Origin: a virus | IMG/VR virus record: IMGVR_UViG_3300031857_000038 | Coordinates: 1 to 64,000 of that record | Strand: one strand, 5' to 3' | Length of the DNA: 64,000 nucleotides | Shown: positions 1 to 64,000 of the stretch, one piece after another | Layout: the number at the start of each line of letters is the position of its first letter | How positions within the stretch are numbered: position 1 is the first letter of the stretch | Notes under the pieces: model-generated | Told to the model about the DNA's origin: nothing | The model's input: only the letters and a program-made list of their open reading frames with translations | Database searches by the model: none | Made by a program: the position numbers and the translations under genes

Positions 1-21
1 TTCATACTTTTTAATATCCAT
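1..21 (-). CDS. 5' end of a gene cut by the window edge
   Basis: An ATG on the minus strand at 21 is preceded by an AGGAG ribosome-binding site (about 31-35 on the plus strand) with good spacing, and opens a frame reading M-D-I-K-K-Y-E before the window ends. In T4-type genomes the genes after the portal encode prohead core proteins and the prohead protease, so one of these is expected here. Seven residues cannot identify it. The call rests on the Shine-Dalgarno/ATG pair and the collinear position. Confidence 0.4.
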
Positions 22-84
22 TGAAATGTTCTCCTGATACAAATGGCTTTGTGTAGACTTACTTATGCCGTAGTCAGAAAAAGT

Positions 85-110
85 ACTCAATAACTATGTA
101 TTTTTTGAGT
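85..110. terminator. weak bidirectional hairpin after the small basic gene
   Basis: ACTCAA (85-90) and TTGAGT (105-110) form a 6-bp stem with a 14-base loop. A T run follows on the plus strand (111-114), and on the minus strand the stem runs into ACTTTTT. The stem is AT-rich and the loop long, so it is only a weak candidate terminator for the minus-strand gene that ends at 131. Confidence 0.25.
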
Positions 111-130
111 TTTTAGTATAGATATGTATT

Positions 131-364
131 TTAGGCTGCGGGGCCGCCGGCAGCTTGCTCAGGCTTTGCACCATATTGCTTACGAACATTTTCTAGGTAT
201 TTTTGCTTTTCGTAGTTTCTTACGTCTAGCATTCTACGAAGCTTGCGAATTTGCTTTAGAGTTAGTTTTGTTTTTCTTGATGTTCTATAGGTAGGCTTGC
301 TGTTATCAGCGTTAACATCTTGCATCCCGTTAATAGGGGCGTCAAACATTTCTAATAGATTCAT
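131..364 (-). CDS. small basic protein, possible prohead core component
   Basis: This 77-residue protein has a Lys/Arg-rich middle (about residues 27-63, including a TLKQIRKLRRML helix) and a Pro/Ala/Gly tail. It has no signal peptide or membrane segment. It lies directly downstream of the portal on the same strand. T4 has small prohead core proteins (gp67, gp68) in that position, so a core or scaffold role is inferred from place and composition only. There is no Shine-Dalgarno; the ATG sits five bases after a GATAAATA late-promoter motif, so the mRNA may be leaderless. The family was not recognised. Confidence 0.6.
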   Translation of the reverse strand: MNLLEMFDAPINGMQDVNADNSKPTYRTSRKTKLTLKQIRKLRRMLDVRNYEKQKYLENVRKQYGAKPEQAAGGPAA

Positions 365-369
365 AAAAC

Positions 370-377
370 TATTTATC
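370..377 (-). promoter_or_regulatory. late promoter core GATAAATA, 5 bases before an ATG
   Basis: Read on the minus strand this is GATAAATA, matching the T4 late consensus TATAAATA at seven of eight positions. Only five bases separate it from the ATG at 364, so the first transcribed base would be about the A of the start codon. It is close to the end of the portal gene (380). Confidence 0.55.
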
Positions 378-379
378 TT

Positions 380-2167
380 TTAGATTTGCATTCCGCCGCC
401 ACCTACTGGGCCTGCTGCTCCACCTGGAACTGCTGCTCCGCCTGCGTCACCTACTGGGCCCGCTGCTTCTAGTCCCTCAGCGCCCATTTCTTCACTGGAT
501 TCAATCTCATCAGCAGTTTCCATATCTGCTTCAAAGTCACCAGTTGATACACCGATGTTACGTAGATCGCTGCCGCCTGGTTCTTCAGTAACTTCTTCTT
601 TGTTTTCTTCTTCCCAAAGCTTTTCGTTACGCTTGATTTCTTCTTCTGTTAGACCCAAGAATCTTTCAAGTGCAAAACGCTTTGAAATGTATGGAAGACC
701 TTCCATGCTAGTGAATGTACCAACTCTAGCATTATCTAATTCGCTTTGGCGATATGCAGCAAAGTTCTGCGGAGGATTGAATACTAATTGGAATAGACTT
801 GTATCAATATTGAAGCCTCTCCAACGCAAGAACAGTTTGAATTCTTCATCAAACTTCAATGCCATGTAGTTCTGCAAACGTTCGCAATACTGATTGAATC
901 TGAATTCTTGAATCATCGCAGTACCGACACGACCATCGCTCAACGGTGTAGTGTTGTCATCGGGGCCAGTTGGCAAGTATGATGACGGAACACGTAGACC
1001 ACGGGCAAGACGATTGTTGAAGTAACGCAAGTCGTCAATCTCGCCTAGATTCTGTCCGCCTGGAAGAACTTCAACGCTTGAACCACGACCTTCTGCTGTT
1101 ACAGGGAAGAAGTAGTCTTCGTTCATTGATAGTGGGTTATATGTAGCGTCAACGATTGATGAGCCACCGTATACTGAAGGAATTCTGCGCTGGTGAATTT
1201 CATTCTTAACACGTTCAACGAATGCCATAGCTAAGTGACTTGGCATGTTACCAACGTCAATCTTGAACATTCTACGTTCAGGAGCACGCTGTACACGATA
1301 GATTAGAACAGCGTCTTCTAATAGTTCTTTCTGCTTGTAGACCTTAAAGATATTCTCAAGAATCGACTGACCAAACGGCCAGAATCTATCAAGCCCTTCT
1401 GTCAATGACAAGTGAAGAATATGCTTACTGTCTACCGCAGACTCGCTCTGTCCTAATGTGAAACGTGATCCTGTAGTGTTGTATGGCATAGCAGGAACTG
1501 TGTATGGAGTGTTAGTTCCGCCGCCAGTGCCGCCTAAACCAGTAGCAGGGTTAGCTGCAAAGTCTGTATTCGTTTTCTGTGCAACGCTTAAGTTTTGTAG
1601 GTTGACGTTGATATCTTTCAATACATACTGTTCGGGCTTCTTGCCTTCTGATTCGTTAACGATTACTTTGATAACCTTAACCATGTCAACCCAGTAAAGC
1701 TTGAAGTTTTCTGGGTCACGAACAAATACTTGGTCGCCGTACTTAATGATGTTGCGGAAAATCTTGAACATACGAACATCAAACTCATTGAGCTTGCACC
1801 ATTGCTGCAATTGCTTAGTCAATAGTTCTACTTCATGAGGAGTAGGATCTTCTTTGAATTCAAAGCTGAATGGTGTCTTATTGTGTTCGTTACGCTGAGT
1901 AGAGAATTCTGAGATAATGTCTAAGCAAGCATTGATTTCAGCGTCAACGTCCATCATTTCATATTGGTTGTAACGCTCAATTCTGTTTGGGTGTCCTGTA
2001 TAGACTTCTGGAAGTCTGGACATATAGTTCTTGTAACCAAAATCAGTGTTGCTATAGCCGCCTGACATTGACCCATCTTGGCCGTTCCAAGCACCGCTGT
2101 TGCTGTTCATGCCAGAGATAGGGCTTGATACGCCTGACTTGTTTAAAAACTTTTTCTTATATGACAT
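380..2167 (-). CDS. gp20: portal vertex protein (gp20)
   Basis: The 595-residue product forms the dodecameric ring at the capsid vertex through which DNA is packaged and to which the tail joins. Recognisable gp20 stretches include YEMMDVDAEINACLDIISEF near residue 70, an RAPERRMF segment in the middle, and the EVLPGGQNLGEIDDLRYF block followed by NRLARGLRVP, which is among the best conserved parts of T4-like portals. T4 gp20 is 524 residues; the extra length is a Gly/Ser-rich N-terminus, a Gly/Thr insert near residues 210-230 and a Gly/Ala/Pro tail. The ATG has no strong Shine-Dalgarno and lies 27 bases after a CATAAATA late-promoter motif. Confidence 0.96.
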   Translation of the reverse strand: MSYKKKFLNKSGVSSPISGMNSNSGAWNGQDGSMSGGYSNTDFGYKNYMSRLPEVYTGHPNRIERYNQYEMMDVDAEINACLDIISEFSTQRNEHNKTPFSFEFKEDPTPHEVELLTKQLQQWCKLNEFDVRMFKIFRNIIKYGDQVFVRDPENFKLYWVDMVKVIKVIVNESEGKKPEQYVLKDINVNLQNLSVAQKTNTDFAANPATGLGGTGGGTNTPYTVPAMPYNTTGSRFTLGQSESAVDSKHILHLSLTEGLDRFWPFGQSILENIFKVYKQKELLEDAVLIYRVQRAPERRMFKIDVGNMPSHLAMAFVERVKNEIHQRRIPSVYGGSSIVDATYNPLSMNEDYFFPVTAEGRGSSVEVLPGGQNLGEIDDLRYFNNRLARGLRVPSSYLPTGPDDNTTPLSDGRVGTAMIQEFRFNQYCERLQNYMALKFDEEFKLFLRWRGFNIDTSLFQLVFNPPQNFAAYRQSELDNARVGTFTSMEGLPYISKRFALERFLGLTEEEIKRNEKLWEEENKEEVTEEPGGSDLRNIGVSTGDFEADMETADEIESSEEMGAEGLEAAGPVGDAGGAAVPGGAAGPVGGGGMQI

Positions 2168-2194
2168 AGGTAGAATTCTTCACTTTATAATTAG

Positions 2195-2202
2195 TATTTA
2201 TG
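2195..2202 (-). promoter_or_regulatory. late promoter core CATAAATA before the portal gene
   Basis: The minus-strand sequence CATAAATA fits the NNTAAATA late-promoter family seen across this window. It adjoins the stop codon of the tape-measure gene and is 27 bases upstream of the portal ATG, leaving a leader of about 22 bases. Confidence 0.5.
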
Positions 2203-5200
2203 TTAAACCATACTGTTCCTTAATATTCTAGTGCGAGTAGAATTGCCGTCATCTAAGGCATCAATCATGTTATCAAGCTTTCTTGTTAGAACGTCTATCA
2301 TTTCTTTTTGTGCGAAACTCATACGGTCAAGTGCTTCTCTTGTAACATTAGATCCCAACATTCCGTCAGTTCCGTCTGCTGCGGCAGGAGTCTTGGCTAA
2401 TCTCATCAAAATTGAATCCATGTTAAGCGGAGTCACTACTTCAGTTCCGTGCAACGTTGCTGGATATCCGCTAGCAGGGCCGCTGACGATTCCGCCTTTA
2501 GCTAATTCAATGTGTAAGTGATCTTTATGATCTTCTGTTCCCCAAATTACTTCAAATTGTTGAGCCGTTAAACGGTCCCTTAAGGCATCAAATCGTGCTT
2601 TTCTAGGTGGATCATTCCATTCTGGACCTTGCCCATCTATATTAATGTCAAGGGCTCGTCCACTATAATGTAATGAACCATCCTTATGACCGCCCGTTGG
2701 ATTAAAATCTGGGTGCCCCGATACATTAAACCCTTCACCTTTTAATGTCATAGCCAATTGTCTGATTCGCTGTTGTTGAGAACCACCTAAAACACGATCA
2801 ACTTCAGAACCAAAAAATGCACTTTGTTCAGATAAATTTCTGCCACCAAATTGGCTAATGTTAGTGTCTTCGGGGTACATGCTTGGGTTGTTTCTAATAA
2901 AGGCTTCCATTGTCATATTAGGATTCGTCGTCAATTCTCGTTGAAATTTTGTGAACCCGGCAATACCTAAGTGATGTGCTCCTCTCATTTCTGCATTAGT
3001 AGGAGCTCTTCCTAATCTGCTTGTTACATCTGCGATAGCTCCTCTAGCGTGTATTCTAGCTAATAGTTCGTCAGCTTGTTCTGCTTGAGGACTCAAAAAT
3101 GCAGTACCTTCTTTATTAACAAGTTGATCTAACGTAGGTGTAGATGTAAATCCTAACCTAGCTAATTCAGCCCTTTCTTGATCAGTCGCATATTTCGTAA
3201 ATGCGTCCGATCGGGCGGCCTGACCCATACCGTATGCGCCGCCAATAGTCGGGGCGCCACCCAACTTAGTCGCCCTAAGGTGTTTTCCTCCTCCACTTTC
3301 TAGTGCTTTATTAAACGCCATCATACTTTCTACGGTAGCGAGTGAATTTGCACTGCCACCGACTGAGGCTCCTTGAAGCTGTGTCAAACTTGTTCCAATT
3401 TGATTTACAAGACCCTTCATTGCATCCTTTAAGGTTGTAACCATTAAGGCAGCAGAATCCATAGCGTCGGTAAACTTTTTGAACAATGCAGTTTGTTGCT
3501 TCATTTGTTCTTGGGAATTCTTTGATAGAATCTTACGCTGTTCGATATCCTTGATTGTTTGATCAGTACTGTTGGCGAAATTTTTAGTATTGCTAGCGAG
3601 AGCCTCGTTGTTTTCTGTGGTGGCTTCTTTACGCTTTTCTATTTCTTCAGTTGTCTGCCCGCCAGTAGACGCACTGACAATTTTTTCATAACTTTCTTTG
3701 TTAGTTTTAGCAAGTTCAGCCACCGTATTTTTGAAGTCTGCGCTAGCAGTCGCCATTCCTTCACTTGCGGTTTTATTAGTTGTTGCCGCAGTTACTTGTT
3801 TCTCAGTGGCTGCTTTTTGCTCCGGAGTACCCGTTGTGACTCCACCTGTTATATATTCACTAAGCCCAAACGTTAATCCGCTTAATGCACTTTTACCTGC
3901 ATTAGCCATTTTACCACCAAACGAAGCATTAGGATCAGCATTAAATCCTTGGTAAGCATCGTATGCTGCAAAAGCACCTGCTAAAGGCAGAGCTAACTTT
4001 CCTAATATTCTTCCCGCGCCTTTTGCTACGTTCAATATTCTAGAACCTCCGCCGCCCTTAGGTGCTTTAGCAAATCTTCCTTGAGCGTCACGATATCTAC
4101 CGTCTGCACCTTTCTTTGGTGCTCCGCCTCCGCCACCGCCGCCGCCAACTAGCCCCCTAATCCAATTAATTGCACCGCTAAGGGCATTACGTAAACCTGA
4201 AAATACTGATGTTAGACCTTTAGTACCCTTGGCTAAACCGTTAAATAGTGAAACAACAGTTGTTGCTACTTTCATTCCGATGAAAGCACCAGTAATAACA
4301 GCTAAAATAGGGGCCCATTTTTTTACTTCTCCAATAAACCAATCAAAATTATCTTTGACAGTGTTTATAATTTCAAATAATTTTTGAGTTGCCCACTCTA
4401 GTGCTCCTGCAAATTTTGGAACAACGATTTCAGCTAATGCATACATGCTGTCATAGTATAGCTTTTGTATTTCACGTTCTGATGAACGGATCTGCTCAAC
4501 TGCATCAGCCATTGCATCGCCTTCAGCTTCTTTTGCTGCGGCAGCTTTTTTAGATTTTTCTACTTCTTCTTCTAGATTTTTACCTAAATAGTTGTTACCT
4601 TTAGTAATTGCTTCAGTAGAGCCAAGCAATGCTCTAGCAGATTCCTCACCCATAAACTGGAAGGAATCACCAACTCTTTCCACCATATTGTTCTGAAGGT
4701 CTGTTACTTTTTGAGCTTGCTTTAGAGAATCCGCTTGAATATTACCAGAAGTCTTAACGATGTTACTTACTTCGGTAGCACTTACCCCTAATGTTGCTAA
4801 TCCACTTGTGAACTGGTCATATACGCCGGTTCTTGCTAAACGTCCAAACTGAGAACCTATGTCTCTACCATAAGTATCAGTCATCGTTTGGATTAACTGG
4901 GTTCTGTTGTCTTGTTCTTTCTTAATAGCATCCGCAGCTTCGTGTTCGCCGGCAGCACGAAGACGTTGAATCTGTATATTTTCTTGACGAATCTTAACTT
5001 GTTCTTCAAACTCAGCTTTAACAATTTCACGTTCTTGTTGCATCTGTTCAGCAGTTTGACCAGTAAGGTCAGACATGATGATTAAGTTTTTAGCATAGGC
5101 TAATGATTCACGTTGTAGCTGACCTTCTGTTTTTGTTCTGTTTTCTAATGCTTTACCTGAAATACCCTGCATTTGGATATACATGCCTTGCATTTCAAGT

Positions 5201-5928
5201 AATCTATCTTGGTCAACACCCAATCTACCAAATTTGCGACGAACATCATCTGTTACCGCCGCCATTTCCATAAATCTTAATGCACCCTCACCAGCAGAAC
5301 CACCTAAGCTAAGAATGTTTGTGCCGAAGCCAGACATAGTTTTGCTGAGCTTCATTATCTCTTCGCCGGAGAATCTAGCGTTAGATCCTAATTCTTGTAT
5401 GCCAGAGAGAGTTGTAGGTAAGATACCGGCAAATTTAGAAGTTTCGTCTCTAAATTGTACAACACTGTCTACTGACTTAAAGATACCAGCAGCGAAAAAC
5501 CCAAGAGCTTTTGCGGCGCCGCCTACAACCATGCCTAAAACGCCAAAGTTTTTACCAATGTCCCACGCTGCATCGCCAGCATTATCAAACGCATTGCCGT
5601 ATTTTTCTAGATTTTTTTGACCATCAATGAGAGCCTTACCAAAATTTGTAACAGCAGCCTGACCGCTGATTAGTCCTCTAGAGAAATTAGCAGCAGCTTC
5701 AGCGTATTTTTGTTGGGCAACCGCGCCGGCTTCTAATGCCTTTGTAGACCCAGATAGGACTTCAGTTTGCTTTTTAGTAGCTTCAGTGTTGCTTTTTACT
5801 GCATCCGCAGCTTTTGAGGTTGATTGTAGGGAATTCAGTAACTTTGAAGTAGCAGTGGCTTGCTGGTTGAGCAAGTCAACCATTGTTCTCATATGTTCTT
5901 CGTAGTCTCTCTGAATTTCTGGATCCAT
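2203..5928 (-). CDS. tape-measure protein with C-terminal lytic domains
   Basis: The product is about 1241 residues, the expected architecture of a tail-length ruler. A helical, Gln/Lys/Ala-rich N-terminus is followed by hydrophobic segments (near residues 130-150, 540-565 and 645-660) and long Ala/Lys/Glu coiled stretches. Near residues 875-1000 an E-S-G-G ... G-A-Y-G-M-G-Q pattern suggests a lysozyme or transglycosylase fold. Near 1065-1145 is a peptidase M15-type metallopeptidase: SLHYSGRALDINI supplies the His and Asp ligands and HKDHLHIEL the last His. It may cut peptidoglycan during DNA entry. The ATG at 5928 is chosen over a TTG two codons upstream because GGAA lies six bases before it. 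It is far longer than T4 gp29 (590 residues). Confidence 0.85.
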   Translation of the reverse strand: MDPEIQRDYEEHMRTMVDLLNQQATATSKLLNSLQSTSKAADAVKSNTEATKKQTEVLSGSTKALEAGAVAQQKYAEAAANFSRGLISGQAAVTNFGKALIDGQKNLEKYGNAFDNAGDAAWDIGKNFGVLGMVVGGAAKALGFFAAGIFKSVDSVVQFRDETSKFAGILPTTLSGIQELGSNARFSGEEIMKLSKTMSGFGTNILSLGGSAGEGALRFMEMAAVTDDVRRKFGRLGVDQDRLLEMQGMYIQMQGISGKALENRTKTEGQLQRESLAYAKNLIIMSDLTGQTAEQMQQEREIVKAEFEEQVKIRQENIQIQRLRAAGEHEAADAIKKEQDNRTQLIQTMTDTYGRDIGSQFGRLARTGVYDQFTSGLATLGVSATEVSNIVKTSGNIQADSLKQAQKVTDLQNNMVERVGDSFQFMGEESARALLGSTEAITKGNNYLGKNLEEEVEKSKKAAAAKEAEGDAMADAVEQIRSSEREIQKLYYDSMYALAEIVVPKFAGALEWATQKLFEIINTVKDNFDWFIGEVKKWAPILAVITGAFIGMKVATTVVSLFNGLAKGTKGLTSVFSGLRNALSGAINWIRGLVGGGGGGGGAPKKGADGRYRDAQGRFAKAPKGGGGSRILNVAKGAGRILGKLALPLAGAFAAYDAYQGFNADPNASFGGKMANAGKSALSGLTFGLSEYITGGVTTGTPEQKAATEKQVTAATTNKTASEGMATASADFKNTVAELAKTNKESYEKIVSASTGGQTTEEIEKRKEATTENNEALASNTKNFANSTDQTIKDIEQRKILSKNSQEQMKQQTALFKKFTDAMDSAALMVTTLKDAMKGLVNQIGTSLTQLQGASVGGSANSLATVESMMAFNKALESGGGKHLRATKLGGAPTIGGAYGMGQAARSDAFTKYATDQERAELARLGFTSTPTLDQLVNKEGTAFLSPQAEQADELLARIHARGAIADVTSRLGRAPTNAEMRGAHHLGIAGFTKFQRELTTNPNMTMEAFIRNNPSMYPEDTNISQFGGRNLSEQSAFFGSEVDRVLGGSQQQRIRQLAMTLKGEGFNVSGHPDFNPTGGHKDGSLHYSGRALDINIDGQGPEWNDPPRKARFDALRDRLTAQQFEVIWGTEDHKDHLHIELAKGGIVSGPASGYPATLHGTEVVTPLNMDSILMRLAKTPAAADGTDGMLGSNVTREALDRMSFAQKEMIDVLTRKLDNMIDALDDGNSTRTRILRNSMV

Positions 5929-5969
5929 GCTCAATTCCGGTAATAAAATAAAATAATGGGTTTTTTGCC

Positions 5970-5996
5970 CACTAAATATCTGTTAGCTATTTAGTG
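5970..5996. promoter_or_regulatory. palindromic pair of opposed late promoters
   Basis: CACTAAATA (5970-5978) and TATTTAGTG (5988-5996) are perfect 9-base inverted arms around a 9-base loop. Each arm contains ACTAAATA in the direction of one flanking gene: plus strand toward the gp26-type gene at 6030, minus strand toward the tape-measure gene at 5928. By late-promoter geometry both start sites would fall inside the loop, so the two promoters overlap face to face. Confidence 0.5.
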
Positions 5997-6029
5997 TTAA
6001 TTAACCGCTAAAATTTTATGAGGAACAAC

Positions 6030-6866
6030 ATGGAAAACAATCCACTACGACAATACTTCAGAAGACCATCAGTCTATCTAAAATTACCCAGCGGGGGAAA
6101 AGGTTACCCCGAAGATGTGTTGGATTTGACTCCAACCGGCGAACTGCCCGTATTTCCAATGACTGCTATTGATGAAATTAGTGCTAGAACACCCGACGCA
6201 CTTTTCAACGGCACAACTGTAGCAGACTTAATCAAGAGTTGTATTCCTAACATTAAGGATCCGTGGAAAATATCAAGCGATGATATGGATGCAATTTTGA
6301 TTGCAATTCGTGCAGCTAGTGTCGGAGACGGATTAGAGGTTGAATCAATCTGCCCATCCTGTACAGAAAAAAGCAATTATAACGTAAATCTTATGGGACT
6401 ACTCAGTACTATTGTTCCCGGTAACTATGATGAAGTATTAGAAGCAGGCAATGTTAAGGTTAAGCTCAAGCCATTGACTTACAAGGACATGAACGCTGGT
6501 GCATTAAAGCAATTTGAAATGCAACGCTATTTTATGGAAATAGAAGCCGAAGAAGACATGGAGAAGAAGAATAAGATGGGAATTGAGGCACTTGAGAAAG
6601 TCACCTTAGTTACTATGGATTTGATTTCCCAGACTGTTGATTATGTTGAAACTCCCGATGGTGAGCGTGTTGATAACCCGGAGTTCATCAGCGAGTTCAT
6701 TAGAAGCTGTGATCGTACTACATTCACTGCAATTCGTGACTTCAATGCTGAACTAAAGAAAAACACCGAAATCAAACCAATTCATACTACGTGTCCATCT
6801 TGTGAACACGAATATGATCAGCCAATCACATTGAACCCAACTGATTTTTTCGGCGAAGGCTTCTAA
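6030..6866 (+). CDS. baseplate hub assembly protein, gp26/gp51 type
   Basis: This 278-residue protein opens with an LRQYFRRPSVYLKLPSGGKGY segment typical of the T4 baseplate family that includes gp26 and gp51. Two CPSC motifs (C108/C111 and C255/C258) probably bind one zinc ion together. In T4, gp51 is needed for hub assembly but is not part of the virion, so a chaperone role is plausible. Start choice: an ATG at 6018 is in frame, but GAGGA lies six bases before the ATG at 6030. The last codons cover a TTTTTTC slippery heptamer, and the -1 frame stays open for 76 further codons. The gene diverges from the tape-measure gene, from which it is separated by about 100 bases. Confidence 0.85.
   Translation: MENNPLRQYFRRPSVYLKLPSGGKGYPEDVLDLTPTGELPVFPMTAIDEISARTPDALFNGTTVADLIKSCIPNIKDPWKISSDDMDAILIAIRAASVGDGLEVESICPSCTEKSNYNVNLMGLLSTIVPGNYDEVLEAGNVKVKLKPLTYKDMNAGALKQFEMQRYFMEIEAEEDMEKKNKMGIEALEKVTLVTMDLISQTVDYVETPDGERVDNPEFISEFIRSCDRTTFTAIRDFNAELKKNTEIKPIHTTCPSCEHEYDQPITLNPTDFFGEGF
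6845..6851 (+). promoter_or_regulatory. -1 frameshift slippery heptamer T-TTT-TTC
   Basis: The heptamer is in the phase required for -1 slippage: zero-frame codons are GAT TTT TTC, giving X-XXY-YYZ. The zero-frame stop follows at 6864-6866. Downstream, 6857-6863 (AGGCTTC) can pair with 6889-6895 (GAAGCTT) as a 7-bp stem with one G-U pair, five bases after the heptamer; CGGCG (6851-6855) and CGCCG (6874-6878) form a competing or pseudoknotting stem. Either could stimulate slippage. Confidence 0.7.
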
Positions 6867-7081
6867 CTGCTAACGCCGAAAGCATCAAGAAGCTTATTGA
6901 GACTTACGAACAAGAGGTAGCTGAAATTAAAAAGTCCGCCCTCTCAATGGCCTGGTACATGAGAGGGGGAGCTTCCTACCAAGACATTATGAATATGTCT
7001 GAGACGGAACGTAGAGCAATTAACGATATTATTGAGAACAACTTAGAAATAACGAAGAAATCACAACTTCCATTCTTCTAA
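6851..7081 (+). CDS. -1 frame extension of the gp26/gp51-type protein
   Basis: After slippage at 6845-6851, translation would continue in the -1 frame for 76 residues, giving a fusion of about 350 residues from the 6030 start. The extension reads like real protein: a charged helix (SIKKLIETYEQEVAEIKKSA), then MAWYMRGGASYQDIM, then a helical tail ending LPFF. The frame has no ATG, GTG or TTG until 6947, well inside this stretch, and no ribosome-binding site, so frameshifting is the simplest way to make it. The layout matches lambda G/GT and P2 E/E' tail chaperones. A short 44-residue product from the ATG at 6947 is the alternative. Confidence 0.6.
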   Translation, partial: RRRLLTANAESIKKLIETYEQEVAEIKKSALSMAWYMRGGASYQDIMNMSETERRAINDIIENNLEITKKSQLPFF

Positions 7082-7090
7082 AGCTTGGGA

Positions 7091-7140
7091 GTTGTTCTTC
7101 GAACAACTTAGACACTCACTACGTTCGGTCTATTCTTTTT
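7091..7140 (+). terminator. tandem hairpins and T run after the hub-assembly gene
   Basis: GTTGTTC (7091-7097) and GAACAAC (7101-7107) form a perfect 7-bp stem with loop TTC. A second short stem TAGAC (7109-7113)/GTCTA (7128-7132) leads directly into TTCTTTTT (7133-7140). Together they look like a factor-independent terminator, although the second stem has only five pairs. Confidence 0.4.
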
Positions 7141-7190
7141 AACAATAAATTCATTATAACATTTAAGAGATATACATTGCCGGTTTAGAA

Positions 7191-7533
7191 GCCATGGTAG
7201 TGCTCCTGAGGGCACTACCAAAAGCTGAGGTCCTTGCCATGGCCCGTCATCCTTTGCTGTCTTTCCCCGTCATACTAGCTTTACATGCTGTATAACGCCA
7301 CCGGTTGCCCTGTAAAGTTTACTGGGTTGTAGTGAAGCTATAAAGTGGAACTCACTCTATTCTTCGGCAACGCATGTTCTATAGCATCAAGACAGAATAT
7401 CTATAGACTCATTCAAGGTTCGCCTACCGTGCGAGAGCCTTGTCGGTGTTCCCTAGGATCGCTCCTAGGCATACTCCAGAATCCGGCCGCATTCATTCGT
7501 GGTGCAACCTCAAGGAGGACTGTAATAACAGTC
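7191..7533. ncRNA. candidate structured RNA between convergent genes
   Basis: The gap 7082-7565 has no credible coding frame but is full of perfect or near-perfect stems and looks richer in G+C than its flanks. Stems, in order: GCCAT/ATGGC (7191-7195 with 7239-7243) closing GGTAGTGC/GCACTACC (7196-7203 with 7212-7219); CTTTACA/TGTAAAG (7279-7285 with 7311-7317); GCTATA/TATAGC (7337-7342 with 7380-7385) continued inward by GAAC/GTTC (7348-7351 with 7376-7379) around a bulge; CAAGG/CCTTG (7414-7418 with 7438-7442) continued by TCGC/GCGA (7420-7423 with 7431-7434); CCTAGG/CCTAGG (7452-7457 with 7464-7469); GACTGT/ACAGTC (7518-7523 with 7528-7533) around AATA. The strand is undetermined. It matches no tmRNA, RNase P, tRNA or group I/II intron pattern I could recall. 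Confidence 0.5.
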
Positions 7534-7565
7534 ATGTCGATGTAAAAGGGTTCTGTGTTAATAGT

Positions 7566-8114
7566 TTAAATATTGATTGTCAAGATTTCATCTGACTTGG
7601 TGTCGTTTGAGCCTGAGTAAACTTTAAGAAGGTCTTTGTTGAGTTTAAAAAAGTGTTCATGTTCCATAATAATCCACTCACCTGCTGTTTCAGAGTTGTA
7701 GTGGATGAAGTTGTCTGCAATCCAAGTAAACTTAGATTCTACAGCAACAAACTTGCCTTTTCTATTGAACTTCATGAAAAGAATAGAGCAATCGTCGGTT
7801 TCAGCAACATCCATTAGTTGCTTGATCCAGCCATCAATAACTTTACATTCACCTGTCATCAACAAGTGAAACGGAAAGTCAGCATAACTTTTGCATTCTG
7901 CGTTGAACTTAGTAAAAGACTGTCCAGGTACGATATCGCCCTTGAAGCTTCTAACTTGTCCTTCATGAAGAAATTCTTTACGAGACTGATTCTTGCCTCC
8001 CACATACGCACCACTTCCGGGCGCTCTAATAAAACTTTCGTTATACGTCTTTGTTAAGAAGGTTGCAATCTCTCTTTCAAAAGAAGAACCCTTAGCTTTC
8101 TGTGGACTTGGCAT
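7566..8114 (-). CDS. PD-(D/E)XK nuclease, Holliday-junction-resolvase-like
   Basis: The 182-residue protein has the layout of archaeal Hjc-type resolvases and related restriction-fold nucleases: an N-terminal KGSSFEREIATFL helix with E13, an RAPGSGAY strand and turn, KGD with D60, and NAECKSY with E73 and K75 as the catalytic E-x-K. It probably cuts branched or unpaired DNA during recombination or before packaging. The gene is followed by the structured-RNA candidate and lies behind the gp46/gp47 operon on the same strand. Its ATG has no Shine-Dalgarno and is seven bases after TATAAA, in a leader almost identical to that of gp47. Confidence 0.75.
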   Translation of the reverse strand: MPSPQKAKGSSFEREIATFLTKTYNESFIRAPGSGAYVGGKNQSRKEFLHEGQVRSFKGDIVPGQSFTKFNAECKSYADFPFHLLMTGECKVIDGWIKQLMDVAETDDCSILFMKFNRKGKFVAVESKFTWIADNFIHYNSETAGEWIIMEHEHFFKLNKDLLKVYSGSNDTKSDEILTINI

Positions 8115-8121
8115 ACTCTAA

Positions 8122-8127
8122 TTTATA
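8122..8127 (-). promoter_or_regulatory. TATAAA -10-like box, seven bases before an ATG
   Basis: The minus-strand sequence TATAAATTAGAGTATG ends in the start codon of the nuclease gene and matches the gp47 leader TATAAGTTAGAGTATG at all but one base. No good -35 box is visible at the normal distance, so it may need an activator. The short gap suggests a leaderless mRNA. Confidence 0.4.
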
Positions 8128-8151
8128 TCTTTCATTCAGTCTTGTAATATT

Positions 8152-10236
8152 TTATTCTACGTCATCTGTAGCTGTGCTGTAGGTTGTGAACCCATTTTCT
8201 TTCAGCACCTTAAGAACACTCGGGACACGCCCTGCTAGTTCTTCTCTGTGACTTACTAGCCAAATAGACTTGTTGCGTCTACGTGACATATCTTTAAGAA
8301 TAGCCATTGAGTTTTCAACACCAATACTATCCATACCGCTGTCTATAAGTTCGTCAATGAATAGTGTATTGATTGAGAAATATAGATTTTCCCACACATC
8401 ACGAAACGCAAAACTTAATCCAAGAATAAGTCGGTTCCGCTCACCGCGAGATAGATTGTCAAAATCAAGCTCACGCCCGAGTTCGGTAATTTCAACCGAT
8501 AGATCGTTCTTGAAGACAACGGTATGGGGTAATCCTATTTTATCAAGATAATGAGTTAATCTTGCATTCAGATAGCTCAAGTTCTGGTCAATAATCTTCT
8601 TACGAACAAAGCTATCTTTGCTCGTGAGAATATCAAGTAAGAACTTCAAGTGATCACCATACTTACTTAGCTCGTTAATCTTGTCAAATGTAATTGTTTG
8701 CAGCGCACGACTTTCCATATCAATAATCTGTTCGTGATATGGGTCAGTTTCTTCTGCCTTAGTTGCAATAGCTTTCTCTAGATTGTCAACGACTGTGCGA
8801 TGCTCAACTGCTTCTGCCTCAGTGTCATAATGTGTGACTGGACGAATGCCTGCGCTCACACAAGCATTTTCAATCAACTGGTCTGCATAAGGATCGTCTT
8901 CGTTCTTCTTTGCTTCAATCTGTTGCTGCAATCTTTCAAGTTCAGAACTATGCTTGATTGCTTCTGCCTCAGTCTTGTAATGCGTAGTCGGCTTCTCGCC
9001 CAAAACGAAAATAGAATTTTTATTTTTTTCTAAAGAGTTTTGGGTTTGGGCAAGTTCTTCAACTGCGCTAACGAGAAGTTCACGTTTGCTATTGATGACC
9101 GAGGTATGATTCTCATCGTGGAAGTCTTGACCACAAGCGTAGCACTTGTTTTCTTCAAGGGTCTTGATTTCTTGTTCAAGCTTATCAACAAGTGCTTTAT
9201 CCTTCTTCAAAGAAGACTCAAGCGTTGTAATGGTCTTGTTTATATTTGCAAGCTCTAGCTTGTTAGCCTCATAGACCTTTAGGTCAAAGTGAGATTGCAA
9301 CTCAGCCGTAATATCAATATGGCTTAACGTATCATATTGAACCTGCAATGCAGCAACATCACTATCAAGCTTTTGTTTCCAAGCAGTTTGGCGAGCTAAG
9401 ATAGCTTCATAGCGTTCCTGCTTTTGCTTCAAGTCAAGATAGACTGCTAAATCCTTGTGCGCTTGAAGTTCGGCTTCAATATCAATCTTGCTAAGCTCAT
9501 CATAATCAAGCACAAGCTTGTTCAATGATTCGTCGTGCTGCTTCTGCCACAATCTCTGCCGGCGCTTAAGACCATCAATCTGTTCTTGAACACGCACGTT
9601 GGCATCTTCAACTGCTCTGTTTCTGAATTCTTCCTGTTGAATAGAATCCTTGTTCAATCTAATCTTTTCTTTGATTAGGTCTGCCTTTTCAGATAGCAAT
9701 GTGATACCGAGCAACTGTTCAATAACATGACGCTGGTCATTGGCTCTCATAGACAAGAAGGGTTCGCTATAGGTATTGAGAGCAACGATATGTTTAAACA
9801 TATCACTACTCATGCCAATAGCGTGTTCAATAGCTAGCTGCGTTTCTCTGTTCTCGCCCTGAGATTCGTTCTTATCTTCCTTGTTATTCTGCAAACTGTT
9901 GTTTACGTAGAAGCGAAGAACATTGGGCTTTCTACCGCGCTCAATCTTGTATTCAGTACCGTTTACGCTAAACTCTAGCGTAACCATCATACCCTTTGCG
10001 TTAGTGCGATTGATTAGATTGTCTTTACGAATCTGATTGATAGGGTTACCAAACAATACGTAACTCAAGCCTTGAATCAACGTTGTCTTACCAGTACCAT
10101 TTCTAGCACCGTCACCGCCTAAGTCAAGGTTCTCACCTAGAATAAGTGTAAGTTCTTTACTATCAAAGTTTACTGCTTGTGTTACTGCACCAATACTAAG
10201 AAAGTTTCGTAGGGTAATGTTCTTTAATACAATCAT
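8152..10236 (-). CDS. gp46: recombination endonuclease subunit gp46 (Rad50/SbcC type)
   Basis: This 694-residue ABC-type ATPase works with gp47 to process DNA ends in recombination-dependent replication and host DNA breakdown. A Walker A region ending NGTGKTT is at about residues 35-52, with a longer than usual insert between GEN and NGTGK. Coiled coils flank a zinc hook CYAC (C365, C368). The signature LSRGERNR (near 592) and Walker B LFIDE (near 624) are at the C-terminus. T4 gp46 is 560 residues; the extra length is in the coiled coil, which contains two similar THY(K/D)TEAEA(I/V) segments near residues 415 and 475. Its ATG overlaps the stop of the upstream sulfotransferase-like gene as ATGA. 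Confidence 0.95.
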   Translation of the reverse strand: MIVLKNITLRNFLSIGAVTQAVNFDSKELTLILGENLDLGGDGARNGTGKTTLIQGLSYVLFGNPINQIRKDNLINRTNAKGMMVTLEFSVNGTEYKIERGRKPNVLRFYVNNSLQNNKEDKNESQGENRETQLAIEHAIGMSSDMFKHIVALNTYSEPFLSMRANDQRHVIEQLLGITLLSEKADLIKEKIRLNKDSIQQEEFRNRAVEDANVRVQEQIDGLKRRQRLWQKQHDESLNKLVLDYDELSKIDIEAELQAHKDLAVYLDLKQKQERYEAILARQTAWKQKLDSDVAALQVQYDTLSHIDITAELQSHFDLKVYEANKLELANINKTITTLESSLKKDKALVDKLEQEIKTLEENKCYACGQDFHDENHTSVINSKRELLVSAVEELAQTQNSLEKNKNSIFVLGEKPTTHYKTEAEAIKHSSELERLQQQIEAKKNEDDPYADQLIENACVSAGIRPVTHYDTEAEAVEHRTVVDNLEKAIATKAEETDPYHEQIIDMESRALQTITFDKINELSKYGDHLKFLLDILTSKDSFVRKKIIDQNLSYLNARLTHYLDKIGLPHTVVFKNDLSVEITELGRELDFDNLSRGERNRLILGLSFAFRDVWENLYFSINTLFIDELIDSGMDSIGVENSMAILKDMSRRRNKSIWLVSHREELAGRVPSVLKVLKENGFTTYSTATDDVE

Positions 10237-10874
10237 GTTAATCCGTTATCTTCACTGAGTTGGTCACACCACTCTTTAATTTCATTATAGTTCACAATCA
10301 CCCTAGATTTATAGTTTTTTGGCAAACTTTTTGTGTGATTAGACATGGTAACTTTACCAAAGTCAAACAACTCGCAGCCAGCAACTAAATCCTCATAACA
10401 AACATCGTAGTGTTCGTATAGTGTTGCATACCTATTCCAACATTCATTCCAGCTCTTTTTAGCCATGATATAATCTTCAAGACGAGATTTTTTTATGTGT
10501 AATTGGTTCTTCTCTAACTCTTGGATTATTAATTCAAACTTTCCACTGCCTAGTCCATTTACTATATTGTGAAATTTAGTATGTTCCATAACAACAGTAC
10601 TAAGAAACTGCTCAAATATATTCTTCCTATAGCATCGTATAAGAATAGGGTTATCATAGTTCTTCATTGACGATAGTAGTCCAAAAGAATGAGTACTCAA
10701 TACTAAGCGTTCATCCCCAGGATTTGGGAACAACTCTGCACTTTCTTGTTCAAATAACTTTTTATCGTCTGTCATGTGCCATTGCCTGCCTAATTTATTA
10801 GCAAGATACACGGAGAGCCAAGTACTTCCTGACCTAGGTTCTCTAAACAACCAGACGATTCTGTTATCAAACAT
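10233..10874 (-). CDS. sulfotransferase-like protein inside the gp47-gp46 operon
   Basis: The 213-residue protein begins with REPRSGSTWLS (from residue 11), the PAPS 5'-phosphosulfate loop of sulfotransferases. IRCYRKNIFEQFLS near residues 79-92 resembles the 3'-phosphate-binding segment. It would transfer sulfate from PAPS to a hydroxyl or amine, for instance of a sugar; the acceptor is unknown. It is clamped between gp47 (TAATG overlap) and gp46 (ATGA overlap), so it is co-translated with recombination genes that have no obvious need for it. It is on the short side for this superfamily. A nucleotide-binding protein of other function cannot be excluded. Confidence 0.65.
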   Translation of the reverse strand: MFDNRIVWLFREPRSGSTWLSVYLANKLGRQWHMTDDKKLFEQESAELFPNPGDERLVLSTHSFGLLSSMKNYDNPILIRCYRKNIFEQFLSTVVMEHTKFHNIVNGLGSGKFELIIQELEKNQLHIKKSRLEDYIMAKKSWNECWNRYATLYEHYDVCYEDLVAGCELFDFGKVTMSNHTKSLPKNYKSRVIVNYNEIKEWCDQLSEDNGLT

Positions 10875-11890
10875 TATAGATCCTTGTATATAGCTAGTAA
10901 TAGCTTAGGATCAAAGAAGTCACTTTCAATAGCAGAGATTTGGTCAACAATAATTTGGTCAACGCTTTCAAAGGTTACTTCGCCGGGAGCTAAGTCTTGA
11001 CTGTGTTGGTCTAGTTTCATTGGGATAAGTGACATTTCTCGTATGTTGTGCTTTGGAATCAATGTCTCACGAATGAAGTTAGCTTCTTCGTATGAGATAT
11101 CAATATCAAGATGCACTCTAACACTACTCTTAGGAAGAAGCAAGCCCTCTGGGTTATCTAGTATGTCGCTAAGCTTATATACACGAAACAGTGGTTGTCC
11201 AGGCCATGCGTGAAACTCAGGCTCTTCGCCCCATTCAAGAATCATCATGCCTCGCTGGTCATCGCCAGCATCTGCATAGTTGTGGGGGAAAGCGTTTCCG
11301 ATGTACCAAATGTTGTTACGTGCTTGACGCTTATGGAAGTGACCGCTGAATACTTTCTCAAAGCCAGCTAAGTCATTGTCGTTCACATCGCCGTGATCGG
11401 GCATCTGAACCATAGCATTCATGTAGAATGCAGGAAGCTCAAAGTGTCCAAACAAATACTTGCCTGATAGCTTAGCCAGCTTCTTATGATCTTCACCGAC
11501 TAACCAAGGAGCAATAACTACGTCATCTTGAATGAACCAGTCATTCACGATTGTTACGTTAGGTAGATGCTTCGCCCATTCAACACTATGAACATCACGC
11601 TTGTCTCTATAATAGAGGTCGTGATTGCCCGGAATGAAATAGACATGCTCAAAACTGTTGTTTAGCTTTTCTAAAGCACGAAGACCAAACTGCATAGTTT
11701 GAATATTGATACTTGCTCTATGGTGATTGTAATCACCTAAGAAAAAGCAAGTTTCGCAATTTTCTTCTTTTGCTTTCTGAATAAACCAGTCAACAAAGTC
11801 TGAACAATCTTGGTTATGTTGTACACTGTTAGACTTAAGCCCAAAGTGAATGTCGGTGAAGACTGCTGCCTTCTTGAATAGAGTTTTCAT
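10874..11890 (-). CDS. gp47: recombination endonuclease subunit gp47 (Mre11/SbcD type)
   Basis: This 338-residue metallophosphoesterase is the nuclease partner of gp46. The phosphodiesterase motifs are all present in order: FTDIHFG (D13, H15), FFLGDYNHHR, FIPGNHDLYY, the LFGHFEL strand, and SGHFHKRQ with the last metal-binding histidines. The length matches T4 gp47 (339 residues). It leads the operon gp47 - sulfotransferase-like - gp46. A TTGCTT-17-TATAAG promoter stands so close that the first transcribed base would be about the A of the ATG. Confidence 0.95.
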   Translation of the reverse strand: MKTLFKKAAVFTDIHFGLKSNSVQHNQDCSDFVDWFIQKAKEENCETCFFLGDYNHHRASINIQTMQFGLRALEKLNNSFEHVYFIPGNHDLYYRDKRDVHSVEWAKHLPNVTIVNDWFIQDDVVIAPWLVGEDHKKLAKLSGKYLFGHFELPAFYMNAMVQMPDHGDVNDNDLAGFEKVFSGHFHKRQARNNIWYIGNAFPHNYADAGDDQRGMMILEWGEEPEFHAWPGQPLFRVYKLSDILDNPEGLLLPKSSVRVHLDIDISYEEANFIRETLIPKHNIREMSLIPMKLDQHSQDLAPGEVTFESVDQIIVDQISAIESDFFDPKLLLAIYKDL

Positions 11891-11897
11891 ACTCTAA

Positions 11898-11926
11898 CTT
11901 ATACTAGGTATGAACGTAAAAAGCAA
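11898..11926 (-). promoter_or_regulatory. sigma70-type promoter for gp47
   Basis: On the minus strand TTGCTT (11926-11921), a 17-base spacer and TATAAG (11903-11898) match host sigma70 boxes at four and five of six positions. Seven bases separate the -10 box from the gp47 ATG, so the mRNA would have little or no leader. Confidence 0.55.
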
Positions 11927-11939
11927 ACAGTTTGGTGAC

Positions 11940-12836
11940 CTAATCTGCGAGTCCTTGACCCAATTTCTTGCCGCTCATCTGACGGCTAAAGCTTGGATTG
12001 AACCCGTTCATTTCTAAGATATCATCACGAATGTTTTGGCTTCGCTTTTCAGTATTCAACACTCTACAGAAACTATTGTTTACTGCTGCTGTATAGTATG
12101 CGAATGGATTAGCACTCTTTGCTTCATTGAATCTAAGACCAACATATGTTAACTGTAGAATAGCACTTGCTTCCATCTCATCACGGTAAGTATAACCTCT
12201 CCAGTTAAACTTCATTGAATACTTCTCACAAAGCATCATATACATTCTCGCTAACTTATTAGTGATTTGCCCATGATCTTTGTTGAAGTGACCGTTCTCC
12301 ATACCGCCTTCCCAGTGACTCTTACCAACGCAGATGAATGAGTTAGTTTCGTCTAACTTGTAGTGCTGGAAAGGAGGGAAGTTGACCTTGACATGGACCA
12401 TATCGTCAACGTCTTTCTTAGTGGTCTTGTCTTCCAAATCAGAGAAGATATCTTCGTCATCATCTTCAAAGACAAAAATATCTTTGGCTGTTTTTTTCTT
12501 GGTTGTTTTTCTAGGTTGCTTCTGTGACATTGGAACATGCTCCCATGTCATTACACGAAAAATCAAATCAGTAGTTGGAATGTCTTCGGCTAATACTTTC
12601 TCGCCGGTTTCTTGTGTTAGCCTAATTGCTCTTGTTTCTTTTGCTTGTTGAATCTGTTCTGGTTTCAGCGCATATTCTAAACTAGTGGTTAGTTCGCTGT
12701 CGGGCATATCAATGATGATATCGTATCTATGGTACTCCGGATCTACGAATGAGCAATATGTGGTTTTGCTTTTGTGAATTTCTTTTAGAATGTCTTTGTT
12801 ATTTAGATAGTTAATTTTTTTTGGTTTAGCTGCCAT
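11940..12836 (-). CDS. gp55: late-transcription sigma factor gp55
   Basis: gp55 replaces sigma70 on host RNA polymerase so that it reads the TATAAATA-type late promoters. The identifying part is the C-terminal half: WRGYTYRDEMEASAILQLTY, then FNEAKSANPFAYYTAAVNNSF and LNTEKRSQNIRDD (about residues 200-270), which is the gp55 version of sigma region 2. At 298 residues it is much longer than T4 gp55 (185). The extra part includes an N-terminal domain starting NYLNNKDILKEIHKSKTTY and a charged linker rich in Lys then Asp/Glu (about residues 105-142). A Shine-Dalgarno AAAGGA lies seven bases before the ATG. The gene diverges from the late tail operon it should control. Confidence 0.93.
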   Translation of the reverse strand: MAAKPKKINYLNNKDILKEIHKSKTTYCSFVDPEYHRYDIIIDMPDSELTTSLEYALKPEQIQQAKETRAIRLTQETGEKVLAEDIPTTDLIFRVMTWEHVPMSQKQPRKTTKKKTAKDIFVFEDDDEDIFSDLEDKTTKKDVDDMVHVKVNFPPFQHYKLDETNSFICVGKSHWEGGMENGHFNKDHGQITNKLARMYMMLCEKYSMKFNWRGYTYRDEMEASAILQLTYVGLRFNEAKSANPFAYYTAAVNNSFCRVLNTEKRSQNIRDDILEMNGFNPSFSRQMSGKKLGQGLAD

Positions 12837-12857
12837 TGTTATTCCTTTAGAGAGAAC

Positions 12858-12886
12858 ATTATACTTACACCGTTGTAAATTTACAA
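12858..12886 (-). promoter_or_regulatory. sigma70-type promoter for gp55
   Basis: On the minus strand TTGTAA (12886-12881), a 17-base spacer and a perfect TATAAT (12863-12858) form a strong host-type promoter, 21 bases before the gp55 ATG. A 16-base palindrome overlaps the -35 box and spacer. Confidence 0.7.
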
Positions 12887-12887
12887 C
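12872..12887. promoter_or_regulatory. 16-bp perfect palindrome, possible operator
   Basis: GTTGTAAATTTACAAC is perfectly self-complementary and covers the -35 box of the gp55 promoter and half of its spacer. A dimeric repressor bound there would shut off gp55. It lies in the 132-base gap between gp55 and the late tail operon. Confidence 0.4.
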
Positions 12888-12919
12888 AGTTTAGGGTAAA
12901 AAATCACCAAATTTTCAGC

Positions 12920-12927
12920 GATAAATA
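12920..12927 (+). promoter_or_regulatory. late promoter core GATAAATA for the tail operon
   Basis: GATAAATA fits the late consensus at seven of eight positions and lies 41 bases before the first tail gene, whose leader carries GGAG twelve bases before the ATG. It faces away from gp55, the factor that should use it. Confidence 0.65.
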
Positions 12928-12968
12928 CATGTAGACTAAACTATTTAGCTACGGAGAAAACACCAAAA

Positions 12969-14429
12969 ATGTCAGCAGAATCGGTACAAGCATATGTTAA
13001 CTGGGTTAGGCGGTCAGGCGGCATCAACTCGCAAGCCGCTAGCCAGCTAAACTCCATTACCGCGCAACTTAATGCGTTAAATCCCGGTAATCCGAATTCA
13101 ACTGCACAACTATCAGCGTTGCAAAGGCAAGCACAGGCAATTGTTAATTCCAGAGACAGTCAAATAGCAGCGTTAGGACGTCCGCCCAACCCTGCTAATC
13201 TTACTGAGAGAGAGCTAGCGCAGGTAGGAGCGCAAATAGGTCTAAATGCTGGTAATGGATTGATTGATTATCGAAACGCTTTAGACTCATTGCAATCAGC
13301 AGGCGCCGCCGCACAAAGAAATATAGGAACTACTCAATCAGCCGGTACTTCTAGAGGTCAAACTGAGCCGGTTACCACTGGCAATGGTACATCAAACCCT
13401 GTTACGAGTGTAGCAGCTTCGGCCAACACTACTACTAGAACATCAGTAACCAATACATCTAATACAACATCAACTACACCAACCGGTACACCTACTACAA
13501 TATCATCTCCTCCAACTACGACAGACCCTTCTCAGCTAGACGATATTCCATTAACGGTTACTACTCTTGGTGACGAGGCATTAACCGCACCAATATTTGA
13601 CCAAGCTGAATTAGAGGAACTTGCGGCGGAGTCGGCGATCGCTTCCCAAGAAGCAGTACTATCACAAGTTCCGTATGACGCTAGAGCAGATTGGAGAGTT
13701 AGACTTGCGCTATCAGATGATCCTAGTGTAAATTATCTTTATAAAGCGCCTAATCCCGGCATTCTTAAACCATTGAACGCTACTAGCGGAGTACTCTTCC
13801 CTTATACTCCTACTATTACTGTTAACTATGCGGCTAGCTATAGTCCAACTGAGTTAGTACACAGTAACTATAAAGCATTTCAATATTCCAGTAGCTCAAT
13901 TGATTCAGTCAGTATTCAATGCGACTTTACAGCACAAGATGAGTACGAGGCTAATTATCTACTAGCGGTGATTCACTTCTTTAGGTCTGCTACAAAAATG
14001 TTCTATGGTCAAGATCAGAATCCAAGAAGAGGTACACCACCTCCCCTGTGTTACATATATGGTATGGGAAGCTATCAGTTTGCGGGTCAGCCCTTAGCGA
14101 TTTCAGGATTTAGTTATAACTTACCCAACAACGTAGACTATATACAAACATCTATGGGAGGTCGCAACCCATCAACTGCGGCTGCTACTACCCCTCCAAA
14201 TAGAACTGACGGTACCGGAGTAGCCCCAGGAGGAGTACCACCGCCTCCCCAATTTGCCCCAGTCGCAGAACCCGGTACAATTTCTTGGGTACCTAGCAAA
14301 ATACAATTATCAATTCAGTGTGTGCCGATGATGAGTAGAAATCAAGTGTCAAATGAATTTAGTTTTGAAAAATATGCAACAGGCTCACTACTTAATGGTG
14401 TAGATACATTCCGCGGAGGATTTTGGTAA
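12969..14429 (+). CDS. gp48: baseplate tail-tube cap protein, gp48-like
   Basis: The 486-residue protein has a Ser/Thr/Asn-rich N-terminal half (to about residue 200) and a conserved C-terminal half with DWRVRLALSDDP, VLFPYTPTITVNYAASYSP, then YEANYLLAVIHFFRSATKMF, followed by an SYQFAGQPLAISGFSYNLP-type segment. This pattern is found in the gp48-type tube-initiation proteins of environmental T4-like phages. gp48 caps the hub and nucleates the tail tube. The N-terminal Thr-rich linker (many TT, TST, PTT) is unlike T4 gp48. Its stop codon overlaps the gp53 start as TAATG. Confidence 0.65.
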   Translation: MSAESVQAYVNWVRRSGGINSQAASQLNSITAQLNALNPGNPNSTAQLSALQRQAQAIVNSRDSQIAALGRPPNPANLTERELAQVGAQIGLNAGNGLIDYRNALDSLQSAGAAAQRNIGTTQSAGTSRGQTEPVTTGNGTSNPVTSVAASANTTTRTSVTNTSNTTSTTPTGTPTTISSPPTTTDPSQLDDIPLTVTTLGDEALTAPIFDQAELEELAAESAIASQEAVLSQVPYDARADWRVRLALSDDPSVNYLYKAPNPGILKPLNATSGVLFPYTPTITVNYAASYSPTELVHSNYKAFQYSSSSIDSVSIQCDFTAQDEYEANYLLAVIHFFRSATKMFYGQDQNPRRGTPPPLCYIYGMGSYQFAGQPLAISGFSYNLPNNVDYIQTSMGGRNPSTAAATTPPNRTDGTGVAPGGVPPPPQFAPVAEPGTISWVPSKIQLSIQCVPMMSRNQVSNEFSFEKYATGSLLNGVDTFRGGFW

Positions 14430-14743
14430 TGGCAATTCAATCAACGTACCCACGCACGAGTCCGTATTATAATACTCCTGTCGTTGACAATAAGTTTTTA
14501 GACATTACAACCTATAGACCTATACCGTTTAACCCGCAGGACGTATTCATGACTATTACGCCAGTTTATCAGTTTAGACCTGATCTATTAGCATACGACT
14601 TGTATAACGATGCTAGATTATGGTGGGTGTTTGCTGCACGAAATCCTAACTTACTGGGACCAGACCCATACTTTAACATGGTAGCAGGTCTACAGATTTA
14701 TGTACCTACGCAAAACACACTACAGAGAGTATTAGGCACCTAA
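14429..14743 (+). CDS. gp53: baseplate wedge protein gp53
   Basis: The product is 104 residues. The C-terminal part YNDARLWWVFAARNPNLLGP followed by the GLQIYVP end is the LysM-like core of gp53, which joins wedges to the hub and to each other. It lacks the long C-terminal part of T4 gp53 (196 residues). A TTG at 14423 is in frame, but the ATG at 14429 is preferred: GGAGGA lies eight bases before it and it overlaps the stop of the previous gene as TAATG. Confidence 0.85.
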   Translation: MAIQSTYPRTSPYYNTPVVDNKFLDITTYRPIPFNPQDVFMTITPVYQFRPDLLAYDLYNDARLWWVFAARNPNLLGPDPYFNMVAGLQIYVPTQNTLQRVLGT

Positions 14744-14746
14744 TTT

Positions 14747-17605
14747 ATGTCAACAGCAAATATTACTAAAACGGTAGGCAACATACAATATGTGTATGAC
14801 CGCGACCTGGATAGTCAAGGATATACTCTTTCTGTGTATAATGCCGAAACCGGACAATTCTTAACCTCCGCTCAAGCCAACCGCAGAGACGATGGAGGCA
14901 GTATACAGGCTGCCGGGCAGGCGTTGATACTTGAGGCAATAAGTAGACTAGGGACGCTAAATAATCCTCTAGCCGCAGAAGCTAGTACCTATCTCAGCAG
15001 TCAGGGAAGATCAGATATAGCAGAACTTGATCGGAAATATGATGCACTATTTCCACCTCCACCTGCTACTCCCACAATTGATAATACCGCAGCACCAGCT
15101 AACGCTGCGCCAACCGGTACTAATACTTTATCAGGTCCCGCAAGCGACGATAGCGGCACACAACCAACGACTCCCGCCTCAGCAGCTACAACAGCGGCCG
15201 GAACTTCGACTACTCCGCCCCCAACACCGGTATTACCTGGCGGCGCACCTCCCCAGCCAGGAACTGAAAGAACAGATGCAGCCGGCACTACCCCCTCCCC
15301 AAACACTTCAGGTGATCCTCCTTACGAGAATGAAACCTTCACTAGGGTAACCGAAGAATCAATAACAACGCCTGGCGGTAGACCAGGAAGACGCCTTAAA
15401 AATCCTTTAGGATCATTAGCAAGTTATAATTACCAACTAAGCTTATACATGATTACTGCACCGGCATATGAGGCATTTGTCGCTAACGGAAGACGAAACA
15501 TAAACTTGTACGGAGAACAATTAGCGACTAGTGCTACTACGCCTGAACAAACTGCCGAAGCTGGACGGAATGGAGCATTTCTAATAGCACAGAGTGGTGG
15601 AATTGGAGGGAGTGACCAGCGCCCGCCCGGGTTTGAATATGACTATTATATAGATGGGTTATCGTTTAAACATTACGTTAACTCAACTGCAACTGGCGCT
15701 CCGGTATCTGCTACTTCTTACAAATTTCAAATTACTGAACCATATGGTTTTTCTTTATTAACCAAACTAAGAAAAGCCAAAGACACGTTGGCGGCGCCGG
15801 TGGCTGGCGCTACTGGACCAGTTGCGACTGTGCCCCGTGATCCATTGAGTCAATATTATATATTGGGAATTAGGTTTTTTGGATGGGACCAAAACGGCGT
15901 ACAAGTTACTGGTCCTGAAGTCTTTGATGGTAATCCAATTGACCCGTCTGCACCAGGTAATGGTACGTTGTTTGAAAGTTTTTATGATATCATAATCAAA
16001 GAGGTAAAATTTAAAGTAGATGGCAAGGCTACAGTTTACAACATTGAAGCTGAATCAGCATCTATTGGCACTACTATTAATGTGCGAAAAGGGATGGTAC
16101 CTCAGAGTATAACAGTATCAGGTTCTACGGTAAGAGATTATCTTTCTGGTCCTAATGGACTTTTTACTCAACTAAACAAACAACAACAAGACTTGGTTAA
16201 TAACAATACTATTACGAAGCCCGTTGTCTATAAAATTAACTGGTTGGGAGATGCAGAAAGTATTGCAAACTCAAGTATACTTTCCGACGCTAGAACCGAC
16301 AGAGGTGCCGAAACAAGCAGTACTGCGGAAACCACTACAGAAGTTAATCCAGAATCTGAAACTAGAGCATCGCCTAACAATGCCTCACGTAATTTGAGTA
16401 TTGCAAACATACCTATCGTTCAGGCTATTGATCAGATTGTTGCTATGAGCAAATACCTACAAGATTCTATAGCGTTTAATTATACAGACAGTAATCAAAA
16501 CAATCCAGAAACTGCTGCTCCTAATGCGGTGACAACGCCTAATAAGAAATTTACTTGGTTTCATATTAGTCCGGAAATATCTAACATTGAATGGGACGCA
16601 AAAATAAATGATTGGGCATACAGTATTACATATACAATTCAAACTTATCTTATTCCAAGTATAGATAATCCCTTTGTAAACAATAATACTCCATATTATG
16701 GTCCGCATAAAAGATACGATTATTGGTATACTGGACAAAATTCTGAAGTTTTGAAATTTGAACAGACAATTGATAAAGGTTTCTTCAACATTGTTGCTGC
16801 TGGTAACCCAGCAGCTAATTCCAATAATACCACAAGTACTACTGGCACCGGCGGCGCTGCTACGGGTGACGGCGCAGCGACAGGTACCCCGGGTGAAAGG
16901 ACTAATGCTGGAACACGGACAGACCCGGCAGCTGGCGGAACAACCCCTGCAGCCTCTCCCTCACTTACCACTACAGCTACTAATACTACATCACCTACTA
17001 ATAGTGATGGTTCAGGCGCAACCCTCAGTATGGAAACAATTAACAGTGTTAGAACGACATTATATGATCCTGGTGCGTATGCAAAAGCGAAAGTTGAAAT
17101 ATTAGGAGATCCTGATTTTCTTATGCAGCCGTCCCCAAATCTTGGTAATGCTATTGGCCGTGCTACTCCATTTAATAGATTTTATAGTGGAGGAGGATTC
17201 ACTATTAATCCGAACGGCGGACAAGTATTTTTTGAACTTGATTTCAAAGAAGCAGTTGACTATGATGTAGGCGGAGCTAGCGATTTACTTTCAGATGGCA
17301 GAGGGGTTACCGGTACGGGAGGTACACTATCAATTAATGATAGCATTAACTTCGTAAATTACCCAGACAGTGTTAGTGATAAAATTAACGGAGTCGTCTA
17401 TATGCTTACGGAGATTACGCATAATTTTAAGAACGGTGTGTTTACGCAGGCATTAGAGGCAAACCAACCGTTCTTAAACGGCGACATAACTCAGGTTGCA
17501 CCAACTGAACAGCAGCGTGAACAAGATGCGGCTGCTACAACTACCGCAACGCCGCCAGCAACGCCGCCAGCAACGCCGCCAGCAACGCCGCCGGCAACAA
17601 CATGA
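14747..17605 (+). CDS. large baseplate hub structural protein (gp27 candidate)
   Basis: This 952-residue structural protein lies between gp53 and gp5, where hub genes are expected. Folded-looking parts are a region near residues 215-310 (NPLGSLASYNYQLSLYMI, then YDYYIDGLSF), one near 365-520 (LGIRFFGWDQNGVQV, IKEVKFKVDGKATVYNIEAE, YLSGPNGLFTQLN), one near 605-690, and a C-terminal MLTEITHNFKNGVFTQALE strand pair like those in gp27-type hub rings. Pro/Thr/Ala-rich linkers separate them (110-200, 690-765). The C-terminus ends in four repeats of A-T-P-P. I infer a hub ring role from position and these motifs; it could be another tube or hub component. Confidence 0.6.
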   Translation: MSTANITKTVGNIQYVYDRDLDSQGYTLSVYNAETGQFLTSAQANRRDDGGSIQAAGQALILEAISRLGTLNNPLAAEASTYLSSQGRSDIAELDRKYDALFPPPPATPTIDNTAAPANAAPTGTNTLSGPASDDSGTQPTTPASAATTAAGTSTTPPPTPVLPGGAPPQPGTERTDAAGTTPSPNTSGDPPYENETFTRVTEESITTPGGRPGRRLKNPLGSLASYNYQLSLYMITAPAYEAFVANGRRNINLYGEQLATSATTPEQTAEAGRNGAFLIAQSGGIGGSDQRPPGFEYDYYIDGLSFKHYVNSTATGAPVSATSYKFQITEPYGFSLLTKLRKAKDTLAAPVAGATGPVATVPRDPLSQYYILGIRFFGWDQNGVQVTGPEVFDGNPIDPSAPGNGTLFESFYDIIIKEVKFKVDGKATVYNIEAESASIGTTINVRKGMVPQSITVSGSTVRDYLSGPNGLFTQLNKQQQDLVNNNTITKPVVYKINWLGDAESIANSSILSDARTDRGAETSSTAETTTEVNPESETRASPNNASRNLSIANIPIVQAIDQIVAMSKYLQDSIAFNYTDSNQNNPETAAPNAVTTPNKKFTWFHISPEISNIEWDAKINDWAYSITYTIQTYLIPSIDNPFVNNNTPYYGPHKRYDYWYTGQNSEVLKFEQTIDKGFFNIVAAGNPAANSNNTTSTTGTGGAATGDGAATGTPGERTNAGTRTDPAAGGTTPAASPSLTTTATNTTSPTNSDGSGATLSMETINSVRTTLYDPGAYAKAKVEILGDPDFLMQPSPNLGNAIGRATPFNRFYSGGGFTINPNGGQVFFELDFKEAVDYDVGGASDLLSDGRGVTGTGGTLSINDSINFVNYPDSVSDKINGVVYMLTEITHNFKNGVFTQALEANQPFLNGDITQVAPTEQQREQDAAATTTATPPATPPATPPATPPATT
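17546..17593 (+). repeat. four 12-base tandem repeats encoding A-T-P-P
   Basis: The unit GCAACGCCGCCA occurs four times head to tail (the last with one change) at the end of the hub gene. It encodes a Pro-rich tail and is a likely site of copy-number change. Confidence 0.9.
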
Positions 17606-17622
17606 GCTTAATGGAAAAATAA

Positions 17623-20600
17623 ATGCCAACAGATAATTTTAAACCCCGCGGAACGAGCAAACTTAATAGACCGACCCGTGACGGAGGCGGCTCTAAAAAT
17701 TACCCAATCATTGGGGTAGTAAAAAACAATATTGATGCTAATCGTTCCGGAAAAATTTGGGTCGCACTACAAGATGGCAAGGGTCCCACTAATCCTAATT
17801 CACGAAGTGGCTGGACACCAGTGCAGTACTTACCTTCATTTTTTGGCGTAGTACAAGCCAGTGGCGGAGCAAATGATTTAGGGTCATACACGAATAATTC
17901 TAGTTCATACGGGCATTGGCAAGCTCCGCCCGATATTGGTACTGAAGTTGTGTGTATTTTTATCGGCGGCGATGTTAACAAAGGGTTTTATATCGGAGCC
18001 ATTCCCACTCCCCAAACATTGCAGATGGTTCCAGCAATTGGTGCGGTAGAAAATGTTACATTAAATTCCGGTGAGGCTTCCGGGTTTGGCGGCGCTACTA
18101 GACTGCCTGTAACTAATATCAACACCAATAATACGAACGTATCGAACAGCAATGAATTTTTAGATACCGCTAGACCAGTGCATAGCTATGCTGCTAGCGT
18201 CATGAATCAGCAAGGCATATTAAGAGATCCTATTCGCGGTCCCATTAGTACAAGTGCTAGTAGAGAACAAACAAGTAGAGTTGGATGGGGAGTTAGTACT
18301 CCGGGCCGACCTATATATGAGGGCGGATACACAGATGAAACCCTACCTGACAATTTAGAACAAGGTAACGCAGAACGACTTAATGTTATTGCACGAAGAG
18401 GCGGTCACAGTATCGTCATGGATGACGGCGACATAATTGGTCGTGATCAATTAATTCGTATTCGCTCTGCACTGGGCCATCAGATTATGATGAGCGACGA
18501 TGGACAAACATTATCAATCTTACACAGTAATGGTCAAAGCTATATTGAATTAGGTAAAGAAGGCACTGTAGATATATTCAGTACAAATAGTATTAACATG
18601 AGAACTCAGGGTGATTTTAATATTCACGCCGATAGAAATGTTAACATACATGCTATGGAGAACTTCAATCTTCAAGCGAAAAACATTCATACTAATAGTG
18701 ATGAGATAACTAAATCCAGAGCAGGTAAAGAATATAGTATTACTGCACTAAACAATTTTACTGTAAAAGCAAGTTCTGCAATTGCAATGTTAGCTGGTGG
18801 TCAAGCAAGTTTAGTTGCAGGTGCAGAAGCCTTTGTTAATGGTACAAAAGTTAATTTGAATAGCGGTAGTCCCGCACTGTTACCGCCTGATGTACCTATC
18901 ATTCCTGTAACAGCACAGACAGATACATTGTTTGATGAAGCCGTAGGCTGGGCAGCAGCGCCTGCTAGATTATTATCTATCGCTTCAAGAGCGCCGGCAC
19001 ACTATCCTTGGGTCAATGCGGGCATGGGCGTTGATATAAGAAATAGTCCAAACGCCGCTGATAACTTACCCGCACCTTCGTCACCCCCAGTGCAGCAATT
19101 AAATGCTCAAGCAGAAGCAACTATACCCACTCCTCCGGCAGTAGCTACAGTGGCCTCAGTTCCTCCTGTTCCGGCATCTTCCCCTACATTAGGTTCAGGA
19201 ACAACTAACGCTGTGCTAGCATCAACTGCAACAGCAGCGGCAGAAGGACCAGCCGCTGAAGCAACTGCTGCTGGAGCAGGGGTAGTTAAGAAGCCAGGCA
19301 GTTCATTGATTTCAGGAATCAACAGCGCATTGAAGGTTGCTGCTGCTGTGGGCGGCGGGATCGCTGCAATTAGACAGTTAACAAGCGCAAGTTCAGCAGG
19401 TCAGGCACTGGTGGCAGTCGGAGCATTTGGACAAAGTGCTGACCAACTATCACGTTCCGGCGTCTTGAAGCCTGGTTCGGAAAGTCTTGTTAATGGATTA
19501 GCCACTGCAGGAAAAACACTCACTAATACTCTTCCTACATCAGTGTTTACTGGTAAAGCCGGCGCTGAATCAGTAGAACAACTAGCAGCGAACACTGATG
19601 CACAAGCAACCGCAGCAGTTAACATAATGACAGTTGCCCAGCAGGAATTAACTCGGGCAGGAGTGATAAACGGTAGTGAATCAACAACTCAAACTGCCGG
19701 CTTAATAGCTGCTGCTGGTGCTTTAGGCACCGACGCTGTTGTTGACGCAGTAAAACAGTCTTCCGCACCTACAGAATCAGTAGAAACTGCTACAGCTAAT
19801 CTCACCGCAGCAGCCAATGCAGTCGGTATCCCGGCAGCAGCGACCGCGGCAGCGACCGCAGCAGCTGGAGCAAACCTAGTAAACAATGCAACAGCATCTG
19901 CCACAGCATTGGCAGGCGCTGCTGCTGGAGCAAAAAATGTTGCCGGCGCTATTGGAGCAGGTATATCAGCAGCTAAGCTGGCTGATAGCCTAGGTGGATT
20001 GGGAGGAATAGCAAATTCTCTCAAGGCTCTAGAAGATGCAAACAGCGAATTAACTGGACTATTAGATTCAGTTAAGGGTGTATCAGGATCTGCATTTAGT
20101 GCAGTCAAAGATGGATTTGGTAAATTAGAAGCCGGTGTACCTCAAAACTTGTCAGAAATTGCTAAAGAAAAAGCTGCTAAAACTGCTATTACTGAAAATA
20201 TTCCAGGATCGCAGCCGGCGTTTGCTAAGAGCTTGTCTGGCCTAGTAAAAAAATCAGGCGAAGCATTTGACAAGGCAGCTAAGCTATCTAGTGATCTTAG
20301 TAATTCAATTAATAGCGTGGTTGGACCAGCCAAACAAGCATTATCGAACGCGGCAGGAGCCGTTAAAGGCGCAGCCGGTGCTGTAACTAATGCAGCCGGT
20401 GCTGTAACTAATGCAGCCGGTGCAGTAGCCGGCGCAGTGAACAGCATCACGGGCCCTACCAGCAGTCTAACTAATGCAATCAATACTGTTACTGGCGGCC
20501 CCGGAACTCCCCTGATATCAGGTGGTCAAGGTGCCGACGCCACAAGGGGCAGTGCTGGCACTGATAACATCACCACTACACTGTCTTCAATTGCTGATGT

Positions 20601-21768
20601 ATCATCCGGTACTCTCCCCAACACAATTGGTGTAAGCACTGTTAACAATGCAGTGGTTAATTCTACAGAACAATTAGTAACCAGTACCGGTAGCGTTTCC
20701 GGCACCGTCAGTAACTTAGCCAACGCAGGCAACAACTTAGCAAATGCAGGGCAACAAATTACTACACTGATTGACTCAACTACAGGCAATGGTGTAGATA
20801 ATTTAGCAAATAATATTAGCGGTGCAGTTGACAACATTAACAGCTTAGTAGGAGGAGCAACGTCACTTAAGAACGGCTTGTCAGGTCTGGCTAATGCTGC
20901 TAAGAAGGCACAGGGAGGCGGACTTGCTGCTAGAGCATCTGCACTGGCTAGCGGAGTAAGTAATTTGCCCGGCGGAGTCAAAGCCTTCTCCAGTGTGTTA
21001 GATAAAGCAGATGAAGCTGCTAATCAGATACCAGGTACCGGTCAGTTAACAGGTCTGATGAATGATTTGCAGACGGGAGTTAAAAATGGACTTGGCGATG
21101 TTAACTCAGCGTTAACTTCAGCGAGTAATGCATTGAATGACGCTTCATCTGCATTGAACACAGCAAATAAACTAGTAGGAGCTACGGGCGGCGCAGCAGG
21201 AGGATTAGGTAGCTTAAGTTCAGCAGCTAGCAAAGTTGGCGGACTTACTTCAGCTATTGCAAGCAAGCTTCCAATAGGACAAGTTACACAACTTCTAACA
21301 TCAGTAAGTGCTTTGGGTGCTGGCGGCGCAAGTCCTATCAAATTGCCTAGTTTGGGAGTCAATACGACAAACAGAGACGGCATTACTGCCCAAATTAAAG
21401 GAGTATTAGGTGATGCTAGAATTCCAATACCAAATCTGTTGGGTGACATTCTAGGTGATGCTATTGATAGTATAGAAAAGAGGGCACGCACTTTAAGAGA
21501 AGAAAGACGGAGAATTCAAGCACAGCTTGATACTGCAAAGGAAGAGGAAACCGCAGCAGGTAATGAATTCATTACTGCATTTAATACTCTGCCGGCAGGT
21601 GACCCAAGTCTTGCTGCGTTGGAAAAGAAATCCAATGATGCTACGGCTAAAGTTGCAAGTTTAAGAACAGAATTAGCAAATGTAGGTAAACGACCAAGAA
21701 AAGCTGCGCCAGCAAAAGATCCGGCAGCAGCTGGTACGCCCGCACCCGGTACCGGAACCACTACGTAA
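17623..21768 (+). CDS. gp5: baseplate needle protein gp5, long Ala-rich extension
   Basis: The protein has 1381 residues. The N-terminus (about 25-125) is the gp5/VgrG OB-fold: IGVVKNNIDANRSGKIWVAL, then APPDIGTEVVCIFIGGD and GFYIGAIP. Residues about 250-430 form the triple beta-helix needle, starting RGGHSIVMDDGD and continuing with alternating N-I-H/V-N-I repeats. T4 gp5 has a lysozyme domain between these two; here that interval holds only about 120 Asn/Ser-rich residues, so lysozyme appears absent. The last 900 residues or so are Ala/Gly/Ser/Asn-rich with heptad-like character and duplicated stretches, ending in a charged coiled coil. The function of this extension is unknown. Confidence 0.85.
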   Translation: MPTDNFKPRGTSKLNRPTRDGGGSKNYPIIGVVKNNIDANRSGKIWVALQDGKGPTNPNSRSGWTPVQYLPSFFGVVQASGGANDLGSYTNNSSSYGHWQAPPDIGTEVVCIFIGGDVNKGFYIGAIPTPQTLQMVPAIGAVENVTLNSGEASGFGGATRLPVTNINTNNTNVSNSNEFLDTARPVHSYAASVMNQQGILRDPIRGPISTSASREQTSRVGWGVSTPGRPIYEGGYTDETLPDNLEQGNAERLNVIARRGGHSIVMDDGDIIGRDQLIRIRSALGHQIMMSDDGQTLSILHSNGQSYIELGKEGTVDIFSTNSINMRTQGDFNIHADRNVNIHAMENFNLQAKNIHTNSDEITKSRAGKEYSITALNNFTVKASSAIAMLAGGQASLVAGAEAFVNGTKVNLNSGSPALLPPDVPIIPVTAQTDTLFDEAVGWAAAPARLLSIASRAPAHYPWVNAGMGVDIRNSPNAADNLPAPSSPPVQQLNAQAEATIPTPPAVATVASVPPVPASSPTLGSGTTNAVLASTATAAAEGPAAEATAAGAGVVKKPGSSLISGINSALKVAAAVGGGIAAIRQLTSASSAGQALVAVGAFGQSADQLSRSGVLKPGSESLVNGLATAGKTLTNTLPTSVFTGKAGAESVEQLAANTDAQATAAVNIMTVAQQELTRAGVINGSESTTQTAGLIAAAGALGTDAVVDAVKQSSAPTESVETATANLTAAANAVGIPAAATAAATAAAGANLVNNATASATALAGAAAGAKNVAGAIGAGISAAKLADSLGGLGGIANSLKALEDANSELTGLLDSVKGVSGSAFSAVKDGFGKLEAGVPQNLSEIAKEKAAKTAITENIPGSQPAFAKSLSGLVKKSGEAFDKAAKLSSDLSNSINSVVGPAKQALSNAAGAVKGAAGAVTNAAGAVTNAAGAVAGAVNSITGPTSSLTNAINTVTGGPGTPLISGGQGADATRGSAGTDNITTTLSSIADVSSGTLPNTIGVSTVNNAVVNSTEQLVTSTGSVSGTVSNLANAGNNLANAGQQITTLIDSTTGNGVDNLANNISGAVDNINSLVGGATSLKNGLSGLANAAKKAQGGGLAARASALASGVSNLPGGVKAFSSVLDKADEAANQIPGTGQLTGLMNDLQTGVKNGLGDVNSALTSASNALNDASSALNTANKLVGATGGAAGGLGSLSSAASKVGGLTSAIASKLPIGQVTQLLTSVSALGAGGASPIKLPSLGVNTTNRDGITAQIKGVLGDARIPIPNLLGDILGDAIDSIEKRARTLREERRRIQAQLDTAKEEETAAGNEFITAFNTLPAGDPSLAALEKKSNDATAKVASLRTELANVGKRPRKAAPAKDPAAAGTPAPGTGTTT
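20371..20423 (+). repeat. 21-base tandem repeat in the gp5 extension
   Basis: The unit starting GCAGCCGGTGCTGTAAC is present twice exactly (20371-20391, 20392-20412) with a partial third copy. It encodes A-A-G-A-V-T-N and shows that the Ala-rich extension grows by slippage or unequal exchange. Confidence 0.8.
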
Positions 21769-21776
21769 ACTAAATA
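21769..21776 (+). promoter_or_regulatory. late promoter core ACTAAATA before gp25
   Basis: ACTAAATA follows the gp5 stop codon and is 16 bases before the gp25 ATG. A start five to six bases downstream gives an 11-base leader that consists of little more than the AAGGA ribosome-binding site. Confidence 0.5.
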
Positions 21777-21792
21777 TTAAAAAGGATAATTT

Positions 21793-22242
21793 ATGGCAAC
21801 TTACTTAGGATTCAGTACAATAAATGCGTGTAACCCAAAGACAACTAATATGACTTCGGGCAGTGCCGGCGGCCCGGGCGGAATCCGTGAAGGCATTTCG
21901 TGGGGAAATAAATTTAGTCTCGCTGATGCCCAACTAGTAGTACAGGATTTTATTAATGCTTTGAATATACGATTGGGTACTAAAGTAGGACAACCAGGAT
22001 ATGGGACTAGACTTTGGGACTTTATCTTTGAACCAAATAACGCAACTACACGAATTGATGTTGAAAATGAAATACGACGAGTAGCCAGTCAAGACCCTAG
22101 ACTTCAGCTTGCAGAGCTAGTAACTTATACATATGATAACGGAATACTATTAGAAATACAGTGTGCAATACTGCCCTTCAATCAGCCAATCGCAGCAAAA
22201 ATTTCTTTGAACCGAGCGACACAAAGAGCCGCTTTACTATAA
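21793..22242 (+). CDS. gp25: baseplate wedge protein gp25
   Basis: The 149-residue protein belongs to the gp25/gpW lysozyme-fold wedge family, which connects the wedge to the sheath and helps trigger contraction. The family core is clear: KVGQPGYGTRLWDFIFEPN, then DVENEIRRVASQDPRLQL and LLEIQCAILPFNQP. The length agrees with T4 gp25 (132 residues) plus an N-terminal extension of about 30 residues containing GSAGGPGGIREGISWG. AAGGA lies six bases before the ATG. Confidence 0.95.
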   Translation: MATYLGFSTINACNPKTTNMTSGSAGGPGGIREGISWGNKFSLADAQLVVQDFINALNIRLGTKVGQPGYGTRLWDFIFEPNNATTRIDVENEIRRVASQDPRLQLAELVTYTYDNGILLEIQCAILPFNQPIAAKISLNRATQRAALL

Positions 22243-22260
22243 AAACTGGTTTTTTTCTAT

Positions 22261-22268
22261 GATAAATA
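22261..22268 (+). promoter_or_regulatory. late promoter core GATAAATA before gp6
   Basis: GATAAATA lies in the 47-base gap between gp25 and gp6, 21 bases before the gp6 ATG. It gives a short leader with only a weak purine-rich AGAGAGAAA site. Confidence 0.6.
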
Positions 22269-22289
22269 TATTATCAATAGAGAGAAACT

Positions 22290-25200
22290 ATGGCAACAAG
22301 TTCAAGACAATCAGCACTATTTGGTCCTAACGACTGGAAAACCATTTACCAGACGTTCAACCAAGCAGACTTCCGTAGCTATGACTACGAAACCCTACGT
22401 AAAGCATTCATCGACTACCTACAAATAAATTATCCAGAAACATATAACGACTATGTTGAATCAAGCGAATTTGTTGCCTTGCTTGACGTTATTGCCTTTA
22501 TGGGTCAAGGTCTTGCTTTCCGCAATGACTTGAATGCTCGTGAAAACTTTATTGATACTGCTGAACGCAGAGATAGTGTTGTTAAGCTCGCCAATCTTGT
22601 GAGTTATACGCCAAAAAGAAACATTGCTGGTCAGGGCTATTTAAAAGTCACAAGTATTAAAACTACTCAGAACCTAAATGATCTTAACGGCTTCAATCTA
22701 AGTAACGTTCCTGTATTGTGGAATGACCCTGCTAACCCAAATTGGCTAGAACAGTTCAACACTATCATCAACGCTGCCCTAGTAGACACTCAGCGAATCG
22801 GTAGACCCGGCAATGTTAGTGAAATCGCAGGTGTAAACACAAGCGAGTATAGTTTACAGATTGCTCCTAATAATCTACCTATTGTCCCCTTTAGTAGTTC
22901 GGTTGGCGGCGTCAATATGAACTTTGAATTGTGCAGTGTGTCTAGCTTAGACAGCGAATCAATCTACGAAGTTCCTCCTGCTCCTAGTGGCAGATTCAAT
23001 ATGTTATATCGTAACGACAAGTTAGGATTTGGCAGCCCCGAAACAGGTTTCTTCTTCTACTTCAAGCAGGGAAATCTACAGACATTTGACTTCTCATTGC
23101 AACAGCAAATCAGCAACCAAAATATTGATATTGATATTCAGGGAATTAACAACTCCGACACGTGGCTATACAAGATTAATCAAGACGGTACTCGTGATCC
23201 ATGGCGTCAAGTAGAAAATGTATATGCAAATGCATCACTGCAAGGCAATAGCTCATTCAAGCAGACGTTCTCCGTAAGTTCACGTTTCAACGATCAGGTT
23301 ACATATGTATTTGGCGATGGCGTATTTAGCGAAATCCCTGTAGGAAACTTTAGAGCATATGTACGTGCAGGCAATGCGCTCACATACACTATCTACCCAT
23401 CTGACATGAATGGCTTGTCAGTTACATTCACTTACATTTCACGTTTGGGTAGAGCAGAAACACTAACGGTTGGTCTAGCATTGACTCAGACAGTGACCAC
23501 TGCCCAAACAAGAGAATCACTCGCCAGCATCAAACAACGTGCGCCTACTCGTTACTATACGCAGAACAGAATGGTCAATGGTGAAGACTACAATAACTTC
23601 CCATATACATTGTACAACTCAATTGTCAAAAGTAAAGCAATCAATAGATCAAGCGTTGGCGTCAGTAAAAACCTTGACTTATTAGACCCTACTGGAAAAT
23701 ATTCTAGCACAGTGAGTTATGGCAACGACGGTGCATTGTATCAAGACGATGTTAATGGATTTTTAAATCTAACGATTAACAACACCAGCGATATTATTGC
23801 ATTCTTCACGGGTGAATTGTCTAATGTATTGTCTCTAAACAAGGCTACACAATATTATATTCAGAACTATCCTAGATATACTGTAACTGATACTGATACT
23901 CCCGCAAACGAAGTAGTATATTGGAGAACTAGTACAGTAAATGCAGACAATGAAACAGGTTATGTCTATACAGTTACTGGTTCATTAGAGCAGCCCACTA
24001 GTGTCGGCATCTTCAGCACTACTAACTTGAAATATATGACAACTGGTGCTATTATTAAATTCACTGCACCGTCAGGTTTCTATTTTGATAGTGATAATAG
24101 ACTCGTAGCAGGTATTCCAGGATCAGGCGACAGCACATTTATTTGGACTACTGTACTAAATGTAGTAGGCGACGGCTCAAATAATAACCAAGGCAGCTTT
24201 GCTAACGGCTCCGGTCCTATCAGACTTAGCGGCTATGTCCCTAATGATGTTATTGTAAGCACTATCATTCCTGTGTTCGGTAACATTATTCCTAGAGAGA
24301 TAATTCAAGAGGCAGTAATTAGAATTGAACTGAATCAAGAGTTTACACTAGTATTTGATAACTCGCTACTAATCAATCAGCCACGCTGGTCTATTAAAAA
24401 GATTACTGACCCCAATTGGTTTGTGAAGTTTACCAGCTTAGGTAATAATAGATACACTGTGACATATAGATCACTGTCTTACTATTTTGGTAGTGTCGCT
24501 GATACTAGATTTACTTTTGCTAAAGATGAATTAGTATATGATCCGTTTACTGGTAAAATTATTCAAGACAATGTTTCAGTGTTGGGTATCAATACTTTAC
24601 CATCGTCTACGACTGCAATCGGTAAGAACACCGAGATTAACATTGTTGGGCAAACAGTCGAGAGCGATGGATACGTCAACGACTTTGAAGTTGAAGTTGC
24701 AGCAACAGATGTGAACAACAATCAGTTGATTCTGAACCCAGACTTCTTTAATGAGATTACAGGGTTTGTTACTGGTAGCAATAACTTTGGTATATATGTG
24801 TTCTTTGAGACTGTGCAGGACCCAATCAATCTCACTAAAGAATTCATTGTCCCTACTAGCTCAGTAAGATTCCAATATCCTACACAAACACAAATTGAAC
24901 TAGTGAAGTATGATTATCCGGTTGGACAATTGTTCTATGCAACTAGCGAAAATAAGTTCTACAAAACAGTCCAAGATCAGACTGTAACTAATATTGTTTA
25001 TGATTTAGTAGAACAATTTAATTATAGTGTAAAGTTTGGGAGACAGGGCTTGAGCTATCAGTACAAGCACAATTCAAACAACACTAATAGAATTGATCCG
25101 GCAACTACTAATATCATTGACTTGTACGTAGTTACATTCAGTTACTTTGAACAATATCAGAGATACATTGTTGACACAACAAATACTATTCCTGAACCGA

Positions 25201-25664
25201 ATAGACCAACAATTACTGAGTTGTCTTCACAGTACACTGAATTACAAGACTATAAAATGTTGTCGGATTCTGTAATATTAAATAGTGTAGAGTTCAAACC
25301 ACTGTTTGGTCCTAAGGCAGTACCAGCACTGAGAGCGACAATTAAAGTAATTAAAGACAGTACAACAAATGCAAGTGACAGTGAAATAAGAAGTGCAGTA
25401 TTAGCAGCAATGGATCAATATTTTAATATTAACAATTGGAACTTTGGTGACACATTCTACTTCTCAGAACTTAGCGCATTTTTGCACGCCGAATGCGGAG
25501 ACTTGATTAGCTCTGCTGTATTAGTACCGAATGATCCGTCAATGAAGTTTGGAGACTTATATGAAATAAAATGCAGACCTTTTGAAATTTTCGTAAACGC
25601 TGCTACATCAAATGATGTATTAGTGATACCCGCGCTCACACCCGACGAATTACAGATAAGATAA
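22290..25664 (+). CDS. gp6: baseplate wedge protein gp6
   Basis: The product has 1124 residues against 660 in T4. The N-terminal 120 residues (NDWKTIYQTFNQADFRSYDY, ESSEFVALLDVIAFMGQGLA, RRDSVVKLANLVSYTPKRN) are the gp6 signature. Residues 300-420 carry VTYVFGDGVFSEIPVG and the TRYYTQNRMVNGEDYN motif of J-type baseplate proteins. gp6 dimers form the inner ring that holds wedges together and dilates at contraction. The C-terminus (about 1010-1110) is the conserved ALRATIKVIKD ... WNFGDTFYFSELSAFLH block. Extra mass lies between residues 450 and 1000. Confidence 0.95.
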   Translation: MATSSRQSALFGPNDWKTIYQTFNQADFRSYDYETLRKAFIDYLQINYPETYNDYVESSEFVALLDVIAFMGQGLAFRNDLNARENFIDTAERRDSVVKLANLVSYTPKRNIAGQGYLKVTSIKTTQNLNDLNGFNLSNVPVLWNDPANPNWLEQFNTIINAALVDTQRIGRPGNVSEIAGVNTSEYSLQIAPNNLPIVPFSSSVGGVNMNFELCSVSSLDSESIYEVPPAPSGRFNMLYRNDKLGFGSPETGFFFYFKQGNLQTFDFSLQQQISNQNIDIDIQGINNSDTWLYKINQDGTRDPWRQVENVYANASLQGNSSFKQTFSVSSRFNDQVTYVFGDGVFSEIPVGNFRAYVRAGNALTYTIYPSDMNGLSVTFTYISRLGRAETLTVGLALTQTVTTAQTRESLASIKQRAPTRYYTQNRMVNGEDYNNFPYTLYNSIVKSKAINRSSVGVSKNLDLLDPTGKYSSTVSYGNDGALYQDDVNGFLNLTINNTSDIIAFFTGELSNVLSLNKATQYYIQNYPRYTVTDTDTPANEVVYWRTSTVNADNETGYVYTVTGSLEQPTSVGIFSTTNLKYMTTGAIIKFTAPSGFYFDSDNRLVAGIPGSGDSTFIWTTVLNVVGDGSNNNQGSFANGSGPIRLSGYVPNDVIVSTIIPVFGNIIPREIIQEAVIRIELNQEFTLVFDNSLLINQPRWSIKKITDPNWFVKFTSLGNNRYTVTYRSLSYYFGSVADTRFTFAKDELVYDPFTGKIIQDNVSVLGINTLPSSTTAIGKNTEINIVGQTVESDGYVNDFEVEVAATDVNNNQLILNPDFFNEITGFVTGSNNFGIYVFFETVQDPINLTKEFIVPTSSVRFQYPTQTQIELVKYDYPVGQLFYATSENKFYKTVQDQTVTNIVYDLVEQFNYSVKFGRQGLSYQYKHNSNNTNRIDPATTNIIDLYVVTFSYFEQYQRYIVDTTNTIPEPNRPTITELSSQYTELQDYKMLSDSVILNSVEFKPLFGPKAVPALRATIKVIKDSTTNASDSEIRSAVLAAMDQYFNINNWNFGDTFYFSELSAFLHAECGDLISSAVLVPNDPSMKFGDLYEIKCRPFEIFVNAATSNDVLVIPALTPDELQIR

Positions 25665-25672
25665 GTACAACT

Positions 25673-28600
25673 ATGGCACGTATTAGAACACTAAACTTTC
25701 TTCCGGAAATCTTCCAAACACCAACAAACAGTCAGTTCCTCTCGGCTACACTTGATAGACTCGTAAGTAACCCTTCGTCTACTCGTGTGCAGGGTTATGT
25801 CGGAAGCAGATTTGGTTCGGGTATTAATGCGCTTGATTATTATGTTACTGAGCCAACCAAAACTCGTGCAGACTATCAGCTAGATCCAAGCGTGGTGTTT
25901 ACAAGAGCAGAAGAAGAAATTGCTAATGATTTTATTACATACCCAGGCATTATTGATTCACTAGAGCAACAGGGTGCGGTCACTGGTAATAACAACAGAC
26001 TATTCAACAGTCAAATTTACTCATGGGACAGCTTTACAAATCTAGATAAGCTAGTCAACTATTATGAATATTACTGGTTGCCAATTGGCGCCCCAGCGGT
26101 TACTGTTGCACCTAGCACAGTATTCATCAACCAAGATTATATCGTAACTGACTTTGCTAATAGTTACGAAATTAGTGAAGTTGGCTCAATCATAGGAACC
26201 GGAACCAATCCAACAATCTCAGTGATTCGCGGAGGAACTTATAGATTTGAAGTAAATCAAAACTCTCAGTTTTGGATTCAGACTGAGCCAGGTACTAGTG
26301 GATTTTCCCCCACACAAGAAAATCTACCCACACGAGAAGTTTTTGGTGTAGACAACAACGGTGCTGAAGTAGGCATCGTAACATTCAACGTCCCATTCAA
26401 GAATGCACAGGATCAATTTGTTTTCCCTGGCAACAATATGGTTGACGTAATTTGCAATATTCCGTTTGATGAAGTCAATGGTAGAAATCTATACACAATC
26501 AATGACATTGCAACGGGTATAAGCTATCCTGGGCTAGACAACATTGATGGCGTGACTGGATTAGACGGTCTAAGAATAATGTTCTATGACACTGGCGTGC
26601 CAGATGAGCAAGGATATGTAGCATCTTATTACGATGAAACATTTTATGATGTTAACGACCCGTTCTTTACAGAACCTAGAACTGTTACTGTTGGCAGCAC
26701 AAACGCTAGTGGTAATAGACTTTCAATGGCATTAGGTTTCACCACAGATGATCTAATTCCTAATCAAACTGTGACCTTTAGCGGAGTGCTATTAGGTGGC
26801 ATTGTTGAAGGTCAAGTATATTTTGTAAAAGACATTATCAACTCAACTGACTTCACTATTTCACAAGACCTTCAGGGCGACACTGTTACAGTGTTCACTC
26901 AGTCAGGCGCCAACATGATTGTTAACATCAATCAGGGACAGTTTCAGAACGGATTTAACACAGTAGTAAGCGAGAACTTCTACAGAATTCAATATTTGGG
27001 TGACCCCGACAACCCCATCATTAGACTATTGCCGGACGGTACTATTCCTAATAATGAAAAGATTTCTCCAAGATTTGGTACTGAGTACATCAGCAGATCA
27101 TTTTACAGAAATACTATAGGTGTCATTAGTATGATACCTATCATTACTGCACCGCTTGACGTATTATATTATCAAGACGGGACCAATCCAAATAAAGTCG
27201 GCGTAATTAAAATTAATGATTCTGATTTAGACAACTTTATTAATATTGAAACAGAAATCTTAGGCAAAACAACTTATACATCACCGAACGGCGTACAGTT
27301 TACGAACGGACTAAAAGTTCAATTTGATGGTAACGTCTTCCCTAATTCATATCGCTCAGGCGAATATTATGTTGAGGGCGTGGGCACAGCAATTGAATTG
27401 GTTCCTGTTAGTGAACTAATTGTCCCTGAGAAATTCTCTAGAGGCGACTTCATACCATACGACACTGTTGGATATGATGATACTGGCTACGACATAGAAT
27501 TATTTGTTCCTGTCGACCCCGACTACATCACTATTGCTAGAAATAGTATTAGCAAGAACGCATGGTCAAGAAGCAACAGATGGTTCCACATTGACGTTAT
27601 CAACGCCACTGCACAGTATAATGATAATCCAAATATCTTGACAGAATATGCAACTCTTGACAACAAAGCTAAGAGACCAATCATTGAGTTTTATCCTAAC
27701 TTAAAAATGTTTGATGCAGGTACTCAAGGTAAGAGACCAGTTGACTTCTTTGATACTCGTGCAACAGATGCATTGTCTCAGGTTGCAGGATTAGCAAATT
27801 ACTATCCTGACGTAGAAACTTACACTAGCAACACTGCGGTTGTTGCCAGCACACCAAATACTGTAGTAGGTGTAGCATCCATGTTGCAAGGTAACACCTA
27901 TGAGCTAGTCAATGTTAGTGGTACTTTGCAAACTTCATGGAATGATCTAGCAGGAACTTTGGGCGTTACATATTTTCCTGGTGACAAAATTGTATGCGCT
28001 AAAGACGGAAACGATTTACTAGTGCCAGGCACAGGTACTGGACGTTTAATATATGACGAAGCCACAATCACTGTACCATCAAGTGATGTTACTGGAATAT
28101 TCCAAATCGGGATGTATGTCGGTGACGTATTAGATATTATACCTACTAACGCACAGATTATCAATCTTACTGATGACGGAACAACTACCACACTTACGAT
28201 TAGTTATCCATTCCCACAAGACATTGTTGGAGGAACAACATCAATCGTTGGTACTGATACTACAGTAAGCAACTATGCAGTGTTCCCTGGATCAAGAATA
28301 ATCTTTTCTAACGACACTGACGAAGGCACGAAGCATAAGATCTATGTTGTAGATATCGTTGTTACTACTTTAGGCGGTAGCCCACAGATTGTATTGATTG
28401 AAGCTGAAGATACTAATGTTGAAGTTGACCAACAGGTTGTCATTACAAGAGGCTTCAACGAGCAAGGTAAGACATTCTACTTTGACGGTATTGAGTGGCT
28501 GCAAGCTCAGCAGAAAGTAACTGTTAATCAGGCCCCTCTGTTTGATGCGTTTGATGATAACGGCATTAGCTTCAGCGATAGCACAGTTTACAATAGCACA

Positions 28601-31600
28601 AGCTTTACTGGAACTACACTGTTTTCATACGGCATTAATCCATTAACAGTTGACGATCCTATCTTAGGATTCCCTGTAAGATTCACTGATGTGGGCAACA
28701 TTGGAGATATTAGCTTTGATGTTACTATCAATTCTGATACCTTTAATTATGTGCGCGGCATTGAATCAATAACACAGAAAGTAAACACTGGCTACGTACA
28801 CAATTACATTAGCAGAATTAATTTTACTAGAGAATTGGGCTGGGTAACAGCAGTAGAAAATAGCGTACAGTATCAAGAATTCAACTTCAGATATAATATT
28901 GCCAACCCAACAACTCAGTTTGTTTGTGATGTGGCTGCGTTGCCTGAATTACCAGTTGATGTTAAGGGTTGGCCTAGAGTAAAGGTGTACAACAATAACA
29001 CATATCTAGAACCAACCGACTACACAGTTGAGCTTTTTGATACCGTTACTAGAATTACGTTAAACACTGTTCCTGATGTAGACACTGTAATTCAAGTATT
29101 GCTCTTGAGCGACCAAGTCAGCCAGAGCGGATTCTATCAGATTCCTGACAACTTGAATAGCAACCCATTCAACGAAGACTTGACTGTAGCAGATTTGGGT
29201 GACATTCGCAATCACTATCAAGATATCTTTGTCAATGCACCAAATACTACTGGTGATATTTTTGGCTCAAACAACTATAGAGATTGCGGTGACTTAACTC
29301 CATACGGTACTAAGATTATTCAGAACAGTGCTTCAATGGTACTACCAGGCGTGTTCTTGCGTAAAACAAAATACGACCTATTAAACGCATTGATGTTTAA
29401 CGGCAATGAATATGTCAAGTTCAAGCAACTATTGGTTGATACTGTACAAAACGCTCAGTTCACTATTAGAAACACCCCAGCAGAAATCCTAGACGAAGCT
29501 ATTGAACTGATTGCAGCTAGTAAGAGTGAGATTAGCTCATTCTACTGGTCAGACATGTTGCCAAACAGATCACCTCTAGCAGTAAACACATATAACTTTA
29601 ATAGTAATACCGACGTAACTCGCTACCCGTTAAACAAAGTTTATAATTTTGAATCAGCTAACTATGATAGCGTATTGGTATACTTGAACAGAACCGTCAA
29701 TAACAATCTAGTACAAAGACAGCTTCTAAGAAATGTAGACTATACTATCAGTGCTGATAGTCCAACAGTCACCGTTACTTTAGATTTGGTACCCGGTGAT
29801 CAAATCATTGTTAAAGAATACAATCAGACATACGGTTCATATGTTCCTTATACCCCAAGTAAGTTGGGACTCTATGATCTGTACGAGCCTAGTGTTGTAT
29901 TGGATAGCAACTATTCTACACCTACATATTTCATTAAAGGACACGACGGCTCATATACAAAGCTATATGGCACTTACGTCCCTCAAACTAATACTCTGCT
30001 AGACTTCAGAGACCAAGCACTATTGGAATTTGAAAAGAGAGTTTACAACAACGTTAAGCTAAGCACAGAAGTTCCAATCAAGCTCTATGATGTATTGCCT
30101 GGCTTCTTCAGAGACAGTGACTATTCATATGATGAATGGTTGCAGATGTATTCAACTAATTTCTTGAATTGGGTTGGTCAGAACAGAATTGACTACAAGA
30201 CTCAGTTCTTCAACAGAAATAACGAGTTCACATATAACTACACCAATTCAAGCAACAAGCTAGATAATTCTCAGATCCTGCAGGGATATTGGAGAGGTGC
30301 ATATCAATATCTATATGACACTACTACTCCTAACTTAACACCATGGGAAATGTTAGGCTTTGCCAACAAGCCGACTTGGTGGGAAGAACGCTATGGCCCC
30401 GCCCCATACACAAGTGACAACTTAGTATTGTGGGGAGACCTCGAAGCCGGTAGAGTATATTCAGCAGATGGCACAAGTGTCATTGTTCCTGAGTTAGCCC
30501 GCCCAGGTCTTTTAGAGATTATTCCGGTCAATTCAAACGGCGAACTATTAAGTCCGTTGATTAGCATTGTAGGTAACTATAATCCAAATACTTTCCAGAA
30601 AGATTGGAAAGTAGGTGACGATGGCCCCGCAGAACTTAGCTATCGTCGTAGCTCAACGTATCCGTTTGACGTTATCAAGCTGTTTGCAATGACAAAGCCT
30701 GCTGAGTTCTACAACTTAGCAGTTGACCTAGACAACTACAAATACAATGCTGAATTTAATCAATATTTGGTAAACAACCGTGACCACTTGATTATTAGTG
30801 ATGTTCAAATTTACGGTGATGGTATTGCCAAGACCAGTTACATTAACTGGATCGTAGACTATGAAAAGCAGTTTGGTGTAGATGCTACACACGAAATTAA
30901 AGAGACTCTAAACAATCTAGACGTTAGATTGGCATATCGTCTTGCTGGTTATAGTGACAAGACATTGCTCAAGTTCTACGTTGAAAAGGGTTCACCAAAC
31001 ACTGCTAATGCATCGCTATTGATTCCAGATGAGAGCTATCAGGTTCTTCTTTACGATAACCAGCCATTCGACAAGGTAGTTTTCTCTAGCGTAATCATTC
31101 AGAAAACTGTTCAAGGTGGATTTACTGTTTTTGGCAATTCACAGTCCTTTGCTTACTTTAGAATTAAGGCACCTGTTAATAACGGTAGAAGTGAATTTGT
31201 TACTGTATTAGAAAAGACAGTAAAATTAGCTACGGACTATTCAGCTAAAGAAGTACTTGTCCCTTACGGAACAACATTCTATAGTATACAAGAAGTTGCA
31301 CAATTCCTAATGAGCTATAACGCATACCTAAAAGACAAGGGTATGAAGTTTAATGAAGTTGAGGCTGGTACTGAAGTCAATTGGGAATTGATGGTAAAGC
31401 AATTCATGTATTGGACTCAGATGGGTTGGGAAGACGGAAGCTTAATCACGCTAAATCCTGCTGCTACTGACCTTGTCTTTGACAAAGAAGGCAGCATTGT
31501 TCAGCCGCTAACTATTCAGCAGCAGAACTTCATTCTTAACCAAGACTTGTACCCCATTCAGATTAATACTCTTTGCGTGAATCGTGACGGCACACTGTTT

Positions 31601-34600
31601 AAACTCCATACATTGAACGAAGGCGATAGCATGGCTTTCGCACAATTTAATGTGAGTAACTTTGAGCATGGCATCGTGTTCAACAACACCACGCTATTCA
31701 ATGACGTTATCTATAATCTTGTCACTGGATTGAGACAGAATAGAATCACATTGCGCGGAACTAAGACTAGCGAGTGGAACGGTACCGTTGACGCTTGGGG
31801 CTTCATCATCAATCAGAACAATGTAAAAGAATGGTCAAAGGATATCAAGTATCCTAAGGGCTCAATTGTTCTGCATAAGAACAAGTATTACGCTGCCCTA
31901 AGATTGTCAGAACCAACAACTACATTTACCGACCTTGATTGGAAGTTAATCAATTATGAAGATGTACAGAAAGGTCTACTACCTAACTCAGCAACCCGCT
32001 CTTTCGAAAGCACTTTGTACTACAACTGCAATGAGGCTAATCTAGAACAGGACGCCGACCTACTATCATTCTCATTGATTGGTTATCGCCCAAGAGATTA
32101 TCTCGCATTAGCAGACTTGACAGACATTACCCAAATCAATGTCTACAAGAACATGATCAAGAACAAGGGTACTGTTAATGCTGTAACTGCATTTGACGGT
32201 GTTAACTTGCCTCAGGGCGGCATTGAATACGAAGTTTATGAAAACTGGGCAATCAAGTCAGGTGACTATGGTGGTTTGCTAAGTCAAAACTTTGTAGAGT
32301 TTAGAGTTGACCAAAATCTTTTGACCGGTAACCCAAGCATCGTGTCATTAACTAACGGTGTCTACACTGAAGGCGCACAGCAAGAAGTACCTATCTATAG
32401 TTTGTTTAACTACGGTGATACTATTACTGATCCAAATGTATTGGCAGTAACCACTGACCCATATAATAATCTGTACCCATCAGCCGGTTATGCTAACTTT
32501 AACGATGTGAAAATGTCGTCCTTCTACTATGGTGGATTGCCTAACGGTGTCAACAAAGAAGGCATAGTTGTTCCTATTCAGAATTTCTATGTAAGAGACT
32601 ATCTATGGTTAGCAAGCTTTAAAGAAAAGTGGGGAATCTTTTCTTGGAGCCCAATCGGTGAAGTAGTTGAAGTAGCAGCGAACCTAAATAATACTGCGAC
32701 AGTAACATTTAGTAAGCCACACAACTTGAAGAATCTAGATCCAATCGCTATCGTTAACTTTAGTGAAAACGTAGACGGTTACTATATCGTAACTCAGATT
32801 GTTAACTTGAATCAAGTAATAATCAACTTGAATGTTTCTGGTCTTGAATCAAGCGGTATCACTGGTTCAGGCATAGGTATGTTAATCTACAGTCAGCGAG
32901 TCGCACAGCCCGGTGATATTAATACTCTACCTCTTCTAGAAGCTGAGTTCACCAAGAACACTGTTTGGGTAGACGAAAATACTGACGGTGGTTGGGCAGT
33001 ATACAGAAAAGGTATCAACTACGCTAGACAGGGTGAGCTATCCACAACCACTTCAAGTACATTTGGTAATAGCGTTGCATTTACAGAAAGTGCCGGTTAC
33101 CTAGTTGCTGATTCAGCTACGGGTACAGTCTATAGATATTATTACAAAAATGCAAATTACGATCTAGCTGAAACTATTACTAACGATGATAGTTTTGGTG
33201 AGAAAATTGTACATAACAATAATACTTTTGTAATTTCTCAGCCAACTACTAATCCAGCGGTATATGTATACTCATGGAATGATACTGCCTTAGCAAACGA
33301 GTTGTTACTAGCTCAAACTATCGCCGCTCCAGGGGGAGTGACTGATTGGGGAAGTGAATTAGCTATCTCCGGCGATGGTAATTGGGTCTATATTTCAGAT
33401 ACGTTGAACACTCAAGTATATGTTTACAGAAAGAACAATCAAGAATTTTCTGCTGGTTACTTTGTCCCAACACAAACATATGTAATTACTGAGTTGGGTA
33501 CTACTGACTTTACTGCAATTGGTGCAATTGAAAACAGTGTTGGTATTACTTTTGAAGCGACAGGAATAGGAACTGGTACTGGTACAGCAATCAATACTAC
33601 ATACGAATTAGTAAACATAATTGAAAATCCTGACATTGTGACTGCCGGTTCATTTGTTATCGGAGAAGAATATAAAATCGTTTCATTAGGAAATACTGAT
33701 TTTACATTAGTTGGTGCAGCATCAAATAATGTAGGGGTAGTGTTTACTGCTACTGGTATTGGCGCTGGAACCGGAACTGCATCAGCACAAAGCAACAGCT
33801 TTGGCACTGCAATCTCTACCGATTTTGACAGTGATTGCTTGTTCATCGGTGCACCTAACAAAGATTATAGCGTGAGCGTAACTAATTGGGGAGAAGTTTA
33901 CTTCTACCAACGTTCTGTTCAAAACTTTGAATCAACTGCTGTTTCTACGTTAACGCAGCCGCAATTCTTTGCATTAGGCTGGACACCTGATACTGCAACT
34001 AAAGCAGTAACAGCTACCTCTGACAGCACTGACAGAATCACATTAGCGAACGTATCTGGAATCAGTGTAAATGATGCTATTACTTTTGAGGGCACTGGTC
34101 TAGCTGGAACAGATATTATTGCATATAAAACATATTATGTTGCTCAAGTATTTCCTATGTCCAATGCGATTACTATTAAGGAATCAAGATCAAAAGCAAA
34201 CACTGATATAGTTCAACTATCTACCGTTTCGAGCATTTCTAATGCAACGGCCCATGTTCAAAGTGAATTGTTGCTCGTAAATGTCAACGGACGTATGGTT
34301 CAGGATAATAATTATGCAGTTGTAGGTAGTTCACTAGTATATACTGGCTCACTAAATGCAGGAGACATTGTAGAAGTCAGTGGTAATGATTTTTATAATG
34401 TTCAAACGTTCAACGCTGCTTCTAATAGCGCAATCAACATTCAATTTGGATATGATTTGGACGTTACACGACAAGCCTCAGAACTATTGATTGGCAGCCC
34501 ATTTGAAATTGACTCTGAGAATAGAGAAGGTTTGGTATATAGATTTACTAATGGTGGTGCAAGATTTGGTATTGTAGCAGGTGAGAATCAATGCTTCCTA

Positions 34601-37600
34601 TCAACAACCCGCAGCATTTTAATCAACGGATATCAAGTCACATTGGCTGCTGGTACTGCCGCTGCCGTCGCCAACCAAATCGTAAATTCACGAGTACCTA
34701 ATATTACTGCATCTGCAACTACAGACAATAAACTTATCATTCAAGTAGTTGATCCAAACTTAGCAGAAATCAATAACCAGCTGATGGTCACTGCATTTGA
34801 TACTGCTACTTTAGATGAATTGGGTATCAGTGTGTATTCACCTACTCAAGTAATTCCCTGCCCTCACAAAGAAGGCCCAACTGAGTTCGGCAAGACAATT
34901 AAGTTCAATCAGTTTGACTCAGTTGTAATTGCTGCTCCTGCAGGTCCTAACTTTGTAGCCACTACGTTTGACTTCACTGATGACGAGAATCTAGACAACG
35001 ACACTGTGTTTGATAACAATGCAACTAGATTTGTTGAGAATTATCCTAACGCTGGCGCAGTCTACATGTTTGATCTATTGACAAACAATAACGGCAGCTT
35101 GTCGAATCCTGGTGCATTTGTATACGCACAGCCATCCAACAGTGCAAATCTAGATTTTGTCATCAATCCGTATTACGGTGAAGCTGTTGACTTCTACGAT
35201 AACGTTGTTATTGTGGGTGCTCCAAATCAAATAATCAATCCATCAAGCGTAGGCCAGGTAACGACTTTTGTTAATGCAACTGGTGTAAGAGACTGGTCAG
35301 AGTATCGTCAAAGCGCACCAATCGTAGATATTAACAAGATTCAAAATACACAGTTGTTTAGTGCTAGCACTAATAACACCCTAATAAATCTAGACTACAT
35401 GGATCCGTTGCAGGATAAGCTATTGGGTGCAATAAGAGAAAACATTGATTATGTTTCACCAGAAGACCCAGCCAAATACAACGTTGATCCGCTAAATGTT
35501 TCTGCTAATGTTTGGGGAAGTCTACAAGTAGGAAAAATCTGGTTCGATACATCAACTGTTAGATTCGTGAACTACCATCAGAATGATGTAGTGTACAATA
35601 GCGAGTACTGGGGAACTGTATTCCCTGGCTCAGATATCTCAGTATGCACTTGGGTAGCTAGCAATGTTCTTCCTGGTCAATATCAGGGACCTGGAACTCC
35701 AATTGATCCTACAAAGTATGCAGTCGGTAGTAGATTGAATGCGTCTAACATCGTTACTCCAGTTTATTATTTCTGGGTAAGAAATAGCGGCCTAATTGTT
35801 AAAGAGCGTGAGAAGACCCTATCAGATGCAGTACTTGCATCATACATTGCAAATCCACAGAGTTCTGGAATCGCATATATGGCACCATTATTGCCTAATA
35901 CTTTTGCGTTGTACAACTCAGCAGAATACATCAATGATATTGATAGCGTTTTCCATATCGGATTTGCTACTAACCAAGACACTGATGTTCCTCACAACGA
36001 ATTTAAATTGATTCGTCAGAATTTCCCTGATGACTTCTTACCAGGTCTGATGCCCGGTGAAGAGCCATTCTCTCTATATGCAAGAATGCTTGATAGTTTG
36101 TCAGGTACTACTATTAGTGGAGAGATTGTACCTAATCCTTTCTTGCCACTAGCTGTTCAGTCAGGCGTGCTATCAAGACCAAGACAAAGCTTCTTCTACA
36201 ACAGATTTGAAGCACTAAAGAACTACTTGACATATGCTAACGCAGTTCTTGCACAGTATCCTATTACTGAAATAAAGCCAGACATTTCGTTCGCTTTCGT
36301 TTCGGATGAATTTTACAATACCGCAGATTATTGGGAGTACATCAACTGGTGGGCACCGGGTTATAACAACAGCACTAGAGCTTTTGCACAGGTACCGTTG
36401 TACGCCGATCTAGCAGAGCTTACAGTAAACCCAGGCACTTTAATTAAAGTAGATAATAACGGCAGTGGTTCGTTTGAAATTTATCGCTATGACGGTGAAG
36501 GTGTCTGGACACGAGTTGGTCTAGAAAACGGAACAATCGCATTCAGCAGCGCATTGTGGGAGTATGCTAAGTTTGGCTTAGGATACGGAAACGATTTCTA
36601 TGATACTATACCATATGATGACTATCCAAGCGAAGCAACTAGAAATATCATTCGTCTCCTAAACGAGCAAATCTATACTCAGGAGTTGTTGATTCACAGA
36701 AACAAGAGTCTAATTCTACTCTTAGAATACATCCAAACGGAAACAATAGAGTCACAGAATTACTTACCTTGGCTTTCTAAAACATCATTGATGGATGTAT
36801 TCCACACTGTTCGTGAACTACGACCATTTGAAGTATTCAAGAGTGACAATGTTGAATTCTTAGAAGGTTATATCAACGAAGTCAAACCTTATCACGTAGT
36901 CTTAAAAGAGTTCTTGATTAAGTACGATGGTATGGAAGTCTATGATGGAAACATTACTGACTTTGATGTTCCTGCAACATACAATACTAATTTTGATCAG
37001 TATATAAGCCCGCAGCTTGTATTCACTGACCCTGATAATGAATATCAGTATGATGAAACCTCGCCTATATGGTCTACTGCCCCATATACTCAGTGGTATC
37101 AGAATTATGGTTTGTCATTGACTGGGCAAGAAAACTACCTTATAACTACACTAAAATCATATATGGATTTGGGTTCTAACGTAATGCTGGTAGATAATGC
37201 TAGCGGTTTCCCATCCAACGGTGTTATACAAATTGATCAAGAAATAATTTCTTATGCATTTGTTGACAGAAACTTAAATCTGTTGGGAGGCTTGTCAAGA
37301 GGTTTCAATAACTCACAAGTATCAGAACATATTCCTGACTCAGATATCTTCATTGATTTGCCTGCGGTGGTAGTGCTGGATGAAGGTTCCGGTTACACTC
37401 AAGTACCAAGAGTAACAGCATACGTTGATACTGCATTGTATCCTGCACCTAGAACAGAAGCAATATTACAAGCAGTAATGAGTGGCGGAAGAGTAAGTTC
37501 AGTTCAAGTTATTGATCCAGGCGAAGGCTACGTTGTTTTACCTGAAATTAGAATTGATTCTGCATACACAATTCCATTTTCGGACACTGACATTAACGCA

Positions 37601-40600
37601 AGCCTAAACACAATTAATATTAATGCTCCTTTCCTTAGAACAGGTGAGATAGTTAAATTCAATAGTGGTACCGATGGGGCAAAGCCAACTAATCTTGTAG
37701 ACGATTCTTGGTACTACGTCGGCGTTCTTGAATCACTGCCCTCAGTAATCATAGCTCTCTACACTAACTATAGTGATGCAGTAAAAGATCAAAATAGAAT
37801 TAATATTGCACCTGGTTTAGCTTCTAATGATATGACGCTTTCTCCTGGAGCTAGAGCCTCAACTATTACGAGTTCAGCTCCTACTAGAGAAAATAATATC
37901 ACATTGCGCTTTGATAGAACTACCTACAATTCTCAAGTTATTGATTGGGAATCAGGAACATTCTATGGCGCATTCTTTGCTGGCACATACTACAACAGTG
38001 ACAAGATATCAAGTTCGGCCATCACACTAGAAAATACTGAGCCAGATATCAACACTATCTTAGCAAGTGCCCAAGGCGTAGCACTACAAATTAGTGATGT
38101 TACCGATGAAGAGGAACTTGTTTGGTCTGCGTTTACTCGCTATGTCAGCGGAACCTCAAGTGTTGATAATTCTATTAGTCTGATTCCACAAGACGGAAAT
38201 AACCCTGACTTGTCAGAGTTAGAACCAAACGCTTCAGGAACAACAATCGGTTTCTACATCGGAATGCCTATTAAATTCGTTGGTACTATAGTAGGCGGCC
38301 TATCAGAAGGCGTAACATACTATGTTTCAGAAATTATTGACGAAATTAAGTTCTCTGTATCAGACACTATAAACGGTTCTACAAGAGTACTCAATAACGG
38401 AACAGTAAACGCACGATTGCTTGAGTGTTATACAGGAAACATCAACGAAACTGTTATTGTCTCAGTTGATTACCCAGGTATTATTGAAGCAACGCAAACT
38501 GAAGGCGTCATCAATGCTATTACAGCGCCGCTATCGCCGGTTGGAACAGGAGGAACAATTGGTTTCTACACGAATCTTCCTGTATTCTTTACTGGTAACG
38601 TGTTCGGCGGAATAATTGAAAACTTTAATTATTATGTAACCTCTGTAATTGATAATCAGACATTTACAATCAGCGAAACACCAAACCCAGTAACTGTCAC
38701 TGTCACACAAACTAAGGCTAGTGGAAACAGTCTAGTTGTTTCAACTATTAATGGAATCTCTAGAAATGATCCAATCATCATCACTTCTTTGACTGGTGGA
38801 TTGGCTACTAGCGGAATAGTTGCAGGTAGAACTTACTATGTAAGTCAGCTCATTAACCCAACCGAACTTACGATTTCTGAAGTAGTAAACGGTCCTGTAC
38901 TATCAGTTGCTAGTAGAGTTGGTACTGCGGTCTTGACTAACCAAAAGGACACTGTAAAGTTAACGAACGCTACTGGTTCAATGACAATGAATGTTTCTCT
39001 ACCGGTTAGCCCAGGACAAGTTGACGGACAGTTATTCACATTGTATAAAACTTCCGGACAGTTTACTGATATTACTCCTTCAGGTGCTAACTATTCAGAC
39101 CTAATTGAAAGACCAATCAGAGCTACAATTGGTACAGTAAACAAGATTGCTATCTCTGAGAACGATGGCGGAACATTCAACTTCTATGTGAACATGCCAA
39201 TTCAGGTACTCTCAAACGTAGGCGGACTAGTAACTGGTACTACGTATTTTGTAACTGAATACTCAGGAATGGTTGATCCATTAGATAGTGAACTTACGCT
39301 GCCTAATATTCAAGTTGAAGTTACTAACACATCAGATATCGGAAATGTGTTGACCTGCACAGTTGACCTTCTTAGAGGATTTGATGGCACTGACTCACTT
39401 TACGAAAAAATGCCTATTACATTCCAGGGAACTGGTTTAGGTGGCATCGTAATTGATCAAGAATACTATGTAAAAACGATAGTAAGTGCTACTCAATTTA
39501 CTGTTAGCGAAGTAGTAGATGGACCTGTCAAGGTACTAACTCTTGCTAACGGACTTATGGTCGGCACTGGCGACCCCTACATTACGGTATCAACGTCAAA
39601 GGGAGGCTCATCGGTTGCATTGACAGATGACAACAGTGCTACTTCTTCATTCACTCAGTTTATTACAGTAGACCCAGTATTTGACCTTTCATATCTGTTA
39701 GGCGGATATAACGCTATTATCTCTACTCCGGGTGAAGGGTTTGCAATTAGCAACACTATCTTAATTCCAGGAACAGCAGTTGACGGTACTTCACCAGCTA
39801 ATGACATACTATTGACAGTGAATACAATAGATGAGGATGGCGGTATTACTTCAGTAATTCGCTCAGGAACTCCACCAAGCGTTGCAAATCAGTACTACAT
39901 GCAAGTCCGTTCAGCAAACACACTTGCGGTATATAAGAACAGCCTATTAACAATTCCAGCAACTCCTGCTGAATTTGATTACGTAGGTTACACTACCGCG
40001 ACTGTAACAGAAACCCAAACATCAACCGATATTATTACCGTAAACAGCACAGCCGAGTTTGCAGTCAATGATGCGGTAGTATTCACTGGCGATGTTACTG
40101 GCGGCATGAACTTAGGTCAAACTTACTACATCCTAGACAACGGAAACTTCACCGCTACAACACTACAGATTAGCGATACTCCTGGCGGAAGTGTAATTCC
40201 TCTAAGCACTGCAACGTCACAGAATTATTCAATGGCTAAATTAGGAAGTGTCGCATTTCTTCCAGAACCATTCTTCTTCAATCAAAGTATTGTTAGATTC
40301 AATAACCGAGTATATGTCTGTGTAGTCTCTAACAACGATGACGAATTCATCTTTGGTAAGTGGGAACTGTTAGACAGCGGCGACCGTAGATTGAATGCGA
40401 TGGATAGAGTCATTGGTTACTATCAGCCAACGAGCAATATGCCCGGTGTTGACCTACAGCAGCTATTTGAGGGTACTACATATCCTAACCCAATCTATCA
40501 GGGTAATAACTTTGATCCAAACTTACAATATGGTGTTGATACTATATTGACTCCGCTTCCATTCTATCCTAGTGAAGTTGATATCAGCGGCATTATTTGG

Positions 40601-43600
40601 AACGGTGACAACTATTTGGCTAGTGCTAACTTGCCAGGATACAACGCTATCTTGACAAGCGAAGATGGTGAAACATGGACTATCAATCAACTAACAAACA
40701 ACAACATTAATACCACAAGCATTTCGCAGTTGAACGGGTTCTACTTCTTAACGTCAGCAAACCCAACTGTTCCGCTTCTTAGAAGTGTTAATGGGGTAGC
40801 ATGGTCTGCGGTATCATATTTTGTACCGTTTGGAACAACTGAACTAGAGTTACAAAATCTCGCAGCACTGAATATACCTTCACTATCACTAAATGATGTT
40901 GCATACTGCACGACCGGTGATGCATGGGTATCAGTAGGTAGAAACATTTTAAGAAGCGAAGATGGAATTGTTTGGAGAGAATTGACCGAATTCAATCCAT
41001 CGCTAGAATATAATCTTAATGCAGTATCATCTGTGACAGGAGCAAACTGTTTGGGGTTAGTAGCAGTAGGTAAGGGTAAACAACCTGATTACTCAACTGG
41101 CGTCACGCAATTGGTTGATGTTGGTCTAATCTTCTACAGTCAAAATAGTGTCAACTGGAATCAGATTCAACCTCTTACTAGCAATGGCTTGTACGGCGTA
41201 TCCAGTGACGGAACTACAGTAATTGCAGTGGGTGAGCGTCAAGTAATCTACTACACTCAAAACGGTTTTGATTGGCTTGGACTAAATGAAGTAGGATGTG
41301 TGTTTGTTGATAGCATCAACAATTACCTCAACGTCACTAACACTGCCGGATTCACTGATGGATCGCTAGGCACCCCGGTAAGATTCAATAACTCATTCTC
41401 TACTATAGTAGCAAACACTACTTACTATGTCAAGGAAATAATTTCACAAACTCAAGTAACACTATCGTCAACACTTGATGGTAGCGTACTCACGCTTTCA
41501 AGTGCTTCTATTCCTGACAATACAAGAATGTTTGTATACGATGCTAGTGATCCAATTCCAGCTACACTAAACGACATTTTGTATGCAAACAGTCTTTGGA
41601 TTACAGTTGGTAATGAGGGTACTATCAAGACCTCAACAGACGGCATCGTTTGGGAAACTCGCACTAGCAACACTACTAATAATTTAGATAACGTCACGTA
41701 TAATGAAGATCAAGGAGTGTTCGTTGTAGTAGGAGAAAACAACACAATCCTAACAAGTGCTGATGGCATCAGTTGGGAAGAGACCTCAGTGTTTGATCCT
41801 ATTGTACCGGTATATGATGTGAAGGGTGCAAACTTCCAATTCGGATATGCACCGGAAGAATTAGTAGCAGGTGTTGTAAGCGACAATCTCGCATTGATTG
41901 TAAACACTAGACCAGGATCTAACTGGCCTGTTGTTGAATATGGACACACTGGATTCAACGTCAACTCTATTGAAGTAGCACCTATCAATGCAACGCAGCT
42001 AGAGTACAGCTTTGCAAATCTAGCAAATGTTCCGGTAACACTTAGAGTACAGGTTATTAATGGTACTACTGAGTTGGGAACTACACTATCACCTGATGCT
42101 TATACTATTGATTGGATAAACAAGAAAATCATATTAGATCAGGCAATTAGTTTCTCTCCAAGACTTGATAAACTAAGAATTGATGTATACGAAGCAGGCA
42201 ATGGCGACCAGCTTGTGAAGGCAAGCACGGATACTTATCCTATCATTACTGATAGCGACTTTGGTTTTAGAGAAATCAATCTATCTTGCAACTACAGTGC
42301 TACTATCTTTGAGGGTGGTGGCGCTCTAAGACCCGGCACTGATAATGTGAACGTTAGAGTCTTTGAAACTGAATCTGTCACAAATCGTATTTTCTGCGAT
42401 GAGGTAGCAGACTTCATCATTAACAGTCCGATATCATTCCAAGGTGTTCCGTTCGGTGGCTTGCAAGAAGAAACTGTTTACTATGTCAAGACAATAAGCT
42501 TCGCAACCAATGCAATCACTGTGTCTACAGTTTTTGATTCATTGACCGGCATAGCTGGACCAACTACTGAGTTGACAGACGATACAGGCGAAATGTTTGC
42601 AAACATTCAGAATGGTGTAGCTGCTGTTTGGACAGATCCACTCGTAGAACACAATGGCGAGAAATTAGTGTTTGGTGGTATTGGTCTCGTTACTAGATCA
42701 AAATCTAGCAACAACGCACTGACCACTGGAACTACAAGCGGATTGATTGTTGGTACTCCTATCACCTTTGGTCAGGCTTCATTTGGCGTATTAGTACCCT
42801 TCCAAAGATACTATATTCAATCAATCATTGACGGTAACGAATTTACTATTTCTGAAACACAGGGCGGGCCAGTTCTAGCTCAGGATGATTTCGCAGGAAC
42901 TACTACATTCGTGACTAATGATTACTCAATTGGACTTAGAAATGGTAATAAGGCAAAGTTAGTATTTGCAAACAATACCTTTACTAACGATGTTGACTAT
43001 ATATCCTTCTCAATCTTTGGCGAAACACAGCCAGCGCAGTATGGTTATGCTGTTCCGGAAACTCAGTATTACGCAGGAAATGGTTCAACCAGTCTATTCC
43101 AGTTAGCTAACTTTGTAGGCTTAGATAACCCACAAAATGCGATTGTGGAAGTGAACGGTGTTAGACAGACTATATCACAGTATACGATTGACGCTATCGC
43201 CAACACAATATTGTTTGATAGTCCTCCTCCCGCAAACTCAGTGGTTGCGGTAACTACGTACAACGATACATTAAGACAATACCTAACCAGTCAGTATGAC
43301 ATTACTGGTAACCCAGGTTCTTCGTTGCTTAACCTAACAGTTATAGAAACAGTAAACGAGCTAGGAACATATGACCAAGACGCTCCGGTAGTTCAAACAT
43401 ATGACCAAGATACTCCTGTTATTGTTCTCTATGATGAATTCTTGAACTATCTAACTTTGGGACCAGGCGATGACACCAGTGTATTGAATGTTAACGATTC
43501 ATTGCAGTTCAGCGCACCAACATTAGGCGGAATTGTTGCAGGACAAACCTATTATGTTCTTCAAATTCTTAACTCTACCGACTTCGTAATTTCTGAAGAA

Positions 43601-45331
43601 GTAGGGGGAACTCCTTTTGTAGTGTCTGATGATACTGGGTCAATGTCACTGTTGGCAAACGGATTGACGGTTGCGCCTATCGCAAATATCAGTAATAGTT
43701 TGACTCCGCCGATAGCTATTAGCAACGCAACAAGCACAACCGCAGGATCTCCTAATCAAATCACAGCAGATAGCACTACTGGATTTATCGTAAATCAACC
43801 AGTTCAGTTCTTTGGCACATCATTTGACGCCAACATTAGAACAGACGGTGTTGTATACTTTATTAGAAGTATTGTTAATAGCACTACGTTTACTATTAAA
43901 GACGCTGCCGGTACCCAAATTGTGACTGTTGGTGGTTCAGGCAATATGCAAGTTGTAGTGGGCGGACAGCCCAGTGTGCGTGTAACTACCTCAATTGAGC
44001 ATAAGTTTGTAGAAAATACGTTAATTAGAATTGACGGTACAACTGGTTCAGTTCAGCTTAATAATAACACATATTATGCTAAGATCATTGACCCACTCAC
44101 ATTTGATATCTATAATAGTCCATATGATTCTTCAATTACTGCGGTAAATGATCCCGTAACTACTATTGAAGCGTATATCAGTGGCGGCTATACATGGCGT
44201 CAGGGTCTATTCTTCATCAGCACTACTACAGCCACTGCTACTACTGAAGCATCACCCGATGACGATTATATAACTGTAGCTTCTACTGACGGTCTGGTTT
44301 CTGGAACTCCAGTATACTTCAGTGAAATTGAAACATCAAACACTGATATTAACGGAGATCCTACTCCGCTAATGGGAGGCTTAACACAGGGTACACTGTA
44401 TTATGTGAAGGACATTGTTAACTCTACTAGATTCACTGTGTCTTCAGTGAGATATGGTCCTGCTGTTAGCTTAACCGACGATTCCGGAAGAATCAACGTA
44501 ACTCAGTGGTCACAAGAAAATGTTGATAGAATGTATGTAACAATCAACGGCTATCGTGTTCCGTCATCTAAGCTCAAAGTCAATGACTTCAACGAAGTCA
44601 GCATTTTGTCAGAGATTGTCCCCGGTGATAGAGTCATTATCTCAAGTATGATACCAACTGCAACTCCTAATGAGGAAATATACATCAATTTTGTTAACAA
44701 TGTTGGGGACGCTGAAGTTTACAGAACCAGTCCAGAAATTACAACTTGGGTAACCGAAACTGTATATCCTTTAGCAACAGAAATCTTAGTCAACGATGTT
44801 ACTAAGCTAACTCGCCAGATAGTGCAGGAAGTCACAACTCCAGCTCCAGCTATTGCTGACGGATTCTACTATATAGGATTAACCGCAGACAAGAACTTGA
44901 TTGCTAATGTTAGAATCTTCAACAAGACTACACTAAACTTCATACCACAAGAAGCAATCAGTGTTGCTCTTATTGATTTGTCTCCTAATGTTAAGATTGC
45001 GCCCGGAGTCTACATTACGGAGGACGATGAGTTGACTATCACTACCCTAGAAGGTAACTTAGTCTATATCAACGGCGAACAGATTAGATTCAATAAGGTA
45101 GACTTTGATACTAATGCGTTGCAAGAAATTAGTAGAGGCGTGAACGGTACTGGTACACAAACTATCATACCTGCTTACTCTCCTGCATATGGACTGTTGT
45201 CGATAAATCAACTACCTAATGTGTTCTATGATCAGACTTGGAATTCCAACAAATATAACACCGTTGAAGGGGATCCGTTGCAGATTAGCGACACTATTCC
45301 TGCTCAATTCCTAATTGATCCGGCTAATTAA
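25673..45331 (+). CDS. gp7: giant gp7-type baseplate wedge protein, 6552 residues
   Basis: One uninterrupted frame covers 19.7 kb, nearly a third of the window. The first 150 residues (RIRTLNFLPEIFQTPTN..., YVGSRFGSGINALDYYV) are those of gp7 in environmental T4-like phages, where gp7 starts wedge assembly; T4 gp7 has 1032 residues. Residues up to about 2450 look like an enlarged gp7. Then come: a seven-motif FG-GAP-like region (about 2463-3192) interrupted by other modules; WEYINWWAPGY and a helical block near 3550-3760; a field of Gly-Gly...Tyr-Tyr-Val modules; a seven-motif S-x-D-G-x-x-W propeller-like region (about 4990-5365); and a C-terminal R-G-V-N-G-T segment. gp8, gp9, gp10 and gp11 were not found nearby, so this protein may cover their roles. 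Confidence 0.88.
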   Translation: MARIRTLNFLPEIFQTPTNSQFLSATLDRLVSNPSSTRVQGYVGSRFGSGINALDYYVTEPTKTRADYQLDPSVVFTRAEEEIANDFITYPGIIDSLEQQGAVTGNNNRLFNSQIYSWDSFTNLDKLVNYYEYYWLPIGAPAVTVAPSTVFINQDYIVTDFANSYEISEVGSIIGTGTNPTISVIRGGTYRFEVNQNSQFWIQTEPGTSGFSPTQENLPTREVFGVDNNGAEVGIVTFNVPFKNAQDQFVFPGNNMVDVICNIPFDEVNGRNLYTINDIATGISYPGLDNIDGVTGLDGLRIMFYDTGVPDEQGYVASYYDETFYDVNDPFFTEPRTVTVGSTNASGNRLSMALGFTTDDLIPNQTVTFSGVLLGGIVEGQVYFVKDIINSTDFTISQDLQGDTVTVFTQSGANMIVNINQGQFQNGFNTVVSENFYRIQYLGDPDNPIIRLLPDGTIPNNEKISPRFGTEYISRSFYRNTIGVISMIPIITAPLDVLYYQDGTNPNKVGVIKINDSDLDNFINIETEILGKTTYTSPNGVQFTNGLKVQFDGNVFPNSYRSGEYYVEGVGTAIELVPVSELIVPEKFSRGDFIPYDTVGYDDTGYDIELFVPVDPDYITIARNSISKNAWSRSNRWFHIDVINATAQYNDNPNILTEYATLDNKAKRPIIEFYPNLKMFDAGTQGKRPVDFFDTRATDALSQVAGLANYYPDVETYTSNTAVVASTPNTVVGVASMLQGNTYELVNVSGTLQTSWNDLAGTLGVTYFPGDKIVCAKDGNDLLVPGTGTGRLIYDEATITVPSSDVTGIFQIGMYVGDVLDIIPTNAQIINLTDDGTTTTLTISYPFPQDIVGGTTSIVGTDTTVSNYAVFPGSRIIFSNDTDEGTKHKIYVVDIVVTTLGGSPQIVLIEAEDTNVEVDQQVVITRGFNEQGKTFYFDGIEWLQAQQKVTVNQAPLFDAFDDNGISFSDSTVYNSTSFTGTTLFSYGINPLTVDDPILGFPVRFTDVGNIGDISFDVTINSDTFNYVRGIESITQKVNTGYVHNYISRINFTRELGWVTAVENSVQYQEFNFRYNIANPTTQFVCDVAALPELPVDVKGWPRVKVYNNNTYLEPTDYTVELFDTVTRITLNTVPDVDTVIQVLLLSDQVSQSGFYQIPDNLNSNPFNEDLTVADLGDIRNHYQDIFVNAPNTTGDIFGSNNYRDCGDLTPYGTKIIQNSASMVLPGVFLRKTKYDLLNALMFNGNEYVKFKQLLVDTVQNAQFTIRNTPAEILDEAIELIAASKSEISSFYWSDMLPNRSPLAVNTYNFNSNTDVTRYPLNKVYNFESANYDSVLVYLNRTVNNNLVQRQLLRNVDYTISADSPTVTVTLDLVPGDQIIVKEYNQTYGSYVPYTPSKLGLYDLYEPSVVLDSNYSTPTYFIKGHDGSYTKLYGTYVPQTNTLLDFRDQALLEFEKRVYNNVKLSTEVPIKLYDVLPGFFRDSDYSYDEWLQMYSTNFLNWVGQNRIDYKTQFFNRNNEFTYNYTNSSNKLDNSQILQGYWRGAYQYLYDTTTPNLTPWEMLGFANKPTWWEERYGPAPYTSDNLVLWGDLEAGRVYSADGTSVIVPELARPGLLEIIPVNSNGELLSPLISIVGNYNPNTFQKDWKVGDDGPAELSYRRSSTYPFDVIKLFAMTKPAEFYNLAVDLDNYKYNAEFNQYLVNNRDHLIISDVQIYGDGIAKTSYINWIVDYEKQFGVDATHEIKETLNNLDVRLAYRLAGYSDKTLLKFYVEKGSPNTANASLLIPDESYQVLLYDNQPFDKVVFSSVIIQKTVQGGFTVFGNSQSFAYFRIKAPVNNGRSEFVTVLEKTVKLATDYSAKEVLVPYGTTFYSIQEVAQFLMSYNAYLKDKGMKFNEVEAGTEVNWELMVKQFMYWTQMGWEDGSLITLNPAATDLVFDKEGSIVQPLTIQQQNFILNQDLYPIQINTLCVNRDGTLFKLHTLNEGDSMAFAQFNVSNFEHGIVFNNTTLFNDVIYNLVTGLRQNRITLRGTKTSEWNGTVDAWGFIINQNNVKEWSKDIKYPKGSIVLHKNKYYAALRLSEPTTTFTDLDWKLINYEDVQKGLLPNSATRSFESTLYYNCNEANLEQDADLLSFSLIGYRPRDYLALADLTDITQINVYKNMIKNKGTVNAVTAFDGVNLPQGGIEYEVYENWAIKSGDYGGLLSQNFVEFRVDQNLLTGNPSIVSLTNGVYTEGAQQEVPIYSLFNYGDTITDPNVLAVTTDPYNNLYPSAGYANFNDVKMSSFYYGGLPNGVNKEGIVVPIQNFYVRDYLWLASFKEKWGIFSWSPIGEVVEVAANLNNTATVTFSKPHNLKNLDPIAIVNFSENVDGYYIVTQIVNLNQVIINLNVSGLESSGITGSGIGMLIYSQRVAQPGDINTLPLLEAEFTKNTVWVDENTDGGWAVYRKGINYARQGELSTTTSSTFGNSVAFTESAGYLVADSATGTVYRYYYKNANYDLAETITNDDSFGEKIVHNNNTFVISQPTTNPAVYVYSWNDTALANELLLAQTIAAPGGVTDWGSELAISGDGNWVYISDTLNTQVYVYRKNNQEFSAGYFVPTQTYVITELGTTDFTAIGAIENSVGITFEATGIGTGTGTAINTTYELVNIIENPDIVTAGSFVIGEEYKIVSLGNTDFTLVGAASNNVGVVFTATGIGAGTGTASAQSNSFGTAISTDFDSDCLFIGAPNKDYSVSVTNWGEVYFYQRSVQNFESTAVSTLTQPQFFALGWTPDTATKAVTATSDSTDRITLANVSGISVNDAITFEGTGLAGTDIIAYKTYYVAQVFPMSNAITIKESRSKANTDIVQLSTVSSISNATAHVQSELLLVNVNGRMVQDNNYAVVGSSLVYTGSLNAGDIVEVSGNDFYNVQTFNAASNSAINIQFGYDLDVTRQASELLIGSPFEIDSENREGLVYRFTNGGARFGIVAGENQCFLSTTRSILINGYQVTLAAGTAAAVANQIVNSRVPNITASATTDNKLIIQVVDPNLAEINNQLMVTAFDTATLDELGISVYSPTQVIPCPHKEGPTEFGKTIKFNQFDSVVIAAPAGPNFVATTFDFTDDENLDNDTVFDNNATRFVENYPNAGAVYMFDLLTNNNGSLSNPGAFVYAQPSNSANLDFVINPYYGEAVDFYDNVVIVGAPNQIINPSSVGQVTTFVNATGVRDWSEYRQSAPIVDINKIQNTQLFSASTNNTLINLDYMDPLQDKLLGAIRENIDYVSPEDPAKYNVDPLNVSANVWGSLQVGKIWFDTSTVRFVNYHQNDVVYNSEYWGTVFPGSDISVCTWVASNVLPGQYQGPGTPIDPTKYAVGSRLNASNIVTPVYYFWVRNSGLIVKEREKTLSDAVLASYIANPQSSGIAYMAPLLPNTFALYNSAEYINDIDSVFHIGFATNQDTDVPHNEFKLIRQNFPDDFLPGLMPGEEPFSLYARMLDSLSGTTISGEIVPNPFLPLAVQSGVLSRPRQSFFYNRFEALKNYLTYANAVLAQYPITEIKPDISFAFVSDEFYNTADYWEYINWWAPGYNNSTRAFAQVPLYADLAELTVNPGTLIKVDNNGSGSFEIYRYDGEGVWTRVGLENGTIAFSSALWEYAKFGLGYGNDFYDTIPYDDYPSEATRNIIRLLNEQIYTQELLIHRNKSLILLLEYIQTETIESQNYLPWLSKTSLMDVFHTVRELRPFEVFKSDNVEFLEGYINEVKPYHVVLKEFLIKYDGMEVYDGNITDFDVPATYNTNFDQYISPQLVFTDPDNEYQYDETSPIWSTAPYTQWYQNYGLSLTGQENYLITTLKSYMDLGSNVMLVDNASGFPSNGVIQIDQEIISYAFVDRNLNLLGGLSRGFNNSQVSEHIPDSDIFIDLPAVVVLDEGSGYTQVPRVTAYVDTALYPAPRTEAILQAVMSGGRVSSVQVIDPGEGYVVLPEIRIDSAYTIPFSDTDINASLNTININAPFLRTGEIVKFNSGTDGAKPTNLVDDSWYYVGVLESLPSVIIALYTNYSDAVKDQNRINIAPGLASNDMTLSPGARASTITSSAPTRENNITLRFDRTTYNSQVIDWESGTFYGAFFAGTYYNSDKISSSAITLENTEPDINTILASAQGVALQISDVTDEEELVWSAFTRYVSGTSSVDNSISLIPQDGNNPDLSELEPNASGTTIGFYIGMPIKFVGTIVGGLSEGVTYYVSEIIDEIKFSVSDTINGSTRVLNNGTVNARLLECYTGNINETVIVSVDYPGIIEATQTEGVINAITAPLSPVGTGGTIGFYTNLPVFFTGNVFGGIIENFNYYVTSVIDNQTFTISETPNPVTVTVTQTKASGNSLVVSTINGISRNDPIIITSLTGGLATSGIVAGRTYYVSQLINPTELTISEVVNGPVLSVASRVGTAVLTNQKDTVKLTNATGSMTMNVSLPVSPGQVDGQLFTLYKTSGQFTDITPSGANYSDLIERPIRATIGTVNKIAISENDGGTFNFYVNMPIQVLSNVGGLVTGTTYFVTEYSGMVDPLDSELTLPNIQVEVTNTSDIGNVLTCTVDLLRGFDGTDSLYEKMPITFQGTGLGGIVIDQEYYVKTIVSATQFTVSEVVDGPVKVLTLANGLMVGTGDPYITVSTSKGGSSVALTDDNSATSSFTQFITVDPVFDLSYLLGGYNAIISTPGEGFAISNTILIPGTAVDGTSPANDILLTVNTIDEDGGITSVIRSGTPPSVANQYYMQVRSANTLAVYKNSLLTIPATPAEFDYVGYTTATVTETQTSTDIITVNSTAEFAVNDAVVFTGDVTGGMNLGQTYYILDNGNFTATTLQISDTPGGSVIPLSTATSQNYSMAKLGSVAFLPEPFFFNQSIVRFNNRVYVCVVSNNDDEFIFGKWELLDSGDRRLNAMDRVIGYYQPTSNMPGVDLQQLFEGTTYPNPIYQGNNFDPNLQYGVDTILTPLPFYPSEVDISGIIWNGDNYLASANLPGYNAILTSEDGETWTINQLTNNNINTTSISQLNGFYFLTSANPTVPLLRSVNGVAWSAVSYFVPFGTTELELQNLAALNIPSLSLNDVAYCTTGDAWVSVGRNILRSEDGIVWRELTEFNPSLEYNLNAVSSVTGANCLGLVAVGKGKQPDYSTGVTQLVDVGLIFYSQNSVNWNQIQPLTSNGLYGVSSDGTTVIAVGERQVIYYTQNGFDWLGLNEVGCVFVDSINNYLNVTNTAGFTDGSLGTPVRFNNSFSTIVANTTYYVKEIISQTQVTLSSTLDGSVLTLSSASIPDNTRMFVYDASDPIPATLNDILYANSLWITVGNEGTIKTSTDGIVWETRTSNTTNNLDNVTYNEDQGVFVVVGENNTILTSADGISWEETSVFDPIVPVYDVKGANFQFGYAPEELVAGVVSDNLALIVNTRPGSNWPVVEYGHTGFNVNSIEVAPINATQLEYSFANLANVPVTLRVQVINGTTELGTTLSPDAYTIDWINKKIILDQAISFSPRLDKLRIDVYEAGNGDQLVKASTDTYPIITDSDFGFREINLSCNYSATIFEGGGALRPGTDNVNVRVFETESVTNRIFCDEVADFIINSPISFQGVPFGGLQEETVYYVKTISFATNAITVSTVFDSLTGIAGPTTELTDDTGEMFANIQNGVAAVWTDPLVEHNGEKLVFGGIGLVTRSKSSNNALTTGTTSGLIVGTPITFGQASFGVLVPFQRYYIQSIIDGNEFTISETQGGPVLAQDDFAGTTTFVTNDYSIGLRNGNKAKLVFANNTFTNDVDYISFSIFGETQPAQYGYAVPETQYYAGNGSTSLFQLANFVGLDNPQNAIVEVNGVRQTISQYTIDAIANTILFDSPPPANSVVAVTTYNDTLRQYLTSQYDITGNPGSSLLNLTVIETVNELGTYDQDAPVVQTYDQDTPVIVLYDEFLNYLTLGPGDDTSVLNVNDSLQFSAPTLGGIVAGQTYYVLQILNSTDFVISEEVGGTPFVVSDDTGSMSLLANGLTVAPIANISNSLTPPIAISNATSTTAGSPNQITADSTTGFIVNQPVQFFGTSFDANIRTDGVVYFIRSIVNSTTFTIKDAAGTQIVTVGGSGNMQVVVGGQPSVRVTTSIEHKFVENTLIRIDGTTGSVQLNNNTYYAKIIDPLTFDIYNSPYDSSITAVNDPVTTIEAYISGGYTWRQGLFFISTTTATATTEASPDDDYITVASTDGLVSGTPVYFSEIETSNTDINGDPTPLMGGLTQGTLYYVKDIVNSTRFTVSSVRYGPAVSLTDDSGRINVTQWSQENVDRMYVTINGYRVPSSKLKVNDFNEVSILSEIVPGDRVIISSMIPTATPNEEIYINFVNNVGDAEVYRTSPEITTWVTETVYPLATEILVNDVTKLTRQIVQEVTTPAPAIADGFYYIGLTADKNLIANVRIFNKTTLNFIPQEAISVALIDLSPNVKIAPGVYITEDDELTITTLEGNLVYINGEQIRFNKVDFDTNALQEISRGVNGTGTQTIIPAYSPAYGLLSINQLPNVFYDQTWNSNKYNTVEGDPLQISDTIPAQFLIDPAN
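33062..35280 (+). repeat. FG-GAP-like seven-motif beta-propeller region in the giant protein
   Basis: Seven segments share an (F/W/Y)-G start, a central (I/V)-x-x-P or G-A-P turn and a G-x-V-Y-x-(Y/F) end, as in FG-GAP/integrin-alpha blades. Examples are FGTAISTDFDSDCLFIGAP and FGKTIKFNQFDSVVIAAP. Seven is the usual blade number. Between blades lie two copies of a Y-x-I-x-x-L-G-x-T-D-F-T module and one Y-Y-V module, so the propeller would carry loops of foreign domains. Confidence 0.55.
33470..33790 (+). repeat. two copies of a TDFT-IGA module
   Basis: The giant protein contains YVITELGTTDFTAIGA... and EYKIVSLGNTDFTLVGA..., each ending in F-x-A-T-G-I-G-x-G-T-G-T-A. The copies are about 38 residues long with a linker of about 20 residues. 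They are inserted between two blades of the FG-GAP-like propeller. Confidence 0.75.
38280..44480 (+). repeat. array of G-G...Y-Y-V modules in the giant protein
   Basis: A module of about 35 residues, (G-G-[ILV])-x-x-G-x-x-Y-(Y/F)-V-x-x-I-x-x-x-x-x-F-T-(I/V)-S followed by V-x-x-L, occurs about thirteen times here. Two outlying copies are near 26800 and 34090. Clear copies start near 38290, 38600, 38800, 39440, 40100, 41400, 42460, 42780, 43520, 43840 and 44380. The pattern is a small beta-rich domain repeated with divergent linkers. Confidence 0.8.
40657..41790 (+). repeat. seven S-x-D-G-x-x-W motifs, BNR-like propeller region
   Basis: The motifs are TSEDGETW, RSVNGVAW, RSEDGIVW, YSQNSVNW, YTQNGFDW, TSTDGIVW and TSADGISW. 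This Asp-box-like pattern occurs in sialidase, BNR and Ycf48-type beta-propellers, usually once per blade. One Y-Y-V module is inserted between the fifth and sixth motifs. A sugar-binding role is possible but not shown. Confidence 0.6.
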
Positions 45332-45333
45332 GA

Positions 45334-45341
45334 GATAAATA
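45334..45341 (+). promoter_or_regulatory. late promoter core GATAAATA, 5 bases before an ATG
   Basis: GATAAATA begins three bases after the stop codon of the giant gene. Five bases separate it from the ATG at 45347, the same spacing as at 370-377, so the mRNA would begin at the start codon. Confidence 0.55.
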
Positions 45342-45346
45342 AAGAA

Positions 45347-45493
45347 ATGAATACTAATATATCAACCAGTTCTACTAAAAAGGTTACTGAAAAAAAGCCC
45401 AACGAGATTGGTGGCTTCCACTTTTCCTCTGGAATTAAGATTTTTGATCCAGTAACGAAAGAAGTTCTTCTACAAAAGAGAGGCGACAACTAA
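45347..45493 (+). CDS. 48-residue protein, partial look-alike of its neighbour
   Basis: This short frame fills the gap between the giant gene and the next structural gene. It starts with a Thr/Ser/Lys-rich tail (MNTNISTSSTKKVTEKK) and ends GIKIFDPVTKEVLLQKRGDN. The second half resembles FLKIYDPNNGEIFVDKKN at the start of the following protein, so the two may share a small fold. Its stop overlaps the next ATG as TAATG, and a late-promoter motif stands directly before it, both of which support expression. The function is unknown; a minor virion or assembly protein is likely from the setting. Confidence 0.6.
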   Translation: MNTNISTSSTKKVTEKKPNEIGGFHFSSGIKIFDPVTKEVLLQKRGDN

Positions 45494-46113
45494 TGTCTAT
45501 CATCAACTTATCATATAAGGTAGAAGGCTTCCTCAAGATTTATGACCCTAACAACGGGGAAATTTTTGTAGATAAGAAAAACGCCATCAACTACGAGAAT
45601 ATGTCAGTAGCAATTGCTGATACATTGAGCAGTAGAGGATACGGTGAAATCTATCAGATGGCATTCGGTAATGGTGGAGCTAGTGTTGACCAAACTGGCG
45701 TAATCACATATCTGCCACCTAACGTAACTGGTCAAAATGCTGCATTGTACAATCAGACATATGCTAAAATTGTAGATGACACGAGCGTTTTCAATCTAGA
45801 TCCTACTAGAAACAAGATGACTGTCCTACATACAACAGGCACTGTGTACTCAGATATTCTAGTTCAATGTCTTCTAGACTACGGTGAGCCAGCTGGACAA
45901 GCAGCATTTGATAACAGTACTCAAACAGATTCAACATATGTATTTGATGAATTAGGACTATTAGCCAACTACGGTACAGATAACAATGGCAATGTAATAA
46001 CTAGATTGCTAACTCACGTTATCTTCCACCCAGTGCAAAAGTCGTTGAACAGACAAATACAAATTGACTACACAATTAGAATTCAAAGTTTAACTAATCT
46101 AGTAACTATTTAA
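45493..46113 (+). CDS. tail or baseplate structural protein, unassigned
   Basis: The 206-residue protein begins FLKIYDPNNGEIFVDKKNAI, continues with an ALADTLSSRG-type helix, MAFGNGGASVD, and ends in a beta-rich part with FDELGLLANYG and IDYTIRIQS. No membrane or signal segment is seen. Genes of this style occur between the wedge and fibre genes of environmental T4-like phages, where gp8 to gp11 lie in T4. I cannot assign it to one of them. GAGAGG lies before the ATG, and the gene is coupled to the 48-residue gene upstream. Confidence 0.6.
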   Translation: MSIINLSYKVEGFLKIYDPNNGEIFVDKKNAINYENMSVAIADTLSSRGYGEIYQMAFGNGGASVDQTGVITYLPPNVTGQNAALYNQTYAKIVDDTSVFNLDPTRNKMTVLHTTGTVYSDILVQCLLDYGEPAGQAAFDNSTQTDSTYVFDELGLLANYGTDNNGNVITRLLTHVIFHPVQKSLNRQIQIDYTIRIQSLTNLVTI

Positions 46114-46126
46114 GGGAGCGCAAGAA

Positions 46127-48367
46127 GTGTCGTATAGTATTTTCAGAACCAATGGTTCACTTTTAACAACTATTCCGGACGGTACGGTTAATACTACCAG
46201 CACTCCTTTAAGCTTGCCCGGTAGAAACTATGCCAGCTACGGTCAAATTGTAGATACCAACTTCGTTAGAGCATTAGAAAACTGGGCGGACACTGCTCCT
46301 CCTAGCAATGCTATGAAGGGACAACTATGGTATAACACAACTGCAAACATATTATATATTTGTCCTACAGACGGAGAAACTGATCCTGCTGATTGGGTAC
46401 CTATTCTAACACCAAATAATATTAGTAACATTTCAGTTGTAAACCTTACTGCATCAGCGAATATCACTGCAAATAACGCAGCTATAACCAACAATGCAAA
46501 CGCTAACGCCATCAGTACAAATTATCTAACAGTTAACGTTCAAGCAAACATTGCTAATGCAAATATTACTGGAAATGCAGTAATTGCAAACTTGCGAACA
46601 GCAAACCTAACAGCTGGCTCAAATACTACTACTGGTACTTTAACTGGAGCTTGGACAGTAAATGGCGACGCAACAGTTAGTAGCGTTGCAAACACTGCTT
46701 TGTATGTGACTGGTGGTAACCTAGTAGTTAGCACCGGAATAAAGACTAATAACTATCTATATGCTAACGGTGTCGCTGTATCATTTGACGGTACATATAC
46801 CAACAGTAACGTAGCAGCATATCTACCTACTTATGTAGGAAATGTAGGTGAGGCAGGTAATGCTACAGTGTTCAACGGTAGAACTCTATCTACCGGATCC
46901 AACGTAACTACCGGAAATATTATTGGTAACTGGACACTAACAGCCGGCTCACAGATTAACGGTCTATCAGGTATTGCAGGTGCAAACGTCACTGGTACAG
47001 TTGCTAATGCTACATACGCAGTAAGCGCGGGTACAGCAGGAAGTGCAACTACAGCAGGCACAGTAACAACAGCAGCACAGCCCAATATTACGAGCGTTGG
47101 CACACTAACCGGTCTTACTGTTTCTGGTAATGCAAACTTTACTGGACAATTGATAAGTTTGGGAGCTAACGGCAACGTATCTATAACAGGCGGTTCAGCA
47201 GGACAAGTATTGTCAACTGACGGCTCTGGAGGTCTAAGCTGGGTATCAGCCGCAGCAGCAGACACCGCAATCACTGTTACTGCTAATGCGCAGCCAAACA
47301 TTACTAGTACGGGAACTCTCACTGGATTAACAGTGTCAGGAAACGCATCCTTCAGTGGTGCAAACGTAAACTTAGGCTCCGTAGCAAATCTAAAGATTCA
47401 AGGCGGCTCTTCAGGACAAATATTAACATCACTTGGTGCTGGAAACGTAGCTTGGCAAACAACAGATCCCGTCATTCCATCTGGAACTAGAATGATATTT
47501 GCTCAGACAAACGCTCCGACCGGATGGGTAAAGGACACTTCATTTGACAACGCTGCACTAAGAGTTGTGTCAGGCACTGCTGGTTCAGGCGGCTCTGTCA
47601 ACTTTACGGCTGCATTTACTTCTCAATCAGTTACTGGTACAATAGATAATACTACCGCAGGCGGTACTGTAGGAAATGCTACTATTAGCGCAACCATCGG
47701 AGAAACTGCGGTTTCGGGTACTGTAGCAAATGCTACTGTGGGAGGAAGTGTTGGCACTAATACAATTAGCGCAAGCGTCGGAGAAACTGCGGTTTCCGGA
47801 TCAATTGGCACCACGGTTGCTAGCGGTACAGTAGGATCTACATCAATTAGTGCTAGTGTCGGAAGTACTGCGGTATCAGGAACAATTGGAGAAACTACTG
47901 TTTCTGGAACTACTTCTAGCAATCTCACCGGAATTACCCTAAACATTACTAACTCAGAGCAAATTGAGAACGAGCAAAATCAATTCTGGGTTTATCGTTA
48001 TGCAATAGATGATCCAGGACACAGTCACACGGTTTCTACAAGCCCTCACTCTCACTCGTTCTCGTCACCGTCTCACACCCACGATTTCACTCAGACGGCA
48101 CACACCCACACTTTTGCGGGTGCAGGCCACAACCACACATTTTCCTCACCAAATCACGCTCACTCGTTTACTCAAGCGGCTCACGGGCACACCTTCTCAG
48201 GCGACTCGCACAATCACTCATTTTCGTCACCGAATCACACGCACAGCTTTAGTCAGTCGGCGCACAATCACTCCTTCACTGGCTCTGCCCATAATCACAC
48301 ATTTTCGGGAACGGACATTAACTTAGCTGTTAAATATGTAGATACGATTATAGCAACAAAGAGTTAA
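46127..48367 (+). CDS. tail fibre with collar domain and iron-binding-type HxH tip
   Basis: The start is GTG at 46127, with GGGAG eight bases upstream. The 746-residue protein has an N-terminal attachment region (SIFRTNGSLLTTIPDGTVNT, PSNAMKGQLWYNTTANILY), a long Asn/Thr/Ala/Gly-rich beta-structured shaft, and a phage collar-type segment near residues 450-490 (PSGTRMIFAQTNAPTGWVK). Repeats of S-(A/I)-S-(V/I)-G-x-T-A-V-S-G follow (about 505-600). The C-terminal part (632-724) has eleven H-x-H motifs. In T4 gp37 such motifs bind iron ions along a trimeric needle. It is probably a receptor-binding fibre. The N-terminal half is closely similar to the fibre at 48736. Confidence 0.8.
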   Translation: MSYSIFRTNGSLLTTIPDGTVNTTSTPLSLPGRNYASYGQIVDTNFVRALENWADTAPPSNAMKGQLWYNTTANILYICPTDGETDPADWVPILTPNNISNISVVNLTASANITANNAAITNNANANAISTNYLTVNVQANIANANITGNAVIANLRTANLTAGSNTTTGTLTGAWTVNGDATVSSVANTALYVTGGNLVVSTGIKTNNYLYANGVAVSFDGTYTNSNVAAYLPTYVGNVGEAGNATVFNGRTLSTGSNVTTGNIIGNWTLTAGSQINGLSGIAGANVTGTVANATYAVSAGTAGSATTAGTVTTAAQPNITSVGTLTGLTVSGNANFTGQLISLGANGNVSITGGSAGQVLSTDGSGGLSWVSAAAADTAITVTANAQPNITSTGTLTGLTVSGNASFSGANVNLGSVANLKIQGGSSGQILTSLGAGNVAWQTTDPVIPSGTRMIFAQTNAPTGWVKDTSFDNAALRVVSGTAGSGGSVNFTAAFTSQSVTGTIDNTTAGGTVGNATISATIGETAVSGTVANATVGGSVGTNTISASVGETAVSGSIGTTVASGTVGSTSISASVGSTAVSGTIGETTVSGTTSSNLTGITLNITNSEQIENEQNQFWVYRYAIDDPGHSHTVSTSPHSHSFSSPSHTHDFTQTAHTHTFAGAGHNHTFSSPNHAHSFTQAAHGHTFSGDSHNHSFSSPNHTHSFSQSAHNHSFTGSAHNHTFSGTDINLAVKYVDTIIATKS
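48020..48298 (+). repeat. eleven H-x-H motifs at the fibre tip
   Basis: The motifs are HSH, HSH, HTH, HTH, HNH, HAH, HGH, HNH, HTH, HNH and HNH, spaced about 9 residues apart and separated by F-(S/T/A)-rich strands. In a trimer each H-x-H would give one octahedral six-histidine metal site. T4 gp37 has seven such sites, so this tip would be longer. Confidence 0.85.
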
Positions 48368-48373
48368 TGAAAT

Positions 48374-48706
48374 ATGAAATTAGAACCCGGAAAATTTTGT
48401 CCACTGATTAAAAAAGATTGCATAGGTCTTCAATGTTCGTGGTTTACTTTAGTAAGAGGTACGCATCCTCAAACAGGACAAGAAGTTGATGAATGGGGAT
48501 GTGCAGTAACGTGGATGCCGGTCTTAACGATTGATAACAGTCAACAACAAAGACAAACAGGCGCCGCAGTTGAAAGTTTTAGAAACGAAGTGATTAAGTC
48601 TGCTGAGAAAAGTCAACATTTGATAGCAGCAGACCTTCAGCATCGCATAGAAGAATCTAGAAGAATACAATCGTTACCCTATAACGATACAGCAAATAAT
48701 ACATGA
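48374..48706 (+). CDS. four-cysteine small protein between fibre genes
   Basis: The 110-residue protein has C9, C16 and C21 in FCPLIKKDCIGLQC and C43 in EWGCAV, a likely site for zinc or an iron-sulfur cluster. A helical C-terminus (AAVESFRNEVIKSAEKSQ, then LQHRIEESRRI) may form a coiled coil. It lies six bases after the stop of the H-x-H fibre and before the second fibre. Its neighbours suggest an assembly or metal-loading factor for fibres, but this is inference. No clear Shine-Dalgarno precedes the ATG, so translation may be coupled to the fibre gene. Confidence 0.65.
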   Translation: MKLEPGKFCPLIKKDCIGLQCSWFTLVRGTHPQTGQEVDEWGCAVTWMPVLTIDNSQQQRQTGAAVESFRNEVIKSAEKSQHLIAADLQHRIEESRRIQSLPYNDTANNT

Positions 48707-48714
48707 TAAATATT
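48707..48714 (+). promoter_or_regulatory. late promoter core GATAAATA before the second fibre
   Basis: GATAAATA starts directly after the stop of the four-cysteine gene. Initiation five to six bases downstream would give a 16-base leader that opens with the CGGAG ribosome-binding site. Confidence 0.6.
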
Positions 48715-48735
48715 CGTACACGGAGAAATTTTTAA

Positions 48736-49974
48736 ATGGCATATACAATAGTTAAAAGCGATGGTACAGTACTTACTACCATTCCAGATGGTACGATAGA
48801 TACTACTAGTACCTCTCTTGGATTACCAGGAAGAAGCTTTTCCGGTTATGGGCAAGCTCAAGATACAAACTTTGTTCACTTAACAGAAAATTTTGCTTCT
48901 TCTACTCCTCCTCCTAATCCTATTAGAGGTCAGCTTTGGTACAATACAACTACTAACACAATGCTTGTATGTCCAGCAGACGGCGAAGCAAACGCCGCAG
49001 CTTGGTTAGCACTAACTTCAACTTCTAGTGGTTCTACTACTACATTCGGTAACATTTCAGTAAGCGGGTCAATCACAACTACTGAATTGACAGTAGACAA
49101 TGAAATCTCAGCCGGCTCAGTATCAACTGATGCATTGACTGTTACTAATAACGCAAACATTGCTAACGCTACTCTATCAGGAACTACTACAGTTGCTAGT
49201 GTACAGACAGCAACCATTACGACAGGTGGAGCCGCTACAAACGGTAACTTGACCGGTACATGGACAGTATCTGGTAACGGAGTAGCTAACAGCGTTAACG
49301 GAACTGCACTTTGGATTACTGACGGTAACCTTGTAATTTCAGGCGCAGGTAGTATCGGTATACGAACCGACAATTATATGTACGCAAACGGAGTATCTAT
49401 TCCACTAGGCGGTACATATGGTAACAGTAACGTAGCAGCATACTTACCAACATATGCAGCAAACATTGGTCCCGTAGGCGGCGCAGCAGTGTTTAATGGT
49501 AGAACTTTATCTACTGGTGCAAATACAACTACTGGTAACATTACAGGTAACTGGTCACTAACAGCAGGCTCACGCCTCAATGCTACTTACGCTGACCTTG
49601 CAGAACGTTTTGCAGCAGATGAAGCGTATGAACCAGGTACTGTAGTAGAGTTAGGCGGCGAAAAAGAAATCACAATTGCAAAAGATGAACTGTCAGAGAA
49701 GATATTCGGCGTTGTTTCAAACACTGCTGCTTACTTGATGAATGCGGCTGCCGGTGATGATGATACTCACCCTGCAATTGCTCTTGCTGGACGAGCTTCA
49801 GTTAAGGTAATCGGCACTGTTAAAAAGGGTGATAGACTTGTAAGCGCCGGAAATGGAATAGCTAGAGCAGCCTCTGATGCCGAAGCAACCGCGTTCAATA
49901 CTATTGGTAGATCATTAATAAATAAAGAGACAGAAGACGCCGGCGTTATTGAAGCCGTAGTTATGATAAGATAA
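48736..49974 (+). CDS. second tail fibre, paralogue with a different tip
   Basis: This 412-residue protein shares its attachment region (VKSDGTVLTTIPDGTIDT, GQLWYNTTTNTMLVCPADGE) and its shaft (YANGV, SNVAAYLPTY, VFNGRTLSTG, TTGNITGNWSLTAGS) with the fibre at 46127. The ends differ: here residues about 275-412 form a folded domain beginning TYADLAERFAADEAYEPGTV, with EKIFGVVSNTAAYLMN and VKVIGTVKKGDRLVSAGNG. This resembles C-terminal domains seen on many phage fibres, some of which self-cleave; I see no proof of cleavage here. GGAG lies ten bases before the ATG. Confidence 0.8.
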   Translation: MAYTIVKSDGTVLTTIPDGTIDTTSTSLGLPGRSFSGYGQAQDTNFVHLTENFASSTPPPNPIRGQLWYNTTTNTMLVCPADGEANAAAWLALTSTSSGSTTTFGNISVSGSITTTELTVDNEISAGSVSTDALTVTNNANIANATLSGTTTVASVQTATITTGGAATNGNLTGTWTVSGNGVANSVNGTALWITDGNLVISGAGSIGIRTDNYMYANGVSIPLGGTYGNSNVAAYLPTYAANIGPVGGAAVFNGRTLSTGANTTTGNITGNWSLTAGSRLNATYADLAERFAADEAYEPGTVVELGGEKEITIAKDELSEKIFGVVSNTAAYLMNAAAGDDDTHPAIALAGRASVKVIGTVKKGDRLVSAGNGIARAASDAEATAFNTIGRSLINKETEDAGVIEAVVMIR

Positions 49975-49986
49975 TAAGGATTTAAG

Positions 49987-50940
49987 ATGGCCTACGCTCA
50001 ATTCGCTACAATAGATGCAGCAGACTTTAATACGCTAGTAGGCGGTAACCCCACTACGACTGTTAATACATTAAATGCGACTTGGGCAACAGGCGGCGGC
50101 ACTGCTGGTTACGGGCAAACTGCTGTAGGTAACGTTACTGTTGGGACTAATATTTTAGCCAGCACTCAATGGGCATCACTAGTAGCTAATACTGCTAGCG
50201 CAGCATCACACCAAGGGTCTAGTATTACTAGCGTTTCTACTCCGGTAGCAGGCGGAGTAATTACCTATAACGCAGCTATCCCCACTAACTTGACAACTAT
50301 CTATACCAATAGATTAAATGCAGCGGCTCAAGGTTCCACTACAACTAACACAGCTACTAGAGGATCTACTTGGTCAAACCAATTGACGTTCACTCACACT
50401 GCTACTTTTGCTAACGGCAACGCTGCCCGCTACTTCTTTAATGCTGGTGGTCAAATTAAAATGACTGTATCACATCCTGGTTCTTCTGGCATTGATTTAT
50501 TGTTTAACAATCTTGCAAGTAACGTAGGTACAGTGGTATTGTCTGCACCAACATCAGGTTCAGTATCAATTGCCGGCACATCATATAACGGCATTACTAA
50601 GATTGGTGGCGGAGGAAACGCTCCTACTATTTCTCAGAACAATGGTTACTATGCGTTGACTACATCCAACGCTAACGTATTCACTCAGACTGCTAGCACA
50701 GGCCCAAGCGGTTATCTATCATCATTCATTCGCTTCATTGTTCAAAGTAATGGTACACAGGGTTCAAACGGTGATGCTGGTTCAGTAATCACTATCTACA
50801 CTATTTGGGACGAAGTACCCGACGGTCTAGTTGTTGCGACTGGCTCAGCAACTACTATGACGCTCACGCCTCCTGCAACTACTAACATCGCTAACACTTG
50901 GGGCGCAGTCACACTGTCCGGTACTGTAACCGGTTCCTAA
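49987..50940 (+). CDS. virion structural protein, possible adhesin
   Basis: The 317-residue protein is beta-rich and full of Gly, Ser, Thr, Asn and Ala. It contains NQLTFTHTATFANGNAARYFFNAGGQIKM near the middle and a VITIYTIWDEVPDG strand near the end. Proteins with this central segment occur among tail-fibre genes of environmental T4-like phages and are annotated as structural. AAGGA lies seven bases before the ATG. It is the last gene before the accessory operon. The exact role is not known. Confidence 0.6.
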   Translation: MAYAQFATIDAADFNTLVGGNPTTTVNTLNATWATGGGTAGYGQTAVGNVTVGTNILASTQWASLVANTASAASHQGSSITSVSTPVAGGVITYNAAIPTNLTTIYTNRLNAAAQGSTTTNTATRGSTWSNQLTFTHTATFANGNAARYFFNAGGQIKMTVSHPGSSGIDLLFNNLASNVGTVVLSAPTSGSVSIAGTSYNGITKIGGGGNAPTISQNNGYYALTTSNANVFTQTASTGPSGYLSSFIRFIVQSNGTQGSNGDAGSVITIYTIWDEVPDGLVVATGSATTMTLTPPATTNIANTWGAVTLSGTVTGS

Positions 50941-50947
50941 CTTTTTT
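50918..50947 (+). terminator. weak hairpin and T run ending the fibre unit
   Basis: CCGGT (50918-50922) and ACCGG (50929-50933) form a 5-bp stem with a six-base loop. A TTTTTT run starts eight bases after it, at 50942. The stem lies within the end of the structural gene. The gap between stem and T run weakens the call. Confidence 0.3.
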
Positions 50948-50966
50948 AATCGCATAGGGGTATCCA

Positions 50967-50974
50967 TCTAAATA
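50967..50974 (+). promoter_or_regulatory. late promoter core TCTAAATA of the accessory operon
   Basis: TCTAAATA fits the NNTAAATA family. Initiation five to six bases downstream would give an 11-base leader starting at the AGGAG ribosome-binding site of the 50991 gene. It would make the whole glycosyltransferase/radical-SAM operon a late unit. Confidence 0.5.
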
Positions 50975-50990
50975 CTCATAGGAGTTTACG

Positions 50991-51305
50991 ATGGATACTA
51001 AAACCTTAATTACCGAAGCAAAAGCTCGTTTTGCTCACAACTCAGCAAAAGATTATCTAAAAGAAAAGCACAATGCAAAGCTATTAGTAGCAGAGCAGGG
51101 TGGTCTATGGCGTGCTGACAAAGAAACTATTGCATTTTTAACTGTAATGACCAACGACTATGATGATAGGGTTGTTCTAATTGATACGTTTGACAATCCA
51201 GTATTAGTAGATCGTAGTGCGTTGCTGTCTAAGTTGAAAGAAGTATACCACAGTGTAATGCTTGAATGGTATAGCGAGTGGAAAGAACTAGAAAGCAAAA
51301 GATGA
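50991..51305 (+). CDS. conserved-looking hypothetical protein, first of the operon
   Basis: The 104-residue protein is helical and charged, with ITEAKARFAHNSAKDYLKEK at the N-terminus and an LLSKLKEVYHSVMLEWYSEW helix at the end around a short beta core (TDKETIAFLTV-like). No signal peptide or catalytic motif is visible. AGGAG lies seven bases before the ATG, and its TGA overlaps the next ATG as ATGA. Small proteins of this kind follow the fibre genes in environmental T4-like phages. The function is unknown. Confidence 0.6.
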   Translation: MDTKTLITEAKARFAHNSAKDYLKEKHNAKLLVAEQGGLWRADKETIAFLTVMTNDYDDRVVLIDTFDNPVLVDRSALLSKLKEVYHSVMLEWYSEWKELESKR

Positions 51306-52108
51306 GTCGCGGTGTAATACTATTTGCTTTCAATAGTCCCAAATACAATTACTATGATATGGCTAAACACACTGCAAAGCGTGTTGAGCGTTTCTTAAAG
51401 CTGCCTGTTACGTTAGTAACAGATGAAGACTCTATGCCTGCAGGAGAGTTTGAGTATTGGGACAAAGTAGTAAAGATTAAGCCGGACAAGAATAACTTTC
51501 GTGACTGGGGCATGTGGATCAATAAAGGTCGTTATATGGCCTACGAACTTAGTCCTTATAACGAAACACTATTGTTGGACGTAGACTATATCATCAACTC
51601 AGACAAACTACTAACCTTATTTGATATTGACACAGACTTTTGCTGCCACAATAGAACTAATTTCTTAATGAACATTGGCGCCCCACAAGAGCTACTAAGC
51701 TCATATAGTTATGAAACACTATGGGCTACCGTTGTGATGTTTCGCAAGTCTGACCGCGCAGAGCAAATCTTTCAATGTTTAGAAATGGTACAAAAGAACT
51801 ATGAACACTACGCCAACATTCATCATTTTATCGCCCCTGTATATCGTAACGATTACGCTCTTACTCTTGCCCTCCGTATTGCTAACGGCCACAGTAGTGA
51901 TTCCCGCGATGTTATTCCTTGGGATTTATTGCACGTTGGAAAAAACACGCAAGTTTATCGTAATGGTGATGACCAGCTTGGCACAGAGTATACGGTCATG
52001 TTTGACAACTGGCAGCGGGGCAAAATAAGAAAAGAATATATTACAATCAAAGACCAGGACTTCCACGTGATGGATAAAGAAATATACGTGGAGATGATTA
52101 ATGAATAA
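51302..52108 (+). CDS. glycosyltransferase candidate, DVD motif
   Basis: The product has 268 residues. It has the plan of a GT-A enzyme: an opening beta strand (GVILFAFNSPKY), then VTLVTDED, a helix, and LLLDVDYI with D93-V-D95 as the metal and sugar-nucleotide site. IPWDLLHVGKNTQVY follows near the end. It likely transfers a sugar from a nucleotide donor; the acceptor is unknown. The ATG at 51302 overlaps the previous stop as ATGA, so the longer in-frame start upstream is not used. The next two GT candidates follow in overlapping frames. Confidence 0.6.
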   Translation: MSRGVILFAFNSPKYNYYDMAKHTAKRVERFLKLPVTLVTDEDSMPAGEFEYWDKVVKIKPDKNNFRDWGMWINKGRYMAYELSPYNETLLLDVDYIINSDKLLTLFDIDTDFCCHNRTNFLMNIGAPQELLSSYSYETLWATVVMFRKSDRAEQIFQCLEMVQKNYEHYANIHHFIAPVYRNDYALTLALRIANGHSSDSRDVIPWDLLHVGKNTQVYRNGDDQLGTEYTVMFDNWQRGKIRKEYITIKDQDFHVMDKEIYVEMINE

Positions 52109-52859
52109 AGGCTTCGTCATCATGGCGCAAGGACTTGACTATGAAGTTTGCGCTGATGTTCTTAAGGACAGCATCTTAAACGTAATGCCAGATGCTAATG
52201 TGACTATCATTACTACTGAGATGCTTCCGTATGGCGACCAAGCTCCCGACACTGATTGGAAGCTACAGAATGACTGGCAAGTATACGAGGCAAGTCCGTA
52301 CGACTATACTATCAAGCTTGAGGCTGATATGTATTTGCCAAGGTCAATTGACTATTGGTGGAATATATTACAGAATAGAGACTTAGTAGTAAGCACTACA
52401 ATCAGAAACTTTAAACAAGAAGTTTCGGATGTTAAAGCATATCGTAGATTCATTACTGATAACAAATTGCCGGATACTTATAACGCTATCACATATTTCC
52501 GTAAGAGTGAGTTAGCAGAAAAGTTCTTCAACATTGTGCGTGATGTATTTGAGAATTGGGCTGAGTATAAAGCTATTCTCAAGTGTAACGTAGATGAACT
52601 CTGCACTACAGACTGGGCTTATGCTATTGCTGCACACATCCTAGGTGAAGAGAATACTACGCTACCACAATTCAAAGAAATGTCAATGATACATATGAAG
52701 CAATTCATTAACGGTTGTCCTACTCAGAATTGGACAGACAATTTGATTTACGAGAAGCTGCCTCACACTTTCAGAATCAATACTATTCCACAACTGTATC
52801 CATTGCACTATCACGTAAAAAGCCTAGCTAAAGAACTTAAGGGGAATAACAATGGATGA
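52101..52859 (+). CDS. glycosyltransferase candidate, EAD motif
   Basis: The 252-residue protein starts GFVIMAQGLDYEVCADVLKDS and has VTIITTEMLP and then TIKLEADMYLP, where E74-A-D76 replaces the usual D-x-D. The order of strands and helix resembles the previous gene, so both are probably GT-A-like and distantly related. WAYAIAAHILGEE and a FKEMSMIHMKQF segment follow. It overlaps the gene before by eight bases and the one after by eight. The Glu in place of the first Asp means activity should not be assumed. Confidence 0.5.
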   Translation: MNKGFVIMAQGLDYEVCADVLKDSILNVMPDANVTIITTEMLPYGDQAPDTDWKLQNDWQVYEASPYDYTIKLEADMYLPRSIDYWWNILQNRDLVVSTTIRNFKQEVSDVKAYRRFITDNKLPDTYNAITYFRKSELAEKFFNIVRDVFENWAEYKAILKCNVDELCTTDWAYAIAAHILGEENTTLPQFKEMSMIHMKQFINGCPTQNWTDNLIYEKLPHTFRINTIPQLYPLHYHVKSLAKELKGNNNG

Positions 52860-53172
52860 AGTAGTTGTTATTTGGGAGAGTCATAAGGTTGACAAGCCAG
52901 AGTTTAGGCTGTATTATGATGACAAGGGCTGTGTTATTGACTACACCTGTGAACAACATGAGGGTAATTACATAGTCATTGACGCAACAACATTTGCTGA
53001 GGCTAGACCCGACATTAAAGTTGTTGACGGGAAGATTATTAAAAATCATTTTGGTTCGGTGATGAGTAAACTATGCAAAGACATTGATGGAGTTCTATGC
53101 GAAGTTGAAGACCTAAGCATTATCACTGAAACTGCTGGACAATATTGGAAATTAAAAACTTATGAATTATGA
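52852..53172 (+). CDS. hypothetical protein in the glycan operon
   Basis: The 106-residue protein begins VVVIWESHKVDKPEFRLYYDD and contains a CVIDYTCEQHEGNYIVID strand-turn-strand. Pairs of Asp and Glu occur throughout, with C62-like cysteines that form no clear motif. It overlaps both neighbouring genes by a few bases, which supports translation as part of the operon. I recognise no family. Confidence 0.6.
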   Translation: MDEVVVIWESHKVDKPEFRLYYDDKGCVIDYTCEQHEGNYIVIDATTFAEARPDIKVVDGKIIKNHFGSVMSKLCKDIDGVLCEVEDLSIITETAGQYWKLKTYEL

Positions 53173-54112
53173 TGACATTGTAGATATCGCAGACTTAGAC
53201 TGCATCTATCTTAGCTATGATGAACCACAGAAAGAAGAATTTTGGATCAAGATTAAGAACATGGTTCCGTGGGCTAAACGAGTTGATGGAGTTAAGGGTA
53301 GCGATGCTGCACACAAGGCAGCAGGAGAAGCAAGTGAGACAGAACGCTTCATTCTCATTGACGGTGACAATATGCCAAATGAGGACTTCTTCAATCTACA
53401 ACTAGACTTTACAGACAAAGACCCTAATTACAAATTAGCGCAGTATCGTTGGAGAGCAGTTAACGCTATCAACGGACTACGCTACGGCAATGGTGGTATG
53501 AGTTCTTGGACTAAGACTTATGTTGCCAACATGAAGACCCATGAGACAAGTGACGGAAGTGATACAACAGCGGTTGATTTCTGCATGGATTCTTCAGATA
53601 ATCTATACTGGGCAATGCACGATTGCTACTCTACAACGTATCCTAACTACACTCCCTTCCAAGCGTGGAGAGCAGGATTCCGTGAAGGTGTCAAGATGGT
53701 ACTTGATCGGGGTGCAAAGCCTAGTATAGACGAATTTCGTGAAAGAGTTGCTGGACGCAATCTAAACAATCTTACTATTTGGCATAACGTTGGCGCAGAT
53801 GTAGAGAATGGTCTTTGGGCTATCTATGGCGCTAGACTCGGCACACACATGACTATGCTTACTGACTGGGATTATAAAGATGTTGCAGATTTTGATAACT
53901 ATCCTGCATTATGGGGGAAGTATAAGAACCACCATCCGGAACTTAGCGCAGGGTTCATAGGTGAAGAGTTAGAAGATAAGCTAGGATTACCAATGTGTAC
54001 TCTTGATGCTGAACAAAGCAAGTTCTTTAAGCGTCACTATAACGCAGACAAACACAACTTGGGCCCGCTCGTTAAGGAGATGGATGTTATTCGTAGGATT
54101 GAAGGCTGGTAA
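53162..54112 (+). CDS. glycosyltransferase-like protein, DGD motif
   Basis: The 316-residue protein has a nucleotide-sugar-type core near the N-terminus: DCIYLSYDEP, then a helix, then RFILIDGDNMP with D67-G-D69. Later parts include YRWRAVNAINGLRYGNGGMS, with an R-N-G-L-x-Y-G-N-G-G element, and LTIWHNVGADVENGLWAIYG. This order occurs in phage proteins annotated as glycosyltransferases of the GT2-like type. It ends with TAATG overlapping the first radical-SAM gene, so the two are coupled and may act on the same product. Confidence 0.5.
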   Translation: MNYDDIVDIADLDCIYLSYDEPQKEEFWIKIKNMVPWAKRVDGVKGSDAAHKAAGEASETERFILIDGDNMPNEDFFNLQLDFTDKDPNYKLAQYRWRAVNAINGLRYGNGGMSSWTKTYVANMKTHETSDGSDTTAVDFCMDSSDNLYWAMHDCYSTTYPNYTPFQAWRAGFREGVKMVLDRGAKPSIDEFRERVAGRNLNNLTIWHNVGADVENGLWAIYGARLGTHMTMLTDWDYKDVADFDNYPALWGKYKNHHPELSAGFIGEELEDKLGLPMCTLDAEQSKFFKRHYNADKHNLGPLVKEMDVIRRIEGW

Positions 54113-55509
54113 TGTCAGAATCAGAAACAGACAGAATTAAAAGAATCCGCGACTTCATTGATGTGAACGCTACGCCCACATTCTGTTTGGCTAAGTGGCA
54201 GCATGTTACAATGTATCTACAGACAGGTGAGACACATAGTTGCTATCACCCACAGCCTCACAAGATTCCTTTAGCAGAATTAAAAGACAATCCAAGCGCA
54301 TTGCATAATACGATGCACAAGAAGCTTGAGCGTAAAGAAATGCTTGAAGGGAAGAAGCCAGAAGGCTGTCAGTATTGCTGGAACATTGAAGCAATGGGCC
54401 CGGACTATATCAGTGACAGACACATTCGCAACGCAAGTATTTTTACAGAGGAACGCTATGAACAAGCCAGTAAGGGAGCTTGGGACCAAAACATCAACCC
54501 AGAGTATTTGGAAATTAATTTTGGTAACGAGTGTAATTTTAAATGCGGCTATTGCCATCCGAAATATAGTACAAGATTCTACAAAGAAATAGAAGACTTC
54601 GGCCCTGTTGACAATGTAAAGAATCATCGCTGTGACGTTGATTGGATGAAGTTATTTCAACGTGAAGAAGAAAACCCATATGTTGATGCATTTTGGGAAT
54701 GGTGGCCTGAGCTACGCAAGACGCTAAACATTATGCGTGTAACTGGCGGCGAACCTACATTACACAAGTCAACGTGGACACTGTTAGATAAGATTGATGA
54801 AGAGCCTATGCCCTGGCTTGAGCTTAACATCAATAGCAATCTTGGTACTAAGAATATTCTTATCGACCGCTTAGCTAAAAAGGTTCGTAAGCTACAAGAC
54901 GAAGGCAAAATCAGAACATTCAAATTGTTCACAAGCATGGACACCTGGGGCGAACGTGCAGAGTATATTCGCACAGGTCTTGAACTAGACTTATGGGAAA
55001 AGAATTTTCACACTTACTTGTCAGTCAGCGGTGCCCCCATCACATTCATGATCACATTCAATATCTTCTCAGTGACAAGCTTCAAGAGCTTACTGGAAAA
55101 GTTCTTAGAGTGGCGCAAGCAATACGGCTGGGACGAAGAACGCAAGCAACATATCATTCGCTTCGACACTCCATATCTACGTGAGCCTATTCAGTATGAT
55201 ATGAACATTCTTCCTAAAGAAGAATTTATGCCCTATATGCACGATGCATTAAAGTTTATGGAAGACAATCTTGATGACACTCGGGCTGATGCATTCAGCA
55301 CAATTGAATATGAAAAGTTCAAGAGAGTTGTTGACTATATGGCAGAAACAGTGTATAGTGAAGACAAGCTAATTGAAGGTCGCAGAGACTTCTATAATTG
55401 GTTTAATGAATTGGATGATCGTCGTGAGAATGATTTGTTGACTGTCTTCCCAGAAATGATGGATTTTTATAAATTATGTCAACAAGTAAATTTGACGAAC
55501 CCTCTCTGA
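54112..55509 (+). CDS. radical SAM protein with N-terminal twitch-type domain (1)
   Basis: The 465-residue protein has the radical-SAM motif ECNFKCGYC (C141, C145, C148), which binds the 4Fe-4S cluster that splits S-adenosylmethionine, and the SAM-binding VTGGEPT. Upstream are C25, C44, C86 and C89 (FCLAKW, HSCYHP, EGCQYCW). These fit an auxiliary iron-sulfur site of twitch type placed before, not after, the radical-SAM barrel. The substrate is unknown. The reaction could be dehydrogenation, epimerisation or C-C/C-S bond formation on a sugar or peptide. It is the first of three relatives. Confidence 0.85.
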   Translation: MSESETDRIKRIRDFIDVNATPTFCLAKWQHVTMYLQTGETHSCYHPQPHKIPLAELKDNPSALHNTMHKKLERKEMLEGKKPEGCQYCWNIEAMGPDYISDRHIRNASIFTEERYEQASKGAWDQNINPEYLEINFGNECNFKCGYCHPKYSTRFYKEIEDFGPVDNVKNHRCDVDWMKLFQREEENPYVDAFWEWWPELRKTLNIMRVTGGEPTLHKSTWTLLDKIDEEPMPWLELNINSNLGTKNILIDRLAKKVRKLQDEGKIRTFKLFTSMDTWGERAEYIRTGLELDLWEKNFHTYLSVSGAPITFMITFNIFSVTSFKSLLEKFLEWRKQYGWDEERKQHIIRFDTPYLREPIQYDMNILPKEEFMPYMHDALKFMEDNLDDTRADAFSTIEYEKFKRVVDYMAETVYSEDKLIEGRRDFYNWFNELDDRRENDLLTVFPEMMDFYKLCQQVNLTNPL

Positions 55510-55736
55510 GAACTAGAAAATGGGAGTGCATTGGTATTGATGGGCCTAGTCAAAATGCCATATATAATATTCGTGCGCAAGAAATTAGAGATTGGATCAA
55601 AGAACAACCTACAGACATGTGGGCGCAGTATGGTATAGATGAGATTTACGAGGGTAAACCTATATCTGCAATGTTTGGGCAGAACTATGTCTTTACAGAA
55701 GAAATGGAGGCGTGGTTCACGTTAAGATGGGTATGA
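55476..55736 (+). CDS. small protein between radical SAM genes
   Basis: This 86-residue protein overlaps the end of the preceding radical-SAM gene by 34 bases, and its TGA overlaps the next start as ATGA. It has IYNIRAQEIRDWIKEQPTDM and an aromatic end TEEMEAWFTLRWV. No cysteine motif is present beyond a single Cys near residue 18. Its place between two radical-SAM genes hints at a partner or chaperone role for them. The family was not recognised. Confidence 0.55.
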   Translation: MSTSKFDEPSLRTRKWECIGIDGPSQNAIYNIRAQEIRDWIKEQPTDMWAQYGIDEIYEGKPISAMFGQNYVFTEEMEAWFTLRWV

Positions 55737-56962
55737 ACAAAGACTTTCTATTAAACGATAGCAAAACGTTTTGCATGTTCCCTTGGGTGCATCTCAATGC
55801 CACTCCTAAGGGAGATGTATATCCCTGCTGTAGCAATGACTACACAGACCCGGTTGGCAACACTAAAGATAACACACTGGAAGAAATCTTTAACAGCCCT
55901 AAGATGAAAGAACTTCGGGTTGATATGCTTAATGAGAAGAAGAATAAGATTTGTGATTTCTGTTATAAGCATGAAGAAGCTGGCCCATATAGTTTCAGAA
56001 ACTATAGCAAAGAACACTTTGGCAAATACTTTGATGAGATTGTTCCCTCTACGCAAGAAGACGGAACAGTAGACGAATTTAAAATGCGTTACTTTGATAT
56101 TCGTTTCTCTAACATCTGTAACTTTAAGTGCAGAACATGTGGCTCAGAGTTTAGCTCTAAGTGGGGCGAAGAAATGAAAAAGAACTACGACCCTAATCAT
56201 CCTGTATTAATTCACGTTGATGACAATAAGGGTACAGTTCTTGATGAAGTGCTAGAACATATTGAACATATCGACCTTGCATACTTTGCGGGTGGTGAAC
56301 CATTAATCACCGAAGAGCATTATACTATGCTTGAAGCAATGATTCGTAAGGGTCGCACTGACATTACTCTACGTTATAACACTAACGCAAGTAATATTAA
56401 GTATAAAAAACATGACGTACTTGATTTATGGAAGCACTTTAAAAAGATTGAATTAAGCTGTAGTATTGACCATTACGGCGAACGTGCTGAGTATATGCGT
56501 AAAGGCACAGATTGGGGAGTTGTAGAGAGCAATCTACTAACATTCCGTGATTTGGACTATGTTAGTTTCCAATTGAATACGGTTTTCAGCATCTACAACT
56601 ATCTCACTATAGGAGACTTTTATCAATATCTTAAGGATAAGAACATCGTAAGAACAGAAGACTGGTATCATTCGCTCTATCTTGCCGTACATCCTAATTA
56701 TTATTGTGCTAAAAGTCTCCCTAAGGAATTAAAAACAGTAGCAGGCGAAAAAGCAATGGCATGGGCTAACGCTAACATGGATGACAAGACTTGTGTGCCT
56801 AGACTCGTAGTAGATGCAGTGAACTTTGCTAACGATACGGATCAGTGGGGTGAAGTCAGAGATAAGTTCTTGATGCACACTAGGTCAGTTGACAGAATTA
56901 GAGGCGAAAACTTCTGGGAGACATTCCCCGAATTAAATAGATTGCAGGACTTAATGGAATGA
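55733..56962 (+). CDS. radical SAM protein with N-terminal twitch-type domain (2)
   Basis: The product has 409 residues. N-terminal cysteines C14 (TFCMFPWVH), C32/C33 (VYPCCSND), C74 and C77 (CDFC) fit an auxiliary cluster site. The radical-SAM motif is ICNFKCRTC (C129, C133, C136), and YFAGGEP is the SAM-binding turn. The start at 55733 is chosen because it overlaps the preceding stop as ATGA; an in-frame ATG six bases upstream and a GTG further up are weaker. It is clearly related to the next gene along its whole length, so a local duplication is likely. Confidence 0.85.
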   Translation: MNKDFLLNDSKTFCMFPWVHLNATPKGDVYPCCSNDYTDPVGNTKDNTLEEIFNSPKMKELRVDMLNEKKNKICDFCYKHEEAGPYSFRNYSKEHFGKYFDEIVPSTQEDGTVDEFKMRYFDIRFSNICNFKCRTCGSEFSSKWGEEMKKNYDPNHPVLIHVDDNKGTVLDEVLEHIEHIDLAYFAGGEPLITEEHYTMLEAMIRKGRTDITLRYNTNASNIKYKKHDVLDLWKHFKKIELSCSIDHYGERAEYMRKGTDWGVVESNLLTFRDLDYVSFQLNTVFSIYNYLTIGDFYQYLKDKNIVRTEDWYHSLYLAVHPNYYCAKSLPKELKTVAGEKAMAWANANMDDKTCVPRLVVDAVNFANDTDQWGEVRDKFLMHTRSVDRIRGENFWETFPELNRLQDLME

Positions 56963-58236
56963 TTGATAAAAATAAAGTAGAAAAATTAGTTACAGAAGGT
57001 AAGCACTTTTGCGTATTACCCTGGGTGCATTTTCATGCATGGCCCGACAAGCGAGTAATGCCTTGCTGCGTTGCTGACAGTAACATGCCAGTAGCTCAAA
57101 TTGAGGGCGATCAATCTATTATTGAAATGATGAACAGCGACCGCTATAAGGAAATTCGTGAAGCAATGCTTGACGATATTGAAGTTCCTGAATGTAAGCG
57201 TTGCTTTGACCTTGAGCTTATGGGTACATGGACTATGCGCCAATCACATAATCGTCGCAGAGGTCTTGACTATGTAAACTATATTGCTGAGAACACACAA
57301 GAAGACGGCGCCCTCTCAGAGTTTGAAATGAAGTATATGGATATTCGTTTCAGTAATTTATGTAACATGAAGTGCCGCAGTTGTGGCCCAGACTGTTCAA
57401 GTCAGTGGGCGCAAGAGTTTGTTGACAAGCGCGGTAAAGAAATGTGGGACGAACATTTCCCTAATCGTAAAATAGTCATTAACAATAACGATGACCAAAA
57501 GTTTATGGTTAAGTTAAAGCCATATCTTGCTGATGTATCTGAAGTATATTTTGCTGGTGGCGAAATCATTATTACGCCAGAGCATTATGAATGCTTAGAT
57601 TATTGGATTGAAAATGGTCAAGCAGATACAATTGAATTAAACTATACTACGAATTTCTCAACGCTGCACGGATATAAAGACAAGAACCTACTTGAGTATT
57701 GGAAGAAGTTCAAGAATATTCAAGTGTGGGCTTCATTAGATGCACACGGTGACTTAGCAGAATGTATTCGTAAGGGTACAGACTGGGACAAGACTGTTGC
57801 TAATATCAAGAAGCTGCGTGAAGAACTACCGCATATTCAGTTTCAGATTACTCCTACTATTAGTATTTGGAATATCTTTAAGTTCCCTGACTTCTTTGAT
57901 TATATGGTAGAAAACAAGCTGATTGATTTGACAATTAGTCCTAGATTTAATCTTGCTACAAGCCCCTGGTACGCTAACGTGATGATTCTTCCGAAACACG
58001 TAAAGAACAGACTGATTGAACTGTATAGAGTTTACCAAAACAAATACGGTAAAGACAATATGGATATCTATAATGGCTTCAAGATGATTATCTATAATCT
58101 AAGCGTCGGCGACGAGAATAAGGGAGGAATCCTAGAGTTCAAGAAATTCAACGATGAGCTAGACGAATTCAGAAAAGAAAAGTTTGAAGACCTAGTTCCG
58201 GAAATTAAGGAAGTGTATGAGTGGGCCGCAAGTTAA
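56959..58236 (+). CDS. radical SAM protein with N-terminal twitch-type domain (3)
   Basis: The 425-residue protein has the same plan as the gene before: C18 (HFCVLPWVH), C36/C37 (VMPCCVAD), C79 and C82 (CKRC), then LCNMKCRSC (C135, C139, C142) and YFAGGEI, where Ile replaces the usual Pro of GGEP. The linking stretch TQEDG(T/A)(V/L)(D/S)EF(K/E)M(R/K)Y is nearly shared with its neighbour. The substrate is unknown. The ATG overlaps the previous stop as ATGA. Divergence after duplication suggests different substrates or successive steps. Confidence 0.85.
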   Translation: MIDKNKVEKLVTEGKHFCVLPWVHFHAWPDKRVMPCCVADSNMPVAQIEGDQSIIEMMNSDRYKEIREAMLDDIEVPECKRCFDLELMGTWTMRQSHNRRRGLDYVNYIAENTQEDGALSEFEMKYMDIRFSNLCNMKCRSCGPDCSSQWAQEFVDKRGKEMWDEHFPNRKIVINNNDDQKFMVKLKPYLADVSEVYFAGGEIIITPEHYECLDYWIENGQADTIELNYTTNFSTLHGYKDKNLLEYWKKFKNIQVWASLDAHGDLAECIRKGTDWDKTVANIKKLREELPHIQFQITPTISIWNIFKFPDFFDYMVENKLIDLTISPRFNLATSPWYANVMILPKHVKNRLIELYRVYQNKYGKDNMDIYNGFKMIIYNLSVGDENKGGILEFKKFNDELDEFRKEKFEDLVPEIKEVYEWAAS

Positions 58237-59183
58237 TTGCAATTGAAGCTCCAGAACCCTATCTAGCGGTTACATGGCAGGTAAACAATTTTTGTAACTT
58301 TAGTTGCAGTTATTGTAATCCTGGCAACTGGGCTGGGGCTAATCCCAACAACGGCAATCTTGATATCTACTTAAATAACTTGCGTATCATTATCAACAAG
58401 TATGAAGATGCAGGCTATAAACACTTTAAGTTCTTTTTCAGCGGCGGCGAACCAACAGCATGGCGCAACTTTATTCCTATCTGTGAGTTTCTACGAGCAG
58501 AAACAGAATGTACTATCGCAGTCAACACTAATCTATCACGCCCGCTAGCATGGTGGGAAAAGCATCACCATTTGTTTGATGATATCGTAGCATCTTTTCA
58601 CGTTGAACAAGCGAAGAAAGACCGCTACATTGAGAATTCATTGTACCTATGCGATAAGGTTAACTACATATCAAGTAAGATGCTAATGCATGATGAACGC
58701 TTTTGGGAAGTAGTTGAGTTTGGTAATAGTCTAAAAGAAATACTACCTAATTACTTCATTGAATGGACTCCTTTATACGATGAGTTAAGTCACGTTACTG
58801 GCCCATGGAAGTATAACGACCCTGCTAAAGAAGAATTCTTTAAGACGCATACTATTGAAATGCAACAGACCATTCCAAAGCCCAATAAAAGAGCAGAGAC
58901 AAGCAGTTATAATAGATATAGTGACGGCACCACTAGCTCGTGTAATGCTAATGAATTGATTGTTAACAATCAGAATTACTTTAGCGGCTGGCAATGTAGC
59001 GTCGGTGACTGCATCTTTATTAATCCTATAGGTGAAGTTAGTTTAGCAAGCTGCGGATTAGGTGGAAACATTGGACATATATTAGACGATATCAGTAAAG
59101 TAGGTCCAAAGAAAATCATGTGCTACAAAGAAATGTGCATGTGCGGTACTGATATTATCATTCCAAAAATTAAGGTAAACTGA
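58221..59183 (+). CDS. radical SAM protein with SPASM-like C-terminus
   Basis: This frame starts with GTG at 58221 inside the end of the previous gene, with AAGGAA about nine bases upstream. The 320-residue product has FCNFSCSYC (C25, C29, C32) at its very start, then FFFSGGEPT. The C-terminal 60 residues hold several cysteines (GWQCSVGDC, ASCGLGG, MCYKEMCMC) in a SPASM-like arrangement, typical for auxiliary clusters of peptide- or sugar-modifying radical-SAM enzymes such as the anSME and PqqE group. It differs from the three preceding genes, whose cysteine-rich part is N-terminal. Confidence 0.82.
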   Translation: MGRKLIAIEAPEPYLAVTWQVNNFCNFSCSYCNPGNWAGANPNNGNLDIYLNNLRIIINKYEDAGYKHFKFFFSGGEPTAWRNFIPICEFLRAETECTIAVNTNLSRPLAWWEKHHHLFDDIVASFHVEQAKKDRYIENSLYLCDKVNYISSKMLMHDERFWEVVEFGNSLKEILPNYFIEWTPLYDELSHVTGPWKYNDPAKEEFFKTHTIEMQQTIPKPNKRAETSSYNRYSDGTTSSCNANELIVNNQNYFSGWQCSVGDCIFINPIGEVSLASCGLGGNIGHILDDISKVGPKKIMCYKEMCMCGTDIIIPKIKVN

Positions 59184-60514
59184 TGGATAAAACTAAAGTA
59201 GTATATAGTTGGATTGGCCCAAGAGGACCTATTTGGAATACTGAGTTACCCAATATATTGTCCCTCACTTGCGTATCGTTTAATGCTCAAGTTGACTCAA
59301 GGTTCTTTGGAGCAGATGACACGTGGCTAATGTTTTTCTCTCAGGCTACGGATCAATATGAAATGTACCCATCAGTAAATATTGAACGTGATGATGAAAG
59401 ACATTTTGTAATACCCTTTTCTTTAGTTTGGCGTACTGGATTTGAAAACTACTTCGTAGGTAGAACAGGTATATTGGAATATAGTCATGTTGACGTTAAG
59501 CTGATTAACTTAGTCAGACAAAAAAATGGATATATCTTTATTGATTACAGTGTAGAAGCATTTGTTGAACCTAGACATTTAAACGCATTGCACTCTTATT
59601 TTAGACACATACACGGTATCCCGCTACACAAGATTATATATCTTACTGGGGCAATCAACGCTAAACAAGTATACGAAGCTTATTGCACACGAAATAATAT
59701 ACCTGATGATCCAGCTGAAAGGCTGACAATCATTCCATATGCTGCTAGTGAACATCTCTTTCTTAGAAATGCGGAAGAATGTTCTAACGAACCAGAGTAT
59801 AATACTGAGATTGTTCCTGAAAAATTACTGCTGATGTGGAATCGCAGATATAGACCACATAGGGTGCAACTAGTAGCATTGCTAGAAAAAAATAATCTAA
59901 TTGACAGAAGCTATGTCAGTTTCCCCAACTGTCATGTTGAAACACCTACCATCACGTTCAGAGAAGAAGTTGAGCATATGGATTTGATTTATCAATTTGC
60001 ACATATGGGCTTGAAACAAGAACATGTTGACACTCTAGCTAGTAAGTTGCCATTAGTACTAGATGACGAACAAAACATTGTGCAAATGTGCAGCGATGAA
60101 GGCAACGTCAGCCGACCTTACTATCAAAATAGTTTAATCAGTCTAGTAACTGAAACTAATTTCAATAGCAATGAAGTTACCCTTACTGAGAAAAGCTTCA
60201 AGCCATTAAAAGAAAAGCATCCGTTTATTTTAGTTGGTGCACCTGGCTGCTTGCAGGGTCTCAGAGACTTAGGCTATCAAACGTTCGGTGAGTTTTGGGA
60301 TGAGAGCTATGATGATATTCTTGAACCAATTCCCAGAATGCGTAAGATTGATGAAGTACTACAAAGCATTGGTGAGTGGGATAATAATCAGATATTAGAC
60401 TTCAAGCGTAGAGTAAAACCTATCATAGAACACAATTATCAGTTATTAAAGAATAGCTCAAGACACGACATAATGACAAAAATCAATAACGTCATCAGAG
60501 GAAACAATGCGTAA
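59183..60514 (+). CDS. GT-B-like glycosyltransferase candidate
   Basis: The 443-residue protein has an N-terminal part rich in aromatic residues and a C-terminal domain (about 325-400) with LVTETNFNSNEVTLTEKSFKP-type order, then HPFILVGAPGCLQGLRDLGY and FDESYDD-like elements. The T-E-K-(S/T)-F-K-P ... H-P-F-I-x-x-G pattern is that of the donor-binding domain of fucosyltransferase-like and related phage glycosyltransferases. Together with the epimerase gene that overlaps its end, it could use a GDP-sugar. The evidence is motif-level only. Its ATG overlaps the previous stop codon by one base. Confidence 0.5.
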   Translation: MDKTKVVYSWIGPRGPIWNTELPNILSLTCVSFNAQVDSRFFGADDTWLMFFSQATDQYEMYPSVNIERDDERHFVIPFSLVWRTGFENYFVGRTGILEYSHVDVKLINLVRQKNGYIFIDYSVEAFVEPRHLNALHSYFRHIHGIPLHKIIYLTGAINAKQVYEAYCTRNNIPDDPAERLTIIPYAASEHLFLRNAEECSNEPEYNTEIVPEKLLLMWNRRYRPHRVQLVALLEKNNLIDRSYVSFPNCHVETPTITFREEVEHMDLIYQFAHMGLKQEHVDTLASKLPLVLDDEQNIVQMCSDEGNVSRPYYQNSLISLVTETNFNSNEVTLTEKSFKPLKEKHPFILVGAPGCLQGLRDLGYQTFGEFWDESYDDILEPIPRMRKIDEVLQSIGEWDNNQILDFKRRVKPIIEHNYQLLKNSSRHDIMTKINNVIRGNNA

Positions 60515-61490
60515 GACAATATTAGTTTGTGGAGCCGGCGGCTTTATTGGAAATTACTTAGTAGACAGTTTAAAAAGTCAAGGACATTATGTTGTTGGCA
60601 CTGACTTAAAGAAGCCAGTATATAACGAAACTTCAGCGGATGAATTCTATATTAAAGATTTGAGAGACAAGGATAGCGTAGACTATCTATTGTACCTGCA
60701 CAATTATGACGAAGTATATCAGTTAGCAGCAGATATGGGCGGCGCCGGATATATCTTTACTGGCGAACATGATGCCGATATCATGCACAACTCAGTTACT
60801 ATCAATTTGAATGTACTACGAGCAATGATTAAATCAGGCTGCAAGAAAGTATTCTATAGCTCAAGCGCATGTATGTATCCAGAGCATAATCAACTTGACC
60901 CAGACAACCCTGTACTAAGTGAAGACAGCGCATACCCTGCTAACCCTGATAGTGAGTACGGTTGGGAGAAACTATTCAGCGAACGACTATACATGACTTA
61001 TGCTAAGAACTATGGCATAGATGTTCGTATCGCACGTTTTCATAATATATTCGGCCCTAATGGAAGCTGGGACAACGGCAAAGAAAAAGCGCCAGCCGCA
61101 CTGTGTAGAAAAGTGGCACTTGCTGATGACAACGGTGAAGTAGAGATTTGGGGCCCGGGTAATCAGACACGAAGCTTTCTATACATTGATGAGTGTATAG
61201 AAGGTATTCATCGTATTATGAATAGTAACTATAATAAGCCAATTAATTTGGGTAGTGAACGAATGATTTCTATTAATGACCTCGTATTATTAATTGCTAG
61301 CCTGACTAATAAGAAAGTCACTATTAAGAATATTCCAGGACCAATGGGAGTTATGGGTAGACGAAGTGACAATGCCTTAATTAAGAATGTCACTGACTGG
61401 AAGCCTGACGAAGATTTAGAAACTGGATTGATTAAGACTTATCGCTGGATTAACGAACAGATTATGTTAGGTAAAAAGGACGATGAGTAA
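60507..61490 (+). CDS. GDP-mannose 3,5-epimerase (GME-like)
   Basis: The 327-residue short-chain epimerase has the NAD site GAGGFIG (9-15), the SSSACMYPE segment with S118-S120 and C122, and YGWEK (Y151, K155). RFHNIFGPNGSW leads to GKEKAPAALCRK with K194. C122 and K194 match the acid/base pair of plant GDP-mannose 3,5-epimerase, and RSFLYIDECIEGI and GRRSDN also follow that enzyme. It should turn GDP-D-mannose into GDP-L-galactose or GDP-L-gulose in the cytoplasm, supplying a rare sugar to the operon's transferases. It overlaps both neighbouring genes. Confidence 0.88.
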   Translation: MRKTILVCGAGGFIGNYLVDSLKSQGHYVVGTDLKKPVYNETSADEFYIKDLRDKDSVDYLLYLHNYDEVYQLAADMGGAGYIFTGEHDADIMHNSVTINLNVLRAMIKSGCKKVFYSSSACMYPEHNQLDPDNPVLSEDSAYPANPDSEYGWEKLFSERLYMTYAKNYGIDVRIARFHNIFGPNGSWDNGKEKAPAALCRKVALADDNGEVEIWGPGNQTRSFLYIDECIEGIHRIMNSNYNKPINLGSERMISINDLVLLIASLTNKKVTIKNIPGPMGVMGRRSDNALIKNVTDWKPDEDLETGLIKTYRWINEQIMLGKKDDE

Positions 61491-62352
61491 CAAGTATATC
61501 ATTGGTCTAGGCTGTAGCTGGACGCAAGGCGAAGGCGGCTACCCTGAGCATATTTGGGAACAGTATAATGGTCGCCCTCAGATTAGTTTGCGCGGACAAT
61601 GCGACTATCATATACGACATTATGAACACGAGAACAGTTGGGTAAACGTATTATGCCGCGACCACTTTCCTGACTACACGCCCATTAATTTAGGCGTTAA
61701 GGGTATTGGCAATCGTGCTGCTATTGAGCAATTATATTTCTGTGATAGAGTAGACTTTGATAATAGTGAAGTCATTATAGTATTAATGCTTAGTGGCTTT
61801 GAGAGACTAGACTTACCCGCTACATTTAGCGACGGTGATCAACTAGACGATGGATATAGTAACGGAGATTATCGTCACTATAAATGGAATACAGCATGGC
61901 CCCACGATTCTGCAAATCTGTTTTGGAAAGCATATGCTAAAGAACTATACTCAGAAAAATTCGTTGCTACTGGGCAGTTGTTAGCGTTGTTACATTTGCA
62001 AGATTTCTGCAAAGCACATAACATTAAACTAGTTGTTGCCAATGCGTTTAATCAACGTAATCAAGGCATACTTGAATATCTGAAAGAAGAAACTACTTCA
62101 CTGTTTGACAAGTTCGATTGGGAATGCTATCTACACAATACTACAGACTATGTTGCATTCGTAGAGAAATTAGTTGAGCTAGACGGTGTCATACCAAAAG
62201 AACAATGGCAAGGCTTTCATCAAGCATATTTTAATAGAACATGGCCAGCAAAATATCTTACAAATTGTGAGGGCGCACACCCTACTATCGACGGTTACAA
62301 AGTAATTGCAGACGAGCTTGCAAAGTTCATTAAATATAAGAACTATGCATAA
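61483..62352 (+). CDS. SGNH-type hydrolase or esterase
   Basis: The 289-residue protein opens YIIGLGCSWTQGEG, in which S12 is the likely nucleophile of block I. GIGNRAAIEQ supplies the Gly and Asn of later blocks, and EGAHPTIDGY near residues 263-272 gives the catalytic His (H266), with Glu in the place of the usual Asp of D-x-x-H. Enzymes of this fold remove or move acyl groups on sugars, so it may tailor the glycan made by the operon. It overlaps the epimerase and the next gene by eight bases each. Confidence 0.65.
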   Translation: MSNKYIIGLGCSWTQGEGGYPEHIWEQYNGRPQISLRGQCDYHIRHYEHENSWVNVLCRDHFPDYTPINLGVKGIGNRAAIEQLYFCDRVDFDNSEVIIVLMLSGFERLDLPATFSDGDQLDDGYSNGDYRHYKWNTAWPHDSANLFWKAYAKELYSEKFVATGQLLALLHLQDFCKAHNIKLVVANAFNQRNQGILEYLKEETTSLFDKFDWECYLHNTTDYVAFVEKLVELDGVIPKEQWQGFHQAYFNRTWPAKYLTNCEGAHPTIDGYKVIADELAKFIKYKNYA

Positions 62353-64000
62353 GAGAAAAATAAGCTTCGTAAATCCTAATTTTAATCAGGGTCCTAAGGA
62401 ATTTAATGCCTATTATTTACCTTATACTTCCGCAGTGCTGTGGGCATACGCTAGTCAATTTGAACATATCAGTACTCACATTGAATTGGGTGAGTTTATT
62501 TGGCATAGAGAACCTATTGAAGACGTAGTTGAAAGATTAAAAGACCACGATATTGTTGCTCTATCAACATATATTTGGAATAGAAACTATAATCACGTAT
62601 TGGGTCGGGCACTTAAACTAGCCAATCCAGACATACTGATACTCAGTGGTGGCCCAGAGCCTCCCATTACTAATCCTAAATTCTTTGAGCTATTCCCTTA
62701 TATTGATATCTGTTCTATTCAAGAAGGTGAGAAATCTTTAAAAGCTATTCTAGAGCATTATCTTGATGGCAACACTGACTATACAGATATCAAGGGATTG
62801 TTAATCAATGTCGATGGTAAAGCAGTCAACACGGGCAATCCAGATCGTATTAGTGACCTTGATACTATCCCCAGCCCATATCTCGTTGGCATGTTTGACC
62901 ACTTGTTTGAGAAGCATCCTGAAGTACGATGGAACGTTACATTAGAAACTAATCGCGGCTGTCCATATATGTGTACCTTCTGTGACTGGGGAAGCCTCAC
63001 ATATAGCAAAGTCAAGAAGTTTGATGAGACACGAGTATATAAAGAGCTTGAGTGGATTGGACAAAAGGGCTGCGACTTTGTAAGTATCACTGATGCAAAC
63101 TTCGGTATCTTCCCTGAGCGTGATATGGCTATCGCCCGCAAGCTTGTCGAAGTGCAGCAGCAATATAATAATCCAAAAGCGTACACAATATCTTGGGCAA
63201 AGAATCAAAAGAAAGAAGTAGTTGACATTGTTAAGATGTTGATATATGAAGGCGGTAGTAAGATTGGGCTTAATCTCTCAGTGCAGAGTATGGACGAGCA
63301 TACATTAGAGGTCATCAAGCGTAAGAATCTTGACACTAATAAGATTGAAGAAGTCTTTGATATGTGTGAAGAAAACAATATTCCATTGTACACTGAGTTG
63401 ATTCTTGGCTTGCCCGGCGAAACACTGGATACGTGGAAAGAGAATTTCTATAGACTGTACAAGGCTGGTAACCACACTGGCATCACTGTCTATCAGGCAC
63501 AGTTGCTTGAGAATGCTGAAATGAACTTGACCCAGCGTGAAAAATATCAACTAAAGGGCCAAATCGTATATGACTACTTGGTAGGAACATATAACGAGCA
63601 TGAAGTTCGTGAGGGTATCGAAGTTGTTACTTCAACTATTGATTTACCTATAGAAAAGATGAACGAAGCGCAAGTATTCAGTTGGTTTCAAAACACATTT
63701 CACATTAATGGTATCACTAATTACATTAGTCGTGTACTATGCAAAAAATATGGCATTGAGTATAGCCAGTTCTATACTGACTTACTTGAATATATTAAAA
63801 CAGATGAGTGGCTCAACAGCGAACTCGAACGTATCAGTGAGCATTATGCAAATTGGAATACTGAGGGTGCGATTGACCATGTTCCTATTCAGGGAATTGA
63901 GATACATGGCTGGAACTTGATACATAGCACTATCATTAATTTAGCTAACCTAGATATGCACGACCATGTATTCAATGTGCTTGAAGAATTCTTAAAGACT
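62345..64000 (+). CDS. B12-binding-type radical SAM protein, 3' end cut off
   Basis: The frame is open for 552 codons to the window edge. An N-terminal Rossmann-like domain (ISFVNPNFNQ, VALSTYIWN, ILSGGPEPP, SIQEGEKS) is of the cobalamin-binding type, although no D-x-H-x-x-G cobalamin-ligand motif is seen. The radical-SAM motif is RGCPYMCTFC (C206, C210, C213), then DANFGIF, SVQSMDEHTLEVIKRKN and LILGLPGETLDTW, as in the BchE/MiaB superfamily. It is of a different class from the four other radical-SAM genes and may carry out methylation or a rearrangement. Its ATG overlaps the SGNH gene by eight bases. Confidence 0.85.
   Translation, partial: MHKRKISFVNPNFNQGPKEFNAYYLPYTSAVLWAYASQFEHISTHIELGEFIWHREPIEDVVERLKDHDIVALSTYIWNRNYNHVLGRALKLANPDILILSGGPEPPITNPKFFELFPYIDICSIQEGEKSLKAILEHYLDGNTDYTDIKGLLINVDGKAVNTGNPDRISDLDTIPSPYLVGMFDHLFEKHPEVRWNVTLETNRGCPYMCTFCDWGSLTYSKVKKFDETRVYKELEWIGQKGCDFVSITDANFGIFPERDMAIARKLVEVQQQYNNPKAYTISWAKNQKKEVVDIVKMLIYEGGSKIGLNLSVQSMDEHTLEVIKRKNLDTNKIEEVFDMCEENNIPLYTELILGLPGETLDTWKENFYRLYKAGNHTGITVYQAQLLENAEMNLTQREKYQLKGQIVYDYLVGTYNEHEVREGIEVVTSTIDLPIEKMNEAQVFSWFQNTFHINGITNYISRVLCKKYGIEYSQFYTDLLEYIKTDEWLNSELERISEHYANWNTEGAIDHVPIQGIEIHGWNLIHSTIINLANLDMHDHVFNVLEEFLKT

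Follow-up and report, generated by a model that had tools for sequence, protein, structure and literature searches.

A very probable programmed -1 frameshift in the gp26/gp51-family tail assembly chaperone gene of a T4-related phage

Positions 6030-7081 of a T4-related phage genome very probably constitute one gene with two products, a pair of tail assembly chaperones generated by programmed -1 frameshifting. This reading is directly supported by a slippery site, a -1 frame that is both open and under selection, a covarying hairpin, and homology to gp26 and gp51 of T4. The window analysed is the first 64,000 nucleotides of IMG/VR record IMGVR_UViG_3300031857_000038, which has 118,793 bases in total. 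The features of the locus are as follows.

380-2167: portal protein of the T4 gp20 family, by family match
2203-5934, minus strand: divergent neighbour of 1243 aa, plausibly a tape measure protein
6018: alternative ATG 5' of the frame-0 gene start
6030-6866, plus strand: frame-0 gene, short chaperone form (TAC-N-like), 278 aa, PF12322/phrog_150
6845-6851, plus strand: slippery heptamer T_TTT_TTC, frame-0 codons GAT TTT TTC
6852-6857, plus strand: 6-nt spacer between slippery site and hairpin
6858-6894, plus strand: putative stimulatory hairpin, from pairing, folding energy (MFE) and covariation
6851-7081, plus strand: -1 frame extension, helical domain of the long form (TAC-NC-like), 76 codons and TAA
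7566-8114, minus strand: neighbouring ORF on the other flank

The frame-0 gene sits between the divergent ORF at 2203-5934 and the minus-strand ORF at 7566-8114. Its final codons are GAT TTT TTC GGC GAA GGC TTC TAA, with the stop at 6864-6866. A first-pass annotation made from the letters alone had placed an in-phase slippery heptamer 13 bases before this stop; the phase was right, but the distance is 12 bases. Past the slip, the -1 frame continues for 76 codons (6851-7078) to a TAA at 7079-7081, as that annotation had described. With the ATG at 6030 as start, the predicted fusion comprises 274 + 76 = 350 residues, in line with the length of about 350 given earlier.

The frame-0 protein belongs to the T4 gp26/gp51 family, as originally proposed. 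It matches PF12322 with E=5.8e-22 (78.9 bits, curated cut-off 24.5) and phrog_150 with E=2.3e-20, and PF12322 is single-copy in the complete 118,793-base record. The short form and the -1 domain were modelled as two separate chains. The AlphaFold2 model of the frame-0 protein has a pLDDT of 91.5, and its matches in BFVD are labelled 'baseplate hub assembly protein, T4-like'. Against the PDB it gave no fold match at E<=0.001, and homology to the lambda G or HK97 gp13 chaperones was found neither as a PDB fold match nor as a family-model match. The predicted fold also matches longer uncharacterised proteins in other giant phages, namely Erwinia phage Special G and the Ralstonia phages RP12, RSF1 and phiRSL1, a likeness between models that suggests unrecognised chaperone relatives in these phages.

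The tape measure gene had been said to lie next door. A large divergent ORF does adjoin the frame-0 gene, and a tape measure identity is plausible from its position, length and annotation. Its position matches that of RaK2 ORF088, annotated as similar to a tape measure protein, and its similarity to this counterpart is weak (E=0.027). Family searches with the ORF gave no match.

The frameshift could be real and its product a minor structural subunit of the baseplate hub, made in two forms; we consider this unlikely. The PF12322 and phrog_150 labels do read baseplate protein or baseplate hub, and older T4 genetics put gp26 in the hub (PMC3004832). The same review, however, classes both gp26 and gp51 among the chaperones of hub assembly and gives gp51 as missing from the particle. 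In KVP40 and in S-PM2 the gene pair is also immediately followed by a large gene, and that of S-PM2 matches tape-measure families. These points favour the tail assembly chaperone reading.

The slippery site is not a chance occurrence: it is the only one of its kind near the end of a sizeable ORF in the window, and it is conserved in relatives. An in-phase X_XXY_YYZ heptamer no more than 20 codons from the stop occurs in one of the 51 window ORFs of at least 100 aa, namely the frame-0 gene. At the DNA level the gene matched nothing among annotated phages, and relatives were therefore sought by protein. The -1 protein alone, in a search of IMG/VR blind to the heptamer, retrieved 61 loci, and every one of them has T_TTT_TTC in phase where the upstream frame ends, mostly one codon before the stop. 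Loss of the heptamer among close relatives, which the first-pass annotation had considered, was thus not seen in these 61 loci. Some of the 58 'unique' entries were chosen by the heptamer, and 61/61 is the unbiased conservation figure. The frame-0 protein as query found 20 loci in IMG/VR; all that reach the site have the heptamer, and one ends before it. The string TTTTTTCG, which is the heptamer and the next G, is invariant in 51/51 distinct relatives, while neighbouring third positions vary. Codon choice at the heptamer is not mere bias, since usage in the rest of the gene is mixed for both amino acids concerned (Phe TTT:TTC about 2:1, Asp GAT:GAC about 2.6:1). A DNA-pattern scan combining the site with the first hairpin arm added at least 78 new matches. 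The 78 examined are all at the chaperone gene; 76 have complete -1 ORFs and 2 are interrupted by contig ends. Rfam holds no family for the frameshift site.

The -1 frame behaves as coding sequence. It contains no stops in 51 distinct sequences, whereas the other two frames average 6.6 and 8.0, and third codon positions account for 50% of its changes. Purifying selection on this frame, anticipated by the first-pass annotation, is evident in a median dN/dS of 0.165, against 1.26 and 2.63 for the same DNA read in the other frames. The domain is predicted to be alpha-helical with a pLDDT of 86.4, in keeping with the helical domain first described. For the 78-aa -1 domain, fold searching yielded no significant hit.

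The 7-bp stem reported initially exists. GGCTTCT at 6858-6864 pairs with AGAAGCT at 6888-6894 (7/7 pairs in the window) after a spacer of 6 nt, inside the 5-9 nt range expected of a stimulatory structure; alternatively, extension to 6857/6895 gives 8 bp and a 5-nt spacer. The 6-nt spacing is the same throughout a gap-free alignment of 45 relatives. A second helix continues the hairpin in most relatives. In the window this inner helix of the consensus is imperfect, a 4-bp version shifted by one base (6868-6871 with 6881-6884). Across 51 sequences, the 50 nt from the hairpin start fold with a mean of -14.3 kcal/mol, compared with -7.2 for shuffles that preserve the -1 protein. This excess is concentrated at the hairpin (mean z -2.86), and three later windows give z of -0.2 to -1.0. 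RNAalifold with default scoring predicted 8 of the 14 consensus pairs at a consensus energy near zero, and because of this weak result the named structure was counted directly against shuffles and slid controls. In the 45-sequence alignment, 84% of the cells of the 14-pair structure are paired. The structure has 48 double-change cells, compared with 21.3 in shuffled alignments, a number reached by 0/500 shuffles, and a covariation score of 0.278 versus 0.183 shuffled. Pairing drops when the structure is slid by one to three columns. The fold is not uniform. A longer stretch of the window, folded as a single sequence, prefers another structure, and in several relatives the 5' arm is retained but its partner lies further 3', giving up to 13 bp.

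The site extends well beyond the metagenomic relatives. T_TTT_TTC is also present in the jumbo phages RaK2, 121Q, PA5oct, Munch and Atu_ph07 and in S-PM2, phiW-14 and KVP40, and a T_TTT_TTT variant occupies the counterpart site in Cr30, phiN3 and HTVC008M. Folding after the site exceeds that of shuffles in Atu_ph07, Cr30, phiN3, KVP40, phiW-14 and 121Q (z -2.2 to -4.9). S-PM2 has a long hairpin there with z -1.5, and in RaK2, Munch and HTVC008M the sequence past the site folds no better than shuffles. A covariance model of the frameshift element ranked this place, or the corresponding one, first in 9/12 records searched. It misses T4 and one relative with a differing hairpin, and scores the true KVP40 site below a chance match.

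Several of these phages are annotated in a way that suggests two genes. The -1 domain is listed as its own small gene in four of them, as follows.

KVP40: KVP40.0327 (L126 5613-5780)
S-PM2: gp51 (L127 4191-4364)
121Q: 595 (L085 6837-7046)
Munch: 275 (L086 6061-6219)

The slippery site is present in all four despite this annotation, which is probably a consequence of the frameshift. The KVP40 annotators had already remarked on the likeness of the small downstream ORF to the gp51 C-terminus. The domain could nevertheless be translated on its own as a small protein, with ribosomes terminating at the frame-0 stop and reinitiating there, and an ATG does lie at or near that stop in KVP40, S-PM2, 121Q, Cr30, phiN3, phiW-14 and LIMEstone. 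Among the 51 close relatives, 11 have their first ATG at codon 3-4; in 37, however, the first possible -1 start comes only at codon 20 or later. The window itself has no ATG, GTG or TTG in the -1 frame before codon 34 and no ribosome-binding site there. This bears out the first-pass annotation for the window, while some distant relatives do have an ATG near the stop, yet keep the slippery site. Protein conservation starts from the slip codon, 5' of the candidate starts, and T4 gp51 holds the -1 domain as an in-frame fusion. Reinitiation also leaves the invariant heptamer and the covarying hairpin unexplained. We regard it as very unlikely to account for the gene, although in relatives with an ATG near the stop it could add a separate small protein.

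Transcriptional slippage on the run of six T, which would shift the frame in the mRNA itself, is extremely improbable. The run is seven or more in Cr30, phiN3 and HTVC008M, but six T is short for efficient transcriptional slippage, and the conserved C together with a hairpin phased to the ribosome at 6 nt fits ribosomal -1 slippage. Single-base shifts in homopolymers are a typical sequencing artefact, but a decayed or mis-sequenced in-frame long gene is next to impossible here and is already refuted by the relatives, given that isolate genomes and 51 distinct sequences drawn from many metagenomes share this layout, and given the purifying selection on the -1 frame. Readthrough of the frame-0 stop was rejected on the in-phase heptamer in 61/61 loci and the conserved -1 frame.

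For programmed ribosomal frameshifting we propose the following mechanism. The majority of ribosomes would terminate at the TAA at 6864 and release the 278-aa short form. A minority would pause at the hairpin 6 nt past the slippery site, where the two tRNAs on TTT TTC would slip back by one base and translation would continue in the -1 frame. The product would be a 350-aa long form with an extra C-terminal helical domain. By homology to gp26/gp51 and analogy to lambda gpG/gpGT, many short copies would coat the tape measure protein, and the extra domain of the long form would couple the tape-measure complex to hub or tube assembly. We infer the slippage and its frequency, as well as tape-measure binding and absence from the virion, the latter two by analogy.

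A leading review describes frameshifting in tail chaperone genes as widespread 'except T4' (Atkins 2016, PMC5009743). In lambda, gpG and gpGT act as a chaperone of the tape measure, with the long form made at a low level (PMC5009743). As proposed for the window, the two products, one short and one long, arise through a -1 frameshift late in the first frame (PMC5009743). The window protein differs in belonging to PF12322, another family, with no PDB fold match. Its tape measure candidate is divergent, whereas that of lambda lies downstream. Phage Adele (Vandenendeviridae) likewise has a conserved T-rich -1 frameshift that joins a short chaperone to a C-terminal domain, but it uses a GTTTTT site and belongs to another phage family (PMC12846349).

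The closest comparison is with T4 itself. Gp26 and gp51 are of the same family as the frame-0 product, but T4 encodes them as separate short and long genes and uses no frameshift, in keeping with the first-pass annotation; it has two PF12322 copies. One copy each is found in S-PM2, KVP40, HTVC008M, Cr30, Vi01, phiW-14, phiN3, LIMEstone and all jumbo records tested. In these single-copy genes the -1 domain comes after a terminal T_TTT_TTC or T_TTT_TTT, with the exception of the Ackermannviridae Vi01 and LIMEstone. Those two keep the -1 domain with no clear heptamer (GAA ATT TTC ATT TAA), an ATG overlaps the frame-0 stop in LIMEstone, and reinitiation or another slip may operate in both. In a single hhalign comparison, residues 39-70 of the -1 domain align with the C-terminus of T4 gp51 (columns 220-251, E=4.9e-7), and the '-1' protein of S-PM2 matches the final part of phrog_150. 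T4 gp26 ends in KEFFELL, without the -1 domain. Judged from sequence, the short and long forms that share one gene in these phages seem to have a gene each in T4. We give about even credence to the idea that hairpin-stimulated frameshifting on T_TTT_TT(C/T) is ancestral in the T4 superfamily and that in T4 it gave way to a gene duplication, represented by genes 26 and 51. One T4 copy would have retained the short form, and the other would have fused the -1 domain in frame. The direction, frameshift first and duplication later, is drawn from a small genome sample. If true, an ancestral frameshift would call for a caveat to the published position that a non-frameshift mechanism operates in T4-like phages.

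The novelty is smaller than the first-pass annotation had thought. Frameshifted tail chaperones in general are classical, and tail assembly chaperone genes of T4-like phages were already identified in 2022 (Vladimirov, Gautam and Davidson, Virology 566:9-15); judging from papers that cite this work, these are apparently the same genes as those of the window. The citing papers describe a short gene and a fused long gene in some T4-like phages, and one of them reports polyT slippery sites as known in T4-like TAC-N genes (PMC12846349). Three aspects may be new: the breadth across jumbo phages, a conserved hairpin that covaries while its distance from the slippery site stays constant, and the clear correspondence between the -1 domain and the C-terminus of gp51. 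The window thus offers an unusually well-supported frameshift case within the wider T4 group, where T4 itself has two genes. It also allows annotation to be corrected where the -1 domain is listed as a separate gene (KVP40.0327, 121Q 595 and Munch 275) or missed (RaK2 and PA5oct).

Two further observations concern other parts of the window. An ORF-free stretch at about 7090-7540, 3' of the gene, is 68-90% identical at the nucleotide level in more than 30 relatives, at the same position. In one relative the identity is 90.5% over 476 nt, against just 59% for the -1 domain beside it. No match was found in Rfam at E<=1 or by blastn in annotated phages. In a 21-sequence alignment the consensus folds far above column shuffles on both strands and more strongly on the minus strand, where 68 pairs have 98% of cells paired and 212 double-change cells. 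On this comparative evidence the element is a candidate new structured non-coding RNA. Elsewhere in the window, positions 25673-45331 form a single ORF of 6552 aa.
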